A stretch of DNA of 64,000 nt from Lactobacillus sp. CBA3606 (GTDB taxonomy: Bacteria > Bacillota > Bacilli > Lactobacillales > Lactobacillaceae): positions 744,001 to 808,000 of the forward strand of contig NZ_CP027194.1 of NCBI RefSeq assembly GCF_002970935.1. Direction: 5' to 3'. Position 1 is the first letter of the stretch, and each line of letters opens with the position of its first letter. The notes beneath the pieces were generated by a model. The model saw only the letters and a list, made by a program, of their open reading frames with translations. It was not told the origin of the DNA and did not search any database. Of this stretch, positions 1 through 64,000 are shown one piece after another. A program made the translations under genes and the position numbers.

Positions 1-1309
1 GCGCTAACAAATAATTGGTCAGCAAGTTTTCATTCGTCGTGGAAGCAATTTCAGCCACGAAGATGGCATAATCGCCATACTGATAGGGTTGGTGGTGGGT
101 CGTAAAGTATGAATGCATACTATGACCCATTTCATGGACCAACGTATATAAATTATCGATGTTGTCTTGCCAATTCAATAAAATATATGGCGCCGTATCA
201 TACATCCCTGACGAATAGGCCCCACTTCGTTTACCCTGATTCTCCACAACGTCAATCCAGCGCGAATTAAAGGCCGTTTTAACCGCTTTTAAGTAATCAG
301 GTCCCAGAACTTTTAATGCCTTTAAGACAGTCGCTTGAGCCTGCTCATACGTATACGTCAATTCTGGTTGTCCCGTTAACGGCGTATATAAGTCATACAT
401 ATGCAACTCGTCAACATTAAGGATTGATTTTCGGAGAGCAACATAGCGATGGAGTAAGTCTAAGTGATCATCAACCGTCGTGACCAACGTGTCATAAACC
501 TGGGTTGGAATCTGATTTGCACTTAAAGCTGCGGTCCGTGCATCCGGATAGTGATGCGCTTGGGCCACAAAATTATGCACTTTCACTTGACTAGCCAAAG
601 TAGTGGCCAACGTCCGCCGAAATTGAGAATAAACTTGATATAATGCCGTAAAGGCTTCGCGACGAACAGCCGGTTTAACCGATTCCAGCAAAACACCATA
701 AACCCCCTGTGATAACTTAACGGGATTGCCTTGCTCATCATTAACAACCGGAAATTCAAAATCCGCATTATTCAAAACGCCAAAAGTTTTTTCAGAAGCC
801 GCAAAGATATCACCGGCCCCCGCTAAAAGTGATTCTTCAGCGGTGGATAAGACATGCCCTTTTTGTAACCGCACGGTATCTAATAAGTGGCGATAATCAC
901 GCAAGGCGACGTTCTCATCCAAATACGTGTCTAATTGTGCTGGCGTCAACGTCAAAATGGCAGGTTCAAACCAAGCAGTCGCTGCTGAAACTTGAGCCGT
1001 TAAGTTCCCTGCTTGATCATCTAATGCTTGATTTTGACTATTACCAGTATCTTGATCACTCTTTAAGCTTGCATAAACGGCGACCTTTTCTAAGCGCCGA
1101 TACAAGTCTAAAATACCTTGAACCCCTGCTAAGACGGTTGTTGCTGAATCTGTAAAATGTTCAGCTAAGGCTGAAACCGTCGGCAAAGCCGCTTGAATTT
1201 GTTTAACATCCGCATCATAAGCGGCTTGGTCTGCATAAATAGGCGTTAAATCCCAGGTCAGTTGCGTCGGGACGGCTGACCGCGTTGGTAGGTGCTTGGT
1301 TGCTACCAT
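1..1309 (-). CDS. pepF: Oligoendopeptidase F, M3 family (3' end beyond window)
   Basis: Cytosolic zinc metallopeptidase that cuts medium-length peptides during peptide utilisation. The visible 436 residues cover the N-terminal and central parts. The zinc motif HEMGH lies at residues 392-396 (bases 122-136), followed by the family context HSYFTTHHQP. The C-terminal part, including the third zinc ligand, lies outside the window. The start at 1309 is supported by GGAGGG eight bases upstream. It lies 72 bp downstream of coiA in the same direction, matching the mecA-coiA-pepF order common in Firmicutes. Family members are about 600 residues, so roughly 165 residues are missing. Identification is firm; PepF paralogues cannot be told apart here. 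Confidence 0.95.
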   Translation of the reverse strand, partial: MVATKHLPTRSAVPTQLTWDLTPIYADQAAYDADVKQIQAALPTVSALAEHFTDSATTVLAGVQGILDLYRRLEKVAVYASLKSDQDTGNSQNQALDDQAGNLTAQVSAATAWFEPAILTLTPAQLDTYLDENVALRDYRHLLDTVRLQKGHVLSTAEESLLAGAGDIFAASEKTFGVLNNADFEFPVVNDEQGNPVKLSQGVYGVLLESVKPAVRREAFTALYQVYSQFRRTLATTLASQVKVHNFVAQAHHYPDARTAALSANQIPTQVYDTLVTTVDDHLDLLHRYVALRKSILNVDELHMYDLYTPLTGQPELTYTYEQAQATVLKALKVLGPDYLKAVKTAFNSRWIDVVENQGKRSGAYSSGMYDTAPYILLNWQDNIDNLYTLVHEMGHSMHSYFTTHHQPYQYGDYAIFVAEIASTTNENLLTNYLLA

Positions 1310-1381
1310 ATGTTAGTCCCTCCAATTAAATTGATATAATTTAGATTAACACAAAATCCTACCAACATTGGCTTACTTGTT

Positions 1382-2479
1382 TCACTTTTCGTGGGGCTGC
1401 CACTTAAGTTGCGCTGGATTTAAGCGCCAGTCAGCCCCAACTGGTTCAATCACTTTGGCTTGCTTTAACTCATGCACAACGGCAATAATTAGCTGACGAG
1501 CTAAATCATTTTTAGTAGGTAAACATGACCTTAAGGCCAATAAAGGCTGTAAAGTCGTCCAAATAACCGTGGTTAATTGAACCATCCTAAGGACCAGCGG
1601 TTGCTGACGTAATTGGATAAAGAGTTGTAAATACCAGACAAGATAAGTCGTCCGTAAAATTGGCGGTTTCGCACTTACCGGCACGACCCAAGCTGGCAGT
1701 TGACTCAGCGTTCCGCCTTGCGTATAGCAAATTTTTTGTAACTTAACGGCGGCGGCTTGATGCGTTAAACGGCCTAGTGTCAAGCGCTGTTGATACGTTT
1801 GGTAACGGGTTGCAACTTGCATTGGGGCAACCAAGACCGGTTGGTAAGCTAACAGACCTAACACCGATGTCGTTTTAGCCAATACTAGCTGGCGTTGATA
1901 CGTCAACGGCTCCCCATCATACGTGGCTATATTCAATACTAATAATAGCCCATTAAGATTGACCTGCCAAAAGGCCAAGTAACAGCCCCATTGCTGATTA
2001 TAATGTAAAAATTTCAACGCTTTAGCATTAGTCCGGAGTACGCGTTGATACGGTGACCCTAACAGCCATAAGACGCGATAACCATGATTGCGATAACCTT
2101 GTGTCCGTTCGGCCAAGCGTTCGACTGACAATGGTGAACATTGAAATTCTAATGCAAGTGGGCGATTTTGGCCTAATTGTACTAAGACATCCGGTCGTTG
2201 ATGGATTGCTGGCAATGGTGCTTCTAACTGGACCGTATAGCCACTGGCTTTAAACCATGACGCCAATTGCTGTTTGCCTTGTAAATGTTCAGCCGTCTCC
2301 CCTTCTGAAAAGGTGTGACAATCCTGAACAGACTGATGGGCAAAATGGGCGACCATGACGGTGCCGTGCTTTAATCGCACCGGCGCCTGACAGCCTGGAC
2401 AATGATACGTTGTCTGGCGTTGTGCCTCGGCGGCAGCAATTAAGTGGTGCTGTTCGTCCTGAGCCATCAGCATAGTCAT
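1382..2479 (-). CDS. coiA: Competence protein CoiA family
   Basis: CoiA-type protein, thought to act as a nuclease-like factor during natural transformation after DNA uptake. The protein is about 365 residues. An N-terminal Cys pair (C27-PG-C30) followed by histidines looks like a small zinc-binding segment. Residues about 86-113 (E86, D97, E111-x-Q113) resemble a PD-(D/E)xK-type nuclease core. The frame is open further upstream, but GGGAG sits just before ATGACTATG, so 2479 (or 2473) is the likely start. It lies between mecA and pepF. It is predicted to be expressed with late competence genes such as comG, also present here; this is family knowledge, not seen directly. Confidence 0.85.
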   Translation of the reverse strand: MTMLMAQDEQHHLIAAAEAQRQTTYHCPGCQAPVRLKHGTVMVAHFAHQSVQDCHTFSEGETAEHLQGKQQLASWFKASGYTVQLEAPLPAIHQRPDVLVQLGQNRPLALEFQCSPLSVERLAERTQGYRNHGYRVLWLLGSPYQRVLRTNAKALKFLHYNQQWGCYLAFWQVNLNGLLLVLNIATYDGEPLTYQRQLVLAKTTSVLGLLAYQPVLVAPMQVATRYQTYQQRLTLGRLTHQAAAVKLQKICYTQGGTLSQLPAWVVPVSAKPPILRTTYLVWYLQLFIQLRQQPLVLRMVQLTTVIWTTLQPLLALRSCLPTKNDLARQLIIAVVHELKQAKVIEPVGADWRLNPAQLKWQPHEK

Positions 2480-2526
2480 CACGCTCCCTTTACCCATCAA
2501 CTCCGTGAGCACCATTTATCTCCACT

Positions 2527-2564
2527 AAAAAAGTTGCTACCAAAATTTTGGTAACAACTTTTTT
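2527..2564 (-). terminator. Rho-independent terminator after mecA
   Basis: A long, near-perfect A/T-rich inverted repeat (AAAAAAGTTG and ACCAAAATTTTGGT parts) ends in a T run on the minus strand. It sits between the mecA stop and the coiA start, so coiA-pepF is probably transcribed separately. The symmetry would also let it work in the other direction. Confidence 0.75.
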
Positions 2565-2568
2565 GATG

Positions 2569-3300
2569 CTATTTAAAGTAATGACGAACAGTTTCTAAAG
2601 CGGCATTCGACATAATCTTTTCACCATGTTCTAGTAAAACATCTGCCGTTACCTTAGTCGCATTGGCATATTCCAACACCACGGCGACATCATCTTTAAT
2701 AACACCACTAGAAGTCTGATCAACAAAGAAAACTAATTCCAAATAGTACTTATCACGATATTTGAATAAATTAGACGCCAAACCTTCTGGCCGGAAAATT
2801 CGTGCTAATGAAATCACATCTTCAAAATTATCAAACTGTAAGACAAACTCTTTAGTTGGTGTATCAGGGTCATCAATATACGGATCTAAATCATTGGTAT
2901 CCTTAGTCTGATTATGTTTGACCCCTTGTGGTTGATCATTATCATCAGTATCAGTTTGCATTAATTTACGCTTTAAATAATCTGAAACATCATCTTGCAT
3001 CGCATGGTCATCTGATTGATCAGACGAATCAGTCGTCTTGGCAATCGTATCCTGCAAGCTCTCGCTATTCTTGCTAATGAATAATTCTAACCCATTTCGA
3101 TTAGGTAAAACTTGGAATGTTACCGCATCATTATCTTGAAATTGATGATCAACATCAACTTCTTCTAAGATACTATAAAAGAAACTTTCAATTTGCTTAT
3201 GATTCCCTAGTAAATCCAGTACGCGAATACCGCGCTCATTGAGATCATCGTTGCCGATTAGAACTCGAATCGTATCTTCATTGATTCGTTCCATCTCCAT
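2569..3300 (-). CDS. mecA: Adaptor protein MecA
   Basis: MecA is the adaptor that delivers substrates, classically competence regulators and also Spx-like proteins, to the ClpC/ClpP protease. The protein is 243 residues. The N-terminal substrate-binding half begins MEMERINEDTIRVLI and continues to QVLPNRNGLELFIS. A charged, flexible linker (about residues 85-145) leads to the C-terminal ClpC-binding domain (about 150-243). The start is supported by AAAGGGGTGG about seven bases upstream. It is directly downstream of spx but separated by a terminator-like hairpin, and has its own promoter (-10 at 3349-3354). Length and both domains are normal for the family. Confidence 0.95.
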   Translation of the reverse strand: MEMERINEDTIRVLIGNDDLNERGIRVLDLLGNHKQIESFFYSILEEVDVDHQFQDNDAVTFQVLPNRNGLELFISKNSESLQDTIAKTTDSSDQSDDHAMQDDVSDYLKRKLMQTDTDDNDQPQGVKHNQTKDTNDLDPYIDDPDTPTKEFVLQFDNFEDVISLARIFRPEGLASNLFKYRDKYYLELVFFVDQTSSGVIKDDVAVVLEYANATKVTADVLLEHGEKIMSNAALETVRHYFK

Positions 3301-3348
3301 TGCAGATCCACCCCTTTCTAAGTGTCAAGGGCCATAATCACTATCATA

Positions 3349-3376
3349 ATTTTAACTTATTTTAGCGCATTGTAAA
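3349..3376 (-). promoter_or_regulatory. Predicted sigma-A promoter of mecA
   Basis: On the minus strand, -35 TTTACA (3371-3376) and -10 TAAAAT (3349-3354) are separated by 16 bp, about 50 bp upstream of the mecA start. Both hexamers differ from consensus by one base. Confidence 0.6.
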
Positions 3377-3393
3377 GTAATCTATCTGAAAAT

Positions 3394-3430
3394 AAAAAAA
3401 TTGACTAAATTAGTCACCCAATTAGCCAAT
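3394..3430 (-). terminator. Probable terminator after spx
   Basis: On the minus strand ATTGGCTAA pairs with TTTAGTCAAT with one mismatch, ending in a run of seven T. An alternative smaller hairpin (TGACTAA/TTAGTCA) overlaps it. It lies just after the spx stop codon. Confidence 0.55.
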
Positions 3431-3438
3431 CGTTTAAG

Positions 3439-3837
3439 TTATAGATTTGCGAGTTGTTGCGCTTTTAGTAAGGCTAATGTCCGAATTTTCCGTGGTAAGA
3501 AGCGCCGAATTTCATCTTCATTATAGCCAACTTGTAGTCGTTTTTCATCTAACATAATTGGTCGACGCAATAAACTCGGATCCTGACTAATCAACTCATA
3601 AAGTTGATTTAAAGAAATATCATCAATGTCTACTTGCAATTGCTGGAAAGCCTTAGACCGCGTTGAAATAATTTCTTCCGTACCGTCTTCCGTCATTTGC
3701 AAAATACCTTTAATTTCTTCAATTGAGAGTGGATTAGAAAAAATATTGCGTTCAACAAAATCAATATCGTGCACCTTTAACCAAACTTTTGCTTTTCGAC
3801 ATGAGGTGCAACTTGGTGAAGTATATAAAGTAACCAT
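3439..3837 (-). CDS. spx: Transcriptional regulator Spx
   Basis: Spx-family global regulator of the ArsC fold that binds the RNA polymerase alpha C-terminal domain and redirects transcription under disulfide stress. The protein is 132 residues. The redox switch CxxC is present as C10-T-S-C13, and the [21 protein letters not shown] region near residues 92-112 is typical. The start has AAAGGAGG seven bases upstream. A clear promoter lies at 3888-3916. Its neighbour mecA encodes the protease adaptor family that can control Spx levels, so the pairing is functionally sensible. Lactobacilli often carry more than one Spx paralogue; this one looks like the canonical, switch-bearing type. Confidence 0.95.
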
Positions 3838-3887
3838 TGAGTATCCTCCTTTTGCGTCGTCAACTTCAGTTCTTTGCTACAAATAAT

Positions 3888-3916
3888 ATTATACCTTTTT
3901 TCATTATGTTTGTGAA
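3888..3916 (-). promoter_or_regulatory. Predicted sigma-A promoter of spx
   Basis: On the minus strand, -35 TTCACA (3911-3916) and a perfect -10 TATAAT (3888-3893) are separated by exactly 17 bp, about 50 bp upstream of the spx start. Confidence 0.7.
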
Positions 3917-4085
3917 TACTTTTTCTAAAAATAATTTTATTTTATTTTTAAACATAATATACACATGTTACGTTTGTGTCCTATAAAAAGTGAATAAAGA
4001 CTTTTAATCGCAGTTTTGTCATTTATTAAATAGCACGCAATTTAGGTATGACTTATTATGATTATAAATGTAAATAGATTAAAAC
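3917..4085. other. AT-rich intergenic stretch, no gene seen
   Basis: About 170 bp between the spx promoter and the terminator of the downstream hydrolase gene. It is very A/T-rich with several TATA-like strings. I see no convincing reading frame, RNA structure or binding site. Confidence 0.5.
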
Positions 4086-4119
4086 TAAAAAAAAAGCCAA
4101 ATCTTCATGACTTGGCTTA
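4086..4119 (-). terminator. Terminator after the metallo-beta-lactamase-fold gene
   Basis: On the minus strand AAGCCAA and TTGGCTT form a hairpin followed by nine T. It lies just downstream of the stop at 4131. Confidence 0.75.
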
Positions 4120-4130
4120 GAAACATATCA

Positions 4131-4874
4131 TTAATCTAATACTAACTGTAAATATTTTTTAGCAACCACAACCGGAATTTCGGATCCAGCTGTCACCTGT
4201 GCTTCAGCTCGTAATTGCTCAGCATCAACATCCTGTGGTAAATGAGTTAATAACAACTGCTTAACCTGTGCTTGCTTGGCAACTACACCTGATTGTGCCG
4301 TGGTCATATGCCACATTTTTCCTGTCTTATCAGCCGTAAAATTAGTATCCGTCATTAATAACTGCGACCCGGCCGCAAATTCAGCTAATTCCGGGACCCA
4401 TGCTGTATCCGCTGAAAATGTCAATTGTTCGCCAGTCGCCCGTTCAACTAATTTAACCGCAAAGGCTGGGACTGGATGTTTCGTCTTCATAAAGGTCACA
4501 TCAAAAGGACCTATCTGGTTAACAGCCGCTGGGTCATAAGCGCGTCCCTCAGTTGCACCGGCCCAAGTTAACGCCCCAAAGTTCAAGGGGTCTTCAGTAT
4601 GCCCGTAGATGGGCAGAATTGGCGTTTTACGATTACCTTGACGTAATTGCCAATAATATTGTAAAACACCAACATCGGCTGTATGATCGTGATGATAATG
4701 GGTTAATAAAACTGCATCTAGCTGTAAAGGATCGAGAATCTCCTCTAAAGCATTCAGCGCACCGGAACCACAGTCTAATAATAATTGGTAATTTCCAGCT
4801 GTAACCAAATAAGCACTCGTCCCGACACCGTTATAGGGATAGCCACCATAATATCCTAACACTGTTAATTTCAT
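4131..4874 (-). CDS. MBL-fold metallohydrolase (YhfI/RNase Z-like)
   Basis: Predicted cytosolic metallo-beta-lactamase-fold hydrolase of 247 residues. The metal motif THYHHDHTAD has HxHxDH at residues 59-64, with later metal-ligand candidates in FSADT and LLTHLPQ, and a glycine-rich loop DCGSGAL near residue 34. The overall pattern is of the RNase Z/YhfI branch, which usually acts on phosphodiesters, but the substrate is unknown. An upstream ATG directly abuts AAGGGA, so the ATG nine bases after it (4874) is the better start. It has its own terminator and is flanked by unrelated genes, so context gives no pathway. Confidence 0.8.
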   Translation of the reverse strand: MKLTVLGYYGGYPYNGVGTSAYLVTAGNYQLLLDCGSGALNALEEILDPLQLDAVLLTHYHHDHTADVGVLQYYWQLRQGNRKTPILPIYGHTEDPLNFGALTWAGATEGRAYDPAAVNQIGPFDVTFMKTKHPVPAFAVKLVERATGEQLTFSADTAWVPELAEFAAGSQLLMTDTNFTADKTGKMWHMTTAQSGVVAKQAQVKQLLLTHLPQDVDAEQLRAEAQVTAGSEIPVVVAKKYLQLVLD

Positions 4875-4941
4875 TATTACCATTCCCTTCTGGCTCTATT
4901 TTAACTTAGATTTTAAGAAAATTGAAACCGTTCACCTAACA

Positions 4942-4971
4942 TATTTTCAATTGTTTTAGAAAACACGTATA
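4942..4971 (+). promoter_or_regulatory. Possible promoter of the monooxygenase-fold gene
   Basis: A TATAAT hexamer lies about 40 bp upstream of the start codon, with a weak -35 TTTCAA placed 17 bp before it. The -10 is perfect and the -35 is poor. Confidence 0.4.
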
Positions 4972-5004
4972 ATAATAAGTGTAATAATTTAAGGAGTGAT
5001 ATTG

Positions 5005-5505
5005 ATGAGTAAATCTATTTCAGCAACATTTGGAACCCGTAAAATTTTGACGATGCTTCAACAAAAGCATGCGGACCGTGACTTACTACTCATGCAAGCC
5101 AACGCTACTGAAGATCGCTATATGCTACTTGACCTCTCTGGTGACAAAACAGTTTTTGCCAGCCCTGTTTCTTATGATGTGCTACTTGCTAAAGGTAATG
5201 AAGATTGGCACGGCATGACTAGTTTTATTTTCGTCGATCTACCAATGGAGGAACAAAAAGTCTTCAATTCTAAATTTTCAGCTTTTCGGGCTGATTTTGA
5301 AAAGCCAAATGGCCTTAAGCACTTTTGGATCTTACGTGAAGCCAAAAACAATGCTGCTTTCGTGATTGTCACTAATTGGCATAGTGATTCTGAATATGCG
5401 GTTTGGTTACGGAGCGAGTCTTTCAAGCCCTTCGCTAAATACCTTAGCTCGGACTATGATTACCACGAAAGTCGTTACGCCTTTGTTCGTTCATTAAAAT
5501 CATAA
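5005..5505 (+). CDS. Antibiotic biosynthesis monooxygenase-fold protein (HmoB/TRAP-like)
   Basis: Small cytosolic protein of 166 residues. The C-terminal half carries the dimeric alpha-beta barrel signature of the antibiotic-biosynthesis monooxygenase superfamily (FVIVTNWHSDSEYAVW followed by SESFKPFAKY). Related Gram-positive proteins include the heme-degrading monooxygenase HmoB and the staphylococcal TRAP protein; the N-terminal half (about residues 1-95) fits that two-part layout. Heme ligands cannot be assigned from sequence alone, so catalytic activity is uncertain. AAGGAG eight bases before ATG at 5005 fixes the start. It is monocistronic with its own terminator, next to the tRNA cluster. 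Confidence 0.65.
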   Translation: MSKSISATFGTRKILTMLQQKHADRDLLLMQANATEDRYMLLDLSGDKTVFASPVSYDVLLAKGNEDWHGMTSFIFVDLPMEEQKVFNSKFSAFRADFEKPNGLKHFWILREAKNNAAFVIVTNWHSDSEYAVWLRSESFKPFAKYLSSDYDYHESRYAFVRSLKS

Positions 5506-5522
5506 TTTCATAGTAAAACTTT

Positions 5523-5562
5523 AGCATCCAAACCAGTGTTACTTTGTGATTTGGATGCTTTT
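5523..5562 (+). terminator. Terminator after the monooxygenase-fold gene
   Basis: AGCATCCAAA and TTTGGATGCT form a perfect 10-bp stem with a 17-base loop followed by a short T run. Confidence 0.75.
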
Positions 5563-5587
5563 CGTTTGTTATAAGATGCAGACTACA

Positions 5588-5620
5588 AAAAAACTGATAT
5601 TCTAGAAGAATATCAGTTCA
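5588..5620 (-). terminator. Terminator of the rRNA-tRNA operon
   Basis: On the minus strand AACTGATATTC pairs with its complement across a tiny loop and ends in seven T. It directly follows the last tRNA gene and closes the whole transcription unit that begins near 12.8 kb. Confidence 0.85.
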
Positions 5621-5626
5621 ATAAGA

Positions 5627-5700
5627 CGGTCCGTACGAGACTCGAACTCGTGATCTCCTGCGTGACAGGCAGGCGTCCTAACCAGCTAGACCAACGGACC
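5627..5700 (-). tRNA. tRNA-Asp (GTC), copy 2
   Basis: Full cloverleaf with acceptor GGTCCGT/ACGGACC and anticodon loop CTGTCAC. It is the last gene of the operon. The sequence is identical to the copy at 6246-6319, within a 156-bp exact duplication. Confidence 0.95.
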
Positions 5701-5702
5701 AA

Positions 5703-5776
<74 letters not shown>

Positions 5777-5789
5777 ATAATTTGTATAA

Positions 5790-5862
5790 TGACCCCTACG
5801 GGATTCGAACCCATGTTACTGCCGTGAAAGGGCAGTGTCTTAAACCACTTGACCAAGGGGTC
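5790..5862 (-). tRNA. tRNA-Glu (TTC)
   Basis: Acceptor GACCCCT/AGGGGTC and anticodon loop CTTTCAC. CCA is not encoded. Confidence 0.93.
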
Positions 5863-5882
5863 ATGTTTATATATGGAACTAA

Positions 5883-5970
5883 CGGAGAAGGAGGGATTCG
5901 AACCCTCGCACCGCTTGCGCGATCTATACCCTTAGCAGGGGCACCTCTTCAGCCACTTGAGTACTTCTCC
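5883..5970 (-). tRNA. tRNA-Ser (GCT)
   Basis: 88-nt class II tRNA with a long variable arm. Acceptor GGAGAAG/CTTCTCC, anticodon loop CTGCTAA and discriminator G, as expected for serine. Confidence 0.95.
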
Positions 5971-5972
5971 AA

Positions 5973-6046
5973 TGGGCCTAAATGGACTTGAACCATCGAC
6001 CTCACGCTTATCAGGCGTGCGCTCTCACCAACTGAGCTATAGGCCC
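5973..6046 (-). tRNA. tRNA-Ile (GAT)
   Basis: Acceptor GGGCCTA/TAGGCCC and anticodon loop CTGATAA. Confidence 0.95.
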
Positions 6047-6054
6047 CTAATAAA

Positions 6055-6125
6055 AGCGGGTAACGAGAATCGGACTCGCGACTACAGCTTGGAAGGCTGT
6101 CGTTTTACCACTAAACTATACCCGC
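6055..6125 (-). tRNA. tRNA-Gly (TCC) with unusual T loop
   Basis: Acceptor GCGGGTA/TACCCGC and anticodon loop CTTCCAA. The T loop reads TCCGATT instead of the near-universal TTCGATT, so position 55 is C rather than the uridine that becomes pseudouridine. Confidence 0.9.
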
Positions 6126-6139
6126 ATCATTTAATGCTA

Positions 6140-6212
6140 TGGCGCGGGACAGAATCGAACTGCCGACACATGGAGCTTCAATCCATTGCTCTACCGACTG
6201 AGCTACCGAGCC
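6140..6212 (-). tRNA. tRNA-Phe (GAA) with acceptor-stem mismatch
   Basis: Anticodon loop TTGAAGC. Acceptor GGCTCGG pairs with CCGCGCC except at position 4-69, where T faces C (base 6144). The rest of the cloverleaf is intact. Confidence 0.9.
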
Positions 6213-6245
6213 ATTTTAGCCATAAAAAATATTTACTTAGTGTAA

Positions 6246-6319
6246 CGGTCCGTACGAGACTCGAACTCGTGATCTCCTGCGTGACAGGCAGGCGTCCTAA
6301 CCAGCTAGACCAACGGACC
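6246..6319 (-). tRNA. tRNA-Asp (GTC), copy 1
   Basis: Identical to the copy at 5627-5700; anticodon loop CTGTCAC. Confidence 0.95.
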
Positions 6320-6321
6320 AA

Positions 6322-6395
<74 letters not shown>

Positions 6396-6403
6396 ATAAT
6401 AAA

Positions 6404-6493
6404 AGGAGGATGAGAGATTCGAACTCTCGCGTGGTTTGACCCACCTGACGGTTTTCAAGACCGTTCCCTTCAGCCAGACTTGGGTAATCCTCC
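6404..6493 (-). tRNA. tRNA-Ser (TGA)
   Basis: 90-nt class II tRNA with a long variable arm. Acceptor GGAGGAT/ATCCTCC and anticodon loop CTTGAAA. The base after the acceptor stem is T rather than G, so the exact 3' end is uncertain by one base. Confidence 0.92.
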
Positions 6494-6536
6494 ATATAAA
6501 GTTGTAACTAGGAACTTGTCCACTATTATTAGTAGA

Positions 6537-6610
6537 TGGACCTTGTAGGACTCGAACCTACGACCGGACGGTTATGAGCCGTCTGCTCTAACCAACTGAG
6601 CTAAAGGTCC
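6537..6610 (-). tRNA. tRNA-Ile2 (CAT, lysidine type)
   Basis: Acceptor GGACCTT/AAGGTCC and anticodon loop CTCATAA. The body matches the Gram-positive tRNA whose C34 is changed to lysidine by TilS to read AUA, rather than elongator Met, which is the next gene. Confidence 0.85.
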
Positions 6611-6625
6611 GAGCACTTATTCCTA

Positions 6626-6699
6626 TCGCGGCAGGGGGGATCGAACCCTCGACCTCCCGGGTATGAACCGGACGCTCTAGCCAGCTGAGCTACACCGCG
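6626..6699 (-). tRNA. Elongator tRNA-Met (CAT) with T-stem mismatch
   Basis: Body resembles the Bacillus elongator tRNA-Met, with anticodon loop TTCATAC. The T stem reads GAGGG against CCCCC, leaving A50 opposite C64. Confidence 0.85.
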
Positions 6700-6731
6700 A
6701 TTTTGATAAATAATCAATAATGACTATCTAA

Positions 6732-6805
6732 TCGGGAAAACAGGATTCGAACCTGCGACCCCCTGGTCCCAAACCAGGTGCTCTACCAAGCTGAGCTATT
6801 TCCCG
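6732..6805 (-). tRNA. tRNA-Pro (TGG)
   Basis: Acceptor CGGGAAA/TTTCCCG and anticodon loop TTTGGGA. Confidence 0.95.
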
Positions 6806-6810
6806 TTATA

Positions 6811-6884
6811 TGCACCCAGTAGGAGTCGAACCTACAACCTTCTGATTCGTAGTCAGACACTCTATCCAATTGCGCTATGGGTGC
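6811..6884 (-). tRNA. tRNA-Arg (ACG)
   Basis: Acceptor GCACCCA/TGGGTGC and anticodon loop CTACGAA. A34 is expected to be deaminated to inosine. Confidence 0.95.
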
Positions 6885-6894
6885 TTCATAAAAG

Positions 6895-6980
6895 TGCCGA
6901 GGACCGGGATCGAACCGGTACGGTTATCACTAACCGCAGGATTTTAAGTCCTGTGCGTCTGCCAATTCCGCCACCCCGGC
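6895..6980 (-). tRNA. tRNA-Leu (TAA)
   Basis: 86-nt class II tRNA with anticodon loop CTTAAAA and discriminator A. The acceptor stem contains one G-T pair. Confidence 0.95.
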
Positions 6981-6994
6981 AACACTTATTGAAA

Positions 6995-7066
6995 AGCGGA
7001 AGACGGGATTCGAACCCGCGACCCCCACCATGGCAAGGTGATGTTCTACCACTGAACTACTTCCGC
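6995..7066 (-). tRNA. tRNA-Gly (GCC)
   Basis: Acceptor GCGGAAG/CTTCCGC and anticodon loop TTGCCAT. Confidence 0.95.
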
Positions 7067-7082
7067 ATAATTATTCAGTTAA

Positions 7083-7155
7083 TGCCGACTAGAGGATTCG
7101 AACCTCCGACCCCCTGTTTACAAGACAGATGCTCTGCCAACTGAGCTAAGTCGGC
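7083..7155 (-). tRNA. tRNA-Thr (TGT)
   Basis: Acceptor GCCGACT/AGTCGGC and anticodon loop CTTGTAA. It is the first tRNA after a 96-bp spacer that holds a possible promoter. Confidence 0.95.
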
Positions 7156-7184
7156 ATGACTTAACGATTAACCACAACTATAAC

Positions 7185-7213
7185 ATCTTATCATGTTAGG
7201 TTATGTAAAGCAA
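7185..7213 (-). promoter_or_regulatory. Possible internal promoter for the distal tRNA genes
   Basis: On the minus strand TTGCTT (7208-7213) and TAAGAT (7185-7190) are 17 bp apart, in the only long spacer of the tRNA cluster. It would transcribe tRNA-Thr onward without rRNA. Confidence 0.4.
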
Positions 7214-7251
7214 TGAAAACTTTTTAAAACTTAACTATTGAACCGTGCCAA

Positions 7252-7324
7252 TGAGCCGTGACAGGCTCGAACTGTCGACCCTCTGATTAAAAGTCAGATG
7301 CTCTACCAACTGAGCTAACGGCTC
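7252..7324 (-). tRNA. tRNA-Lys (TTT), distal copy
   Basis: Acceptor GAGCCGT/ACGGCTC and anticodon loop CTTTTAA. It differs from the copy at 7571-7643 by one D-loop and one T-loop base. Confidence 0.95.
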
Positions 7325-7327
7325 AAA

Positions 7328-7400
7328 TGGAGGATACAGGGCTCGAACCTGTGACCCTCTGCTTGTAAGGCAGACGCTCTCCCAACTGAGCTAATCCTCC
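7328..7400 (-). tRNA. tRNA-Val (TAC), distal copy
   Basis: Acceptor GGAGGAT/ATCCTCC and anticodon loop CTTACAA. It matches the copy at 7647-7719. Confidence 0.95.
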
Positions 7401-7406
7401 AAATGT

Positions 7407-7523
7407 GCATGGCAACGTCCTACCCTCGCAGGGAGCGATCCCCCAACTACTCTCGGCGCTAAGAAGCTTAACTTCTGTGTTCGACATGGGAACAGGTGTA
7501 TCCTTCCCGCCATCGCTACCACA
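7407..7523 (-). rRNA. rrf: 5S rRNA, distal second copy
   Basis: 117-nt 5S rRNA containing the conserved ACACCTGTTCCCATG and AGAGTAGTTGGGGGATCG segments. It is the second 5S of the same operon, lying after a Val-Lys tRNA pair. It differs from the proximal copy at a few positions near the 5' end, and helix I can still form through G-T pairs. Exact ends are uncertain by a few bases. Confidence 0.92.
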
Positions 7524-7551
7524 CTATTGGAACTAAATTTTCAAATGTTAC

Positions 7552-7571
7552 ATTTAACCTTGCGGTTAAAT
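7552..7571 (-). repeat. Perfect hairpin with GCAA loop between tRNA-Lys and distal 5S
   Basis: On the minus strand ATTTAACC and GGTTAAAT form an 8-bp stem closed by a GCAA tetraloop. It starts at the 3' end of tRNA-Lys. No T run follows, so processing is more likely than termination. Confidence 0.6.
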
Positions 7572-7643
7572 GAGCCGTGACAGGTTCGAACTGTCGACCC
7601 TCTGATTAAAAGTCAGATGCTCTACCGACTGAGCTAACGGCTC
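7571..7643 (-). tRNA. tRNA-Lys (TTT), proximal copy
   Basis: Acceptor GAGCCGT/ACGGCTC and anticodon loop CTTTTAA. It is part of the duplicated 5S-Val-Lys unit. Confidence 0.95.
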
Positions 7644-7646
7644 AAA

Positions 7647-7719
7647 TGGAGGATACAGGGCTCGAACCTGTGACCCTCTGCTTGTAAGGCAGACGCTCTC
7701 CCAACTGAGCTAATCCTCC
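7647..7719 (-). tRNA. tRNA-Val (TAC), proximal copy
   Basis: Acceptor GGAGGAT/ATCCTCC and anticodon loop CTTACAA. It follows the proximal 5S gene in transcription order. Confidence 0.95.
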
Positions 7720-7725
7720 AAATGT

Positions 7726-7842
7726 GCATGGCAACGTCCTACCCTCGCAGGGAGCGATCCCCCAACTACTCTCGGCGCTAAGAAGCTTAACTTCTGTGTT
7801 CGACATGGGAACAGGTGTATCCTTCTTGCCATCGTCGCCACA
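7726..7842 (-). rRNA. rrf: 5S rRNA, proximal copy
   Basis: 117-nt 5S rRNA, the first after 23S in transcription order. It is near identical to 7407-7523 apart from bases in the 5' strand of helix I and the nearby segment. Ends are estimated. Confidence 0.93.
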
Positions 7843-7851
7843 CTATTGAGA

Positions 7852-7884
7852 AACTTGTGCTCTCAAAACTAGCTAATATCAAAT
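7852..7884 (-). promoter_or_regulatory. 3' half of the 23S rRNA processing stem
   Basis: This 33-nt segment downstream of 23S is complementary, with a few mismatches, to 10940-10972 upstream of 23S. Together they would form the long duplex that RNase III cuts to release precursor 23S rRNA. Confidence 0.75.
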
Positions 7885-7918
7885 TGTATTTTTCATCTTA
7901 CCGGAACACCAATTACTT

Positions 7919-10837
<2,919 letters not shown>

Positions 10838-10939
10838 TCATTTTCCTAACGGAAAATGCGATTAATGAGTTTAGCGATTTAAAACTTCTTTAAAAAACTC
10901 AAAAAACGCGGTGTTCTCGGTTTAATTATGAAAAATTAT

Positions 10940-10972
10940 ATTTGATATTATCTAGTTTTCAAAGAACAAGTT
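10940..10972 (-). promoter_or_regulatory. 5' half of the 23S rRNA processing stem
   Basis: Complementary to 7852-7884 across 23S, and located in the 16S-23S spacer. The spacer (10838-11041) carries no tRNA gene. Confidence 0.75.
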
Positions 10973-10981
10973 TGAGAGTTA

Positions 10982-11010
10982 GACCTCTCAAAACTAAACA
11001 AAGTTTCAAC
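10982..11010 (-). promoter_or_regulatory. 3' half of the 16S rRNA processing stem
   Basis: This 29-nt spacer segment is complementary, with three or four mismatches, to 12735-12763 in the rRNA leader. The pairing would enclose 16S rRNA for RNase III cleavage. Confidence 0.75.
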
Positions 11011-11036
11011 AATCATGTGTAAGGTTTCCGTAATAT

Positions 11037-12612
<1,576 letters not shown>

Positions 12613-12734
12613 AATTAATGATGAGTTCTAAAAAAGCTCATTTAGTACTTGATTTAAAAATTGTTTGTTTACGAATTGACTTCGCAAATGTTTGCTATCA
12701 ATTCAAGAATTGATAGACCCTACACATTTGATTT

Positions 12735-12763
12735 GTCGAAACTTTGTTCAGTTTTCAAAGGTC
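12735..12763 (-). promoter_or_regulatory. 5' half of the 16S rRNA processing stem
   Basis: Leader segment that pairs with 10982-11010 downstream of 16S. The remaining leader (12614-12799) contains a second local hairpin near 12700 and no open gene. Confidence 0.75.
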
Positions 12764-12799
12764 TAATTTGTTGGCTGATTACCTCAACGCAACTATTAC

Positions 12800-12828
12800 A
12801 TAATATCATCTCATCTTTATCGTGTCAA
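12800..12828 (-). promoter_or_regulatory. rRNA operon promoter
   Basis: On the minus strand a perfect -35 TTGACA (12823-12828) and -10 TATTAT (12800-12805) are separated by exactly 17 bp, about 190 bp upstream of 16S. A further TATAAT lies upstream near 12.88 kb without a good -35; it may be a second weak promoter. Confidence 0.85.
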
Positions 12829-12979
12829 CAACTTTTTTTAAAAGTTGAATATTTATACAACAACGATGATTTTCAATTATACTATCGAAACGTTTTGGAC
12901 TAGCCGTTTGCTAGCTCTCTCGCAGCGACAAGATATATATTATCAAGAATTAGTATGCAGGTCAACCCCTTATTTGAAT

Positions 12980-13360
12980 TTATTTTGATAATTTTTCAAA
13001 TGCAGGCGTCGTATCCACCTTAACACTCGTAAATAGGCCATGTAACTGACTTGCAGAAACAAAGTTTAACCCGCTATTAGCAAAGGATTGGCGGACTTCA
13101 TCATCAACTTGTAGATGATTAAAAACAAATAGTGCAATCTTTTCACCATCAACCTCAGCAGTAACGGAATCATACAGGCGGAGTTGGTCAACATCTACGC
13201 CAACCCCATTTCTCAATTCTGATAGCACTGACGCTAAGGGACTTTGACCCGTTAAAACCGTCAGATGATAGAAGCGATACTGATTTTTTTGCTGCTGCAC
13301 TAAAAAGCTCGTCCCAGTTGTATCCATATTAATAATCGTTGCTGCTACTTGCTTAGTCAT
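12980..13360 (-). CDS. Conserved hypothetical protein coupled to cvfD
   Basis: 126-residue soluble protein of unknown function. It has no signal peptide, membrane segment or cysteine motif. The N-terminal part (VAATIINMDTTGTSFLVQQ) reads like a beta-strand-rich domain, with a mixed alpha/beta C-terminal half. Its start overlaps the stop of the upstream S1-domain gene by four bases, so the two are translationally coupled and probably act together or are at least co-expressed. I looked for a degenerate Nudix pattern and did not find one. The function is not assigned. Confidence 0.7.
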   Translation of the reverse strand: MTKQVAATIINMDTTGTSFLVQQQKNQYRFYHLTVLTGQSPLASVLSELRNGVGVDVDQLRLYDSVTAEVDGEKIALFVFNHLQVDDEVRQSFANSGLNFVSASQLHGLFTSVKVDTTPAFEKLSK

Positions 13361-13761
13361 GAATGAGCCTCCGTTTTCAAACGATGCAATGAATCTTCAA
13401 TCCAACCATCTAAATGAGTTGCAATTGGCTGAAAACCATTATGGACATGGCGATTCGTCCAAAAATGTTTATGCCGGAACGTCTTATAAATTTCTAGATC
13501 ACTAGTCGTCTGGTCTGGTCGCTGTTCAACACAACGTAACGACAAGCTGATTTTCTCCGTGTATTCATCAATGTCTAAAACCACGACGTCCACCGCTTGG
13601 CCCACTTCTAAATAATCAGCCACACTTTTAACATAACCTTCATGACATTCGGAAATATGGATTAACCCCTGATGGTCGGCATCTAACGTGACAAATGCCC
13701 CATAGGGTTGAATACCCGTGACATGTCCATGGACTTGCATGCCAATTCGATAATCGCTCAT
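13357..13761 (-). CDS. cvfD: S1-domain RNA-binding regulator, CvfD/YugI (GSP13) family
   Basis: 134-residue RNA-binding protein with a single S1 domain at about residues 4-75 (GMQVHGHVTGIQPYGAFVTL and LIHISE are S1 hallmarks). Relatives are ribosome-associated general stress protein 13 and the post-transcriptional regulator CvfD. The C-terminal 60 residues are family-specific, with a histidine-rich patch (RHKHFWTNRHVHNGF). The start has a GGAGG-type site within GGGACTAACG. It is followed by a four-base overlapping hypothetical gene and lies just upstream of the rRNA promoter region, in the same direction. Confidence 0.8.
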   Translation of the reverse strand: MSDYRIGMQVHGHVTGIQPYGAFVTLDADHQGLIHISECHEGYVKSVADYLEVGQAVDVVVLDIDEYTEKISLSLRCVEQRPDQTTSDLEIYKTFRHKHFWTNRHVHNGFQPIATHLDGWIEDSLHRLKTEAHS

Positions 13762-13832
13762 TCGTTAGTCCCTCCTTAAATTAATATTCTCATGTATTAT
13801 AACCTGAATCAATTGGATTTCAAAAAATATAT

Positions 13833-13863
13833 AAAAAGAGCGCCGCCTTAGCGACCCTCTTCT
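13833..13863 (-). terminator. Terminator after the cyclophilin gene
   Basis: On the minus strand AGAGGGTCGC and GCGGCGCTCT pair at nine of ten positions around a TAAG loop and are followed by five T. Confidence 0.6.
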
Positions 13864-13871
13864 TTAAAGCT

Positions 13872-14456
13872 TTAGTCCTCAATGGCAATTGTTTCAATAA
13901 CAACGTCTTTGACTGGCTTATCTTGCATCCCCGTTTCAACAGCGGCAATTTGATCAACAATTGCCATGCCATCGCTAACAGCACCAAAGACAGTATGGTG
14001 GAAATCGAGCCATGGTGTCCCACCATTCCCATAAGCCGTGACAACTTCTTCTGGATAATCGGCTGACTTCATTTGATCAGCCATCCCAGCATCTAACTGT
14101 GGCTTTTGTACAATGAAGAATTGACTACCGTTAGTATTCGGCCCAGCATTAGCCATCGATAAGGCGCCACGCAGGTTAAATACTTCTGGTGAAAATTCAT
14201 CTTCGAACTGATTGCCCCATAAACTTTCGCCACCCATGCCAGTTCCCGTTGGGTCACCGCCTTGAATCATAAAGTCTGGAATAATGCGGTGGAAAATAAT
14301 ACCATCATAGTAGCCTTTTTTCGCTAGGCCAACAAAATTCTCAACACTTTTAGGTGCTTGTTCTGGGAAAAGTTGTACCTTAATATCCCCATAGTTAGTC
14401 TTAATCGTTGCTTTTGGTCCTTCGACCTTGGATAAATCTAATTGTGGATAAGCCAC
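13872..14456 (-). CDS. Peptidyl-prolyl cis-trans isomerase, cyclophilin type
   Basis: Cytosolic cyclophilin of 194 residues that catalyses proline isomerisation during protein folding. Core motifs are [23 protein letters not shown]-like (FHR with the catalytic Arg), [11 protein letters not shown] and NGSQFFI, the last two at about residues 74-125. There is no signal peptide. GTG at 14456 with AGGTGA five bases upstream is chosen over the longer frame, because family members begin at [13 protein letters not shown]. It is divergent from the DedA gene. Confidence 0.92.
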
Positions 14457-14634
14457 CAAAATCACCTGTCTTCTCTTTAGAATACTTCGATGATACAAGA
14501 GAATCCCAATAAATGCCAGTAAAGTTCGTCTGATTTCTTAACGATTTGTTTGCGATTTGTCGACACGAATAGTATTCATTAACGTTATCTGGTATGCTAT
14601 ATCAGAAATATTTATAACTACTTTGGAGGTACCT

Positions 14635-15291
14635 ATGAGTTTTTTAATTGATTTTGTGCTACATATTGATCAACACTTGATCACAATCGTCAATAGTTTT
14701 GGCATCTGGACGTACTTAATTCTGTTTGCCATCATCTTCATTGAAACTGGTGCAGTCATTCTGCCCTTCCTACCTGGTGATTCATTGCTCTTCGCTGCTT
14801 GTGCCTTAGCAGCAAATCCCAGCTACGGCCTGCACATCTGGACCTTTGTTGGGTTATTCTTAGTTGCCGCCTTAGCTGGTGACTCGTTGAACTTCTTAAT
14901 TGGTCACTCCTTAGGTGAAGCGCTGACCAGAACGTCGTGGTTTGGTAAACTCATTAATCAAAAGCAACTGGCTAAATCCGAAAAGTTCTTTGAAAAACAT
15001 GGTGGGATTACCGTAACTATCGCCCGTTTCATGCCCATCATCCGGACCTTCGTCCCCTTTGTAGCTGCTAGCAGCCGCATGGACTATCGTCAATTCATCC
15101 GCTACAACGTCATCGGCTGTATCCTTTGGGTCGCGTTATGTTGTGGTGGGGGTTACTTCTTTGGTAATATCCCGTTCGTCAAAGAACACTTCTCCATAGT
15201 GGTCATCGGCATTATCTTAGTTTCCTTAATTCCAGCCGTTTACTCCGCCTTAAAAGCGCGCTTTGGTCAACCAACAGCTAGCGATGATTAA
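14635..15291 (+). CDS. DedA family membrane protein
   Basis: Polytopic membrane protein of 218 residues in the DedA/SNARE-associated (VTT) family, whose members scramble or flip polyprenyl-phosphate and phospholipids and support envelope homeostasis. The segment ETGAVILPFLPGDSLLFAAC (about residues 41-60) and the conserved RFMPIIRTFVPFVAA motif (about 126-140) are diagnostic. GGAGGT four bases before ATG at 14635 sets the start; the frame is open further upstream but lacks support. It converges on the DUF1461 gene, with a shared terminator. Confidence 0.9.
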   Translation: MSFLIDFVLHIDQHLITIVNSFGIWTYLILFAIIFIETGAVILPFLPGDSLLFAACALAANPSYGLHIWTFVGLFLVAALAGDSLNFLIGHSLGEALTRTSWFGKLINQKQLAKSEKFFEKHGGITVTIARFMPIIRTFVPFVAASSRMDYRQFIRYNVIGCILWVALCCGGGYFFGNIPFVKEHFSIVVIGIILVSLIPAVYSALKARFGQPTASDD

Positions 15292-15304
15292 TAACTGATT
15301 CCAC

Positions 15305-15342
15305 AAAAAAGCACGTCACTCATTCACAGTGACGTGCTTTTT
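15305..15342. terminator. Bidirectional terminator between dedA-like and DUF1461 genes
   Basis: AAAAAGCACGTCACT and its perfect complement flank a seven-base loop, with A and T runs on both sides. Confidence 0.9.
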
Positions 15343-15345
15343 GCT

Positions 15346-15987
15346 TTAATCTAATGTCTTTAAGGCTTGTTTACCAACTGACAGGCCATATGCAAACGCC
15401 CATTCTAAAATGATAATAGCTAATCCAAAACACTGTAAGAAAAATGTATCCGGCAAAACAATGATGATGCGATCCAGCAAAGGATCAAATAACCAATCTG
15501 AATTGCGGAATAAGATTTCATGGAAGAAAATAAAGAACTGATCAAAATTAACCGCCATGATTGCTGCAACTATCGGTGGGACCCATAGCGCAGTCTGCAT
15601 GGGTAAGACTAACCGCCATAGTTGCCGTTGTCGTTTTAACCGGCGCCAAAAATAATAGGTCGTCACACTAGTCACGATAAAAACGACGTAATCTAACAAG
15701 AATAGCTTTTTAACATCTGCAAAATGAATCAAGGCGCTGGTTGAATCCGTGAAATCGGTCATTTTTAATGATGTGACCCACGGAAAATTCAGGTAGGCCA
15801 ACAATTGAAAATAATTCGTCATGAGCCGACCAAGCGACAGATTCACTAAAGCCCCGAGCTGCTGACTCCAAGCGTTGACGTAATATAACCAAGTCGCATT
15901 AATCGTTAAGATGATGGTCCCACTGAGCAACCATAAGTACAGTCCTAGCCATTGCAACCAATTTTTTAGCTTATTTAGCCACACCAT
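15346..15987 (-). CDS. DUF1461/TIGR01906 integral membrane protein
   Basis: 213-residue polytopic membrane protein with about five hydrophobic segments (near residues 12-32, 55-72, 95-115, 130-150 and 180-203). The sequence matches the lactic-acid-bacterial DUF1461 family; the function is not known. The gene overlaps the 3' end of the HAD phosphatase gene by 17 bases, so they are co-transcribed. This yutD-HAD-DUF1461 order is common in lactobacilli. Confidence 0.85.
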   Translation of the reverse strand: MVWLNKLKNWLQWLGLYLWLLSGTIILTINATWLYYVNAWSQQLGALVNLSLGRLMTNYFQLLAYLNFPWVTSLKMTDFTDSTSALIHFADVKKLFLLDYVVFIVTSVTTYYFWRRLKRQRQLWRLVLPMQTALWVPPIVAAIMAVNFDQFFIFFHEILFRNSDWLFDPLLDRIIIVLPDTFFLQCFGLAIIILEWAFAYGLSVGKQALKTLD

Positions 15988-16762
15988 TGTCTAAGTCCCA
16001 TTCGTCCAATGAATTCACTTCATTAGTTGGTTTAATCGCTTGTTGCGCCACTAGTTCCGGCGTTGAAACACCCGTATAAACCAATAATGAATCAATATCA
16101 AAGTTAATTGCCGCTGAAATATCGGTCATATAGTTGTCCCCAACCATGACACAGTCTTGCTTGGCTAGGCCGATACGATCGACCGCCTTTTGCATAATGA
16201 TGGTTTCTGGTTTGCCGACATACGTCGCCCGCTGTTGGGTGGCCCGTTCAACCATCGCAATAACTGAACCGGCTCCCGGCACCAAGCCACGTTCATTGGG
16301 TAAATTAGTGTCAGCATTCGTGCCAATAAACTTTGCGCCCCGCTTAATCGCTAAGGTCGCTAATTCAAACTTATGGTACGTCACGTCATAGTCCAAACCG
16401 ACAATGACAAACTTAGGCGTCGTTTCATCAAAATAAAAGCCCTGTGACAACATTGCGCCCTTTAAGCCAAGTTCACCGATGACATACATCGACTTTTCAC
16501 CAGTTCCTGCTAAATCATTGACATAATCAGCTGTGGCTAAAGCCGCCGTATAGACATTGGCAGGACTCACATGAATATCATGATTATCCGCCAAGTTCGC
16601 TGCAACATCCGCCGGTGACTTCGTCGTATTATTAGTCACTAATAAAAAGTCAGTCTCGGTCGCTTGTAATCGTTCAATAAAACGCTTGGCTGCCGGAATC
16701 CGTTCTCGCCCTCGATACACTGTGCCATCTAAATCAATTAAATAACCCTTATACTTACCCAA
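15971..16762 (-). CDS. HAD-IIA family phosphatase (NagD/YutF type)
   Basis: 263-residue cytosolic phosphatase of the NagD/YutF (TIGR01457) group. Motif I is LIDLDGTVYRG (residues 8-18), motif II is LLVTNNTT (about 40-47) and motif IV lies in MVGDNYMTDI (about 212-221). Substrates of this group are usually sugar or nucleotide monophosphates; none can be chosen here. Initiation is probably at TTG (16762), with GAGG about ten bases upstream. It sits in a run with yutD-like and DUF1461 genes. Confidence 0.9.
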   Translation of the reverse strand: MGKYKGYLIDLDGTVYRGRERIPAAKRFIERLQATETDFLLVTNNTTKSPADVAANLADNHDIHVSPANVYTAALATADYVNDLAGTGEKSMYVIGELGLKGAMLSQGFYFDETTPKFVIVGLDYDVTYHKFELATLAIKRGAKFIGTNADTNLPNERGLVPGAGSVIAMVERATQQRATYVGKPETIIMQKAVDRIGLAKQDCVMVGDNYMTDISAAINFDIDSLLVYTGVSTPELVAQQAIKPTNEVNSLDEWDLDNGVAK

Positions 16763-16777
16763 TCTAAAAAATCCTCT

Positions 16778-17413
16778 CTACTTCTGCCGAATGGTAAAAT
16801 GCCGTTTTCCACTCGTTTGTTTAGTGGTTTGTGCTTGTCGGCCACTGCCAGCATTAACTTTTGCAGGCGTCTGCCGTTTTTCGCTGAACGGCGCTGCTTT
16901 TTGCTTCGTCGTAAAGCTCTTACTCTTATGGCGCTGCTTACTCTTACTACTACTGCGATTGCTACGGCCGCGCGACTGGTTAGTCGTACTGCCATTCCCC
17001 CGCTTACCGTGGCGGTCATCCTTACGTGGATGGCTCGTCCGTTTTGGCTTAATGACCCGTTCATTTTTCAAAATAAAATAAGCGCAACCGAAGTTACAGT
17101 ATTCATACAAATAATCCTGAACAGCCCCGATTGTTTGTGACCGCTGAACTTCTTTGGTTTCATCACGGAAAAAGCCTTTTAACCGTAATTGTTCAAAGCC
17201 CCAGTCACCCACAATATAATCATATTTATTTAAAATTGGGCTAAACCGCTCGACAAATTTATCGAGATCGAAGCCATCATGATACTCAAAAACAATCTCA
17301 AACGGGTGTTTATTGACTTCGACGTGCGTTTTATCCGTTCGCAGTCCCTGATACAGATTTCGCCGTCGTTCGGCTTGTTGTTCAGCAAGTTCATCAATAT
17401 GATCGCGATTCAA
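16778..17413 (-). CDS. YutD-like protein with long basic tail
   Basis: 211-residue cytosolic protein. Residues 1-115 form the conserved YutD domain (NRDHIDELAEQQAERRR, HPFEIVFEYHDGFD, YIVGDWGFEQLRLKGF). The remaining 95 residues are a low-complexity Lys/Arg/Ser/Gln-rich tail, likely disordered and possibly nucleic-acid binding. TTG at 17413 follows AAAGGTGG by seven bases and matches the usual family N-terminus, leaving 16 bases after the upstream gene. YutD function is unknown. Confidence 0.8.
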   Translation of the reverse strand: MNRDHIDELAEQQAERRRNLYQGLRTDKTHVEVNKHPFEIVFEYHDGFDLDKFVERFSPILNKYDYIVGDWGFEQLRLKGFFRDETKEVQRSQTIGAVQDYLYEYCNFGCAYFILKNERVIKPKRTSHPRKDDRHGKRGNGSTTNQSRGRSNRSSSKSKQRHKSKSFTTKQKAAPFSEKRQTPAKVNAGSGRQAQTTKQTSGKRHFTIRQK

Positions 17414-17429
17414 AGCGACACCACCTTTC

Positions 17430-18818
17430 TTATGATAACGGCCATTGGGTGCGTAAATAATCGCCGACAACCGTTCTAAATAATGCTTTAAATAAAATTT
17501 CCGTCTGACCATCAATCGTTAAGGTCGGGAAAAACGGGATGAATAAATGATGGTCCAATAAAGCAATTTGATAATTTTTAGTGAAATCAACAGCCTGGCC
17601 AGCCACTAATAACTGCTGCTTTTGTGGCAACCATTGGAGGCCCTGATATTGAATATAACCGAAAACTTGACCGCGAAATCCCATGCCGTGAATCTGATAC
17701 TTATTCAAAAATGGCCGGGCAATTTCCATTTCGTAAACCAAGCGCCATAACGCTTGGCCCGATAATGTCACGCGAATCACATGCATGGCATGCGGTAACA
17801 TCGTGTGCAAATCATTCAGATTTACTGGTCCAGCCGGCAAATCACGCATGAACAGGCCACCATTTAGCATCCCTAACTCAGTTCCGGCATAACTCGTAAT
17901 CGCCGCTAAACCAAGCTTGGTTAACTCACTTTTATGATGCCAATGTGGGCGTAGCTGTTGCGGCGACACGGCGACAACTTGTTGCGCTAATAGTGTTTCG
18001 CCTTGTGCTTGCCACTCGTTAATTTCACCCGCATCCGTTGCTGCTACCGGTAACGTTTTGGTTGCGACCGTCTGCGCCTGACTAGCGACAACTTGGTGGT
18101 GACCATCTAACGTGAGGTTAATCTGACCAACATATTCCCCATATTTACCAGCGGCAGCAACTAAGACGCCGTGATCATTTTCGCCATTGACTAGCAAATG
18201 ATGCGTATGACTCCCGATAATCACATCAATAGACGGATAGTGCTTGGCTAACCAACGATCCACATTAATACCTAAATGTGACATCACCACTAACACATCA
18301 TATTGACCGGCATAGGTTTGCAATAATTGTGGCAACCGTTCCTTAACGCTCGTCGGGGTCCATCCATTGAGCGGATACGTTAAAATAAACGGCGCCGTAA
18401 AGGCCAATAACATGATGCGGGTCCCGGCAGGCGTCGTGATGAACTTAACCGGTTGGGCCCAGGCTGGTAGCGCACCAGTTTGGGTAGCCGTGATATTATC
18501 TAAAACCACCTCAAAGTTAGCCGCCGCATATAACTGATCTAACTCTTGATGGGTCAAACCAAGACCTTCATTATTGCCAATTGTGACTGCATCATACCCA
18601 ATTTGATTCAATAACTGAACATTCGCTTGTCCACGAGTCGCTTCTGACAATGGGTGCGCCCGATCGACTGCATCACCTAAGTCTAAGGTAACGACTGTCG
18701 TTCCCGCTGCCCGTTGAAACGCCTGTTGCGCTAATAAGTATCGGCGAATCCGTGGCCAATTTTCAAAGTGTGAATGCAAGTCATTCGTATGCAAAATGGT
18801 TACTTGTTCACTCATCAT
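17430..18818 (-). CDS. Bifunctional metallophosphatase/5'-nucleotidase (YunD-like)
   Basis: 462-residue enzyme of the 5'-nucleotidase/2',3'-cyclic phosphodiesterase family. The N-terminal calcineurin-like domain has ILHTNDLHSHFENW (residues 8-21), DLGDAVD (about 46), IGNNEG (about 81), VVMSHLGI (about 170) and IIGSHTHH (about 195). The C-terminal nucleotidase domain starts near residue 270. There is no signal peptide, so it is intracellular, in line with YunD of Bacillus, which releases nucleoside from nucleotides. It lies 16 bases upstream of the yutD-like gene, suggesting one operon with it. Confidence 0.9.
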   Translation of the reverse strand: MMSEQVTILHTNDLHSHFENWPRIRRYLLAQQAFQRAAGTTVVTLDLGDAVDRAHPLSEATRGQANVQLLNQIGYDAVTIGNNEGLGLTHQELDQLYAAANFEVVLDNITATQTGALPAWAQPVKFITTPAGTRIMLLAFTAPFILTYPLNGWTPTSVKERLPQLLQTYAGQYDVLVVMSHLGINVDRWLAKHYPSIDVIIGSHTHHLLVNGENDHGVLVAAAGKYGEYVGQINLTLDGHHQVVASQAQTVATKTLPVAATDAGEINEWQAQGETLLAQQVVAVSPQQLRPHWHHKSELTKLGLAAITSYAGTELGMLNGGLFMRDLPAGPVNLNDLHTMLPHAMHVIRVTLSGQALWRLVYEMEIARPFLNKYQIHGMGFRGQVFGYIQYQGLQWLPQKQQLLVAGQAVDFTKNYQIALLDHHLFIPFFPTLTIDGQTEILFKALFRTVVGDYLRTQWPLS

Positions 18819-18883
18819 CGTCGCCTCTCAATAATTATCTTTGTTAATCCTAAAGCATTCCATGAAACCGGTCAAGCACCCAA

Positions 18884-19492
18884 CTAATGCCGCTTAGCAA
18901 AATCAGCAGCTTTGCCAACGACCATTTGTTCAATTTCTGCTAACGATAACGGCGCCCCAAAGGGGACTGAATGGTCTAGATAGGCCACTTCCGGCGTATC
19001 AACACCCACGTTTAAATTCTCTTTAACGTTAACGGCATAATGATGAATATGCCCATGCAGATTAATAATCTGATTAACAATGCCTAACATCATTGGATAG
19101 TGTGTCATGTAATACTGTCGGTGATCGTACTTAATTAAGACACCCACATCATGGAACTCAAACTTGGGTTGCCCATTTAACTGCGGATCATGCGCCGCCA
19201 AATACTTAAAAAAGTCGCGTGAATCATGATTGCCCTTAATAAAGATAATCTTACCATGTAACTGGCTTAAAATCGCCAAGACCCGTTCGTAAGATAGCTT
19301 AGCCGGACGGGTAAAGTATAAGGCGACATCACCCAAATGATAAACCGTATCTTGATCGGTCACGCGCGCATTCCAATGCGTGATGATGGCTTGATTCATT
19401 GTCGCGACATCTGGAAATAGCCGCGGTGCAAAATCATTTTGACCTAACAAATCAGCATGATAAAAATGCGTATCCGAAGTAAAATATTGCAT
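18884..19492 (-). CDS. Metallophosphoesterase family protein
   Basis: 202-residue calcineurin-like phosphoesterase. Metal-binding blocks are SDTHFYHADLL (residues 5-15), HLGDVALY (about 46), IKGNHDSRDF (about 80), THYPMM (about 120) and LHGHIHHY (about 134). The compact form resembles phage and lactobacillar cytosolic phosphoesterases; the substrate is unknown. The start at 19492 has GAGGGA five bases upstream; the longer frame is not supported. It may be the first gene of the run to yunD. Confidence 0.85.
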   Translation of the reverse strand: MQYFTSDTHFYHADLLGQNDFAPRLFPDVATMNQAIITHWNARVTDQDTVYHLGDVALYFTRPAKLSYERVLAILSQLHGKIIFIKGNHDSRDFFKYLAAHDPQLNGQPKFEFHDVGVLIKYDHRQYYMTHYPMMLGIVNQIINLHGHIHHYAVNVKENLNVGVDTPEVAYLDHSVPFGAPLSLAEIEQMVVGKAADFAKRH

Positions 19493-19579
19493 ACTAGTCC
19501 CTCGTTTTTCATTAATTGACGTTAACTTTAATTGTACCGCTTCCCCCGCCAAAACACACTGTCCCACGTTTCAGTGCGC

Positions 19580-19612
19580 AAAAAAAGCGTTTGGCTTTTA
19601 TCCCAAACACTC
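19580..19612 (-). terminator. Terminator after the amino-acid permease
   Basis: On the minus strand AGTGTTTGG and CCAAACGCT form a nine-pair stem with an eight-base loop, followed by seven T. Confidence 0.8.
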
Positions 19613-19619
19613 AATTTCA

Positions 19620-20999
19620 TTATTTAGTAGTTGCGAGCCGGTCCTGAACTACTTTGATAACATATAGTAAGACCAACCAAATCAAAGATGCAATAAGCGC
19701 AATTAACGTTTCTGTCTTCAAACAAAGCACCACCGCAATAAAAGCTAAGAAAATCAGAATGAAGTAATCTGAATACGGTGCTAACGGCATTTTAAACCGC
19801 TTTTTAGGTTGACGACCGGCTTGCTTGCGATAAGCCAAATGGGCGAGCACAATTGCTCCCCAAATGAAAATAAAGCACGTCGTTGAAATACTGGCGATTA
19901 GTGAGAAGACCTTCCCCGGCATAAACAGGTTCAATAAGACAGCAAGACCAATGACCAACGTTGAAAACCGTAAGGCATGGGTTGGTACCTGGCGCGTTGA
20001 TAAGCGCCCCATTTTTTTAGCAAACTTACCTTGACCGCCATAAGTTAATGAAAATAACATGCGGCCCGTGCTGAATAGCGCACTGTTACACGAGGAAGCT
20101 GCGGCCGTTAACACCACAAAGTTAATAATTGCGGCTGCAGCCGTAATGCCAAGGTTCGTAAAGACTTGCACAAATGGACTATGCGCCGCTGAAAAGTAAC
20201 GCCATGGGTACATACACATTAGGAAGAACAACGACCCCACGTAAAATAAAATGATTCGTAGCGGAATATTATCAATGGCCTTCGGAATAACCGTTTTAGG
20301 ATCTTCCGTTTCTGAGGCGGTCATCCCCACCATTTCAATCCCAATAAAACTAAAAAGGACCATTTGAAATGAGAGAATCAACCCTTTGAGTCCATGCGGC
20401 ATAAAACCACCATAATTCACTAAATTACCTAAACTAGCATGACCAACGGGCGTTTTTACCCGAAAAACAACCATCCCAATCCCAACTGCAATCAACGCTA
20501 CAATCGCCGCAATTTTAATAATTGCGAACCAAAATTCGGTTTCCCCAAAAGCCGAAACATTGACCGAGTTCAAACCTAGTAACAAAATCAGGATGACAAA
20601 CCCTGGAATCCATTGTGGTAACTGGGGAAACCAGAACTGCATATATTCACCGACAGCGGTAATTTCAGCCATCGCAATTGTGACCCAGCAAACCCAATAG
20701 GTCCAGCCAGCCACAAATCCAGTCCGATCACCCAGATATTGCTTAATAAAATCAATGTAGGAATGGGTATTTAAATCGGACAGTAGTAACTCACCTAAAG
20801 CCCGCATTAATAAGAAACACACCAGTCCCGTCACTAAATACGCAATTAAAATCGACGGGCCAGCTAAGTGGATGGACTGACCAGCACCTAAGAACAGGCC
20901 GGTCCCAATCGTGCCACCAATCGCAATTAACTGCACATGGCGGCTTTTTAACCCACGAGAAAGTTGTGTTTTCTCGGCAGGCTGTTGATTTTCTTTCAT
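19620..20999 (-). CDS. APC-family amino acid permease, CycA-like
   Basis: 459-residue, 12-helix amino acid/proton symporter of the AAT subfamily. The first helix carries the substrate motif IAIGGTIGTGLFLGAGQSI. Blocks such as RALGELLLSDLNTHSYIDF, GETEFWFAIIKI, SFIGIEMVGMTASETEDP and NFVVLTAAASSCNSALFSTGRML closely track the D-serine/D-alanine/glycine permease CycA, so those are the likely substrates. GGGGAG ten bases before ATG 20999 sets the start. A strong promoter lies 25 bp upstream. In a cell wall context, a D-alanine or glycine transporter is plausible, but specificity is inferred. Confidence 0.85.
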   Translation of the reverse strand: MKENQQPAEKTQLSRGLKSRHVQLIAIGGTIGTGLFLGAGQSIHLAGPSILIAYLVTGLVCFLLMRALGELLLSDLNTHSYIDFIKQYLGDRTGFVAGWTYWVCWVTIAMAEITAVGEYMQFWFPQLPQWIPGFVILILLLGLNSVNVSAFGETEFWFAIIKIAAIVALIAVGIGMVVFRVKTPVGHASLGNLVNYGGFMPHGLKGLILSFQMVLFSFIGIEMVGMTASETEDPKTVIPKAIDNIPLRIILFYVGSLFFLMCMYPWRYFSAAHSPFVQVFTNLGITAAAAIINFVVLTAAASSCNSALFSTGRMLFSLTYGGQGKFAKKMGRLSTRQVPTHALRFSTLVIGLAVLLNLFMPGKVFSLIASISTTCFIFIWGAIVLAHLAYRKQAGRQPKKRFKMPLAPYSDYFILIFLAFIAVVLCLKTETLIALIASLIWLVLLYVIKVVQDRLATTK

Positions 21000-21024
21000 A
21001 ATATCAGCACTCCCCTTAGAATTC

Positions 21025-21053
21025 ATTATACGGGTCATCAGAACCGCATTCAA
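21025..21053 (-). promoter_or_regulatory. Promoter of the amino-acid permease
   Basis: On the minus strand -35 TTGAAT (21048-21053) and a perfect -10 TATAAT (21025-21030) are 17 bp apart. Further upstream TTGACA (21176-21181) stands 17 bp from a weak TAATGC (21153-21158), a possible second promoter with a longer leader. Confidence 0.7.
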
Positions 21054-21276
21054 AAGGGCGCGCTCTAGTTTTTAGCAATATTGGTATAGGCCATTGGTGG
21101 TAGTTGGCGCCAATGCAAGTCGTCACGGGGCCGCTTGCGTTCGACCATTTCAGCATTAGCTATGAATTATCATTGTGTCAACTAACTAACCAATTAGCAT
21201 GAACAACATGAAATCAAAGCACATTAAGATGAATAAGTTTCAATTGAATACCACCTGGCCTTAAAATGCACCTATG
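21054..21276 (-). other. Long upstream region of the permease, no gene
   Basis: About 220 bp between the ackA terminator and the permease promoter. It holds the possible second promoter and a dyad CATTGG/CCAATG (21092-21097 and 21110-21115) enclosing the palindrome TTGGCGCCAA. I do not recognise a riboswitch or T-box. Confidence 0.45.
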
Positions 21277-21313
21277 AAAAAACGCTGTAAAACCAAATTG
21301 GCTTTACAACGTT
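21277..21313 (-). terminator. Terminator after ackA
   Basis: On the minus strand AACGTTGTAAAGCC and GGTTTTACAGCGTT pair with small interruptions and are followed by six T. It ends the comG-ytxK-ackA unit. Confidence 0.75.
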
Positions 21314-21336
21314 AACTCTAAATCACTTGTTATCAA

Positions 21337-22533
21337 CTAACCTTCCGGATGACCGACACGTTCAACATCACGCGCAATCATTAATTCTTCATCAGTTGGA
21401 ATTAACACCACTCGTACCTGAGCATCATCAGCGCTCAAGTCTCGTTCAACCCCACTAACCTGATTCTTAGTAGGATCAAGTTTAACGCCAAAATAGCTTA
21501 ACTTATCAGCAATTCGTTGGCGCATCCGGGCATCCCGTTCGCCGATACCGGCTGTGATTACAATCGCATCAACGCCTTGTAGTTCGGCAATATAACTACC
21601 GATATACTTCACAATACGATTAACAAAGATATCAATGGCTAATTGGGCCATCGGATCATGGTCGCACCGTTCTTCTAATTCCTTCATATCGGCAGAACCC
21701 GCCAGCCCTAACAATCCTGACTGGGTATTCAAAATTTTCAACATCTCATCAGGATCAGTTAACTTGAGCTTTTTCATCAAATAAACCATCAATGATGGAT
21801 CCAAGTCACCAGAACGGGTCGCCATCGTAATCCCCGCCAGTGGTGTAAAGCCCATTGACGTATCAATACTTTTGCCATTCTGAATTGCAGTGATAGAACT
21901 TCCCGCCCCCAAATGGACCGTGATTAGCTTTAAGGCAGTCAACGGTCGCTGCAGTAAGTGGGCCGCTCGCTCAGCCACGTAACGATGACTCGTCCCATGT
22001 GCCCCAAATTTACGAGCGCCGAATTTTTCATAGTAGTCATAAGGTAGTGAATATAAATAATTTACGGCCGGCATACTCGTATGAAATGACGTGTCAAAAA
22101 CAGCGACAGCTGGCACATTGGGTAATACCCGCTTAAAGGCTCGAATACCAACCGCATTGGCCGGATTATGCAGCGGGGCATATTCAGCCAAATCCTCAAT
22201 CTGCTGCAAAACTTTAGCTGTAATAACGACCGAATCTTTAAAAATTTCACCGCCCGCAACGACTCGATGGCCCACGCCGGTGATTTCATCGTAGTTTTCA
22301 ATAATGTGTAACTTAATGAGCTCATCTAAGATGATATTAACAGCGGTCAGATGGTTCGGGACCGTCTCAGTCTCGCGATATTTATGATCTAAGCCATACC
22401 GAATATGCACTGGTGACTGTTCGAAACCAATCCGTTCAATCGCCCCACTCGCAATCACCCGTTCTTGAGGCATTTCAAATAGTTTAAACTTTAACGTTGA
22501 ACTACCAGCATTAATTGCAATCGTTTTCCCCAT
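21337..22533 (-). CDS. ackA: Acetate kinase
   Basis: 398-residue cytosolic acetate kinase that makes ATP from acetyl phosphate in the phosphotransacetylase-acetate kinase route. Family motifs are AINAGSSTLKFKLF (residues 5-18), VGHRVVAGG (about 87), FDTSFHTSMP (about 146), FGAHGTSHRYV (about 174), VHLGAGSS (about 203) and ITAGIGER (about 322). Full length. It follows the methyltransferase-like gene by 12 bases, so it is probably read from the comG operon as well as from a nearer promoter, as in Bacillus and many lactobacilli. Confidence 0.97.
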   Translation of the reverse strand: MGKTIAINAGSSTLKFKLFEMPQERVIASGAIERIGFEQSPVHIRYGLDHKYRETETVPNHLTAVNIILDELIKLHIIENYDEITGVGHRVVAGGEIFKDSVVITAKVLQQIEDLAEYAPLHNPANAVGIRAFKRVLPNVPAVAVFDTSFHTSMPAVNYLYSLPYDYYEKFGARKFGAHGTSHRYVAERAAHLLQRPLTALKLITVHLGAGSSITAIQNGKSIDTSMGFTPLAGITMATRSGDLDPSLMVYLMKKLKLTDPDEMLKILNTQSGLLGLAGSADMKELEERCDHDPMAQLAIDIFVNRIVKYIGSYIAELQGVDAIVITAGIGERDARMRQRIADKLSYFGVKLDPTKNQVSGVERDLSADDAQVRVVLIPTDEELMIARDVERVGHPEG

Positions 22534-22545
22534 GCCGATTCACTC

Positions 22546-23565
22546 CTAGCGAATAATATTTTGACCAACCCAAGTATCAATTTGCGCAGTAAACGCTTCA
22601 AAAGCCGCTTTATCTTCAAAGGATGGAAATTCTCCCAATAAGACTTTACCAGCCTGCTGCGCTTGACCCCCTCGTTTTTGTAAGACGACCATTGATTTAC
22701 GTGACTTTTCATCCAAAAACAAATTAGCCGGTAAATTCAATAAGCCTTGCAAATAAGCCGCTGAACTCATCCATTTCAATAGGCCTTGGGCTTCTTGGGA
22801 TTGGAAAATAGTTGTTGGCACTAAGAAAACACCCCAACCGCCTGGCAATAATTGCGACATGGCTTGTTCCATCAACAAATGATGGGTATATGAATGCCCA
22901 TTAGTTGCTTTCGTTTCGAAACCTTGAACCCGCTCGTCCAATGGATAATAACCGACTGGTAAGTCACCAATCGCCACATTAGTCTTAGGCATCACTAAAG
23001 GATCGATCCCATCTTGATGGAATAACTCAACTTGTGACTGTTGTAATTCCATGCTCATCGCGGCAATTGCCAACTGGTTATCGTCGTTATCAACCCCATA
23101 ACCTTGAATAGGCGTTGACCGCGTTGGCTGTAGCTGATTAATCACCGTTGTCAACAAGTTACCGGTGCCGACTGCGATATCTAAAATGGCTAATTGCTCA
23201 TCCACGCCAACTAACTTGGCAATTAAATAGGCGGTTAATAACCCAATCGAATCTGGGGTCATTTGATGGTTTGGATCTACCCGGTCATTATGAATCGCTT
23301 TTAATAATGCGAGTTGTAATGCCCGGCGAATCGTCTCCGCATCATATTGGCTTAACGTTACTGTCTGATAGAGTTGTTCCAAAGACGTCACTTGTGCAGC
23401 GTCAGGCTTTCCATCTTCGACATGGACTGATTGACTTAATAAATTATCACCCGTTTCAATCAACGCATCGACATAAGAGACGGATAGCTGTTGCATTAAA
23501 ATCGTCACTGATTGATCTAAGACCTTAAAAAGCGTCTCAGTTGCTGTTTGTGCCAGAATACTCAC
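22546..23565 (-). CDS. YtxK-type class I SAM methyltransferase-like protein
   Basis: About 339 residues. An N-terminal helical part (ATETLFKVLDQSVTILMQQL) is followed by a Rossmann methyltransferase domain with the SAM-binding loop ILDIAVGTGNLLTTV (about residues 109-123). The layout resembles the N6-adenine DNA methylase group. However, the expected catalytic NPPY motif is replaced by IGDLPVGYYP (about 202-211), so catalysis is doubtful. It commonly lies between comG and ackA in Firmicutes. The start is uncertain: GTG 23565 sits within GGAGAGGTG with short spacing, and ATG 23595 is an alternative. The substrate is unknown. Confidence 0.8.
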   Translation of the reverse strand: MSILAQTATETLFKVLDQSVTILMQQLSVSYVDALIETGDNLLSQSVHVEDGKPDAAQVTSLEQLYQTVTLSQYDAETIRRALQLALLKAIHNDRVDPNHQMTPDSIGLLTAYLIAKLVGVDEQLAILDIAVGTGNLLTTVINQLQPTRSTPIQGYGVDNDDNQLAIAAMSMELQQSQVELFHQDGIDPLVMPKTNVAIGDLPVGYYPLDERVQGFETKATNGHSYTHHLLMEQAMSQLLPGGWGVFLVPTTIFQSQEAQGLLKWMSSAAYLQGLLNLPANLFLDEKSRKSMVVLQKRGGQAQQAGKVLLGEFPSFEDKAAFEAFTAQIDTWVGQNIIR

Positions 23566-23655
23566 CTCTCCAAAAAAACTTAAATACTCACTCATCTTAC
23601 CGATTTTATGGGTCGAGTTCAAGCTGGAGCTTTGACGACACGCTAAAAACAGGCG

Positions 23656-23853
23656 TTAATTGGCAGCAACTGGGTTTGACGTTTTAGTGGTCGGACTCGG
23701 TTTTAGCGGCGCCGGCTCACGATACGCCTTGAGCATAAACCGATAGAGCGTTTGCCGCTGCACGTAACTGTTATATCGATGACTTTCAAAGGCCCCAAAA
23801 ATCAGTAAAAAGCTCATGACTGATAATAGAATCGTGCCACGTCGTTTCTTCAC
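23656..23853 (-). CDS. comGG: Probable ComGG minor pseudopilin (short, divergent)
   Basis: 65-residue protein with a Lys/Arg-rich N-terminus followed by one hydrophobic helix (residues 7-22) and a short polar tail. The gene order (seventh comG gene) and the topology suggest ComGG, but it is about half the usual length and lacks a clear prepilin peptidase site. GTG start with AAGGTG five bases upstream; it overlaps the comGF stop by four bases. Confidence 0.6.
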   Translation of the reverse strand: MKKRRGTILLSVMSFLLIFGAFESHRYNSYVQRQTLYRFMLKAYREPAPLKPSPTTKTSNPVAAN

Positions 23854-24284
23854 GCTGGCACCTTCTTAGGTAATAGCAGCCGGGCCTTAAAAGTCTGCCC
23901 GCGGTCAGTTACAATCGTCATTTGCTGGTCAGCAGTGACGGCGTACTTTTTGACGTGTGCCATTAAATAAATAAAACCACTATTTGAATGAAGATCGATT
24001 AATTTGATTTGGCGGCCATCAAACGTTAATAGATATGTTTTCTGGTCTACAAACAATTCAACCGTGCCACCTGGCGAAATCCGACCAACTTTAAAATGAT
24101 GGGCCGGGTTTTCTAATTCGTGTAACATCAGGTACCATTCAATCGCAGGCATGGTTTTCTGCCTGCGACTCATTAAATCACGCTGGCCTTGAAATAAGAA
24201 TTGACCCACAATTAATAACACACTTAGCGCTAACACGACTTCTATCAAGGTAAAGCCCGCCCGCCTATGCATCCGCGATCGCAT
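23850..24284 (-). CDS. comGF: Competence minor pseudopilin ComGF
   Basis: 144-residue type IV pilin-like protein of the DNA-uptake pseudopilus. The N-terminus has the prepilin peptidase motif AGFTLIEVVLALSVLLIV (from about residue 9), cut between G and F by ComC. The rest is the beta-rich ComGF domain (WYLMLHELEN, VDQKTYLLTFDGRQI). It overlaps comGE by 20 bases, in a tightly packed operon. Confidence 0.85.
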   Translation of the reverse strand: MRSRMHRRAGFTLIEVVLALSVLLIVGQFLFQGQRDLMSRRQKTMPAIEWYLMLHELENPAHHFKVGRISPGGTVELFVDQKTYLLTFDGRQIKLIDLHSNSGFIYLMAHVKKYAVTADQQMTIVTDRGQTFKARLLLPKKVPA

Positions 24285-24474
24285 TCAATTGTGGTAATCG
24301 TTGCTGTTCATACTGATAACGCGCTTGTTCAATCTGTCGAATCATCGCTTGATCACGTTGCTGCATCATGACTTCTAAACCACCCCAAAAGCTGACTGCT
24401 AGCGTTAACAGGCTCAATGCCACTAGCGTTTCAGCCATCACAAAACCCGATCGTCGTTTAAGTAACATAGGCAA
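24265..24474 (-). CDS. comGE: Competence pseudopilin ComGE (short)
   Basis: 69-residue prepilin-like protein. The N-terminal RRSGFVMAETLVALSLLTL resembles a type IV pilin helix with E at position +5 after the predicted G-F cut. TTG 24474 lies nine bases after GGGGAG and overlaps the end of comGD, the most likely start. The position between comGD and comGF supports ComGE. Confidence 0.75.
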   Translation of the reverse strand: MPMLLKRRSGFVMAETLVALSLLTLAVSFWGGLEVMMQQRDQAMIRQIEQARYQYEQQRLPQLNAIADA

Positions 24475-24910
24475 TTCGATACGCTCCCCATCCCATAATT
24501 GACGTTAGTTTGATGCGCACATTTGGTCGTAAACTTGACTGCAAATAAACCGTCAATAAATTTGCATGACCATTTTTATTAATATTAATGAATTGCACAA
24601 CACCCGCATGAAAAAGAGTTGCCGGCATTTTTACATCGGTCTGAGAAAGCGTCGTCGGTTCACCTGGAATCCACCGATTAAAGCGAATGAAATTACCATG
24701 AATTTCAACCTGTTGGCGGTGGCTATAGGCGCTTGCCAAAAAAACTTGTTCTTGCCATAACGTTTGAAATTGTTCCCAAAAAAGTTTTTCATGTCCCCGC
24801 TGCTGCGATAGACTAGGCGAACGATAAGCACCAATGAGTAACATCGTCCCCAGCAAGACTAAGACCACGGTCGTTTCAATTAGCGTAAAACCTTTAAGTG
24901 GTTTTCGCAT
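24458..24910 (-). CDS. comGD: Competence minor pseudopilin ComGD
   Basis: 150-residue pseudopilin with the cleavage/helix motif KGFTLIETTVVLVLLGTMLL (from residue 6) and a globular beta domain. It overlaps comGC and comGE. It is part of the pseudopilus that brings DNA to the ComEA/ComEC uptake machinery. Confidence 0.88.
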   Translation of the reverse strand: MRKPLKGFTLIETTVVLVLLGTMLLIGAYRSPSLSQQRGHEKLFWEQFQTLWQEQVFLASAYSHRQQVEIHGNFIRFNRWIPGEPTTLSQTDVKMPATLFHAGVVQFININKNGHANLLTVYLQSSLRPNVRIKLTSIMGWGAYRIAYVT

Positions 24911-25241
24911 TTTTATTTTCTGGCCGGACCGGATCGATTTTTTGGTCTAACGCTTGCTTGGCCTGTTGTGAATTCAAGTATTTAGCGGTCTGAAGCTCTT
25001 GGATGTTGACGGTCGTAATATCTTTATTCATGTCATTGGCATACATTTCGGCTTGATTTTGTACGACTTCAGTCAACGCTTTATTTTGGCGATCCCCGGC
25101 CGTCTTACGTTGGGCATTTAAATTTGGCACTACGATTAGCATCAGTAAGGCAATAATCGACAAAACAATCACCATTTCGATTAATGTGAATCCTCGGTGT
25201 GGTGCGCTGACTTTATGCCAGAATTGCTTAACAGTTTTCAT
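24894..25241 (-). CDS. comGC: Major competence pseudopilin ComGC
   Basis: 115-residue major pseudopilin. After a basic leader, the motif HRGFTLIEMVIVLSIIALLM (from about residue 15) is a classic prepilin peptidase site and polymerisation helix. The remainder (NKALTEVVQNQAEMY, AKYLNSQQAKQALDQK) matches ComGC well. It overlaps comGB by four bases. Confidence 0.92.
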   Translation of the reverse strand: MKTVKQFWHKVSAPHRGFTLIEMVIVLSIIALLMLIVVPNLNAQRKTAGDRQNKALTEVVQNQAEMYANDMNKDITTVNIQELQTAKYLNSQQAKQALDQKIDPVRPENKNAKTT

Positions 25242-26287
25242 TTTAAAATATCCCCCATTGAATTATACATTGGTAATAACAAGTTCAAGTAAGTGCCCAC
25301 GATCACCACCGCAATTATCATAAACATCAGCGGTTGAATCCAGCTAATTAACCGATTTAAATCACGAATCAAGCGGTCATATTGGACGGTGGCGAAATAG
25401 AGTAGTTCTTGGCTCAATTGTTCAGTTGGACTTTCTTTACTGACTAATAACGCTAATTCATTCGGTAATAACCGATCGGCCTTAATGATGGCCGGTAGTG
25501 CTTGCCCGGCTAATAGTGCTTGTTCAACAAAAGTCCCCTGTTGCTGTAATAAAGATTGGGCTTTAAAATGCGCACTGACCTCACAGATTGCCCGTAACCC
25601 CAGGCCGCCCGATAACAACATGCCAGCATTTAAGGTTAAATAATACCCACAATACGTTTTAATCAAGGGCCCAATTAACGGCCATGGGGCTAACCAGCGA
25701 AATCGGTCACGGACTGGCAGGCGTCTTAAGTGTGCGCCAACAATGCCTAGGCTCAATAAACTTAGCGTGCCAAAACTTCCCAGCAATAATTGCCAAGTCC
25801 GCGCTTGGGCTGGCGCTGTGGCGACCTGACTAAAATTCGGTAAAATAGCGGTCTTCACCAGCACTAAGGTCCCGATGAGTAGTAACAATAACACCAATGG
25901 ATATTGTAACAAACGCTTGATTTGCTGCTGTTGCAGCGCTTTGGTTCGCATCAAATGGCCGGCCTGTACCAAGGTTGGGGTTAAATCACCATGTTGTTCA
26001 GCAATCAACAGTTGATAATATAGGTCAATGCCAATATAAGCTTGCAAAGCGGTTGCTAAGTTATCGCCGGCCTGTAATCGCGCAATGACCGGGGTAAGGC
26101 GTTTAAACTTCTGGCCATGAATATCGACAATAAAGCGCATGGCGTCACGTAATGAAAAACCATTACTAATCAGATCAGCCAAAGTTGCAAATAAAATAGC
26201 TTGTACCCGGATACTCAAGCGCTTATTCGGCTTGGAGCCGTTGGGCCAATGCCGCACTAATCCGGCCCATGGCTTGTTGTTCTTCAA
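25238..26287 (-). CDS. comGB: Competence pilus assembly membrane protein ComGB
   Basis: Up to 349 residues, of the GspF/PilC polytopic platform family. Two repeated cytosolic domains (SIRVQAILFATLADLISNG near residue 24 and TYCGYYLTLNAGMLLSGGLG near 205) are separated and followed by membrane helices (about 130-155, 165-185 and 315-342). The longest form starts at TTG inside comGA (65-base overlap). An internal start is possible, so the N-terminus is uncertain. Confidence 0.88.
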   Translation of the reverse strand: MKNNKPWAGLVRHWPNGSKPNKRLSIRVQAILFATLADLISNGFSLRDAMRFIVDIHGQKFKRLTPVIARLQAGDNLATALQAYIGIDLYYQLLIAEQHGDLTPTLVQAGHLMRTKALQQQQIKRLLQYPLVLLLLLIGTLVLVKTAILPNFSQVATAPAQARTWQLLLGSFGTLSLLSLGIVGAHLRRLPVRDRFRWLAPWPLIGPLIKTYCGYYLTLNAGMLLSGGLGLRAICEVSAHFKAQSLLQQQGTFVEQALLAGQALPAIIKADRLLPNELALLVSKESPTEQLSQELLYFATVQYDRLIRDLNRLISWIQPLMFMIIAVVIVGTYLNLLLPMYNSMGDILK

Positions 26288-27200
26288 TTAATTGCCCCCA
26301 TCTTGCCGTCATCATCGTCGTGGCCTGTGCAGTGACTTGTGTCGGTGTCGTCACAATATCAAATAACGCCGCTTGTGACCCATCGGTCGTGGCGACTAAT
26401 CGTTGATAGGTCGCTGCCACCAAGGCTTGTTGCAATGTCGCCGGTGCAATCCCCAATTGTTGCAACCGGGGACCAATTCCAAACACGCCCCGAGCATGAA
26501 TCGTACTCAACACCAAATGCCCACTTAAGGCTGCCTGAATCGCCACTTGGGCCGTCTTTTCATCCCGGATTTCACCAATAATAAAGACCTCCGGATGGTG
26601 GCGCAACCCGACTTTTAATAAATCGGCATAAGTCATCTGGGCTGCGTCATTAACTTGTAGCTGTAGAAATTTAGGTTCATAAATTTCAACGGGATCTTCA
26701 ATCGTCATGACCACCTGGGGACGTTCAACCTGGCGAACTAAATCATACATTGTTGAGGTCTTACCCGATCCCATCGGCCCTGAAAACAGAACTAAACCGG
26801 TGCGTTGCATCAACGCTTGTAACTGAGTCCGTTGACTCGGAATCAAATACTGTAAAGGTGTCTCGCTGGCCTGATAAAGTAACCGCATCACTAATGATTC
26901 ACGCCCGAGGAAGTCGCCCACGGTTGAAATCCGTAAGTTCAAAACGGTCGTCGCTAGCGGAAACGTCATCGCCCCTAATTGAGGCCGCCGATGATCACTG
27001 ATAGCCATGTTACTTTGGTACTTAATATGATTAATGACTTGTTGGGCCGTTGCTAAGTCCAAGGTCATTAACGGTTGCAATTGTCCCGCTGCTTGCAGTA
27101 AAACTTGATAGTCAGTCGTCGCCGGTAGCCAATAAATATCACTAGCCTGTTGGGCGACGGCTGCCTGAATAATGGTCATTAATTGGGTCTCAACGGACAT
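26223..27200 (-). CDS. comGA: Competence traffic ATPase ComGA
   Basis: 325-residue cytosolic secretion ATPase of the GspE/PilB family that powers pseudopilus assembly. Walker A is GPMGSGKTSTMYDL (about residues 140-153), with the Asp box MTIEDPVEI (about 165) and the Walker B/His-box region VFIIGEIRDEKTAQVAIQAALSGHLVLSTIHA (about 200-231). AAAGGAG nine bases upstream sets the start. It is the first gene of the comG operon, just after the rbsK terminator. I could not identify a specific competence promoter element. Confidence 0.94.
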   Translation of the reverse strand: MSVETQLMTIIQAAVAQQASDIYWLPATTDYQVLLQAAGQLQPLMTLDLATAQQVINHIKYQSNMAISDHRRPQLGAMTFPLATTVLNLRISTVGDFLGRESLVMRLLYQASETPLQYLIPSQRTQLQALMQRTGLVLFSGPMGSGKTSTMYDLVRQVERPQVVMTIEDPVEIYEPKFLQLQVNDAAQMTYADLLKVGLRHHPEVFIIGEIRDEKTAQVAIQAALSGHLVLSTIHARGVFGIGPRLQQLGIAPATLQQALVAATYQRLVATTDGSQAALFDIVTTPTQVTAQATTMMTARWGQLIEEQQAMGRISAALAQRLQAE

Positions 27201-27252
27201 CGCTTCACGCTCCTTTCATCCTTCAACTCCGTAAACCCAGTTTATTTAGACG

Positions 27253-27292
27253 AAAAAAAACACCTGAATTAAGCAATAACTTAATTCAAGTG
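27253..27292 (-). terminator. Terminator after rbsK
   Basis: On the minus strand CACTTGAATTAAG and CTTAATTCAGGTG form a 13-pair stem with a six-base loop and end in eight T. Confidence 0.88.
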
Positions 27293-27318
27293 GTCACATA
27301 TTTAACTTCTTTTTTCGT

Positions 27319-28239
27319 CTAAGCGCGTTCAGCAGCGGAAATTTCAGCAGCCGTTGGAATTGACGGTTGCGCACCTAACTTTTGTACGGCTAATGAAGAC
27401 GCCCGATTCGCAAAACGGACTGCGGCATTTAAATTACTGAAATCCGCTTGCAACACGGAACTCAAGGCCCCAATAAAGGTATCCCCTGCGGCAGTGGTAT
27501 CAATGGCCGCCACTTTATAAGCGGGAACAAAACCATGCTCATGATTTCGCATCCAAAAAGCTCCTTGGCTACCAACGGTGATGATGACCGTATCAACCCC
27601 CATTGCTTGGAACTTTTCTGCCGCTTTAATCATCGTCTGCTCATCTGTGATGTGCACCCCGGTCAAGGTTTCCGTTTCTGTTTCATTGGGAACAATCAAA
27701 TCAGTCACGGCTAATAATTGTGCGGGCACAGTCGTTGTCGCCGGTGCCGGATTCAAGATAGTCCGCCGATTAGCAGCTTGTGCCAATTCAAAACCATGTT
27801 GGGTTGCAGCTTGCGGCGTTTCAAATTGTGCAATCAAAAAATCACTCGCAGCAATCACCGGCTGCGCTAAATCGACATCCGCTGGTGTCACCTGTTGATT
27901 CGTACCACCATCAATTAAAATACGGTTTTCGCTACTATTATCCAACAAGATAAAGGCCGAGCCCGTGCTGGCAGCCGTACTATGTTGCACATAATTAGTC
28001 ACTACCCCACTAGCCGTTAATTGCTTAACCATAAATTGCCCCTCGGCATCTTGACCGACTTTACCAATAAACGTGGTTTGAGCGCCGGCCCGGGCGGCGG
28101 CAATCGCCTGATTAGCCCCTTTACCACCGCCAGCAATACTTTTACCAGTCAGTGGCAATGTCTCGCCAGGCTTAGGAAACCGTTTCACGCGGAGAATGGT
28201 ATCGACATTTAAACTACCTAATACGGTTACTTTATTCAT
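27319..28239 (-). CDS. rbsK: Ribokinase
   Basis: 306-residue PfkB-family sugar kinase that phosphorylates D-ribose to ribose 5-phosphate. N-terminal LGSLNVDTIL (residues 6-15), GKSIAGGGKGANQAIAAARA (about 32-51) and the C-terminal PfkB signature DTTAAGDTFIGALSS (about 252-266), with catalytic Asp in AAGDTF, are all present. GGGA nine bases before ATG 28239 sets the start. It stands alone; no ribose transporter or RbsR lies next to it here. Confidence 0.9.
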   Translation of the reverse strand: MNKVTVLGSLNVDTILRVKRFPKPGETLPLTGKSIAGGGKGANQAIAAARAGAQTTFIGKVGQDAEGQFMVKQLTASGVVTNYVQHSTAASTGSAFILLDNSSENRILIDGGTNQQVTPADVDLAQPVIAASDFLIAQFETPQAATQHGFELAQAANRRTILNPAPATTTVPAQLLAVTDLIVPNETETETLTGVHITDEQTMIKAAEKFQAMGVDTVIITVGSQGAFWMRNHEHGFVPAYKVAAIDTTAAGDTFIGALSSVLQADFSNLNAAVRFANRASSLAVQKLGAQPSIPTAAEISAAERA

Positions 28240-28329
28240 TATTTTTCGTCCCTTCAAAAATACGCTAGCCTAATTTTAGCAAAGTGCCGTCCTAAGCACC
28301 AGTTTGAGCCAATATTTATGATAAAAAAA

Positions 28330-28362
28330 ACTGGTTTAGTCTCATCATAAGACTAAACCAGT
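28330..28362 (-). terminator. Terminator after yebC
   Basis: ACTGGTTTAGTCT is perfectly complementary across a short loop and followed by eight T on the minus strand. It is one of the strongest hairpins in the window. Confidence 0.92.
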
Positions 28363-28375
28363 CACTTTAAATTGA

Positions 28376-29104
28376 TTAATCTGGGAAATTAGCGGCTTCA
28401 TAAACTTCTGAAACATCGTCATTATCTTCAAGTTCATCAATCATGTGTTGTAACTTTTCAACTTTATCCGTTGGGACGTCCGTCAAGGTTTCAGGAATCA
28501 TCGTTAATTCCGCATTTTCAAGCTTATACCCCTTGGCTTCCAAGGCATCCCGAACTTCAGCCAATTGCTTTGGATCCGTATAGATTTCGAAAGCTTCATC
28601 ACTGGATTGTAAATCATCGCCACCAGCATCTAAAACATCCATTAACATCGTGTCTTCATCCGTGTCTAAATCTTCACGTACAATCACGATGTAACCTTTA
28701 CGGTCAAACATATAGCTCACTGCACCAGAGGCCGCTAAAGCACCACCATGATGAGTGAAAGCAGAACGAACCGCTGCGGCCGTCCGATTTTTGTTATCTG
28801 TTAATGCGTGAACCAGAACAGCGATACCACCAGGGCCGTAGCCTTCGTAGGTAACTTCTTCGTAGTTCGCCGCACCGGAGCCACTACCTTTATCCACTGC
28901 CCGTTTGATGTTATCTTTAGGCATGTTGGCAGCTTTAGCCTTATCCATAATCAACCGCAATTGCGAGTTAGAATCTGGATCAGGACCTCCGGCTTTAACA
29001 GCCATGTAAAGTTCGCGAGAGATCTTTTGGAAAATCTTCCCACGTTTAGAATCTTGGGCGTTTTTACGTCCTTGAATGTTATGCCATTTTGAATGTCCTG
29101 ACAT
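28376..29104 (-). CDS. YebC/PmpR family protein
   Basis: 242-residue member of the YebC family, annotated as transcriptional regulators and more recently linked to translation of proline-rich stretches. N-terminal [20 protein letters not shown] and [28 protein letters not shown] (from about residue 40) are diagnostic, and all three domains are full length. The SHSKW type with an N-terminal GHSKWHNI motif corresponds to YebC itself rather than the shorter YeeN group. It has its own promoter and terminator. Confidence 0.93.
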
Positions 29105-29157
29105 TGTGACTCCTTCTTTCTTTATTTATTCGATTTATGATTAAACATACGGTTAGT

Positions 29158-29186
29158 AGTTTAACAAATAAACCGGTTCATTTCAA
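29158..29186 (-). promoter_or_regulatory. Promoter of yebC
   Basis: On the minus strand -35 TTGAAA (29181-29186) and -10 TAAACT (29158-29163) are 17 bp apart, about 55 bp upstream of the start. Confidence 0.65.
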
Positions 29187-29208
29187 GGTCTAGACCTAGT
29201 CTAACCGA

Positions 29209-29532
29209 TTAAGGGCGCAAGTAGGCAAAGCCATGACCCTCTAATTCAACAATCCGGACCACCCCGGCTGGGACGACTGTCACCCCGGCCACTAAATCAC
29301 TAATGGCAACGTGATGACTAGTTAACGCATTTTGACAAGCATCAAGCTCAACTTGGGGCTGTGCTTGAATAAATGGTTGCCATACCGCTGACGTCAGCGT
29401 TGTCACGGCCGGTCCGTTCACCACTAGCACAATTTCACTAGTTGGTTCTGCCGCCAGCAAGTTTTCAATATTACTCATCACCATCGCAACTTTTGCCACT
29501 TCATCTAGGTGCACCACAACTTTTGCCATCAT
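29209..29532 (-). CDS. DsrE/DsrF-fold protein
   Basis: About 107 residues. Strand-helix pattern VVVHLDEVAKVAMVMSNIENLL, then EIVLVVNGPAV, then a late cysteine segment (ELDACQNAL, about residue 66) and ISDLVAGVTVVPAGVVRIVELEGHGFAYLRP. This is the DsrE/F-like small fold involved in sulfur relay or of unknown role, often seen in lactobacilli. Its start overlaps the stop of the TIM-barrel gene, so the two are coupled. Either of two adjacent ATG codons could be used. Confidence 0.7.
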   Translation of the reverse strand: MMAKVVVHLDEVAKVAMVMSNIENLLAAEPTSEIVLVVNGPAVTTLTSAVWQPFIQAQPQVELDACQNALTSHHVAISDLVAGVTVVPAGVVRIVELEGHGFAYLRP

Positions 29533-29533
29533 T

Positions 29534-30400
29534 TCACCGTCGACTTTCTAATCCTTTAACTTCTAGATTTCTTAAATAGTGATAGCTCGCCAACATGTTC
29601 GCACAAGTTGCATCCGTTTCATCGGGCACCTCATAAATCATGCTTGCCGTTGGATTCAGTACTGGCAAGACGCGTTGCCAGTCAATCAACCCCGTGCCTA
29701 GCGGTAAACTATCGTGTTGTTGGCCCAACGAATCGACCAGATGATAATGTTGGATTAAGGGTCGGAGCCGTTTTAAGCTCAACATCGTTAAGGCCATATC
29801 GCCATGTAAGCCAATAAAAACATGACTCAAATCACAAACTAACGGTAAGTGATGTTGAATAATCAGTTCATCCAACTGCGGATCACCATACATAAAACTC
29901 GGCGTGATGCCATTTTCAATCATCACATGCCCTTGGCCTTGCCGCACTAACATATCTAACCGTTCGAAGACCGTGGCTCGTGCAGCTGCCAGTGACGCAT
30001 ATTCAGTCACGAGCGCAGCACTTTCAGCACCGCCATAGCCGCCATGAACTAACAATCGAACATCTAGTTCAACGGCTAATGCGATTAATTGAGTCGTCGA
30101 TTGCTGTAAAAATTGATACGCTTTTGCTTCACGGTTGGGATCTAATAATTGGTCTAAATGAACGCCCTGGTAACTCATCGGATGATGGACAATCACATCG
30201 GTAGTCACCTGCGCTTTAACAAAAGTAATCGCTTGTTTTAACCGCTGAAAGGCCGCGGGTTCAAAATCAGCCGCACTCGTGAAAAATTCAAAGGTCGTTG
30301 GTCGGTATTGCAACCGATTCATCAATTGATCTGGTTCGCTAGACGCCTTTAAGCCTAATTGGACCATTCCTGGTCGTTTCGGTAACTTTAATGTTGCCAT
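29534..30400 (-). CDS. TIM-barrel sugar isomerase/AP-endonuclease-like protein
   Basis: 288-residue protein of the xylose isomerase-like TIM-barrel superfamily. VIVHHPMSYQGVHLDQLL (about residues 68-85), LVHGGYGG (about 115), VMIENGI (about 153), LVCDLSHVFIGLHGD (about 177) and YHLVDSLG are consistent with metal-binding His/Glu/Asp positions of this fold. Whether it acts on a sugar or on DNA is not clear. AGAGGG eight bases before ATG 30400 supports the start. It is paired with the DsrE-like gene. Confidence 0.75.
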   Translation of the reverse strand: MATLKLPKRPGMVQLGLKASSEPDQLMNRLQYRPTTFEFFTSAADFEPAAFQRLKQAITFVKAQVTTDVIVHHPMSYQGVHLDQLLDPNREAKAYQFLQQSTTQLIALAVELDVRLLVHGGYGGAESAALVTEYASLAAARATVFERLDMLVRQGQGHVMIENGITPSFMYGDPQLDELIIQHHLPLVCDLSHVFIGLHGDMALTMLSLKRLRPLIQHYHLVDSLGQQHDSLPLGTGLIDWQRVLPVLNPTASMIYEVPDETDATCANMLASYHYLRNLEVKGLESRR

Positions 30401-30475
30401 CTCGCATGCCCTCTTTCTATTCATCGCAAAAAAGCTCAGAACCGAAGTCCTAAGCCTAGTATACCCTACCTGAAA

Positions 30476-31486
30476 CTATTCAGCGGATTTGGTCGAATCA
30501 CGCCGGACAATCCCATATGGTAAGGTGATTGTCTTTTCTTCGAGTGGTTTATCATTCATTAATTTGGTCAACATCCGCATTGCCACTGCACCGATATCAT
30601 ACAAAGGTTGCGTAATTGACGTGATTGACGGCCGGGTAATCTGAGTAATGATCGTATCATTACTGGTGATCACTTCTAAGTCGCCAGGAACATCTACGCC
30701 CGAAGCCATGCTAGCATTAATAATACCGGCAGCCATTTCATCGTCGCCAACGAAGACTGCAGTGGCACCACTGTCTGCAATGACCGGTTGTAATTTTTTA
30801 CCGGCATCGTAAGAATAGCCCGCTTCATAAACCAAGCTGTCATCAAATGGCACATTGGCTTTACTCAAGGCTTGCTTGTATCCTGCCAAGCGATATTCTG
30901 CATTAATTGATTGTGACAAGGGTCCTAAGGCAATCGCAATCTTCTCATGACCACGCTTAATTAAATTAGTCACGGCTTCTTCAACTGCGGTCACGTAGTC
31001 AATGTTGACACTAGGCGTATCCCCTTCAGGATCAACGGTCCCAGCTAAAACCACTGGTGCTTTGGCCCGCTTGAATTCAGCCCGCAACTTGTCATCAATA
31101 TGATTTCCCATAAAGATAATCCCATCAACTTGCTTGGCCATCAACGTATTTAACACGTTCACTTCTTGTTCACCAGCGTCATCAGAGTTCGTTAAGATAA
31201 TATTGTATTTGTACATCATCGCAATATCATCAATCCCCCGTGCAAGTGACGCAAAATAAATATTAGTGACGTCGGGAATAATGACGCCGACCGTCGTTGA
31301 ACGTTTGCTAGCTAAGCCACGTGCCACGGCATTTGGTCGGTAATCAAGCCGTTCGATAACTGCCAAAACCTTCTTACGAGTCGCTGGTTTAACATTGGGA
31401 TTCCCATTAACGACCCGGGAAACTGTCGCCATAGAAACCGCCGCTTCACGTGCCACATCATAAATCGTTACTGTTTGTTTTTCCAT
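30476..31486 (-). CDS. ccpA: Catabolite control protein A
   Basis: 336-residue LacI-family master regulator of carbon catabolite control that binds cre sites with Ser46-phosphorylated HPr. The helix-turn-helix VTIYDVAREAAVSMATVSRV lies at residues 5-24 and the hinge helix RPNAVARGLASKRSTTVGVI at about 50-69, followed by the effector domain. GGG nine bases before ATG 31486 sets the start. A matching promoter and an exact cre site lie in the divergent region with pepQ, pointing to autoregulation, as known in other lactobacilli. Confidence 0.97.
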   Translation of the reverse strand: MEKQTVTIYDVAREAAVSMATVSRVVNGNPNVKPATRKKVLAVIERLDYRPNAVARGLASKRSTTVGVIIPDVTNIYFASLARGIDDIAMMYKYNIILTNSDDAGEQEVNVLNTLMAKQVDGIIFMGNHIDDKLRAEFKRAKAPVVLAGTVDPEGDTPSVNIDYVTAVEEAVTNLIKRGHEKIAIALGPLSQSINAEYRLAGYKQALSKANVPFDDSLVYEAGYSYDAGKKLQPVIADSGATAVFVGDDEMAAGIINASMASGVDVPGDLEVITSNDTIITQITRPSITSITQPLYDIGAVAMRMLTKLMNDKPLEEKTITLPYGIVRRDSTKSAE

Positions 31487-31548
31487 ATAAAATAGCCCTT
31501 TCTTACTTGGTATCATTTGTTTTCATTCGTTTTCATGCAACATCAACC

Positions 31549-31577
31549 AATATAGCAAAATTATGGCATTGTTGCAA
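31549..31577 (-). promoter_or_regulatory. Promoter of ccpA
   Basis: On the minus strand -35 TTGCAA (31572-31577) and -10 TATATT (31549-31554) are 17 bp apart. The cre site begins 13 bp upstream of the -35. Confidence 0.7.
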
Positions 31578-31590
31578 CTTTATAACCTAT

Positions 31591-31604
31591 TGAAATCGCT
31601 TTCA
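31591..31604. promoter_or_regulatory. cre site in the ccpA-pepQ intergenic region
   Basis: TGAAATCGCTTTCA fits the catabolite-responsive consensus TGWAANCGNTNWCA at every fixed position and is nearly palindromic. It lies between the divergent ccpA and pepQ promoters, so CcpA can affect both. Confidence 0.85.
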
Positions 31605-31755
31605 TGAAAATAATACCTTACTTGTTTCCAAAATTCAAGATTTTACAACGCCTTAACCAAATTTTCACCATTAAATTTGCCCCTTTTCTAAAGCAACAGC
31701 GCTATACTATCTTATATGGTAGGAACCAAAAACTTATTTTTGAGGAGTGATTGAA

Positions 31756-32865
31756 ATGGCAGATTACACCAACCTGCAACAAGTACGCCAATGGACCGTC
31801 GATAATCACGTTGACGTCACCTATGTAAGTGACTTTCACACAATTTCATATCTAACTGGATTTGGCAGTGATCCGATTGAACGGACACTAGCCTTGTTCG
31901 TTTTTGCGGATGCGGAACCCTTCCTATTTGCGCCCGCTTTAGAAGTTGAAGCAATCAAAGGTACTGGCTGGCCTTATCCCGTTTATGGCTATTTAGATCA
32001 TGAAGATCCCTATGCTTTAATTGCTAACCATATCACGGCCCAACTAACTGACCCTAAAGTTTGGGCTTTAGAAGCTGGTAACTTAACGTTGGATCGGTTC
32101 CAAGCGATTCAACAACAATTCCCAGCAGCTCACTTTGATAAAAATCTATCCCCAATGATTCAAAAGTTACGCTTAGTCAAAACACCGGCCGAACTTGAAA
32201 AATTGCACGTTGCCGGCAAATGGGCTGACTTTGCATTTGAACAAGGCTTCGCTGCCGTTAAAGCCGGCCGGACTGAACAACAGATTGCGGCCGAACTTCA
32301 ATATGCCCTAATGAAAAAAGGGGTTATGGAGATGAGCTTTGGCACGTTGGTTCAGGCAGGGACCCACGCTGCGGAACCCCATGGTGCCACCAATCAGACT
32401 CAAATCAAACCTAATGAATTAGTGCTCTTTGATTTAGGCGTGATGTGGGACGGCTATGCTTCAGATGCCTCACGGACAATTGCTTACGGTCAACCAACTG
32501 CTAAGCAAAAAGAAATCTATGACGTTTGTTTAGAAGCGCAATTGACAGCCCAAGCCGCAGTCAAGCCAGGGATGCCAGCTGAAGACGTCGACAAGCTAGC
32601 CCGCGATGTCATCACTAAAGCCGGTTATGGCGACTACTTCATTCACCGCCTTGGTCATGGACTTGGTCAAACTGACCATGAATTTCCATCTATTATGGCC
32701 GGCAACCACATGCCATTAGTTGAAGGCATGTGCTTCTCAATTGAACCCGGGATTTATATTCCAGGGGTGGCCGGTGTTCGGATTGAAGACTGTGGGGTCG
32801 TTACTAAAGACGGCTTCGACCCATTCACGCACACCTCAAAAGACTTAAAAATATTAGCCCTTTAA
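31756..32865 (+). CDS. pepQ: Xaa-Pro dipeptidase PepQ
   Basis: 369-residue cytosolic prolidase of the M24B family that splits Xaa-Pro dipeptides. The C-terminal pita-bread domain shows metal and substrate residues in LFDLGVMWDGYASDASRT (about residues 225-242, two Asp ligands), HRLGHGLG (about 297, His ligand), EFPSI and FSIEPGIYIPG (about 328) and RIEDCG (about 344). GAGGAG eight bases before ATG 31756 sets the start. It is divergent from ccpA; a TATACT -10 lies near 31703 but the -35 is poor, which fits regulated expression. Confidence 0.95.
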   Translation: MADYTNLQQVRQWTVDNHVDVTYVSDFHTISYLTGFGSDPIERTLALFVFADAEPFLFAPALEVEAIKGTGWPYPVYGYLDHEDPYALIANHITAQLTDPKVWALEAGNLTLDRFQAIQQQFPAAHFDKNLSPMIQKLRLVKTPAELEKLHVAGKWADFAFEQGFAAVKAGRTEQQIAAELQYALMKKGVMEMSFGTLVQAGTHAAEPHGATNQTQIKPNELVLFDLGVMWDGYASDASRTIAYGQPTAKQKEIYDVCLEAQLTAQAAVKPGMPAEDVDKLARDVITKAGYGDYFIHRLGHGLGQTDHEFPSIMAGNHMPLVEGMCFSIEPGIYIPGVAGVRIEDCGVVTKDGFDPFTHTSKDLKILAL

Positions 32866-32876
32866 TTACTAATATC

Positions 32877-32923
32877 AAAATCGCTCGGCTATCAGCTATC
32901 CAGCTGGTATCCGAGCGATTTTT
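32877..32923. terminator. Bidirectional terminator between pepQ and the aldo/keto reductase
   Basis: AAAATCGCTCGG and CCGAGCGATTTTT form a perfect stem, with an inner AGCT-centred pairing. T and A runs flank it on both strands. Confidence 0.88.
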
Positions 32924-32936
32924 AGGTTAGTTTACA

Positions 32937-33896
32937 TTAAGGTAAATCGTTGCCGGCAGCAAAGTAAATATCATACCATTCCTGCCGCGTCAATTGTACA
33001 CCAGTCCCGGCGATACTTTCCGTTAAATGTTGTGGATTCATCGACCCAAGAATGACTTGCATGTGGGCCGGATGCCGCAAAATCCAGGCTGTCGCAATCG
33101 CATTTTTAGTCACGCCCCGACTGGTTGCCAAGGCTTGCAGTTTCGCATTCAGCGTTGGAAACTTAGGATTATCAATAAACGTTCCAGCAAACATCCCGTA
33201 TTGATAAGGCGACCAAGCCTGAATCGTCATTTGATGTAGGCGTGAATATTCAATAATTTCACCATCGTGATTGGTGCTGGCCGAATCCGTCATATTCGTG
33301 TGGAAGCCAAATTGAATCGGTCCAGTGTGCATCACGCCAAATTGTAATTGATTAATGATTAACCGCTGACTTAAAGCCGCTTGTAATAAAGCCACTTGCA
33401 TGGGATTAAAGTTAGATACCCCGAAGTGCCGAACCTTGCCAGCAGCTTGTAACTCGTCAAAAGCCGCTGCTACTTCGTCCGGTTCCATCAAAGCATCCGG
33501 CCGATGCAACAAGAATGAATCCAAATAATCGATCTGCATGCGTTTTAAAATACCATCAACAGCCGCAATTAAGTGGGCCTTTGAAAAATCGTAACGTTGG
33601 CCAAATACTAAGTCACCCTGACTGCGCTTGGGGTCAAGGACAATGCCCCCCTTAGATTGAATAAAGAAATCTTCACGTTTTAAGCCACTTTGTTTAAGCG
33701 CCGTCCCAAAAATCGTCTCTGATTGACCATTCCCATAAATATCGGCACCATCAATAAAGTTAACCCCTTGATTGTGGACAGTTGTTAAGACCTGCGCTGC
33801 TTGAGTGGGTGTCAGACTCACCATGCGCATAATTCCCAGGGCCACCGCTGAAACTGACGTGCTCGTTGCGCCTAATTGAACTGTTTTCATTGCCAT
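32937..33896 (-). CDS. Aldo/keto reductase
   Basis: 319-residue NADPH-dependent aldo/keto reductase with a TIM barrel. Catalytic-tetrad positions are visible as D in FIDGADIYGNGQSE with Tyr (about residues 46-59), K in FFIQSKGG (about 80) and H in DSFLLHRPDAL (about 128). The C-terminal segment IATAWILRHPAHMQVILGSMNP is the cofactor site. It resembles the YcsN/YdhF-like group of general oxidoreductases. GGAGG seven bases upstream gives the start at 33896. The physiological substrate is unknown. Confidence 0.9.
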   Translation of the reverse strand: MAMKTVQLGATSTSVSAVALGIMRMVSLTPTQAAQVLTTVHNQGVNFIDGADIYGNGQSETIFGTALKQSGLKREDFFIQSKGGIVLDPKRSQGDLVFGQRYDFSKAHLIAAVDGILKRMQIDYLDSFLLHRPDALMEPDEVAAAFDELQAAGKVRHFGVSNFNPMQVALLQAALSQRLIINQLQFGVMHTGPIQFGFHTNMTDSASTNHDGEIIEYSRLHQMTIQAWSPYQYGMFAGTFIDNPKFPTLNAKLQALATSRGVTKNAIATAWILRHPAHMQVILGSMNPQHLTESIAGTGVQLTRQEWYDIYFAAGNDLP

Positions 33897-33925
33897 AAAA
33901 CTCCCTCCAACTTCATTAACTGCAC

Positions 33926-33954
33926 AAAAAAAGACTGAGCTCAATACTCAGTCT
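33926..33954 (-). terminator. Terminator after the ytxH-like gene
   Basis: On the minus strand AGACTGAG and CTCAGTCT form a hairpin followed by seven T. It overlaps the leader of the next gene. Confidence 0.8.
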
Positions 33955-33970
33955 AGCAGATATCATCGGT

Positions 33971-34504
33971 TTATTCTTTGGTTGTATCTGGGGTAGCGCT
34001 TGAATCATCAGCATCAGTGGTCGCGTTTGTTGGGTCACTTTCCACATCATCTGGCATCGCAGTCGTCGCCTCACTAGCCGCCGTAGCTAAGTCAGCGTCT
34101 GCTGAATCACCAAAAGCCGCCGCACTATCAATCACAATATCATCATTAGCATCGGTTGAATCAGCTTCAACGCGAGCTAATTCAGAACGCAAACTATCCG
34201 TAGCTTGATCTAAGCTCGAACTGAAGCTTTCACCGGCTTCACCTTTAGTCGCTTGATATTGATCAGCAAAATCAGCCACCTTTTGTTTGGCATCCGCAAA
34301 TTGTTGACTAGCTTCCTCTTTAAAATCAGCCGCAGCATCATTAGCGTAAAAGGCATAATCAATGGCCCGGTCTTTAAAGTCGGCCACCCCTTGTTGTGCC
34401 CGTTCCTTTAAAGTAGCTTTTTTATCAGCATCTAGCTTCATGACGGCCGTCGTAATTGCGGCGCCACCCAATACTAAACCGAATAAGAATCCTTTTTTTG
34501 ACAT
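33971..34504 (-). CDS. YtxH-domain protein with acidic tail
   Basis: 177-residue protein beginning with a glycine-rich hydrophobic segment (FLFGLVLGGAAITTAVM, residues 6-22) that likely anchors it in the membrane or acts as a short amphipathic region. It continues with a charged helical stretch rich in Lys/Ala/Asp (to about 115) and a low-complexity acidic Asp/Ala/Thr tail. The YtxH family is associated with envelope stress in Bacillus; the mechanism is unknown. It lies two bases after a DUF948 gene, the usual pair. Confidence 0.8.
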   Translation of the reverse strand: MSKKGFLFGLVLGGAAITTAVMKLDADKKATLKERAQQGVADFKDRAIDYAFYANDAAADFKEEASQQFADAKQKVADFADQYQATKGEAGESFSSSLDQATDSLRSELARVEADSTDANDDIVIDSAAAFGDSADADLATAASEATTAMPDDVESDPTNATTDADDSSATPDTTKE

Positions 34505-34506
34505 TG

Positions 34507-34923
34507 TTAATCCTCCTCGCTATTCTTCTTTGATCGCCGGTTCCGATAAACATCAAAAGCAGCTTTACCAACCTTGGAAGCACTTGAAAACTTGTTACGT
34601 TTTTCGTTGTTTTTCCCAACTTTAGCCGTTAATTCACGGGTCGCGGCATTCAAATCAGAAACACTCTGGCCTAAGTCACCCATCGCTTGGAAAGCTGGAT
34701 CAATCGTTGCGACCTTGCCATTAACATCCTTTAATAATTCATTCGCATTGGACATAATTTTTTCAGTTTCATGTGAGAGCGCATCGACATCATCCGTGAT
34801 GGCACTTAAACTTCGGTTAACTTCGCCCATCGTTTTCGTAATTCGCACTAAGAAAATCCCGATGAAACAAACTAGTAGTAAGAATGCGATAGCGGCAATG
34901 ATGCCCGCAATATGTGTAATCAT
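34507..34923 (-). CDS. DUF948 domain-containing membrane protein
   Basis: 138 residues. An N-terminal transmembrane helix (residues 5-27) is followed by a coiled-coil-like DUF948 region (GEVNRSLSAITDDVDALSHETE) and a basic tail (KVGKAAFDVYRNRRSKK). It is linked to the YtxH gene, as in many Firmicutes where both belong to stress-response operons. The function is unknown. Confidence 0.82.
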   Translation of the reverse strand: MITHIAGIIAAIAFLLLVCFIGIFLVRITKTMGEVNRSLSAITDDVDALSHETEKIMSNANELLKDVNGKVATIDPAFQAMGDLGQSVSDLNAATRELTAKVGKNNEKRNKFSSASKVGKAAFDVYRNRRSKKNSEED

Positions 34924-35092
34924 CTTAAAATTCCTCCTTCAACTGCCTTTAATATTAGAATAAGCATAGCATTGTCATAATAATACTGCAACGAAAAAAG
35001 TGCTTACATCCTCGTGAGACTAGTCTACCAATTGTCGTAAACCGTTGCCACTGTTGTTAGCTCGCGTAACCCAGTGATGCCCAGCAACTAGC

Positions 35093-35121
35093 TTGGTTCC
35101 CACGTTAAAATCTGCTAAACT
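35093..35121 (+). promoter_or_regulatory. Predicted promoter of the mechanosensitive channel gene
   Basis: -35 TTGGTT (35093-35098) and -10 TAAACT (35116-35121) are exactly 17 bp apart, about 33 bp before the start codon. Confidence 0.55.
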
Positions 35122-35153
35122 AGACTGCAGACCAACTTAACGAGGGTGAAAAC

Positions 35154-36044
35154 ATGTTTTTTTCAACAGTCCTAGGGGTGAGTACCTCTAAGCAAGTCTC
35201 CGTGTGGGTAAAACTCGCGGCTAAAATTGATTGGCAACAAATCTTAATTAACATCGGCGGTAAACTGCTCGAAATCGTTCTATTCAGTTTACTCTTTTGG
35301 ATTATCGATCGCTTAGGTAAACACTTGATTCATCACGTGTTTCTCACTAACGCTCATACCAACGATACGGCTTCTAATCGTATTTCAACGATATTCACGT
35401 TATCCTTGAATATTTTTCATTATGTGATGATCTTTTTCTGGCTCTATGCCCTCTTATCGGTCTTAGGGGTTCCCGTGGGGACTTTAATTGCTAGTGCTGG
35501 GATTTTCAGTGTGGCCTTAGGATTAGGGGCCCAAGGCTTTGTTAGTGACATCGTCACCGGCTTTTTTATCTTATTAGAAGATCAAATCGATGTGGGCGAT
35601 TACGTTAAAATTGAAACCATTGAAGGCACCGTCTCGGCAATTGGCTTAAGAACGACGCAAGTTACTAGCCCCGACGGCTCACTGAATTTTATTCCCAATC
35701 GCAAAATTATGATTATTAGTAATCAATCTCGCAATGATATGCGCGTTTTAATTGACCTACCTATCACTACCGATACCCCAATCGACGCCTTAGCGACTGC
35801 GATTAAAGCCACAAACCGTACCTTGGTCCCCAATTATCCAGACATTATCGGTGATCCAGATAGTCAAGGTGTGACTACTCAGACGGATGGCACCTTAGTC
35901 TTCCGCGTGCAATTTTACGTTAAAAATGGCATGCAGGTCACCATTCAACGAGATTTTTTAGCTGCTTACTTAGCCGCAGCACAAGCAGCTGACATTCAGC
36001 TCCCATCCCCCACCTTAACGTTACAACCGCATTCAAAAGCCTAA
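35154..36044 (+). CDS. MscS-family mechanosensitive channel
   Basis: 296-residue inner-membrane channel that releases solutes on hypo-osmotic shock. Membrane helices lie at about residues 30-52, 78-100 and 105-128. The pore helix TM3 region IASAGIFSVALGLGAQGFVSDIVTGFFILLEDQIDVGD (split over about 112-150) carries the Gly/Ala packing pattern of MscS. The beta domain (VKIETIEGTVSAIGLRTT, PNRKI) follows, then a short C-terminal cytosolic part. It has its own promoter and a bidirectional terminator. Confidence 0.92.
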   Translation: MFFSTVLGVSTSKQVSVWVKLAAKIDWQQILINIGGKLLEIVLFSLLFWIIDRLGKHLIHHVFLTNAHTNDTASNRISTIFTLSLNIFHYVMIFFWLYALLSVLGVPVGTLIASAGIFSVALGLGAQGFVSDIVTGFFILLEDQIDVGDYVKIETIEGTVSAIGLRTTQVTSPDGSLNFIPNRKIMIISNQSRNDMRVLIDLPITTDTPIDALATAIKATNRTLVPNYPDIIGDPDSQGVTTQTDGTLVFRVQFYVKNGMQVTIQRDFLAAYLAAAQAADIQLPSPTLTLQPHSKA

Positions 36045-36049
36045 GTAGC

Positions 36050-36099
36050 AAAACAAGTGTCAATCAACCCCCGATGGGTGCGATTGACACTTGTTTTTT
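36050..36099. terminator. Bidirectional terminator between mscS-like and dapL
   Basis: AAAACAAGTGTCAATC and GATTGACACTTGTTTT form a 16-bp perfect stem with a loop of about 16 bases. Confidence 0.9.
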
Positions 36100-36105
36100 C
36101 ATCAG

Positions 36106-37260
36106 CTACACAGTTCGTAACTGATTACGATGCGTCAAATAACCCGTCATCGCATTAACCCCAGCCATGATAGCGCTCGTATGCGGCACCATATGTTCTG
36201 AATGGAGTGAATAAGGACTATCCACTCCTAGCCAAAACATCGTCCCGGGAATTTGGTGAATCAGATACCCAAAATCTTCACCCGTCATTGCTGGCCGCGT
36301 TTCGATAAAGTTAACGGCATCATCATTTTGCATGTACGTCATAAAATCAGCGGTAATCTGGTCATTGTTTTCAACCGGATAATAACCCCCCTGATGTAAA
36401 TCCAAATCAATTTGACAATCGTAGGCTAACGCAATGCCTTCAACAATTGTCCGAACTCGCCGTTGAATATGCAAATTCATTTCCTGCGTTAACGCCCGAA
36501 TCGTCCCATCAATCTGAGCTTCACCCGCAATGACATTGCCGATAGTGCCCGCCGTGAAGTGGCCTAACGTGACCACGCCACTTTGAATAGGATCAACATT
36601 ACGCGCGACGATTGTTTGCAATTGTTGGACCAAAGCAGCCCCCGCAACAACCATGTCATTAGCTTGATGTGGAAAGGCAGCATGACCACTTTTACCGGTT
36701 AAGTGCGCGTGGATCTCACACGTTCCTGCAAACAAAGTCCCCATGCGACACCCAATTGCACCTGCAGGTAAAGCTGGATTATCATGAAATGCAAAAATTT
36801 CATCCGGCATCCAGTCATCCAAAGCACCACTTTCATATAAGCGTTTGCCACCAGATGCATTTTCTTCCGCCGGTTGAAAAATAAAAATCATATCCGTCGT
36901 CGGTTGATTAGTCGCAAAATAACTCAGAATGCCCAATGCAACTGACATGTGAATATCATGACCACACGCATGCATCTTACCCGGATGCTGTGAGGCAAAT
37001 GGTAAATCCGTTGCTTCCGTCACGGGTAACCCGTCAATATCAGTCCGATAACCGATACGATAGTCATGGCGTTGACCACTCACTTTAACCAAGATTGCCG
37101 TTGGCACCGCCGCGACCGTTTTGATAGTCAACCACGTTTGCGGCATGGCTTTAATAATCGATAACAGATATGCCTGCGTTTCGTGTTCTTCCAAGCCAAG
37201 TTCAGGAATTTGGTGGAGATGTTTATAAATTGGTATTAACTCATTTTCCTGTAAGACCAT
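36106..37260 (-). CDS. dapL: N-acetyldiaminopimelate deacetylase
   Basis: 384-residue M20-family amidohydrolase that removes acetate from N-acetyl-LL-diaminopimelate in the acetylase branch of lysine/meso-DAP synthesis. HQIPELGLEE (residues 13-22), GYRTDIDGLPV (about 68), MHACGHDIHM (about 92, metal Cys/His), FQPAEENASGG (about 123) and TGEDFGYL (about 330) are typical. GGAGGG seven bases before ATG 37260 sets the start. It follows dapH by 17 bases, so they are co-expressed and supply DAP for peptidoglycan. The symbol dapL is also used for an aminotransferase elsewhere; here it means the YkuR-type deacetylase. Confidence 0.9.
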   Translation of the reverse strand: MVLQENELIPIYKHLHQIPELGLEEHETQAYLLSIIKAMPQTWLTIKTVAAVPTAILVKVSGQRHDYRIGYRTDIDGLPVTEATDLPFASQHPGKMHACGHDIHMSVALGILSYFATNQPTTDMIFIFQPAEENASGGKRLYESGALDDWMPDEIFAFHDNPALPAGAIGCRMGTLFAGTCEIHAHLTGKSGHAAFPHQANDMVVAGAALVQQLQTIVARNVDPIQSGVVTLGHFTAGTIGNVIAGEAQIDGTIRALTQEMNLHIQRRVRTIVEGIALAYDCQIDLDLHQGGYYPVENNDQITADFMTYMQNDDAVNFIETRPAMTGEDFGYLIHQIPGTMFWLGVDSPYSLHSEHMVPHTSAIMAGVNAMTGYLTHRNQLRTV

Positions 37261-37277
37261 TGGTTGTCCCTCCACGC

Positions 37278-37988
37278 TTAGAGCTGACGTAATTCACTCA
37301 TGAGTTCTGTTTTACTCTTAGTTTTATCATCAATATCTTTTAATTTACGAGCAGGAACGCCACCGACAACGGTGTTTGGTTCAACATCATTAATCACGAT
37401 GGCCCCAGCCGCAACTACAGCGCCTTTACCAACATGCACGCCTTCCAAGACAACGGCATTGGCACCAATCAAAACATCATCATCAATCCGAACTGGTTGT
37501 GCCGACGGTGGTTCTACCACGCCAGCTAACACAGTACCGGCACCAATATGACAATTCTTACCCACAATCGCCCGGCCGCCTAAAACTGCGCCCATATCAA
37601 TCATGGAACCTTCACCGATTTCGGCACCGATGTTAATTAAGGCACCCATCATAATCACGGCATTGTCGCCAATTAAAACTTGGTCACGAATAATCGCACC
37701 GGGTTCAATTCGTGCATTGTATTGCTTCAAATCAGTTAAGGGTACCGCTGAGTTGCGCGCATCATTTTCTAATTCAGAATCCGTGATTAACGCCGCATTG
37801 GCCTTTAAAAAGGGTTCGACGTCGGTCCAATCACCAAATAAAACGCCAGCATTACCGCTAAAAAACGTCTTAATCGTTGCTGGTGCGTCTAGTTGGTCTA
37901 ATTGACCCTTCACATAAACTTTCACCGGTGTTTTTTTCTTCGCATTACCAATGTAGTTAATAATTGCTTGTGCATCTAATTTTGCCAT
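37278..37988 (-). CDS. dapH: Tetrahydrodipicolinate N-acetyltransferase
   Basis: 236-residue left-handed beta-helix acetyltransferase of the YkuQ type that acetylates 2,3,4,5-tetrahydrodipicolinate. Hexapeptide repeats are evident from about residue 95 ([57 protein letters not shown]), with the C-terminal [12 protein letters not shown]. It precedes dapL and follows cbpB by 21 bases. Some annotation systems call it dapD. Confidence 0.92.
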
Positions 37989-38009
37989 TGGAACCCCTCC
38001 ATGATGTTT

Positions 38010-38501
38010 TTATTTAGCTTTTTCGCTAACGGAAAAATCTTTCTCAATCATATCATATTGCTTACCAATTTCGTGGGCCAAGAAGTTAAAACTCTTCATA
38101 AACTCTCGGCGCGTAATAATCCCACGGAAAACACGGTCAGCCGTGACAACCGGCACAAATGGATTATCGACCATTAAATGCAAGGTGGTCTCAACATCCG
38201 TCACGGTTGCCACCGTTTTGACCTTGGTTGCCATCACATCACAGACTCGCTTTTGCATTAAAACCTCTGTATTCAATTGGTCAAAACCGAGCATCTGTTC
38301 CGTAATTAATGGCAATGAAATCAAGCCTTCAAAGTGCCCTTCATTATCCAAAACTGGAATTCGCGAATATTTAATCTTCGTCAATACTAAAAAGGCATGG
38401 TACAAATTGTTATCAGTTTGGACGTTCGCCACAATATCGGCCGGAATCAAAAAATGGTCCGTATTGCGCATTAATAAATCCGCTACTGGTTTAATTAGCA
38501 T
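38010..38501 (-). CDS. cbpB: c-di-AMP-binding CBS protein CbpB (DarB/YkuL)
   Basis: 163-residue protein with two CBS domains (about residues 16-75 and 85-145; FLIPADIVANVQTDNNLYHAFLVLT-like start, RIPVLDNEGHFEGLI, FVPVVTADRVFRGIITRREFM). It matches the family that binds cyclic di-AMP and, when free, stimulates the (p)ppGpp synthetase Rel or pyruvate carboxylase in other Firmicutes. The cbpB-dapH-dapL order is conserved, and the link to DAP supply is suggestive. Confidence 0.85.
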   Translation of the reverse strand: MLIKPVADLLMRNTDHFLIPADIVANVQTDNNLYHAFLVLTKIKYSRIPVLDNEGHFEGLISLPLITEQMLGFDQLNTEVLMQKRVCDVMATKVKTVATVTDVETTLHLMVDNPFVPVVTADRVFRGIITRREFMKSFNFLAHEIGKQYDMIEKDFSVSEKAK

Positions 38502-38589
38502 CGTGTGACCCTCCCTTAAGAAGTTACCCCCTTATTCTAACCGAAAATCACGGTAAGTTGCGGGGAATCTGCTCATCTTTAAGGATTTT

Positions 38590-39108
38590 TTAGCGGGCAA
38601 AGTGAAATTTCAACGCCTTAACTGGCCGTTGTTGGCGATCATAATATTGCACCTCAATGGCAGCTGCTTGAACGTCAACAATGGCATAGGTGCCACCTAA
38701 CTGGGTAAATTCACCCCGTGGATAACTGATACTGCCAGGATTTAAAACCAATAAGCCGGCATGCCGTTCGACTCCTAATTGATGAGTGTGCCCCAAAAAA
38801 GCCAGCTGCGCATTGGCCGCCTGGGCAGCCGCAATCAGATGATCCAAGCTCAGATTAACACCAACTAGATGACCATGCGTCATATATACCTTAACGCCCG
38901 CCACCGTAGTCGTCACTGCCGTTGGGTACTGATTATCAAAATCCATATTACCTTGAACGACGTGCATCTGGTCAAAGACAGCATCATCCGCCGCCAGCTC
39001 TGAATCACCGCAATGAAAAAAAGCATCTACTTTATCTTGATAAGCCGCTAGTAATTGCACCAAAATATCGCGATCACCATGACTGTCACTCACAACTAAA
39101 CATTTCAT
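38590..39108 (-). CDS. MJ0936/YfcE-type metallophosphodiesterase
   Basis: 172-residue calcineurin-like phosphodiesterase with all metal blocks: VSDSHGDRD (residues 6-14), FHCGDSEL (about 35), VQGNMDFDN (about 53), MTHGHLVG (about 77) and FLGHTHQLG (about 106). The ATG at 39108 overlaps the rdgB stop by four bases, giving translational coupling. The murI-rdgB-phosphodiesterase cluster is widespread in Firmicutes; the natural substrate is not known. Confidence 0.9.
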   Translation of the reverse strand: MKCLVVSDSHGDRDILVQLLAAYQDKVDAFFHCGDSELAADDAVFDQMHVVQGNMDFDNQYPTAVTTTVAGVKVYMTHGHLVGVNLSLDHLIAAAQAANAQLAFLGHTHQLGVERHAGLLVLNPGSISYPRGEFTQLGGTYAIVDVQAAAIEVQYYDRQQRPVKALKFHFAR

Positions 39109-39707
39109 TTTTGCGGTGCCCACCATTCATCAAATTTAGTCATTAATTGCCGTAAGGCTGCGCCGCGATGACTAATCGCATTTTTCTCAGCCGCCGTTAA
39201 TTCCGCCAATGATTTTTGATACTGGGTTGACCAAAATAACGGATCATAGCCAAACCCATTATCGCCACGCGGCGCAATTAAGATGCGCCCTTTTAACTCA
39301 CCGGTGACGACTAATTTTTCACCAGTCGGTTGCAGCGCAACTAAAGTCGTGTGAAAGGTTGCTGTCCGTTGTGCTTCCGGCACGCCACCTAAGTTAGCCA
39401 ATAACTTCGCATTATTAGCTGCATCATTATGATCCCCCGCATACCGTGCCGAATAGACCCCTGGATCACCATGCAACGCCGTCACCATTAACCCTGAATC
39501 ATCGGCGATCGCCGGTAACCCCGTCGCCTGCACGACAGCGGTCACTTTCTTGGTCGCATTCGCTTCAAAGGTAATGCCGTTTTCTTTAATCGGTGGGATC
39601 GTTGGAAAATCCGCTAACGTTTTAATTTCAATCGCATACGCCTTAAGCATCGCACTAAATTCACGCGCTTTATTGTCATTGTTTGTCGCAATAATTAAAG
39701 TTTTCAA
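39105..39707 (-). CDS. rdgB: XTP/dITP diphosphatase (RdgB/HAM1)
   Basis: 200-residue house-cleaning pyrophosphatase that removes non-canonical purine nucleotides (dITP, XTP). Motifs are IATNNDNKAREF (residues 5-16), GLPAIADDSGLMV (about 64) with catalytic Asp, GVYSARYAGDH (about 82), GDNGFGYDPLF (about 147) and ISHRGAALR (about 178). It follows murI by one base and overlaps the phosphodiesterase gene. Confidence 0.95.
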   Translation of the reverse strand: MKTLIIATNNDNKAREFSAMLKAYAIEIKTLADFPTIPPIKENGITFEANATKKVTAVVQATGLPAIADDSGLMVTALHGDPGVYSARYAGDHNDAANNAKLLANLGGVPEAQRTATFHTTLVALQPTGEKLVVTGELKGRILIAPRGDNGFGYDPLFWSTQYQKSLAELTAAEKNAISHRGAALRQLMTKFDEWWAPQK

Positions 39708-39708
39708 T

Positions 39709-40521
39709 TTAGTCCCCCCCTAAAGTTGTTTGTGTGACTTGAAAAGCTGGTTGTTGGAGCCAATTTTTAGCAATCGTCGCAAAGTGTGCTGGCGATCCAG
39801 TCGTATAATAGGCATCCGGATAAGCTTTAGTCGCACTCGTATTTTCAATCCCCAGATAATCTAACATGAAAGAGACGTCATTAATCGTTTCCGCCCCTGA
39901 ATCAATCAAGGTCACGTCTTGGCCGACGACATTTTGAATCAAAGGACGTAGCAGTGGATAATGTGTGCAGCCTAAGACCAACGTGTCAATCCCGCTTGTT
40001 TTAAATGATTGTAGCGACTCCGCAACCACCTTTTTAGCAACAGTGGACTGATACTCGTTAGATTCCACCAAGGGGACAAACTTCGGGCAAGCCTTGGAAA
40101 TCACCGTGGCGGTCGGGTCCTTGGCTAAAATGGCATCCCGATAGGCATTACTGCGAATCGTCCCTTCTGTCGCAATCACCCCAATTCGGTTGTTCTTAGA
40201 TGCTTTGAGCGCCGCTCGTGACCCTGGTGAGATAACCCCAATCACTGGAATTTTAAGTTTCGCACGTAAGTCGGGTAAAGCCGCAGCGGTGGCCGTATTA
40301 CAAGCAATCACCAGCATTTTGATATCTTGTTTTAGCAAAAAAGATGCCATCTGCCAAGAAAAGTCGCGGACTTGTTCACTGGGGCGTGGGCCATAAGGAA
40401 GCCGGGCCTGATCACCAATGAAATTAATGGTTTCCCGTGGCAATTGCTTAAGCGCTTGCTTGACGACGGTTAAGCCGCCCACGCCGGAATCCATGAAACC
40501 AATTGCATGTTCATTTGCCAT
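39709..40521 (-). CDS. murI: Glutamate racemase
   Basis: 270-residue cofactor-independent racemase that supplies D-glutamate for peptidoglycan. FMDSGVGGLTVV (residues 9-20), YGPRPSEQV (about 43), VIACNTATAAALPDLR (about 70, first catalytic Cys) and LVLGCTHYPLLRPLI (about 181, second catalytic Cys) are present. It heads the murI-rdgB-phosphodiesterase operon. Confidence 0.96.
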   Translation of the reverse strand: MANEHAIGFMDSGVGGLTVVKQALKQLPRETINFIGDQARLPYGPRPSEQVRDFSWQMASFLLKQDIKMLVIACNTATAAALPDLRAKLKIPVIGVISPGSRAALKASKNNRIGVIATEGTIRSNAYRDAILAKDPTATVISKACPKFVPLVESNEYQSTVAKKVVAESLQSFKTSGIDTLVLGCTHYPLLRPLIQNVVGQDVTLIDSGAETINDVSFMLDYLGIENTSATKAYPDAYYTTGSPAHFATIAKNWLQQPAFQVTQTTLGGD

Positions 40522-40720
40522 ATTAAAAATCTCCGTTCGCTGAATTCTGAAACTTCATTATGGCCTTTTTTGAAACTGATTTCAAGCCAGACCCGGCGGC
40601 TTAAATTAGTAAAGTTTCCACTCAGATGGTCGAAAAAGTTCTGCATCTGACCAGAAACAAGGTATAATATTTATTATGAAGTGGCAATGATGCCGCGATT
40701 AGACATGGAGAGGACTTATC

Positions 40721-41251
40721 ATGACGAATGCCTTTTATTCTCAATTTGCAGGTAATGCGATTAAGACTTCAGTTTTAAGTGTTGAGGTTTTACGCGATGC
40801 CTTGTTACCAAACTTGCTGGGAGCAGATAGTAGTGGGATTCTCTACTGGGCTGGTAAGGATTTAGCGCGCCAATTTCCAGTCGCAACGACGGCTGACTTG
40901 GTCACTTTTTTTGAACAGGCTGGTTGGGGACACTTACTAGTCATCAAAGAAAGCGCAGATTTAATTACCTATGAATTAACCGGCGAACCCGTCGCTCGTC
41001 GCAGTTATGCTATCAAAAAACCAGACTTTATGCTCGAAACTGGCTTTCTCGCTGAACAAGCTGTTCAACGCGTTGGCTGTGTTAGCGAGGCTAAGCTGAC
41101 CTTTCAAAATAAGATGCGGATCCGGATTGCCGTTACGATTGACCATAAACAACCCATCACTAATCACGATCCAGCCACCCCAATTGAAATCGTGCAGCCA
41201 TTAGTTGACGAGACGCCAACTGATGAGACCACCCCTGAGCATCAAAACTAA
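40721..41251 (+). CDS. YslB/DUF2507 family protein
   Basis: 176-residue cytosolic protein of the YslB family (DUF2507), with the fold of bacterial V4R-like sensor domains. Characteristic stretches are LLPNLLGADSSGILYWAGKDLAR (split at about residues 29-51), LVTFFEQAGWGHL and FMLETGFLAEQAVQRVG. The family function is unknown. A TATAAT lies about 60 bp upstream with a weak -35. The C-terminal 20 residues are acidic and variable. It is divergent from murI. Confidence 0.85.
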   Translation: MTNAFYSQFAGNAIKTSVLSVEVLRDALLPNLLGADSSGILYWAGKDLARQFPVATTADLVTFFEQAGWGHLLVIKESADLITYELTGEPVARRSYAIKKPDFMLETGFLAEQAVQRVGCVSEAKLTFQNKMRIRIAVTIDHKQPITNHDPATPIEIVQPLVDETPTDETTPEHQN

Positions 41252-41276
41252 CCCATCATTTATTAACTGATGGCTG

Positions 41277-41323
41277 AAAAAACGACTAAGTTCGGCCAAC
41301 CGCCGTCACTTAGTCGTTTTTTA
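41277..41323 (+). terminator. Terminator after yslB
   Basis: AAAAAACGACTAAGT and its perfect complement enclose a 16-base loop, ending in six T. Confidence 0.88.
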
Positions 41324-41326
41324 TCG

Positions 41327-41359
41327 CAAAAAAAGACGCACAGCCTGAACTGTGCGCCT
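41327..41359 (-). terminator. Terminator after trxA
   Basis: On the minus strand GCGCACAG and CTGTGCG form a tight hairpin with a five-base loop, followed by a run of seven T after one C. Confidence 0.85.
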
Positions 41360-41380
41360 CCTTAACCTCATCGTAACCGG

Positions 41381-41698
41381 CTATGCTTCAACGTAAGTTG
41401 CTAAGGTCTTTTTAATTTGTTCTTTTGAATGGTAACCAACCAAGGTATCGACCACTTCACCGTCTTTTTTAACTAATAAAGTTGGAATACTCATAATACC
41501 AAAGTTTTGCGCCGTGTTTGGGTTCGCATCCACGTCCATTTTATTGAAAGTAACTTGATCACCCATCTCACCGGCTAATTGTTCAACTACTGGTGATTGC
41601 ATCCGACAAGGACCGCACCAAGTTGCCCAAAAATCAGTTAGTGTAACGCCCTTTGCAGTATCCGTTTCAAAAGTCTTATCAGTAGTAGCTTCGACCAT
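41381..41698 (-). CDS. trxA: Thioredoxin
   Basis: 105-residue thioredoxin with the active site WCGPC (C28, C31), DFWATW before it and the cis-proline in MSIPTLLV (about residues 72-79). It reduces cytosolic disulfides with thioredoxin reductase. It lies downstream of mutS2, with an own promoter candidate in the intergenic region. Confidence 0.97.
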   Translation of the reverse strand: MVEATTDKTFETDTAKGVTLTDFWATWCGPCRMQSPVVEQLAGEMGDQVTFNKMDVDANPNTAQNFGIMSIPTLLVKKDGEVVDTLVGYHSKEQIKKTLATYVEA

Positions 41699-41738
41699 TT
41701 TGATCGGCCTCCCTATATTTAGTTATTTACTATTTGTA

Positions 41739-41766
41739 AGTATATCAGTTATGCCCAAAAGAACAA
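41739..41766 (-). promoter_or_regulatory. Possible promoter of trxA
   Basis: On the minus strand -35 TTGTTC (41761-41766) and -10 TATACT (41739-41744) are 16 bp apart, between mutS2 and trxA. Confidence 0.45.
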
Positions 41767-41782
41767 CTAATTTGCCTACAAT

Positions 41783-44149
41783 CTATTTAAAATTAACTTC
41801 AGTCGCCCCATTGCCACCGTGGTTCGGCGCAGCAAAGTGGAATGACTTCACTTGACGGTTAGTTTGTAAATAGTCAGTAATTCCTTGTCGTAAAGCCCCG
41901 GTCCCTTTACCATGCACAATCGTGACAGCAGGATAGCCTGCTAACAAGGCGGCATCAATATAGCGATCGACTTGCGTCATTGCATCTTCATATCGTACGC
42001 CTCGTAAATCAAGGTTGGGTGCCACATGACTGGCATTAGCACTTTGAACCGTTGCCCGGGCCCGCTTCGGTTCGGCTTCCGGCTTGACCTTTTCTAAATC
42101 AGCCACTGAGATCTTCATTTTAAGAATTCCCAGTTGAACTTCCCAAGCTTTGGCCCCCATTGACCGTACTAAGACCCCACGTTGCCCGTATGACTTAACT
42201 AACACATCGTCGCCTTGATGGAAATCTTGTTTCGCTTTTTCATGTCGCAAGACCCGATTCTTTTTAAGCTTCGGTTGTTGCTCCAGCGCATTTAAGGCTC
42301 CCTTCGCATCAATCAGCTCATTTTCTTTGATCGTCGCTGTCCCACTAGCTAATTGCTTTTTACGCAGGTCGCTAATGATTGCATCCGCTTGCGTCTTACT
42401 CTTTTCAACGATTGCATTCGCTTGGGCCTTGGCAGCCTCAACCAATTGGTCTTTTCGTTGCTCATAGGCATTGAACTCACTCTTTAATTGCTTATGCAGC
42501 TTATCTGCGTCAGCTAGGTCAGTTGTAAGCCGCAACTGTTCATCTTCAACCTGTTTGCGCTTAGCAACTAAGTCAGCAATCATCGCATTCAAGTCTTGGC
42601 TATCCGTATCTGTTAATGACCGGGCCTGCGCAACAATACTAGCTGGAATCCCTAATCGTTGGGCAATATCGAGGGCATTACTCCGCCCAGGAATCCCCAC
42701 CAATAACCGATAAGTTGGCTTCAACGTGGCTTCATCAAATTCCATACTGGCATTGATCGTATCCGGCCGATTAAAGCCGTACGCTTTTAATTCCGGATAA
42801 TGGGTCGTGGCAACTACTTGAGTATCTTTAGCGCCAATGGCATCCAGAATGGCAATGGCTAAAGCAGCCCCTTCTTGGGGATCGGTCCCGGCTCCCAATT
42901 CATCGACTAAGACCAAGCTACGGTCATCGATTTGAGCTAGGAAGCTTTCGATATTTTCCATATGGGATGAAAAAGTACTTAAGTTTTGTTCAATCGACTG
43001 CTCATCACCAATATCGGCAAAGATTTCATCGTAAATGCCAATCCGACTCCCTTCATCCGCAGGGATAAACAGGCCAGATTGCCCCATCAATTGTAAGAGC
43101 CCCAACGTTTTCAATGTGATTGTCTTCCCACCAGTATTGGGTCCGGTAATGACAATTGCTTGATAATCCGTCCCCAACGTGATGTCGTTAGCCACGACCT
43201 TCTTTTGATCAATCAACGGATGCCGAGCTTGACGTAAGAAGACTTCATTTTTGCTAGAAACTTGCGGTTCAGTCGCATGCATCGCATGGGCATACCGGGC
43301 CTTCGCATTGATAAAATCAAAATGACCCAGAATTTCTGCATTGGCTAAAATTTCCGTCTGATAAGGTGCAATCAAGTTGGATAATTCTTCTAAGATACGC
43401 TGTTCTTCTTGTTTTTCAGCAACTTGATTCTGGCGTAACCGGTCATTTAGCGCCATCACGGCCTGTGGTTCGATGAACAAGGTCTGTCCACTGGCACTTT
43501 GATCATGGACAATCCCCCCAAAACGGCTGCGATTTTCAGCCTTAACGGGAATTACATAGCGATCATTACGAATGGTGATGATTGGATCACTGAGATACTT
43601 GGAATCCTTACCCCGGGTATACTGTTCCATTTTGGCCCGAATCTCAGCTGCCGTCTTACTGATATGCCCCCGAATACTGCTTAACTCCGGTGACGCTGAA
43701 TCAGTGATGTGGCCGTCACCTTCGATGGCATTCGCCAATTGTTTCGTCACGGCTGGTAAAGTGACCAGTGCTTGGACTTCATCAAACAAACGGCGGACGC
43801 CATTCTCTGGGGCTTCCGCTAAGAGCTCCTCAAAAAAACGCGTAATGGCTTGCGTCGTTTTTAAGACCCGCCCAATTTGACCGAGTTCACTCCCATTTAA
43901 CGTCGCACCAATGGCTAAACGCTTCATATGGGGGGTAATATCCGCTAACCGCGCAATCGGAATACCACCTTTAAGCCGGTAAACTTCGGCCCCATCGTTG
44001 GTTTCATCTAAAGCCAATTGAACAGCGTCTAAATCAGTCATTGGCTGTAACTCGTTTAATTCTTTTTGACCAGCAGCCGAAACCACGTAAGGTAATAGCT
44101 GCTGTTTAACTTGTTGGTATTCTAAGGTGGTTAATACTTTGGAATTCAA
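41783..44149 (-). CDS. mutS2: Endonuclease MutS2
   Basis: 788-residue MutS2, an ATPase and endonuclease that suppresses homologous recombination and, in Bacillus, also acts on collided ribosomes. An N-terminal core and clamp are followed by the ATPase with Walker A GPNTGGKTITLKT (about residues 334-346) and LVLVDELGAGTDPQEGAAL (about 412). A long coiled-coil runs through about 515-620, and the C-terminal Smr domain has LDLRGVRYEDA and VHGKGTGALR (about 750). All parts are intact. It follows zapA; the cvpA gene often present between them is not found here. Confidence 0.97.
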   Translation of the reverse strand: MNSKVLTTLEYQQVKQQLLPYVVSAAGQKELNELQPMTDLDAVQLALDETNDGAEVYRLKGGIPIARLADITPHMKRLAIGATLNGSELGQIGRVLKTTQAITRFFEELLAEAPENGVRRLFDEVQALVTLPAVTKQLANAIEGDGHITDSASPELSSIRGHISKTAAEIRAKMEQYTRGKDSKYLSDPIITIRNDRYVIPVKAENRSRFGGIVHDQSASGQTLFIEPQAVMALNDRLRQNQVAEKQEEQRILEELSNLIAPYQTEILANAEILGHFDFINAKARYAHAMHATEPQVSSKNEVFLRQARHPLIDQKKVVANDITLGTDYQAIVITGPNTGGKTITLKTLGLLQLMGQSGLFIPADEGSRIGIYDEIFADIGDEQSIEQNLSTFSSHMENIESFLAQIDDRSLVLVDELGAGTDPQEGAALAIAILDAIGAKDTQVVATTHYPELKAYGFNRPDTINASMEFDEATLKPTYRLLVGIPGRSNALDIAQRLGIPASIVAQARSLTDTDSQDLNAMIADLVAKRKQVEDEQLRLTTDLADADKLHKQLKSEFNAYEQRKDQLVEAAKAQANAIVEKSKTQADAIISDLRKKQLASGTATIKENELIDAKGALNALEQQPKLKKNRVLRHEKAKQDFHQGDDVLVKSYGQRGVLVRSMGAKAWEVQLGILKMKISVADLEKVKPEAEPKRARATVQSANASHVAPNLDLRGVRYEDAMTQVDRYIDAALLAGYPAVTIVHGKGTGALRQGITDYLQTNRQVKSFHFAAPNHGGNGATEVNFK

Positions 44150-44205
44150 TGTAAATCCCCTCTCATTGTACGACTTACCTAAATGGCAAAAAAAAGACGA
44201 TGCAG

Positions 44206-44457
44206 TTATTCATTGGCATCATCCGCTTGCATCTTTAATAATTCTGCTTGTTTATCCACCTGATCTGAAATCGCATTGAAAGCGAGTAACGTCGCAATCT
44301 CTTGGTCAGACAGGTCGGGGGCTAACTTCTTTAATTGTTCAATTTGGTCGTTCATCATCCGCGTCACCGTTTGCATGTGACGGTCGGATGCGCTGCCGAT
44401 GATCGTATAAGTGTGACCATCAATCTCGGCTTTGAAACGCCGCTTGTTCGCAGTCAT
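44206..44457 (-). CDS. zapA: Cell division protein ZapA
   Basis: About 83 residues. Small FtsZ-bundling protein with RRFKAEIDGHTYTIIGSASD at the N-terminus and a coiled-coil helix (MQTVTRMMNDQIEQLKKL, EIATLLAFNAISDQVDKQAEL). AAGGAG fits two in-frame ATG codons (44457 or 44463). It is the last core gene before the accessory surface island. Confidence 0.88.
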   Translation of the reverse strand: MTANKRRFKAEIDGHTYTIIGSASDRHMQTVTRMMNDQIEQLKKLAPDLSDQEIATLLAFNAISDQVDKQAELLKMQADDANE

Positions 44458-44463
44458 CAACAT

Positions 44464-44574
44464 CCAGCTCCTTATTCAATAACACATACTTTGCAATATA
44501 AGTATATTTTAGCATGAATGCCGTGGTTATGCGACCTTTGGGCCTAAACTCACCATTAACTTAATCAGACCATC
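44464..44574. other. Boundary region between zapA and the surface island
   Basis: About 110 bp with no gene. It should hold the zapA-mutS2 promoter, but I see only a TATACT without a good -35. I looked for a copy of sequences from the other island edge (61475-61540) and saw none. Confidence 0.4.
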
Positions 44575-44619
44575 AAAAAAGCCATTGCCAGTAATCAAAC
44601 ATTGATTACCAACAATGAC
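44575..44619 (-). terminator. Terminator after the WxL cluster
   Basis: On the minus strand CATTG, GTAATCAA and their complements form a long interrupted stem with a small loop, followed by six T. It is the first terminator seen after the start of the exopolysaccharide operon 16 kb upstream. Confidence 0.75.
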
Positions 44620-44629
44620 CAAACTTAAC

Positions 44630-45688
44630 TTATTCGTGTTTTTTAGCCGCACGCTTCGATCGTCGGCGACCCAAGTAATATGCTAATAGGACCAATAAAA
44701 TAATGAGTAAGAGCAGCCCAATGAGCAACCACCACCAGAAATGGGTGGTATTTTGCAAATTCCGGTTGGCGTGTTGCGCTTGCGCAGCTGTAATCGTAAA
44801 GTTCCGATTAAAAACCCAGCTTTGAGTCCCTGACTTCGCTACTAAGTGCAATCGATACTTACCAGCCTTTAATCGCTGCTGCTTCGTATTGATTTTATAA
44901 TCAAAGTCGGAATCCGGCGCCATTCCTAAATCATTTTGGCGGGACGTATAAACAGTTTTGCCAGTTCGCGTCATCACTTTACTATTAATCGCTAATTTTT
45001 GAATGAGTTGCGGGGCAGTGTTAGCCAAATTAACTAACACCGCTGGACTAAACTTTGCCTGACTATCCGTCCCCGTTGTAATCTTGGTTAACTTCAGCTG
45101 TGGCGCAACCACATCAGCCACATCTTCACGCAACACAATGCCAAGCGCTAATGCATACTGATTGTGAATCCGAAAGCCCTTTTTGTTGGTCGCTTTTCCC
45201 GTTGATTTTGCAGTATTGACCACATAGAGTGCCCCTTCTAACATGCCTTTAAACGCCACTTGCGGAACGTGGTATGTTAGCTTAATCAGCCGTTTTTCAT
45301 GCGCCTGAAGCGTCACCTGTTGTGGCACTTGAAAAAGGGTCTTCAATTGATACGGCACCGTCGTTTGTTGCGCAGTTAAGTTCGTCGTGTCATAGGCCTC
45401 TGAACCACTTTCGGTCGTGTAACCACTGTTCACCGCTAACTTGAGCGTCAACGGTTGATTCGTCAAGTTAGTCGCCAACACCTTTAACGTCCCTTGCTCG
45501 TTTGGCTTAACTTGCAAATCAAAATACGACACCCGCTTTTGCTTTAACTGATGGCGATCACGTACCATCTGGAGCGTAAAACCAGCTCCCGTGTCGGCTT
45601 TCGCTAATAACGGGACACTTAGTAACCAAAAACTCAACGTTATTAGCCACCAACTGGCTAACTTAAAAATCCACTTTTTCCTACCCAT
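44630..45688 (-). CDS. WxL-interacting protein, DUF916/DUF3324 (CscC-type)
   Basis: 352-residue membrane-anchored surface protein. The signal peptide (residues 1-32, cut near AKA) is followed by a DUF916 domain (QMVRDRHQLKQKRVSYFDLQ, LEGALYVV; about 38-165), a DUF3324 domain (about 185-300, with FSPAVLVNLANTAPQLIQ), and a C-terminal membrane helix (about 318-340) with a strongly basic tail (RRRSKRAAKKHE). Such proteins bind WxL proteins or peptidoglycan. It closes a three-gene WxL cluster. Confidence 0.88.
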   Translation of the reverse strand: MGRKKWIFKLASWWLITLSFWLLSVPLLAKADTGAGFTLQMVRDRHQLKQKRVSYFDLQVKPNEQGTLKVLATNLTNQPLTLKLAVNSGYTTESGSEAYDTTNLTAQQTTVPYQLKTLFQVPQQVTLQAHEKRLIKLTYHVPQVAFKGMLEGALYVVNTAKSTGKATNKKGFRIHNQYALALGIVLREDVADVVAPQLKLTKITTGTDSQAKFSPAVLVNLANTAPQLIQKLAINSKVMTRTGKTVYTSRQNDLGMAPDSDFDYKINTKQQRLKAGKYRLHLVAKSGTQSWVFNRNFTITAAQAQHANRNLQNTTHFWWWLLIGLLLLIILLVLLAYYLGRRRSKRAAKKHE

Positions 45689-45735
45689 ATTATTCGTGGC
45701 CCCTAGTCTCTCCTAAGTTAAATTAATGATTCGCT

Positions 45736-46356
45736 TTATGGTGTGGTCGTTGATGCGGTATTACTCAAGGTCCAAGTAATCGTGGCATCATAAGTGCCGG
45801 CATTCACACTAGACGCTTGATCCAATGCTAAAGTACTCGTGTCAGCGGTAGTAGCCGTAGCGGCACCAATCCCACCAGTTTTAGCACTCGTATTATCCCA
45901 AACTTCAGCCGCGGCGGTCCCAATGGTCTTCGCATCAATCCCGTTGCTAGCGGAATAAGTGATGGCACCATTGACAGATGTACTGCCGTTCTTAAATGGA
46001 CTGATGGCTGCTTGGACGTTCCAGTCTGGGGTAGTGGCCCCACGATAGTCACTCACCGTTAGTTCAGCGGTTTTGGCGCCAACAACCGTCCCACTTGTTG
46101 CGGTAGCCGGATTAGCGACCCCAGCGCCAGTATAGGCTAACGTTGGATTAGTCGTCATGACCGTCTTAACATCCGTATTCGCAAATTCAAAATCTGGGAC
46201 ACTAGTCAATTCTAGTTGACCGGCATCGACCGTAAATTCACCAACTGAATTGCCTGCAGTAACAGCGGCAGTATCAGCGGCTTGCGCTGGTATAACATAA
46301 ACCGCACTTAGCCCTAACGTCGCAACTAACCCTAAAACAAGTTGCATCTTCTTCAT
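45736..46356 (-). CDS. Small WxL-domain surface protein
   Basis: 206-residue secreted protein with a signal peptide (residues 1-27, ending AQAAD) and a single C-terminal WxL domain that attaches non-covalently to peptidoglycan. The distal motif is ITWTLSNT near residue 195. The proximal tryptophan motif appears as DWNVQA (about 110), where leucine is replaced by valine. It lies between the large WxL protein and the DUF916 protein, the usual small component of such complexes. Confidence 0.85.
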   Translation of the reverse strand: MKKMQLVLGLVATLGLSAVYVIPAQAADTAAVTAGNSVGEFTVDAGQLELTSVPDFEFANTDVKTVMTTNPTLAYTGAGVANPATATSGTVVGAKTAELTVSDYRGATTPDWNVQAAISPFKNGSTSVNGAITYSASNGIDAKTIGTAAAEVWDNTSAKTGGIGAATATTADTSTLALDQASSVNAGTYDATITWTLSNTASTTTP

Positions 46357-46388
46357 GAAATTACCTCCAATATAATTTTTTAATCACG

Positions 46389-48746
46389 CTAATCATCCGT
46401 GGTGGTCAAATCATAATTCAGGGTCCAACGTAGTGGCACTTGGTACGTATGCCCCCGTTGAATATTCGCTGAACTGCGATTTGCATCAACTTGCATTGCC
46501 AACGTTAATTGGGTACTGGTGGTTGGCGTGGTCGTCTTAGATAGTAAGTCAGTTGAATCATCATTAAGACTCATCTCCTTTGAAGTCGCTGTATCTCCGA
46601 TTTGATACTGATAAGTCATAATCGAATTATCCGCGACTGGCAAGGCGCCATCGGCCAAAGTTTGATTCAAGTCAGCATCGGCTTGTAAACTTAGGCTCAC
46701 TGGTACTTGCCAATCATTCGTTAAAGTCACGGTTTGTTGCCCGCTATAGATTAGCGCTTGATCAGTGACTTCGTTTAACTTAAAGACATTTGGAATGGTT
46801 GCTTTGACTTGCCCCGTGGTCACAACTTTTAAAGTCGTCGTAGGGTAAGTCGTCGCATTGGTTTTCAAGAAATCAGCAACATCGCTGGCCTCAATTTGAT
46901 CTCCGTTAGTCATCGTTTTCGGTAAGACCACTAATTTAACTTGATTCGTCTGTGCTAACGTCGCATAAATGGCTTTGGTTAGTTGCGTGGCATGTGCGGT
47001 AGGATCAACCGCACTGCTCTCGGTCACTTGGTCATCAGTTGCGGCTAACGCCGACTTAAAACCGGTTAAGTCTTTGACCGCACCAAGTTCAAAGGTATTA
47101 GTCGTTTGCGTTATATCATAGTTATCACTCGCTAACGGTGCGGCTTGCCAAGTTGAACTGTCATTTAATTGATAGAACAACTGATAGTCCGCTTTGTTAG
47201 TCGTGACGGTGGTTTTTAACTTAAGTGGTTTAGTCGCCGTCACGGTCCGCGTATCCGTTGCAGTACCGCCACCAGCGGTTGTTTTCCCGGTGGTATCAGC
47301 ACTCGTCCCGTCCCCCTGATACGCTGTCACCGTCTTTAGTTTCGGGACTCGGACCTGATTAGGGTCAAGTTGATCAATCACATCACTCGAAATATGGGCC
47401 ACATCAAAGCTACTAGCCATGACCCGCGCCGGTAACATGTTATTTTCAACCAACACATTTTTTCCTGAAATAACATTGCCATAGAAGTATTGGCTCGACC
47501 CAACGTTTGAGACCTTGATACTCGCATTGGGTGCCATGATACTGCCAGTAAATAAGTTATTGCTATCGCCTTGATCAGCCGTGAGATAGTTATCGCCGGT
47601 CGTCGTCGCATTTGGAAAGTTATTAAGAATATGACTTGAGAGTAATTGGTTAACCGTCGCCTTGGTGCCATCAGAATTCGTGACAGTATCGTTTTGATTG
47701 TTAGTAATCACCTTGCCTGTCGTGTCAGTCACGCTAAATTCGTAAGCGCTTCCCCAACTGAACGGCATACTCGTCGTCACCCCTGTCCAATTGACAAAGA
47801 TGTACGGCGCATACCGGTATGTGGCATAAGCTTGGTCGTCACCGCTGGCACTGCTAGCAGTATCCGTTGCCATATTTTTAATGTTGATTTTGACAGAGCT
47901 CGGTTTACCAGAAAAGTTTAAGAAGACCATCGGTGGTTCCGTATCAAAGACACTTTTATAATTGTCGGCTAACGTTATCGTCACACTCGGACTACTGCCA
48001 CTCAGATCACTATTGGCAGTGACTCCAGTGACGCCCCCATTGGCAATCGTCGCTTGCTTAGTTGTAAAAGAATTATAATAGGAAGAAATACGTTTAATTT
48101 GAGCGGCCGCAGCCTTAAAATAATTGGTAGCGTCCGTCGCATCAGCGTCCAACGTCAGGCTGGCACCATCATTTTCTTGGGCATAGTCGGCCAACATGGA
48201 AGCTTGATTGTCTTTAAAATAGGTCACATCGCCAACGTTGGCCGCCGCTAAGTGACTAATCAAGGTTTGATAACTTGTCTTTTGACTACTTGTCCAAACA
48301 TCAGCGGCTTGATGCCGTAGATTATTCGCCACAACCGTATCATCAGTGGCTAACTTGCCAGCATGATTCAAAATATCAAACATATTTTGTCCCTGCGACT
48401 TTAACGTACTATCAGTGGCATCATAAGGAATCTCATTGGCAACATACACGGGTGAAAATTGTGACAATTTATTCCACTCAATCCCATTATTATCAATGCC
48501 ACCATCACGTTCCACAATCTGATTAGCCGCATAGCGCCCCTCTAGCGTCGATATTGGACTCCCACCAATCGTCAGCTTGCCAGCTGCAAAAGCGTTATAG
48601 TACGACCCCACACCGAAAACATAATTGCCAACTGACGAATCCGGAAATGGTAACGTGTCGGCTTTAGCTGACAGCTGGCAAAAAACACCACTAAATAGAC
48701 TAATCAACGCTAAGAGCATAACTGCTAGTTGTTGTCTTTTTTTCAT
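46389..48746 (-). CDS. Large surface protein, choice-of-anchor A plus WxL-type C-terminus
   Basis: 785-residue secreted protein. A signal peptide (about residues 1-29) is followed by a long choice-of-anchor A-type adhesin domain to about residue 440, marked by YNAFAAGKLTIGGSP, SIMAPNASIKV and YFYGNVISGKNVLVENN. Thr/Asn-rich beta regions follow, and a C-terminal segment with YQVPLRWTLNYDL contains the distal WxL motif, suggesting cell-wall binding. Start at ATG 48746 with GGGG upstream. Likely role: adhesion or matrix binding as the large partner of the small WxL protein. No catalytic motif is seen. Confidence 0.8.
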   Translation of the reverse strand: MKKRQQLAVMLLALISLFSGVFCQLSAKADTLPFPDSSVGNYVFGVGSYYNAFAAGKLTIGGSPISTLEGRYAANQIVERDGGIDNNGIEWNKLSQFSPVYVANEIPYDATDSTLKSQGQNMFDILNHAGKLATDDTVVANNLRHQAADVWTSSQKTSYQTLISHLAAANVGDVTYFKDNQASMLADYAQENDGASLTLDADATDATNYFKAAAAQIKRISSYYNSFTTKQATIANGGVTGVTANSDLSGSSPSVTITLADNYKSVFDTEPPMVFLNFSGKPSSVKINIKNMATDTASSASGDDQAYATYRYAPYIFVNWTGVTTSMPFSWGSAYEFSVTDTTGKVITNNQNDTVTNSDGTKATVNQLLSSHILNNFPNATTTGDNYLTADQGDSNNLFTGSIMAPNASIKVSNVGSSQYFYGNVISGKNVLVENNMLPARVMASSFDVAHISSDVIDQLDPNQVRVPKLKTVTAYQGDGTSADTTGKTTAGGGTATDTRTVTATKPLKLKTTVTTNKADYQLFYQLNDSSTWQAAPLASDNYDITQTTNTFELGAVKDLTGFKSALAATDDQVTESSAVDPTAHATQLTKAIYATLAQTNQVKLVVLPKTMTNGDQIEASDVADFLKTNATTYPTTTLKVVTTGQVKATIPNVFKLNEVTDQALIYSGQQTVTLTNDWQVPVSLSLQADADLNQTLADGALPVADNSIMTYQYQIGDTATSKEMSLNDDSTDLLSKTTTPTTSTQLTLAMQVDANRSSANIQRGHTYQVPLRWTLNYDLTTTDD

Positions 48747-48788
48747 AAGTCCCCACACTTCTGATTGGTTGGAAAATAGTGTTTATAG

Positions 48789-49883
48789 TTATTTATTTTT
48801 TAATACACTCTTCAAATCGTCAAAATGTTGCTTAGCTAAGTCATGTAATTCCTTCAGCTTGATTTGATCAATTTCTGAAAAGGTCATTTCTTCCAACGCA
48901 GACTGCCTTTGTGACGCTCTTAAATCTGTATAGACCTGCTCAACATTCCAAGTTTTGATAAAATTAATAATTTTATCGCTGTATGCTAAAACATGTACTG
49001 GTTTCCCATATAGCCAACTTAAAATCATGGCATGGTATCGAGTAGCTATCACCGATTCAGCAAATTCAAATTCCTGTAAGGTCGATGAGATATCTTCATA
49101 ATTAACCACTGAAACGGCCTCATTATTACCAAAATTATTAACTTTCAAACTAGTAGCTGCCTCTAAATCACCATCTTTAACATTTACAGATAACAGGTGT
49201 ACATCCATACCTAGCTCTAATTGAATACTGATAAACGTTTTTAGTCTATTAAAATACGACTTGACCAGTTCATCGCTAAAACTATTCACTTTTAAATTCA
49301 TGACATTAACCAGCACATATTGATTATTGAATGGGTTAATATCTTTATTATCTACATCGAGCCCTAATACGACATCTGGCAGTAATTTTTGTTGAACATC
49401 TTTATGTTTAAAAAGTTGAAATGACGTTTTATCTCGCCACGTAACTCCCTCTACTGAAGAAAGAAAGTCTTCATACGAACGCATAAAGGTTTCACTGCTG
49501 TATGGTCCAAAATTACTGCCAATCACAAAGGTGTGTAAACTAATGGCTTGATTAAACCTGCGATACTTCAATAGATTTGCTGAACCTGCTGTCTCTATAA
49601 ATATTGAACCACCTAGTAATACAAAAACATCATTCCGTTTAAAAAACAGGCAATATAAATGCGCTAATAATTTTGTTGGTAAAAATAAGGTTAGTTTTTT
49701 TATCAGTGCGTTCTTAACGACTTTGATATTGGTCATTTTTTCATAATACTCATGAAAATCAGGACTACTATAATTTAAAATTCTAAATTCAATATTGGGA
49801 ATCATTTGTGTTAGGACAAGTAAAAATAAATCATCCCCAATATTTTGGACAAAGTAGCCGCTTATACTTATTTTTTTCTCCAT
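48789..49883 (-). CDS. Polysaccharide pyruvyl transferase family protein
   Basis: 364-residue cytosolic enzyme of the CsaB/ExoV family, expected to put a pyruvate ketal on a sugar of the exopolysaccharide repeat. Diagnostic motifs are SGYFVQNIGDDLFL (residues 7-20), VLLGGSIFIE (about 94) and the C-terminal SVIATRYHAMILSWLYGKP (about 283-301), with the conserved R-x-H. GAGGG five bases before ATG 49883 sets the start; it overlaps the flippase gene by 16 bases. It is the last gene of the operon and very AT-rich, like its neighbours. Confidence 0.85.
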   Translation of the reverse strand: MEKKISISGYFVQNIGDDLFLLVLTQMIPNIEFRILNYSSPDFHEYYEKMTNIKVVKNALIKKLTLFLPTKLLAHLYCLFFKRNDVFVLLGGSIFIETAGSANLLKYRRFNQAISLHTFVIGSNFGPYSSETFMRSYEDFLSSVEGVTWRDKTSFQLFKHKDVQQKLLPDVVLGLDVDNKDINPFNNQYVLVNVMNLKVNSFSDELVKSYFNRLKTFISIQLELGMDVHLLSVNVKDGDLEAATSLKVNNFGNNEAVSVVNYEDISSTLQEFEFAESVIATRYHAMILSWLYGKPVHVLAYSDKIINFIKTWNVEQVYTDLRASQRQSALEEMTFSEIDQIKLKELHDLAKQHFDDLKSVLKNK

Positions 49884-51265
49884 ATCAACCCTCGTACAAT
49901 TCCATAACAACTAATAAGTAGTTTTCGATTTAAGACCAACATCACGCTAAACGAAATGACAAATAAAACAGATTGAATCATCCCAGTAGTTAGATACAAC
50001 GTCATAATTTGGAATACCAAAATCAAGTGTCCTTTAATTAACAATGGATAATTTACAACAATTTTGATAATCTTTTTTGTATCGTGTAAACGAATGATAG
50101 CGATCGCTAAAAAGGCAATCATGGATCCCACTGCTGCACCAATAGTGCCAAAAAAAGGGACCAGTGCAAAATTTAAAATAACATTAAAGATAGCCCCTAA
50201 AACAGTGGTGTAAAAAATTCCTCGTGTAGCAAAAGCTGCAATATAAGTGGTCCCCAAGAAAGATGACAGACTGATATACATCACTGCCATTGCCAGCCAA
50301 GGAACAATTGTCCAGGCTGAAAAATAGCTTGGTGAAGCAATTATCCTTAGGATGACTTTATCAAAAACAATCAGGCTAGAAACCCCTACCAATAGTACTT
50401 GGATAATCAAATTAAAGACTATTGAATAATATTGACTGTTGTCCTTACTTTTATATTCTTCAACTGCCGACATTTGCCACGCCTGCATAAAAATTGTATA
50501 TAACATCGTTATTAATGATGGAATTTTATTAGCAACTGCATACAGACCATTTGCTGCTACCCCAACAAAAGAAACTACAAATAACCGACTTGAGGCGCTA
50601 GCTAGCCACCACGATAATGTATTAGGAATTAGTGGAATACTAAATGCCAACATTATTTTGATGAAAGCTGGACTAAAGGCGCTAATTCTTATATATCTCC
50701 ATGCTCTTAAAGCATTAAAAAGATAAATAAAGCCTATTAATTGAGCAATAATCATTGAGGCCAAGTAACCCATCAAACCAAAATGATAGACAAAGAGTAA
50801 TAGCACATTAGAGATGACAGTTCCAAGCGTAATTATAATCCCAGTCATCGCAAAAATTTTAACATGCCCAATTGAACGACTAAATTCCTGTAACATAGCA
50901 GTAATAGCCCCCAAAAATGTTAAGGTTAAAACAACCGATATGTATGGAATATTATGGAATAGTGGGCTAATTAATAACACAATTAGCAAACTAATTAATG
51001 ACACCGCAAAGCCGTTGGTCAATACCTTATGCGGATCATTACTCTTTTCCATTGTGAATCTAAAAACAGCATCTGAAATAGATAGTGTAATAATTGGTAT
51101 TAATAGATTTACAATAGTTGTAATTAAATCTGAAGACCCGAATTCTGCAGTTGTAAGTGTTCTCGTATAAAACGGTACCATAATAAAATTTAGTAACTTG
51201 CTTCCTAGGTTACTAATAGCAAACAGCATCGAGTTTCCAAGTAAACGTTTTCCTCTAGTATTCAT
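49868..51265 (-). CDS. Wzx-type oligosaccharide flippase
   Basis: 465-residue polytopic membrane protein with about 12-14 helices, of the polysaccharide transport (MATE-like) superfamily. The N-terminus GNSMLFAISNLGSKLLNFIM and MVPFYTRTLT with a following SSDLITTIV is characteristic. It flips lipid-linked repeat units across the membrane for polymerisation. The start at 51265 is the second ATG; the Shine-Dalgarno is weak. AT-rich. Confidence 0.9.
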   Translation of the reverse strand: MNTRGKRLLGNSMLFAISNLGSKLLNFIMVPFYTRTLTTAEFGSSDLITTIVNLLIPIITLSISDAVFRFTMEKSNDPHKVLTNGFAVSLISLLIVLLISPLFHNIPYISVVLTLTFLGAITAMLQEFSRSIGHVKIFAMTGIIITLGTVISNVLLLFVYHFGLMGYLASMIIAQLIGFIYLFNALRAWRYIRISAFSPAFIKIMLAFSIPLIPNTLSWWLASASSRLFVVSFVGVAANGLYAVANKIPSLITMLYTIFMQAWQMSAVEEYKSKDNSQYYSIVFNLIIQVLLVGVSSLIVFDKVILRIIASPSYFSAWTIVPWLAMAVMYISLSSFLGTTYIAAFATRGIFYTTVLGAIFNVILNFALVPFFGTIGAAVGSMIAFLAIAIIRLHDTKKIIKIVVNYPLLIKGHLILVFQIMTLYLTTGMIQSVLFVISFSVMLVLNRKLLISCYGIVRGLIWRKK

Positions 51266-51324
51266 ATTCAATCCCATCGTTACATTATAAAATGTATTTT
51301 AAACACACCTATCAAAATAAGTAA

Positions 51325-52317
51325 TCAAACTTTTACCAATGTACTGTTTTTAGCTAGTGTTTCATCAAACTTTTTTCTTTTACCGATTAATAACCTTATC
51401 ATTGGATATAACTCAAATAAAAATAACCACGCTAAAAATTTTCGTCGTTTTGGTAAGGTATTAAACAACATTTTTTTAATTGATATGTTCTGCCTTAAAA
51501 ATTTTCGTAATTCAATCAATTCGTTATTATCTTTACTTTGAATGACCGCCTGAAAGGAATCACTAAGCCACGTTATAAGGACCATTTCCTGATACCAATC
51601 TGCAGCATCTTCTTTTGAACAATATTTTGTCAAAATGATTTTTAGCCTAGTCAAAAACTTTTTATTATTGTCAACAATGTTATATTCTACTTTATGAGTA
51701 ACAGACGCTAAGTTCTGTCGATATAAATAATACGAAACTTCAGAAACATAGATACGTTTTGCCACTAAAAAGGCCTCAGCATTGAATAACATATCTTCTC
51801 CAACCTTTACACCAATCGGAAATTCTATTTTATGATCTTGTAACATTTTCAAACGATATATTTTTGAAAATGGCGCAGGGATACATTCTCTACTAGGAAT
51901 TATCTTCAGAATCTGTTTAACTAAATTTTTTTTGTCGTTTGCTGTTGAGTATTCTGAGTTCTTCTGGCCTAAAGCAAATGAGATAATATCATAGGAATCT
52001 ATTGTATCCAGTCGATCGATAATTGCTTGAAAAACTGCTACTTCAAACAAATCATCCGAATCTAAAAATGCAACATAGGGGGTCTTACATATTTTCAAGC
52101 CGAAATTCCGTGCATAACTAACACCTCTATGCTGATTAAAAATAACTTTTGCTTTTAAGTTTCTAGCAATGTGACTAAGATCCTTACGTGCCTCCAATGA
52201 AGACCCGTCATCCACAAAAATGATTTGAATTGATTTTAGTTTTTTTAATCTATCAGTTAATTCAGGCAAATATTTTTCACTATTATATGTTGGAATAATC
52301 AAAGTCAGTTTTTCCAA
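51325..52317 (-). CDS. Glycosyltransferase family 2
   Basis: About 330 residues. The GT-A fold starts at KLTLIIPTYNSEKYLPEL (residues 3-20), with IIFVDDGSSL (about 32), RGVSYARNFGLKI (about 66) and VAFLDSDDLFE (the DxD-like metal site, about 83). TTG 52317 follows GGAGG by nine bases and is the best start. It adds one sugar to the lipid-linked repeat unit; the donor is unknown. The C-terminal 80 residues are basic and may associate with the membrane. Confidence 0.88.
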   Translation of the reverse strand: MEKLTLIIPTYNSEKYLPELTDRLKKLKSIQIIFVDDGSSLEARKDLSHIARNLKAKVIFNQHRGVSYARNFGLKICKTPYVAFLDSDDLFEVAVFQAIIDRLDTIDSYDIISFALGQKNSEYSTANDKKNLVKQILKIIPSRECIPAPFSKIYRLKMLQDHKIEFPIGVKVGEDMLFNAEAFLVAKRIYVSEVSYYLYRQNLASVTHKVEYNIVDNNKKFLTRLKIILTKYCSKEDAADWYQEMVLITWLSDSFQAVIQSKDNNELIELRKFLRQNISIKKMLFNTLPKRRKFLAWLFLFELYPMIRLLIGKRKKFDETLAKNSTLVKV

Positions 52318-52339
52318 GTTAAATAACCTCCGCATACAT

Positions 52340-53512
52340 CTACTTGGACCAAATGGGGTTTAGCAAAATGTCTTTTAATGGCTCCAACAATGGTGGAAAA
52401 CTTGCATAATGCACAATAATTAGATTTAAAACACTAAGCATTATTATTGAAACAGGAATAAGTAGTTCCCACCAATATAATTTTTTTCTTAAAAAACTAA
52501 CTTTACTTAAGATAATTACAGACGTTGGAATGGTAAATTGAACAATTCTACTAAACACACTAAAATCAATCAATAACATGTTGAAAATAACTATTATTAA
52601 TAAATAATTCAATATTGGTAGAAAATTAGCCTGTCGTTTCAATTCAATAATAGTAATCAGTATTACAATCAATATAATAAAATATAATAAATTATCAATT
52701 TTTCTTAAATCAGTACTACTACGTGTATAAACCAAAAAATCATTGAAATAATTTACTATCATTTTTATAATTCGATTATATTCAATCATACTTACCACTA
52801 CAGCTAATGCGATCACTCCTTGCGCAACCTTTTTATCATGTTTATTTGTAGAAAACATCAAAGATATAATCCTTAAAAACAAGAAAATGAATGCCGCTGG
52901 ATGAAAGCTGGCTGCTAATATATAAAACCAAAAATAACGTAGTTTAAAACCATTATGAATTTCAAAATAGGTCGTAATCATTAATACTGAAAGCGATAGG
53001 TACCATCGAAAGCCGCTAATAACAAGATAAGGTTGAAGACTGATAAAGATTGCTATCATCCACAGAAAATATTTCAACCAATCATGTGACTTACTCTCTA
53101 AATAATTTTTCTTCATGACAACTAACCGGCTAGCATAAGTAATAACCAAAGTAGTTGCACTTAGAACACGATAACTTGAATACTTTGAAACAAAATATAG
53201 AACGATTCCAGATCCAGGCCATTCTGAAGCATTCAATCCCTGAACAGAAAATGGGGCGGAATAGAGCTTATACAGATAGTCAAATACATTGGCTGCATTA
53301 ATCGTCTGCATATAAGCCATGTATCGAGACATATCGTCAACTTCGCGAGGGGCATAAAAGAAACTGATATACCCTAATAAAAGAATAAATATTATTATTA
53401 TTAATTGATGACCTTTATTATATAAAAAAGAAACTGGAGCGCTAATTAACAATCCTAATAATGGGCACACCAATCCTATTAAAAAAACCGACGCTCCCAA
53501 TAATAGCTCCAC
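52340..53512 (-). CDS. EpsG-family polysaccharide polymerase (Wzy-like)
   Basis: 390-residue protein with about 10 predicted membrane helices. The extracellular loop YAPREVDDMSRYMAYM (about residues 54-69) is characteristic of the EpsG family, which polymerises repeat units outside the membrane. It directly abuts the glycosyltransferase gene upstream. Sequence variability is expected for polymerases, so assignment rests on topology, this motif and context. Confidence 0.82.
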   Translation of the reverse strand: MELLLGASVFLIGLVCPLLGLLISAPVSFLYNKGHQLIIIIFILLLGYISFFYAPREVDDMSRYMAYMQTINAANVFDYLYKLYSAPFSVQGLNASEWPGSGIVLYFVSKYSSYRVLSATTLVITYASRLVVMKKNYLESKSHDWLKYFLWMIAIFISLQPYLVISGFRWYLSLSVLMITTYFEIHNGFKLRYFWFYILAASFHPAAFIFLFLRIISLMFSTNKHDKKVAQGVIALAVVVSMIEYNRIIKMIVNYFNDFLVYTRSSTDLRKIDNLLYFIILIVILITIIELKRQANFLPILNYLLIIVIFNMLLIDFSVFSRIVQFTIPTSVIILSKVSFLRKKLYWWELLIPVSIIMLSVLNLIIVHYASFPPLLEPLKDILLNPIWSK

Positions 53513-54679
53513 TTATTTTTCCTCTTTTCCTTCAATCAATTTTATATACTGATTAACAATATTACGATTACTAATAAAGCCCAAATTTGGCCGATAATTT
53601 GAGTCAGTTTTATAGTCAATAAAAAATTTTATTTGTTTTGAAAAATCCGCTTCAATCTGATTAAAATCTGTCTCATCATTTCTAAAATCAAATCTTTGTG
53701 TCAAAACACCATTGGGCAATTGCACCGGATAATGCGCTTTATCATTATAGTTTGTGTCTTTCCCCTGTGATAATATCTCTCTAGGGCCACTAAAAATATC
53801 AGCAGATATTACTGGTAATTTACTTTTAACGGCTTCAACCAAGGCTCCTGGAAATCCTTCAAACCAGGATAAGCTTACATACAGATCACACTGTTCCATC
53901 CAAGTTAGAACATTATTTCGACTACCAATAACATGCACATAATCTTGCATACCATTCTGATTAATATACTTTTTGATATTGCGACTATCTGGACCCTCAC
54001 CAATCAGAATTAAATGAATATTTTCATGTTTTAAAAATTTGAATCCATGTACTAAATTCATTTGTCCTTTGGGCGTTGTTATCCGTCCAACATTAAGAAC
54101 TATCTTGCCATTGCCCTTAGTTATACGATCAATTAACATTTTATCTTCTAGTTTTAAACTTGGTTGTTTTTCATTCTTGGCCAGCGGATTATAAATAACT
54201 TGAATGTTTTTCAAACTAAAATTTTCGACTAAATCTGCTTTAATTCCATCAGAGACTGCAACTATACTATCGGCCTTTGGATATATATGCTTAATACCAG
54301 CTTGATAGATAAATTTCTTTATTTTACTTTTCTCAATTTCATTATCAAACGATTTAGTACTATGCTCTGTAATAATCCGTCGAACACGTTTAGGTGTTAA
54401 TATGATATTCAGTAGATTATCAATAATTCCAAAACTAATTACTACTGAAAACCGATTACTTGTTAATACCCTTTTTAAATCAAAAAATTTTCCTATTTTT
54501 TTACCCTTTAAGTGGACAACTTGCACTGCATGCGTATCAACTCTAATTGGCAGTTTATTATTCACTAGAATTAGCGTAATTTCATAGTACGGTTTTAACA
54601 GACCGATTAATTCAGACGCTACATGTGGCATTCCTCCCCAATAAAATTGAGGAATTAAAAATGCTATTTTTTTCTTCAT
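53513..54679 (-). CDS. Glycosyltransferase family 4 (GT-B)
   Basis: 388-residue GT-B glycosyltransferase. The N-terminal loop FLIPQFYWGGMPHVASELI (residues 6-24), LNVGRITTPKGQMNLV (about 195) and the retaining-enzyme motif WFEGFPGALVEAVKSKLPVI (about 271-290, E-x7-E) are clear. It transfers a sugar to the growing repeat unit on the cytosolic face. Its start overlaps the end of the Stealth gene by four bases. Confidence 0.9.
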   Translation of the reverse strand: MKKKIAFLIPQFYWGGMPHVASELIGLLKPYYEITLILVNNKLPIRVDTHAVQVVHLKGKKIGKFFDLKRVLTSNRFSVVISFGIIDNLLNIILTPKRVRRIITEHSTKSFDNEIEKSKIKKFIYQAGIKHIYPKADSIVAVSDGIKADLVENFSLKNIQVIYNPLAKNEKQPSLKLEDKMLIDRITKGNGKIVLNVGRITTPKGQMNLVHGFKFLKHENIHLILIGEGPDSRNIKKYINQNGMQDYVHVIGSRNNVLTWMEQCDLYVSLSWFEGFPGALVEAVKSKLPVISADIFSGPREILSQGKDTNYNDKAHYPVQLPNGVLTQRFDFRNDETDFNQIEADFSKQIKFFIDYKTDSNYRPNLGFISNRNIVNQYIKLIEGKEEK

Positions 54680-55701
54680 AGTTCACCCTTTTCAAAATTA
54701 GAAACATCGGGAAAACGTTTTTTAAACATTGATAAGATAGCATCCAAATTAGCATCAGTTGCCGTTTGAACATCGTTAATATTGACTAATTTGACCTTAC
54801 CAGTTTTAAATAATAACCGTTTTGCTTTTTCAGGATTATCTGTATTGGCCGTTTGACCAAAATACATACTTCTAGGTTGCGCATGATTTAAAATAATTTG
54901 ATAGTAACGAACAAACTGAATCGAGTAATCATCTGATGTTCTAAATCGCTGTAAAAAAGTATGACTCAACTCAGGCTCTAGCATATCAGCTGCCGCTTTC
55001 ATATCAGTCTTTGTAAATGAATATGCCGTATGCGCATCATACAATCGAGTGAATCTTGGAAAAACACTAAAGAAAACATTCAATAAAAAGATAGACAATC
55101 CTTGTCGTAACGAGAAAAATTTCTGCCACTCAGCCTTTAAAATCTCTTTTTTATTAACCAACTGATTCACTTTCATCGTATTGTTAACCAAACTATAATC
55201 ATAAGATTCCACCGGCATTATGACCGACTGACCGATAGTATCTTTCACTGCACCCTTTGCCGTGAAAAAATCATTTTTTGAAACTGGGCGATTGATGAAG
55301 AAATCATCATTAAAATAGACAAAATGCTCAACTAAACCCGGTATTTTATATAAGTTCCAATCAATCGTGTTCGAATCAAAGGTTGGCAAATAACGTTTAT
55401 TAATAATCGTTGCATGATCAATTATTTCAATCTTAGGATTATTTAAATTCAAAAAATCTGGCACCTGACTATCAGTCACAACGTATATTTTATGAACCCA
55501 ACTTGCATTCGCTTCAACTGCACGAAACCAATATTTAAACAACCCAAAATCTCGATATCGACTCTGCGAATCTTCATCATCTTTACTTGCTTTTGTAATG
55601 TGTTCAAGTTGTTCATATTTAGCTCTTTTTTGTTGCCAATTAGAATCATTGTCGTTAACCCAAGTTACAACAAAGTCAACAGGAAATTTAATAGAATCCA
55701 T
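54676..55701 (-). CDS. Stealth-family sugar phosphotransferase
   Basis: 341-residue enzyme of the Stealth/GlcNAc-1-phosphotransferase family that transfers hexose-1-phosphate to an acceptor sugar, giving phosphodiester-linked polysaccharides. Conserved region 1 is PVDFVVTWVNDNDSNW (about residues 7-22). Region 2 is RYRDFGLFKYWFRAVEANA through to VEHFVYFNDDFFINRPV (about 48-145, with the FNDD catalytic motif). Region 3 spans the RLYDAHTAYSF area (about 218), and a C-terminal region follows near LLFKTGK. It predicts a phosphate-containing exopolysaccharide. Confidence 0.88.
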   Translation of the reverse strand: MDSIKFPVDFVVTWVNDNDSNWQQKRAKYEQLEHITKASKDDEDSQSRYRDFGLFKYWFRAVEANASWVHKIYVVTDSQVPDFLNLNNPKIEIIDHATIINKRYLPTFDSNTIDWNLYKIPGLVEHFVYFNDDFFINRPVSKNDFFTAKGAVKDTIGQSVIMPVESYDYSLVNNTMKVNQLVNKKEILKAEWQKFFSLRQGLSIFLLNVFFSVFPRFTRLYDAHTAYSFTKTDMKAAADMLEPELSHTFLQRFRTSDDYSIQFVRYYQIILNHAQPRSMYFGQTANTDNPEKAKRLLFKTGKVKLVNINDVQTATDANLDAILSMFKKRFPDVSNFEKGEL

Positions 55702-55869
55702 AATAGTCCCTTCGCATAAAAATCATTAATTATCAACAATATAAATTTTAAATCATTTATTACTTAAAACAGTTTAATGTAATCACACTCAAAAGCCATT
55801 AGAAGATCGTCCAAAAATTGTGCCCATAATTAACGTGATAATGAACTTTTTACTAAAACTCGTAAAAAA
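55702..55869 (-). other. AT-rich gap inside the exopolysaccharide operon
   Basis: 168 bp without a gene, between two glycosyltransferase-type genes that are otherwise tightly packed. It is very A/T-rich, with no terminator hairpin and no convincing promoter. It may be a junction between the conserved operon head and a replaced distal block. Confidence 0.5.
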
Positions 55870-56640
55870 CTATCTACGAAATAATTTAGTGCGCCTGTGC
55901 TTTCTGATCCCAAATATAATATATGTGATCATGTTTTTTGATGCTTTTAATAAAGATAATTTTTCTTCATATCGATAGACATTCCAAACCCACAAAGCAG
56001 ATTTAAACTTGTTACTACTAATTGACTTCCCATGTACTCTATATTGGGCTACCATTTCTGGACACAAAAATGCTTTCATTTCTTCATTTCTTAATAGCTT
56101 CAACCACAATATATAATCTTCATGTTTAACATTTTTAAAAGATAATCCTTTTAAAAATGAGCTTTTAACTAGTACCGTTAATAATGGAATAAAATTGGTT
56201 TTTAAAAGATCTGAATAAGTCGCCTTAAAATTTAGTTTGTCAATTATTTTTAATGTTTCTTGCTTACTGTCGATAATTTCATAATAACTGTAAGTAAAAT
56301 CAATTTTATTTTTCTCTATAAATTGCAACTGTACACTTAACTTATTTTTCAACCAAATGTCATCAGAATCAATAAAGGCGACATACGCTCCCCTCATGTT
56401 TCGAAGACCGATATTTCTCGCAGATGCAACACCTGCATTATTAGCTGATTTGAAATATCTTAAGCGTACATCTCCTGAAAATGACTGAACTATCTTGCTT
56501 GTTCCATCTGTTGAACCATCATCGACAATAATTAATTCCAAATTTTTATACGTTTGTGCAAAAACAGAGTGAATAGCAGCTGCGATATAATTTGCACTAT
56601 TATAAACTGGCATAATCACAGAGATTAATGGTTCGCTCAT
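55870..56640 (-). CDS. Glycosyltransferase family 2
   Basis: 256-residue GT-A transferase with LISVIMPVYNSANYIAAA (residues 5-22), LIIVDDGSTDGT (about 36), GVASARNIGLRNMRGAYVAFIDSDDIW (split over about 69-96, DxD) and a C-terminal basic end. It probably adds the second sugar after the priming enzyme. It overlaps the priming transferase gene by four bases. Confidence 0.9.
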   Translation of the reverse strand: MSEPLISVIMPVYNSANYIAAAIHSVFAQTYKNLELIIVDDGSTDGTSKIVQSFSGDVRLRYFKSANNAGVASARNIGLRNMRGAYVAFIDSDDIWLKNKLSVQLQFIEKNKIDFTYSYYEIIDSKQETLKIIDKLNFKATYSDLLKTNFIPLLTVLVKSSFLKGLSFKNVKHEDYILWLKLLRNEEMKAFLCPEMVAQYRVHGKSISSNKFKSALWVWNVYRYEEKLSLLKASKNMITYIIFGIRKHRRTKLFRR

Positions 56641-57314
56641 CTCGCGCCATCCCCTGTAAAAATAACTCGAATGGTTCCAAGCAACATCTTAATATCAAAC
56701 CACAACGAATAGTGTGCGATATAATAGTTATCCAGCTTACACTTTTCATCCGGAGTAATATCATAGCCACCGTTAATTTGAGCATAACCAGTGATGCCCG
56801 GAATGATTCGTAGCCGCTTAGGAAAATCTTCAAATTGTTGACTGAATTCTTCGGTTAGTACTGGCCGTTCTGGACGTGGTCCAACTAAACTCATATCACC
56901 TTTGAGCACATTCCAAAATTGTGGTAATTCATCAATCCGAGTTTTACGCATGAAACGGCCTACTGGCGTAATGCGATTATCATTTTTTTGAGCCCAGACG
57001 GCACCGGTCTTAGCTTCCGCATTTTGATACATTGAACGGAGCTTAATCACCATAAAGTTCTTCCCCATCAGACCAACCCGTTCTTGCTTATAAAAGGCTG
57101 GTCCCGTTGAAGTTAATTTAACTAACAGTGCAAAAACAAGCACTAACGGCGAACTTAAGAGGCTACCTAATAGCCCAACGACTAGATCAAATAGGCGCTT
57201 AATCACTAAGGCAGGACCAGTGACTGGCTGCCCAATCTTCTTTACAAAGCGATACGTTGGTTGTACATGTGGTACTTTTATGACTGTCGTGTCATTAACT
57301 TCGGGTTGTCGCAT
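56637..57314 (-). CDS. Undecaprenyl-phosphate sugar phosphotransferase (priming enzyme)
   Basis: 225-residue short-form polyisoprenyl-phosphate hexose-1-phosphate transferase that starts each repeat unit. One N-terminal membrane segment ([20 protein letters not shown], about residues 39-58) is followed by the catalytic domain with [14 protein letters not shown] (about 88), [15 protein letters not shown] (about 122) and [15 protein letters not shown] (about 139). It lacks the four-helix extension of WbaP-type enzymes. The first sugar cannot be told from sequence. Confidence 0.93.
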
Positions 57315-58239
57315 TTTGAACCCCTTCCCAATACTGCGTAAGGCCCTTCTCCAATGACCATTGTGTTGAATAGCCTAACTTGATTAATTTATTAATATTG
57401 GCAAATGAACGCTTAACTTCACCAGTCCGGCCAGCAGCCACTTTTATATCTAACTGATAACCAGCAATTTTTTCATAAGTGGCAATGATATTGTTCAAGC
57501 TAAGTTCATGCCCATTGGCAATATTGAAGACTTGATGACGGGCTTGTTTTTCAGTAATTAGCCAAAGTGCCTGAATAACGTCTTCAACGTTGATAAAATC
57601 ACGAGTCTGGGACCCATCACCGTACAACGTAAATGGTTTATGATGTTCTAAACAATCCGTTAAAATTGACAACACCCCAGAATAGGGTGAACTTGGATTC
57701 TGACCCGGACCATAAACATTAAAGAACCGCACACAAACCGTTGGTAAATCATATAATTCACCATAAGCTAACACATACCGTTCAGTCGCGTACTTATCAA
57801 TCGCATAAGGCGACAATGGATCGACGCGGGAATCCTCTTGCTTCGGTAATTCTGGCAAATTCCCATATACCGCCGCAGAAGATGTAAATAGAAACTGTTT
57901 AATCGGTAATTTAGCTGCCCGAATAAATTCCAAGGTGTTTAACACCGCATTATGATTAATTTCATGGGTTTCACCTGGACGTTCAATTGAGTCAGCAACA
58001 CTAGCAACTGCAGCTAAAAAGTAAATATAATCAAACTTTTCTTCTTGTAACAGTTGTTGCATGAACTTCTCATTACGAACATCTTCAATGAAAATTGTCA
58101 CTTGATCACGATACTTAATATTAGCCGTATTCCCCATCGACAAATTATCAACAACGACGACTTCAATCCCCTGTTGTACCAATCGATCCACTAAATGCGA
58201 GCCGATAAAGCCCGCACCACCAGTCACCAAAGCTTTCAA
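57295..58239 (-). CDS. NAD-dependent sugar epimerase (UDP-glucose 4-epimerase family)
   Basis: 314-residue extended short-chain dehydrogenase. NAD-binding VTGGAGFIGSHLVDRL (residues 4-19), FTSSAAVYG (about 117) and the catalytic YAIDK (about 142) are intact. It probably converts UDP-glucose or UDP-GlcNAc to the galacto form needed for the repeat unit. It overlaps the priming transferase gene by 20 bases, suggesting linked supply of the first sugar. Confidence 0.88.
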   Translation of the reverse strand: MKALVTGGAGFIGSHLVDRLVQQGIEVVVVDNLSMGNTANIKYRDQVTIFIEDVRNEKFMQQLLQEEKFDYIYFLAAVASVADSIERPGETHEINHNAVLNTLEFIRAAKLPIKQFLFTSSAAVYGNLPELPKQEDSRVDPLSPYAIDKYATERYVLAYGELYDLPTVCVRFFNVYGPGQNPSSPYSGVLSILTDCLEHHKPFTLYGDGSQTRDFINVEDVIQALWLITEKQARHQVFNIANGHELSLNNIIATYEKIAGYQLDIKVAAGRTGEVKRSFANINKLIKLGYSTQWSLEKGLTQYWEGVQNATTRS

Positions 58240-58257
58240 TACTTAGCACTCCCTTTT

Positions 58258-59031
58258 TTAAAACAACCAAAACCGGCGCTTTTTTCGTGGCATTTCAATC
58301 GTTTGAACATCAACTAAATCACCATTCAATAAGTTCCGGGCATTCATTGCGAATTGCGTCGCATAATCAGTACCAAGTTTTTCCAGAACTTGATACGCTG
58401 CTGTCATTGCAAATTGCCGATTGGCTAGCACATGGGCATCTGAAGCCACCACCTGTACTAAGCCACACTCGACAAACTCCTTTGCCGTTCGCTGAACCTG
58501 CTTGCCAAAAGTCCCCACTAAACTCGTTGCGGTTACTTGTGCTAGCACGCCCTGCTTGACTAATTCATATAACTTTTGTGGTTCTGCAATCAATTGGGCA
58601 TTGCGTTCCGGATGAGCAATCACTGGTGTAATTCCATCACAAGAAAGTTGAAAAATGAGTTCTTCCAAATAACTCGGTACCATCTCGTGTGGTAATTCCA
58701 GCAATAAATACTGCCGATCTACATCAATCCCTAGTAAATCATCCAAATGGGTCATCAATTGCCCATTTAAGTGCACCTCTTGACCAGGAAAGATCTCCAA
58801 ATCTATTCCGCGACGGTCAAGTTCACTTTGAAACGTTTGGACGGCTTGTCGAACCGCCGGTGCATGATTAACATAATGTCGATCGAGATGATGTGGCGTT
58901 GCTAAAATATATTTAATGCCATCGGCAACTGCCGCTTGCGCTAACCCAATTGAGTCTGCTAATGATGGTGAGCCATCATCAATTCCTGGTAAAATATGAC
59001 AATGAATATCCACCAAATTATTTTTCTTCAT
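58258..59031 (-). CDS. Tyrosine-protein phosphatase of the PHP family (CpsB/Wzb-like)
   Basis: 257-residue manganese-dependent phosphotyrosine phosphatase. PHP-domain metal motifs are DIHCHILPGIDDGSPSLADS (residues 7-26), ATPHHLDRHY (about 46), VIAHPERN (about 140) and VVASDAHV (about 198). It dephosphorylates the partner kinase encoded just upstream to regulate chain length and export. ATG 59031 lies inside the 3' end of the kinase gene (14-base overlap). A longer frame upstream is unsupported. Confidence 0.92.
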   Translation of the reverse strand: MKKNNLVDIHCHILPGIDDGSPSLADSIGLAQAAVADGIKYILATPHHLDRHYVNHAPAVRQAVQTFQSELDRRGIDLEIFPGQEVHLNGQLMTHLDDLLGIDVDRQYLLLELPHEMVPSYLEELIFQLSCDGITPVIAHPERNAQLIAEPQKLYELVKQGVLAQVTATSLVGTFGKQVQRTAKEFVECGLVQVVASDAHVLANRQFAMTAAYQVLEKLGTDYATQFAMNARNLLNGDLVDVQTIEMPRKKRRFWLF

Positions 59032-59740
59032 CACTGTAATACCCGTTGCTATAGCCGTAATAGCCATTATGCTGACCATCTTGCACATCATTTAAAATTG
59101 ATCCTAAAATGTTTGCGTGTGACCGTTTCAGGACCGAAACAGCCTCGCGGACCGCCGCCTTTTGTGCCACACCCTGACGAACAACTAGGACCGTACCATC
59201 AACTTTATTCGCTAATAACTGCGAATCTGTCACAGGCAAAATCGGTGGCGCATCAATAATAACCAAATCTAATTTTTGCGTCGTTTCTGTTAAAAAAGCA
59301 TTCATCATCTGGCTACCTAACAGTTCTGCCGGGTTCGGTGGCTTGGGACCGCTCGTCATCACAAAGAGATTATCAATGGTTGATTGAATCGCTTGATTCA
59401 CATCATCCGTTTGATGACTTAACCATGAACTTAATCCCCGCTCATTTGATAGCCCGAATGTTTTATGCACAGTTGGCCGCCGCAAATCAGCGTCAACTAA
59501 CAAGACTTTTAGCCCTTCATTTGCATATTCGACCGCTAAATTAGCACTAACAGTGGACTTACCTTCGCCTAAAGTTGCCGACGTCATCATTAATGTCCGT
59601 AACTCGTGATCAGTGGCCGCAAAATTAATATTGGTTCGAATTGTTTTAATTTGTTCTGTAATCACCGACGTCGGTTCATTAATTGTGGTCAAATTAATTG
59701 GCGCGGTTAATGTCGTCGTTTTTCGTTTTCGATTAAACAT
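59018..59740 (-). CDS. Tyrosine-protein kinase CpsD/CapB (BY-kinase)
   Basis: 240-residue cytosolic BY-kinase. Walker A ATLGEGKSTVSANLA (about residues 55-69), Walker A' VLLVDADLRRPTVHKTFG (about 79-96) and Walker B LDLVIIDAPPILP (about 156) are present. The C-terminus has the autophosphorylation tyrosine cluster YYGYSNGYYSDEEK. It needs the membrane partner encoded next door (Wzz-like) for activity, as in streptococcal CpsC-CpsD. Confidence 0.94.
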   Translation of the reverse strand: MFNRKRKTTTLTAPINLTTINEPTSVITEQIKTIRTNINFAATDHELRTLMMTSATLGEGKSTVSANLAVEYANEGLKVLLVDADLRRPTVHKTFGLSNERGLSSWLSHQTDDVNQAIQSTIDNLFVMTSGPKPPNPAELLGSQMMNAFLTETTQKLDLVIIDAPPILPVTDSQLLANKVDGTVLVVRQGVAQKAAVREAVSVLKRSHANILGSILNDVQDGQHNGYYGYSNGYYSDEEK

Positions 59741-59754
59741 CCGTTACCTCCTCG

Positions 59755-60525
59755 CTAAATTCGTTTACGTGACCGTTGGTTGGTCGCCATTTCACTACTA
59801 GCATTACTTTGAATATTCTCAACTTGCCGCCGAACATGCTGGTGTCGGTGCTGATGATTAACTTGACCTAAGTTCGCTAAGCCCAAGTCATCCGTTAGAA
59901 ATTCAACATTATGAACTCGCCGATCGGTAATCACCCGCACACTAGCGTAAACAAAGCCTAATAGCACACCGATCACTAACCCGATGAGTAAATTCAAACT
60001 CTTCTTCGGTGACACTGGACTATGGGCAATACTTGCTGGCGAAACGATTGTCACATTATTAACTTTAATAATTTTCTTAACTTGCTTCTTAAAACTTTCG
60101 GCAACCTGATTGGCAATTTCAGCACTCTTGGTTGCGTCTGCATCAACAACATCAACCGAAAAAACTTGTGAATTTTGAGTACTGGAGACACTGACTTCGT
60201 TTTTTAAGGTCCCTAACGAACGGGTATAGCCATACTGTTTTTTTAAGGCTTTACTAGTTGGGTTTAAAATAACCTGGTTCGTAATCAATTCCTTATAAGT
60301 CGTAATCATCTGCACATCGGCTTGCTGATCAGCATATTGTGTCGCCGAATTCTCACTATGCCGACTAACCAAAATCTGCACACTCGACTTGTACTGCGGC
60401 GTAATGACAAAAAAAGTCATCACAGCGGCCACTAAAACACCGGCCACGGTCCAGGCAATAATGGCACGCCAATACTTACGAACTAGTCGGATAAAAAAGT
60501 CAAAACTTACTGCTTGATCCATCAT
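59755..60525 (-). CDS. Chain-length determinant/kinase activator (Wzz/CpsC)
   Basis: 256-residue membrane protein with two membrane helices (about residues 20-40 and 178-198) around an extracellular Wzz domain (KSSVQILVSRHSENSATQYA). A proline-rich segment lies just before the second helix (SPASIAHSPVSPKKSL). Its C-terminal cytosolic tail is longer than usual (about 55 residues) and rich in His, Gln and Arg (VNHQHRHQHVRRQ). It is the first gene of the exopolysaccharide operon, with GGAG eight bases before the second ATG. Confidence 0.9.
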   Translation of the reverse strand: MMDQAVSFDFFIRLVRKYWRAIIAWTVAGVLVAAVMTFFVITPQYKSSVQILVSRHSENSATQYADQQADVQMITTYKELITNQVILNPTSKALKKQYGYTRSLGTLKNEVSVSSTQNSQVFSVDVVDADATKSAEIANQVAESFKKQVKKIIKVNNVTIVSPASIAHSPVSPKKSLNLLIGLVIGVLLGFVYASVRVITDRRVHNVEFLTDDLGLANLGQVNHQHRHQHVRRQVENIQSNASSEMATNQRSRKRI

Positions 60526-60595
60526 TCACGCTCCACTCAACATAATCTCTTATACGAACAATATTTTCACGTTATACACCAGTCGTGTCATCATT

Positions 60596-60623
60596 TTGTA
60601 AAAAATAATGCCATTTTATAAGT
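60596..60623. repeat. Direct repeat copy 1 with 11-6-11 recombination-site-like layout
   Basis: The centre AATGCC (60607-60612) is flanked by A/T arms TTGTAAAAAAT and ATTTTATAAGT that are partly inverted (AAAAAT/ATTTTA). The core 60602-60620 matches copy 2 at 18 of 19 bases in the same orientation. Confidence 0.6.
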
Positions 60624-60743
60624 AAATCTATATATAAATCTAACATTATTGAATAAATTGTCAATGTAATTTGAAGATATTGTGCCCGAAAACGCTTAAT
60701 TTGGTGTTTTTAGCCAGTAAACGTAAAACTAGCAACAATAATT

Positions 60744-60765
60744 AATAATAGATGGAACTATTATT
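60744..60765. repeat. Perfect 8-6-8 inverted repeat next to copy 2
   Basis: AATAATAG and CTATTATT are perfect complements around a 6-bp spacer (60752-60757). The right arm overlaps the left arm of direct repeat copy 2. Confidence 0.65.
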
Positions 60766-60790
60766 TACAAAATAATGCCGTTTTATATTA
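60763..60790. repeat. Direct repeat copy 2
   Basis: Same layout as copy 1: centre AATGCC (60774-60779) with arms ATTTACAAAAT and GTTTTATATTA. It starts 167 bp after copy 1 (about 16 helical turns). Confidence 0.6.
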
Positions 60791-60835
60791 AGAAATATAT
60801 ACACAGTCTATCATGTGACTGTTATATGATTTAAC

Positions 60836-60863
60836 TTGATAAATGATTAATGTCGTTTAAAAT
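60836..60863 (+). promoter_or_regulatory. Promoter of the recombinase gene
   Basis: -35 TTGATA (60836-60841) and -10 TAAAAT (60858-60863) are 16 bp apart, about 50 bp before the start codon. Confidence 0.65.
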
Positions 60864-60877
60864 TAATTATTAATCAT
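60843..60877. promoter_or_regulatory. Operator-like dyad centred on the recombinase -10 box
   Basis: ATGATTAAT (60843-60851) and ATTAATCAT (60869-60877) are perfect complements, 26 bp centre to centre, and symmetric about the -10 hexamer. A bound dimer would block the promoter. Confidence 0.55.
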
Positions 60878-60913
60878 CTCTATTAGTAATTAACGAAGAA
60901 AGTAGGCGTTAAC

Positions 60914-61474
60914 ATGCAATACAATGTGGAACCCTTACGCAGTCCCGCTGAAATTGCGGAATTCGTTAACCTAGCAAGCCTTGGTGTTCATGGTCAACGA
61001 AATTCACTGTTAGTTCTAGTTGGACTCAACACTGGCCTGAGAATGAGCGACATTCTTAACCTCAAGGCCGGTCAGGTCCGTTATCAAGACATTGTCACTA
61101 TCATTGAACAAAAAACGCAAAAAAAGCGCCTGATTTTATTAACCAAACTACGACCCAAACTCGACTTGTACATTCGTAATCTAGCTGACGACGACTACCT
61201 CTTCACGGGTCAATCACCACAGCACGCCCTCAGCGTTAATGCCGTCTATAAATTTTTTCAAACCATTGCTCGTAAAATGCATCGCAATGATATTGGCACC
61301 CACACTCTCCGTAAAACATTTGGCTATCACTACTATCAGCGCACCCACGATGTTGGCACGCTAATGATGATCTTCAACCATTCCAGTGAAGCCATCACAA
61401 AACGCTACATCGGGCTTAATCAAGACGTCATTTTGGCACAAATGGCCAACTTTTCGCTCGGATTGGATACTTAA
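60914..61474 (+). CDS. Short tyrosine recombinase/integrase family protein
   Basis: 186-residue phage-integrase-family protein consisting almost only of the catalytic domain. Active-site residues are all visible: Arg in LNTGLRMSDIL (about residue 43), the beta-hairpin Lys in EQKTQKKRLI (about 63), His-x-x-Arg in GTHTLRKTFGYHYY (about 135-138), His in IFNHSSEAIT (about 158) and the nucleophile Tyr in KRYIGL (about 168). The N-terminal SAM-like core-binding domain of XerC/D and phage integrases is absent or tiny. Divergent from the exopolysaccharide operon, with its own promoter and terminator. Likely a local recombinase or a DNA-binding relic; it is not accompanied by phage genes. Confidence 0.8.
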   Translation: MQYNVEPLRSPAEIAEFVNLASLGVHGQRNSLLVLVGLNTGLRMSDILNLKAGQVRYQDIVTIIEQKTQKKRLILLTKLRPKLDLYIRNLADDDYLFTGQSPQHALSVNAVYKFFQTIARKMHRNDIGTHTLRKTFGYHYYQRTHDVGTLMMIFNHSSEAITKRYIGLNQDVILAQMANFSLGLDT

Positions 61475-61482
61475 TTGGACAC

Positions 61483-61526
61483 AAAAAAGGACGTACCGAC
61501 TCATTGCAAGTCAGTACGTCCTTTTT
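61483..61526. terminator. Bidirectional terminator between recombinase and yrzB
   Basis: AAAAAAGGACGTACCGACT and AGTCAGTACGTCCTTTTT pair with one mismatch around a short loop. It closes both convergent units and marks the island edge. Confidence 0.9.
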
Positions 61527-61539
61527 CAATTCTATTAGC

Positions 61540-61833
61540 TTACTGCATCCCACCATCATCGGCTAGGAAGGTATTTAAAACTTGTTCAACCATATCCCAT
61601 TCATCATCGGACTCGATTAATTGTAAGTCGCCATTGTCGCCGTCTTCTGGATTGAAGATATAGGCTTGAATATCAACTTCATCATCTGCCGCCGCATCGG
61701 CTGGGTAGATTAAAATGTAAGAATGACCGAAGTCTTCCGAATCAAAGGTAAATAAGATATTAAATAAAGTTTCGTTACCTTCGTCGTCAACTAATGTGAT
61801 GACATCGTCTTTACTGTTTTGGTTTTGGCTCAT
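61540..61833 (-). CDS. yrzB: DUF1292 family protein (YrzB, UPF0473)
   Basis: 97-residue acidic cytosolic protein of the UPF0473 family. The conserved [21 protein letters not shown]-like part ([12 protein letters not shown], residues 9-20) and YILIYPA are characteristic. The function is unknown. It is third in the conserved ireB-ruvX-yrzB cluster downstream of alaS. Confidence 0.9.
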
Positions 61834-61849
61834 TTCGTTAAGTTCCTCG

Positions 61850-62284
61850 CTATCCTTGGGTGAGTTTACCGTGGCGATCTAAGTAGTTCTGCAAGATTAA
61901 GCTTGCTGCTAACTTATCAATCACCTTTTTGCGCTTTTTACGCGATGTATTGGCTTCTTCAATCAACATCCGTTCTGCTTCCACAGTCGTTAACCGTTCA
62001 TCTTCAAAGTCAATTGGTAAGTGAAACCGTTCTGTTAATAGGTCACCATAATGTTGCGCCGCTTCAGCTCGGGGGCCTAAGGTATTGTTCATATTCTTAG
62101 GTAATCCCAGCACAAAACCGCCAGCATCATGTTCTTTAATTAATTCTGCGACCCGGTCAAGTCCAAAGACTTCCTCGTCTTCATTGATACGAATGATTTC
62201 GACCCCTTGAGCGGTCCAGCCGAAAGCATCACTAATCGCTATCCCAACCGTTCTAGAACCAACATCTAACCCCATTAACTTCAT
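61850..62284 (-). CDS. yqgF: Putative pre-16S rRNA nuclease/Holliday junction resolvase (YqgF/RuvX)
   Basis: 144-residue RNase H-fold protein with [19 protein letters not shown] (residues 3-21, first catalytic Asp), [20 protein letters not shown] (about 57-76) and [13 protein letters not shown] (about 96), the family's catalytic blocks. In several bacteria it trims the 5' end of 16S rRNA. It overlaps ireB by four bases. Confidence 0.93.
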
Positions 62285-62550
62285 GCATTAACATCCTTAT
62301 CTGCCTTTAAATAAGACTTTACAAGTTCTTCAATAATTTCATCCCGCTGGTGCTTACGAATTAAATTACGCGCATCATTTAAGCGCGGGATATACGCTGG
62401 ATCGCCGGACAGCAGATAACCAACAATCTGATTGATTGGGTTATAGCCTTTTTCTTGTAACGCTTCATAAACTGTCGTTAACGTATCATGGACATCCTTA
62501 GCGCCGTCATTATCGAAGTTAAAATACATGGTTTTGTCTAATGAACTCAT
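62281..62550 (-). CDS. ireB: IreB family regulatory phosphoprotein
   Basis: 89-residue small protein of the IreB/UPF0297 family. [15 protein letters not shown] (residues 2-16) contains the threonine phosphorylated by the PASTA kinase IreK in Enterococcus, and [18 protein letters not shown] (about 37-54) is typical. It links PASTA kinase signalling to cell-wall stress and cephalosporin resistance. GGAGG eight bases before ATG 62550 sets the start. Confidence 0.93.
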
Positions 62551-62657
62551 ATAAAGCACCTCCCGCTCGTTTCCGCTTCTAGTCTATTCTACTAAATGCT
62601 TATATGAAGTACAATCAATCCACTTTGATGTAACACATTCGTAATAAAATATCAGCT

Positions 62658-64000
62658 TTATTGCGCTGCTAACCACTCATGAGCTGCTTTCAAAGCCGCT
62701 GGTAAGCCGGCTGGATTTTTACCACCAGCTTGGGCCAAAGTTGGCCGGCCACCACCGCCACCACCGACTTTTGGTGCAATGGCTTTAATCAAATCACCAG
62801 CTTTTAGTCCGGCTTTGACTTTGTCATCACTCACAGCGACTAATAAGTTAACCTTGTCGCCTAAGACCGTCCCTAGGACAAGCACATCAGAATAATGCTT
62901 TGCTTGCCAAGTATCACTTAATTGTCGGAGTTGATCCATGCCAGAAACTTGCACTGCTTGAGCAATCAAAGTTGTCGCATTAATTGTGTCAACTTGTTCA
63001 AAGACCGCCCCGGCCTGTTGCTTGGCTAGCTTGCTCTCTAAAGCAGCCCGTTGCTGTTGTTCGGCTTTTAAGTCAGCCTGTAACTGGCTAACCCGGTCTG
63101 GTGTATCTGCTAATTTTGGTGCCTTAACTTGACTCGCAATCGTCTTCAACAACTGTTCCTCATTAGATAATAATTCAAAGGCTTCTTTGGAAGTAACGGC
63201 TTCAATCCGCCGAACACCCGCGCCAACCCCGGATTCAGAAACAAGCTTGAATAAGCCTAGTTCACTACTGTTCTTAACGTGAGTCCCACCATCAAATTCA
63301 ATTGAATAGTCACCAATTGAAACGACTCGGACCACTTTACCGTACTTCTCAGTAAAGACGGCAATGGCTCCCATCTTATGACCCGTTTCTTGATCAGTTT
63401 GAATGGCACTCACTGGTAGCGCCGCCCAAATCTTATCGTTGACGATTTGTTCAACCTTAGCTAATTCCTCAGCTGTTACTTGACCAAAGTGGGTAAAATC
63501 AAAGCGCAGGTAGTCGGGTTCAACTAAAGAACCCGCCTGTTGCGTATGTTCACCGAGCACGTCGCGTAACGCCTGGTCCAATAAATGAGTCGCGGTATGA
63601 TTCTTTTCGACCTTTGCATGGAACGCCAAGTCGACATTTAACGTGTAAGTAGTCCCTTTGTGCATCGGTTTTAAGACTTCCACCGTATGCAAGTGTTGCT
63701 TGTTAGGTGCATTTTGGACATCCGTCACCTTGGCAACTGTCTGACCATCGGCATCTAAAATCACGCCACGGTCAGCAACTTGACCCCCCATTTCAGCATA
63801 GAAAGGCGTTTTGCTAAAAATCATCTCAGCGGTGCCGCTGCTAAGGTCGTCAACCAAGGTGTCATCAACAATAATAGCCGCTAATTGACCAGCGACATCC
63901 GTCAATTCATCGTAACCGACATACTCACTCGGTGTCTTAATATCCATCAATAAGCCACGTTGAACCCCCATAGATTTGGCGCCACTACGGGCATTCCGAG
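62658..64000 (-). CDS. alaS: Alanyl-tRNA synthetase (5' part beyond window)
   Basis: The C-terminal 447 residues of AlaRS, open to the window edge at 64000. Visible are the end of the catalytic/tRNA region (RNARSGAKSMGVQRG), the editing domain with HTATHLLDQAL (zinc His residues) and the later GGTHVKNSSELGLF, and the C-terminal domain with GGGGGGRPTLAQAGGK. The residue before GGTH, usually Cys, is Asp here (SIEFDGGTH). The full enzyme is about 880 residues, so about half lies outside. Confidence 0.97.
   Translation of the reverse strand, partial: RNARSGAKSMGVQRGLLMDIKTPSEYVGYDELTDVAGQLAAIIVDDTLVDDLSSGTAEMIFSKTPFYAEMGGQVADRGVILDADGQTVAKVTDVQNAPNKQHLHTVEVLKPMHKGTTYTLNVDLAFHAKVEKNHTATHLLDQALRDVLGEHTQQAGSLVEPDYLRFDFTHFGQVTAEELAKVEQIVNDKIWAALPVSAIQTDQETGHKMGAIAVFTEKYGKVVRVVSIGDYSIEFDGGTHVKNSSELGLFKLVSESGVGAGVRRIEAVTSKEAFELLSNEEQLLKTIASQVKAPKLADTPDRVSQLQADLKAEQQQRAALESKLAKQQAGAVFEQVDTINATTLIAQAVQVSGMDQLRQLSDTWQAKHYSDVLVLGTVLGDKVNLLVAVSDDKVKAGLKAGDLIKAIAPKVGGGGGGRPTLAQAGGKNPAGLPAALKAAHEWLAAQ

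Follow-up and report, generated by a model that had tools for sequence, protein, structure and literature searches.

In the 64,000-nucleotide stretch of the Lactobacillus sp. CBA3606 genome that was analysed in this work (the window), the intergenic region between a recombinase gene and a run of exopolysaccharide (EPS) genes most likely represents a promoter inverton, which would be flipped by the adjacent 186-aa recombinase and would thereby switch the EPS promoter; we assign a probability of roughly 0.88 to this reading. The locus can provisionally be classed among the fim-like promoter invertons, here with a single-domain recombinase of its own; its catalysis, its rate of switching and the effect on EPS output are deduced from sequence. 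Comparison of the intergenic region between related strains revealed that the sister species G019 carries the segment between the two sites inverted: it aligns with 150 of 165 identical positions (91%) as reverse complement vs. 102 of 197 (52%) directly, and the flanks are colinear and 90–95% identical in direct orientation (left 532/592, right 142/149). The breakpoints fall at the spacers of the sites and the inner half-sites are swapped, the outcome expected of strand exchange there. The two species thus provide direct comparative evidence for a site-specific inversion between them. The original prediction of a local DNA switch is supported by this inversion, by the spacer match within loci and by contig ends at spacers in the draft genome G017. 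The coordinates of all features are listed in Table 1.

Table 1. Features of the EPS-linked locus in the window and of two related elements (L121, L128).
Feature	Position	Strand	Basis or remark
12-ORF EPS gene run	48789..60525	-	ORF calls, family matches; presumed single operon
wzz/CpsC-type chain-length gene, first of the EPS genes	59755..60525	-	ORF call, profile match
Site S1 (EPS side), GTCATCATTTT-GTAA-AAAATAATGCC, 26 bp	60587..60612		Repeat search, pair statistics
Invertible segment between spacers, about 165 bp	60602..60764		Pairwise alignment; inverted vs. G019
Promoter-like TTGACA-16-TAGATT, TG before -10, toward wzz (ON)	60637..60664	-	Conservation
Site S2 (recombinase side), GGAACTATTAT-TTAC-AAAATAATGCC, 26 bp	60754..60779		Spacer is reverse complement of that of S1
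Candidate recombinase promoter outside the segment, TTGATA-16-TAAAAT, weak	60836..60863	+	Regional promoter-like matches no more than in shuffles
Recombinase ORF, single-domain tyrosine recombinase, 186 aa	60914..61474	+	ORF call, profile matches, alignment
Terminator-like hairpin after recombinase, -24.2 kcal/mol, z -6.1	61474..61540	+	Folding
marR-type inverton, second type in the genus	L121:6932-7072; marR 7111-7527; recombinase 7726-8277
msa promoter sites, G016	L128:7785-7810 and 7905-7930		Plan 11-4-11, spacers GTAA/TTAC

The wzz gene, which starts at 60525 on the minus strand, and the recombinase gene are separated by 388 bp (60526-60913), and the coordinates agree with the head-to-head arrangement of a recombinase and a 12-gene polysaccharide run that had been described initially. 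Every one of the 12 leftward ORFs (60525 to 48789) matches a polysaccharide-type or ParA/AAA family. The run comprises wzz, a cpsD-type ATPase, cpsB, an epimerase, a priming sugar transferase, three glycosyltransferases, a Stealth-type protein, an EpsG-like polymerase, a flippase and a pyruvyl transferase. After the EPS genes a gene for a WxL-interacting protein and adjoining secreted-protein-like ORFs are found (44630-48758). The recombinase lies head-to-head with wzz in seven of the eight genomes of the EPS clade; in the eighth, G017, the contigs end between the two genes. Besides the window's genome this layout is thus present in six genomes, five of which (including G019) possess both sites; in the sixth, L. 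plantarum G016, the first site is decayed. Adjacency was disturbed in both plasmids that were looked at: in L004 the two genes are separated by 2.6 kb and another ORF, in L085 an IS and turned EPS genes are present. L. plantarum plasmid L085 also encodes BREX genes beside the EPS-linked recombinase (L085:1-7400), and L. dongliensis and L. songbeiensis carry a second cpsD/wzz pair on the opposite flank of the recombinase (L006:6711-8201, L007).

The nearest relatives of the recombinase encoded in the 2.56-Mb genome were found in Lactiplantibacillus. The catalytic domain PF00589 (residues 13-169 of 186) is the sole domain detected by profile search and scored 77.6 bits vs. a curated cut-off of 27.1, which places the protein in this family and bears out the claim that a core-binding domain is almost absent. 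Likewise, the complete catalytic set ascribed to this 186-residue protein was recovered: R43, K67, K70, H130, R133, H156 and Y165 are unchanged across 38 aligned recombinases, the window's included, and R43, K67/K70, H130, R133, H156 and Y165 presumably fulfil the catalytic roles of the R-K-H-R-H-Y set. The protein stayed below the cut-offs of all six listed NCBIfam Xer-type models (XerC/XerD/XerA/XerS equivalogs), the top score being 71.2 bits vs. a cut-off of 220. The G019 recombinase shares 99% protein identity with it; the genes differ at 52 nucleotides, 46 of them at third positions, with two amino acid changes, and the gene is evidently under strong purifying selection. The invariant catalytic residues and this selection disfavor the possibility, raised at the outset, that the protein is a mere repressor or inactive. 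In E. coli the fimS promoter segment is flipped by two recombinases, FimB and FimE, in a Gram-negative system that controls fimbriae. These proteins (200 and 198 aa) resemble the window's recombinase in being short and single-domain, so that the “minimal” format is less unusual than was initially supposed. Close kinship to the FimB/FimE family proper was not found, as the similarity is only local (44-48 residues, E 1e-5 and 4e-5).

The repeats in the 388-bp gap had been proposed to possess the layout of recombination sites, and the pair statistics agree: the top inverted 26-mer pair (22/26, at 60589/60752) was equalled in none of 60 shuffles (maximum 20). S1 and S2 both follow an 11-4-11 plan. 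As their spacers are inverted relative to each other, inversion and not excision is predicted. Reverse-complementary spacers within a locus, of five types that vary between loci, were found in 14 of the 18 genus loci scanned, where the second site was picked on the arms alone and the 14 include G007, whose second site contains Ns. The four misses are G016 and plasmid L004, both with a decayed S1, and G006 and G012, which lie at contig ends. Permutation of the spacers over the 14 matching loci yielded a mean of 3.7 and a maximum of 12 matches (200,000 permutations), a figure which gives no clean probability since the loci are related. Decay of the S1 arms in L. plantarum G016 has left 16 of 26 positions identical to the S2 reverse complement, with the aligned spacer still complementary; the element copies of G016 and plasmid L004 may be locked.

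Allowing at most one mismatch, a search of 21 genus genomes located the site pattern 19 times, in 11 of them, and the reversed control nowhere; the window's genome contains one such place, S1 of the EPS locus. All 11 pattern-bearing genomes are among the 14 that encode a recombinase at 54% identity or more, while none of the seven other genomes has a place (Fisher p=0.001, kinship ignored). A wider survey comprised loci with at least 40% identity, each compared with 20 first-order Markov shuffles. Around most recombinase relatives outside Lactiplantibacillus it detected no convincing site pair, at a sensitivity that missed the pair in L004, L085 and L087/L115 and chose a wrong pair in L005/L090/L117. 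Outside the genus, pairs topping the shuffles with matching spacers derived from Furfurilactobacillus milii (L017 and L019, AGCA/TGCT) and, by one point, from a Lactobacillales MAG (L064, TGAC/GTCA). Pairs in L020, L027, L046 and L047, among others, exceeded the shuffles and have non-matching spacers. In the F. milii loci the recombinase is encoded between two MarR-like genes with the site pair downstream. In Pediococcus argentinicus (L016:6001-8946) a recombinase relative directly precedes an L-type lectin/MucBP surface protein gene, and the interval contains one partial site.

Every readable genome displays a single orientation. The window is in the orientation referred to as ON, whereas G019, G013, G020, G004, G018 and G016 are OFF-like. 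Six plasmid records (H21-H26, L004's own included) align in one piece to 80% or more of the L004 element and hence share its OFF orientation, so that one genome in ON stands against six genomes and six plasmid records in OFF. Comparison thus shows that both orientations occur in nature, between species, and that the recombinase is retained along with the sites and their spacers.

For switching within a single culture, the indication comes only from assembly breaks. Relative to G013, the first base of G017 contig C34 is the last spacer base of S2, and C29 stops at the equivalent position in S1; both ends of the marR-linked element of G017 likewise lie at spacers (contigs C27 and C36). Four contig ends of this draft therefore coincide with the spacers of two elements, one EPS-linked and one marR-linked, for which we estimated a rough chance of about 4e-14, on the assumption of 100 contig ends and with the positions chosen post hoc. 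Because the contigs end inside the sites, the orientation in G017 is unreadable. The flanks at these ends share just 10 and 6 bases, less than would cause an assembly break at an ordinary repeat, which suggests that G017 was assembled from a mixed-orientation culture. In G012 a contig begins three bases into such a site and, in our reading, a contig end of G006 falls in a spacer, while the EPS element was assembled through without a break in the drafts G004, G018 and G020.

Brought into a common orientation, eight elements, several of them close relatives, share TTGACA (8/8), a distance of 16 nt, a -10-like hexamer preceded by TG and then a palindrome. A regional promoter scan was no richer than shuffles (4 found vs. 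a mean of 4.2), so that conservation is the basis of the promoter call; G004 and G018 have a weak -10, and there the promoter was outside the top five. The internal promoter-like sequence points toward wzz in the window and toward the recombinase in the other readable copies. The predicted fold of the OFF transcript toward the recombinase in G019 reaches -25.2 kcal/mol (z -9.9), that of the window's ON transcript toward wzz -9.5 kcal/mol (z -1.7).

In the mechanism that we propose, the 186-aa recombinase would bind S1 and S2, exchange strands at the 4-bp spacers and flip the segment. In the state of the window the internal promoter would drive wzz and the EPS genes to its left (ON). Once flipped, as in the relatives, it would read across S2 toward the recombinase; S2 in this state is a near-perfect palindrome and would appear in the transcript as a strong hairpin. 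The EPS genes would lose their promoter (OFF), and the recombinase may receive read-through transcription that is presumably attenuated by the hairpin. Cells could thus probably switch their EPS coat on and off, i.e., the coat would be phase-variable.

It is unlikely, though the best surviving alternative, that another cellular recombinase (small plasmid-borne, Xer or a paralog) inverts the segment and the adjacent gene product just binds the sites or is a bystander. The window's genome does encode two further, weaker matches to the recombinase (36% on contig C4, 25% at C1:489712), and the msa inverton of G016 described below lacks a match within its 15-kb stretch and would need service in trans. 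However, the adjacent gene adjoins wzz in nearly all genomes of its clade, retains its catalytic residues under purifying selection and falls into an EPS clade of its own, in which GGCA arms predominate at the sites, vs. CGCA at the paralog loci. Less probable still is a function of the sites in excision or cassette exchange of EPS modules instead of promoter inversion, as might be considered from the second wzz/cpsD pair in L006 and L007 and from AAAATAATGCC, which also occurs as a direct repeat in the window; yet the spacers are inverted, not direct, and the inner segment is inverted while the flanks are colinear. Excision between the direct AAAATAATGCC copies was rejected on account of the inverted spacers and the inversion seen in G019. 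That the recombinase is a catalytically idle repressor and the inversion between species an old, fixed event fits the single, almost always identical orientation per readable genome and is nevertheless the least credible explanation, in view of breakpoints at spacers, spacers co-varying within loci, the G017 contig ends and the complete catalytic set.

The EPS-linked recombinases of eight genomes and two plasmids form one branch of the tree (support 100/98) and ten marR-type paralogs another. A MarR gene is located just upstream of the paralog in nine of the ten cases (Pfam confirmation for one), and in G005 the two are on separate contigs. At the paralog loci, the MarR gene is preceded by site pairs whose arms are of the CGCA type.

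For L. plantarum, inversion of the msa promoter has been shown by experiment, with a stem-loop reported for one state, and the available part of that publication names no dedicated recombinase for the msa-marR inversion and suggests RecT (PMC8493755, 2021). Its four primers place the msa promoter in G016, where two sites of the same plan are found at the position which the inversion PCR needs. The ORF region that follows msa codes for a MarR-like protein with 31% identity to the paralog-linked MarR. As no match to the recombinase was detected within the 15-kb msa stretch of G016, the msa inverton must be served in trans. Both the EPS-linked and the marR-linked recombinase of G016 lie about 40 kb from this stretch, one on either side, and the CGCA-like msa arms make the marR-linked enzyme the better candidate. 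We therefore regard this paralog as a candidate msa invertase. A Lactobacillaceae-wide extension is tentative and in our estimation somewhat more doubtful than probable: the clade of recombinases of about 185 aa might constitute a switch in which dedicated copies flip EPS and marR promoters, one paralog serves msa in trans, a site attenuates transcription and the orientation feeds back on the recombinase and biases the switch.

Invertible promoters of polysaccharide operons are known from the capsule loci of Bacteroides, where Mpi acts as a global invertase for many loci. The window locus resembles these invertons as a presumed invertible promoter of polysaccharide genes, whereas the pattern search in its genome found one place, S1; the Bacteroides invertons and Mpi are also mentioned in the accessible text of PMC12355684. 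Within the Gram-positives, the eps2 promoter of the gut bacterium Bifidobacterium breve reorients similarly, in a different phylum and with a recombinase to which the consulted portion of PMC4155821 assigns no identity. The msa-marR inverton is closer, with the same genus, two inverted 11-4-11 sites and identical spacers GTAA/TTAC; in contrast to the window locus it controls a mannose-specific adhesin and has no recombinase match in the 15-kb stretch (PMC8493755, as far as available). Near-identical L. rhamnosus isolates differ by an intergenic inversion in the EPS cluster next to welE, thus also in an EPS intergenic region of Lactobacillaceae; unlike here, it was reported as a genome difference, and the word “recombinase” is absent from the main text as searched (PMC7513527). 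Promoter inversion as such is hence well established, including cases at capsule and EPS loci and, within Lactiplantibacillus, at msa (PMC8493755, PMC4155821 and PMC12355684, in the parts at hand). A literature search of titles and abstracts retrieved no description of a lactobacillar EPS inverton that comes with a recombinase of its own, and we therefore count this combination as new.

For the msa inversion, where the part of PMC8493755 considered here suggests only RecT, a concrete candidate enzyme can now be named, and the EPS locus offers targets for orientation-specific PCR. If the proposed reading is true, EPS production, which is central to food and probiotic use, would be phase-variable through a defined and easily tested DNA switch, and such a switch could explain surface differences between genetically identical cultures.
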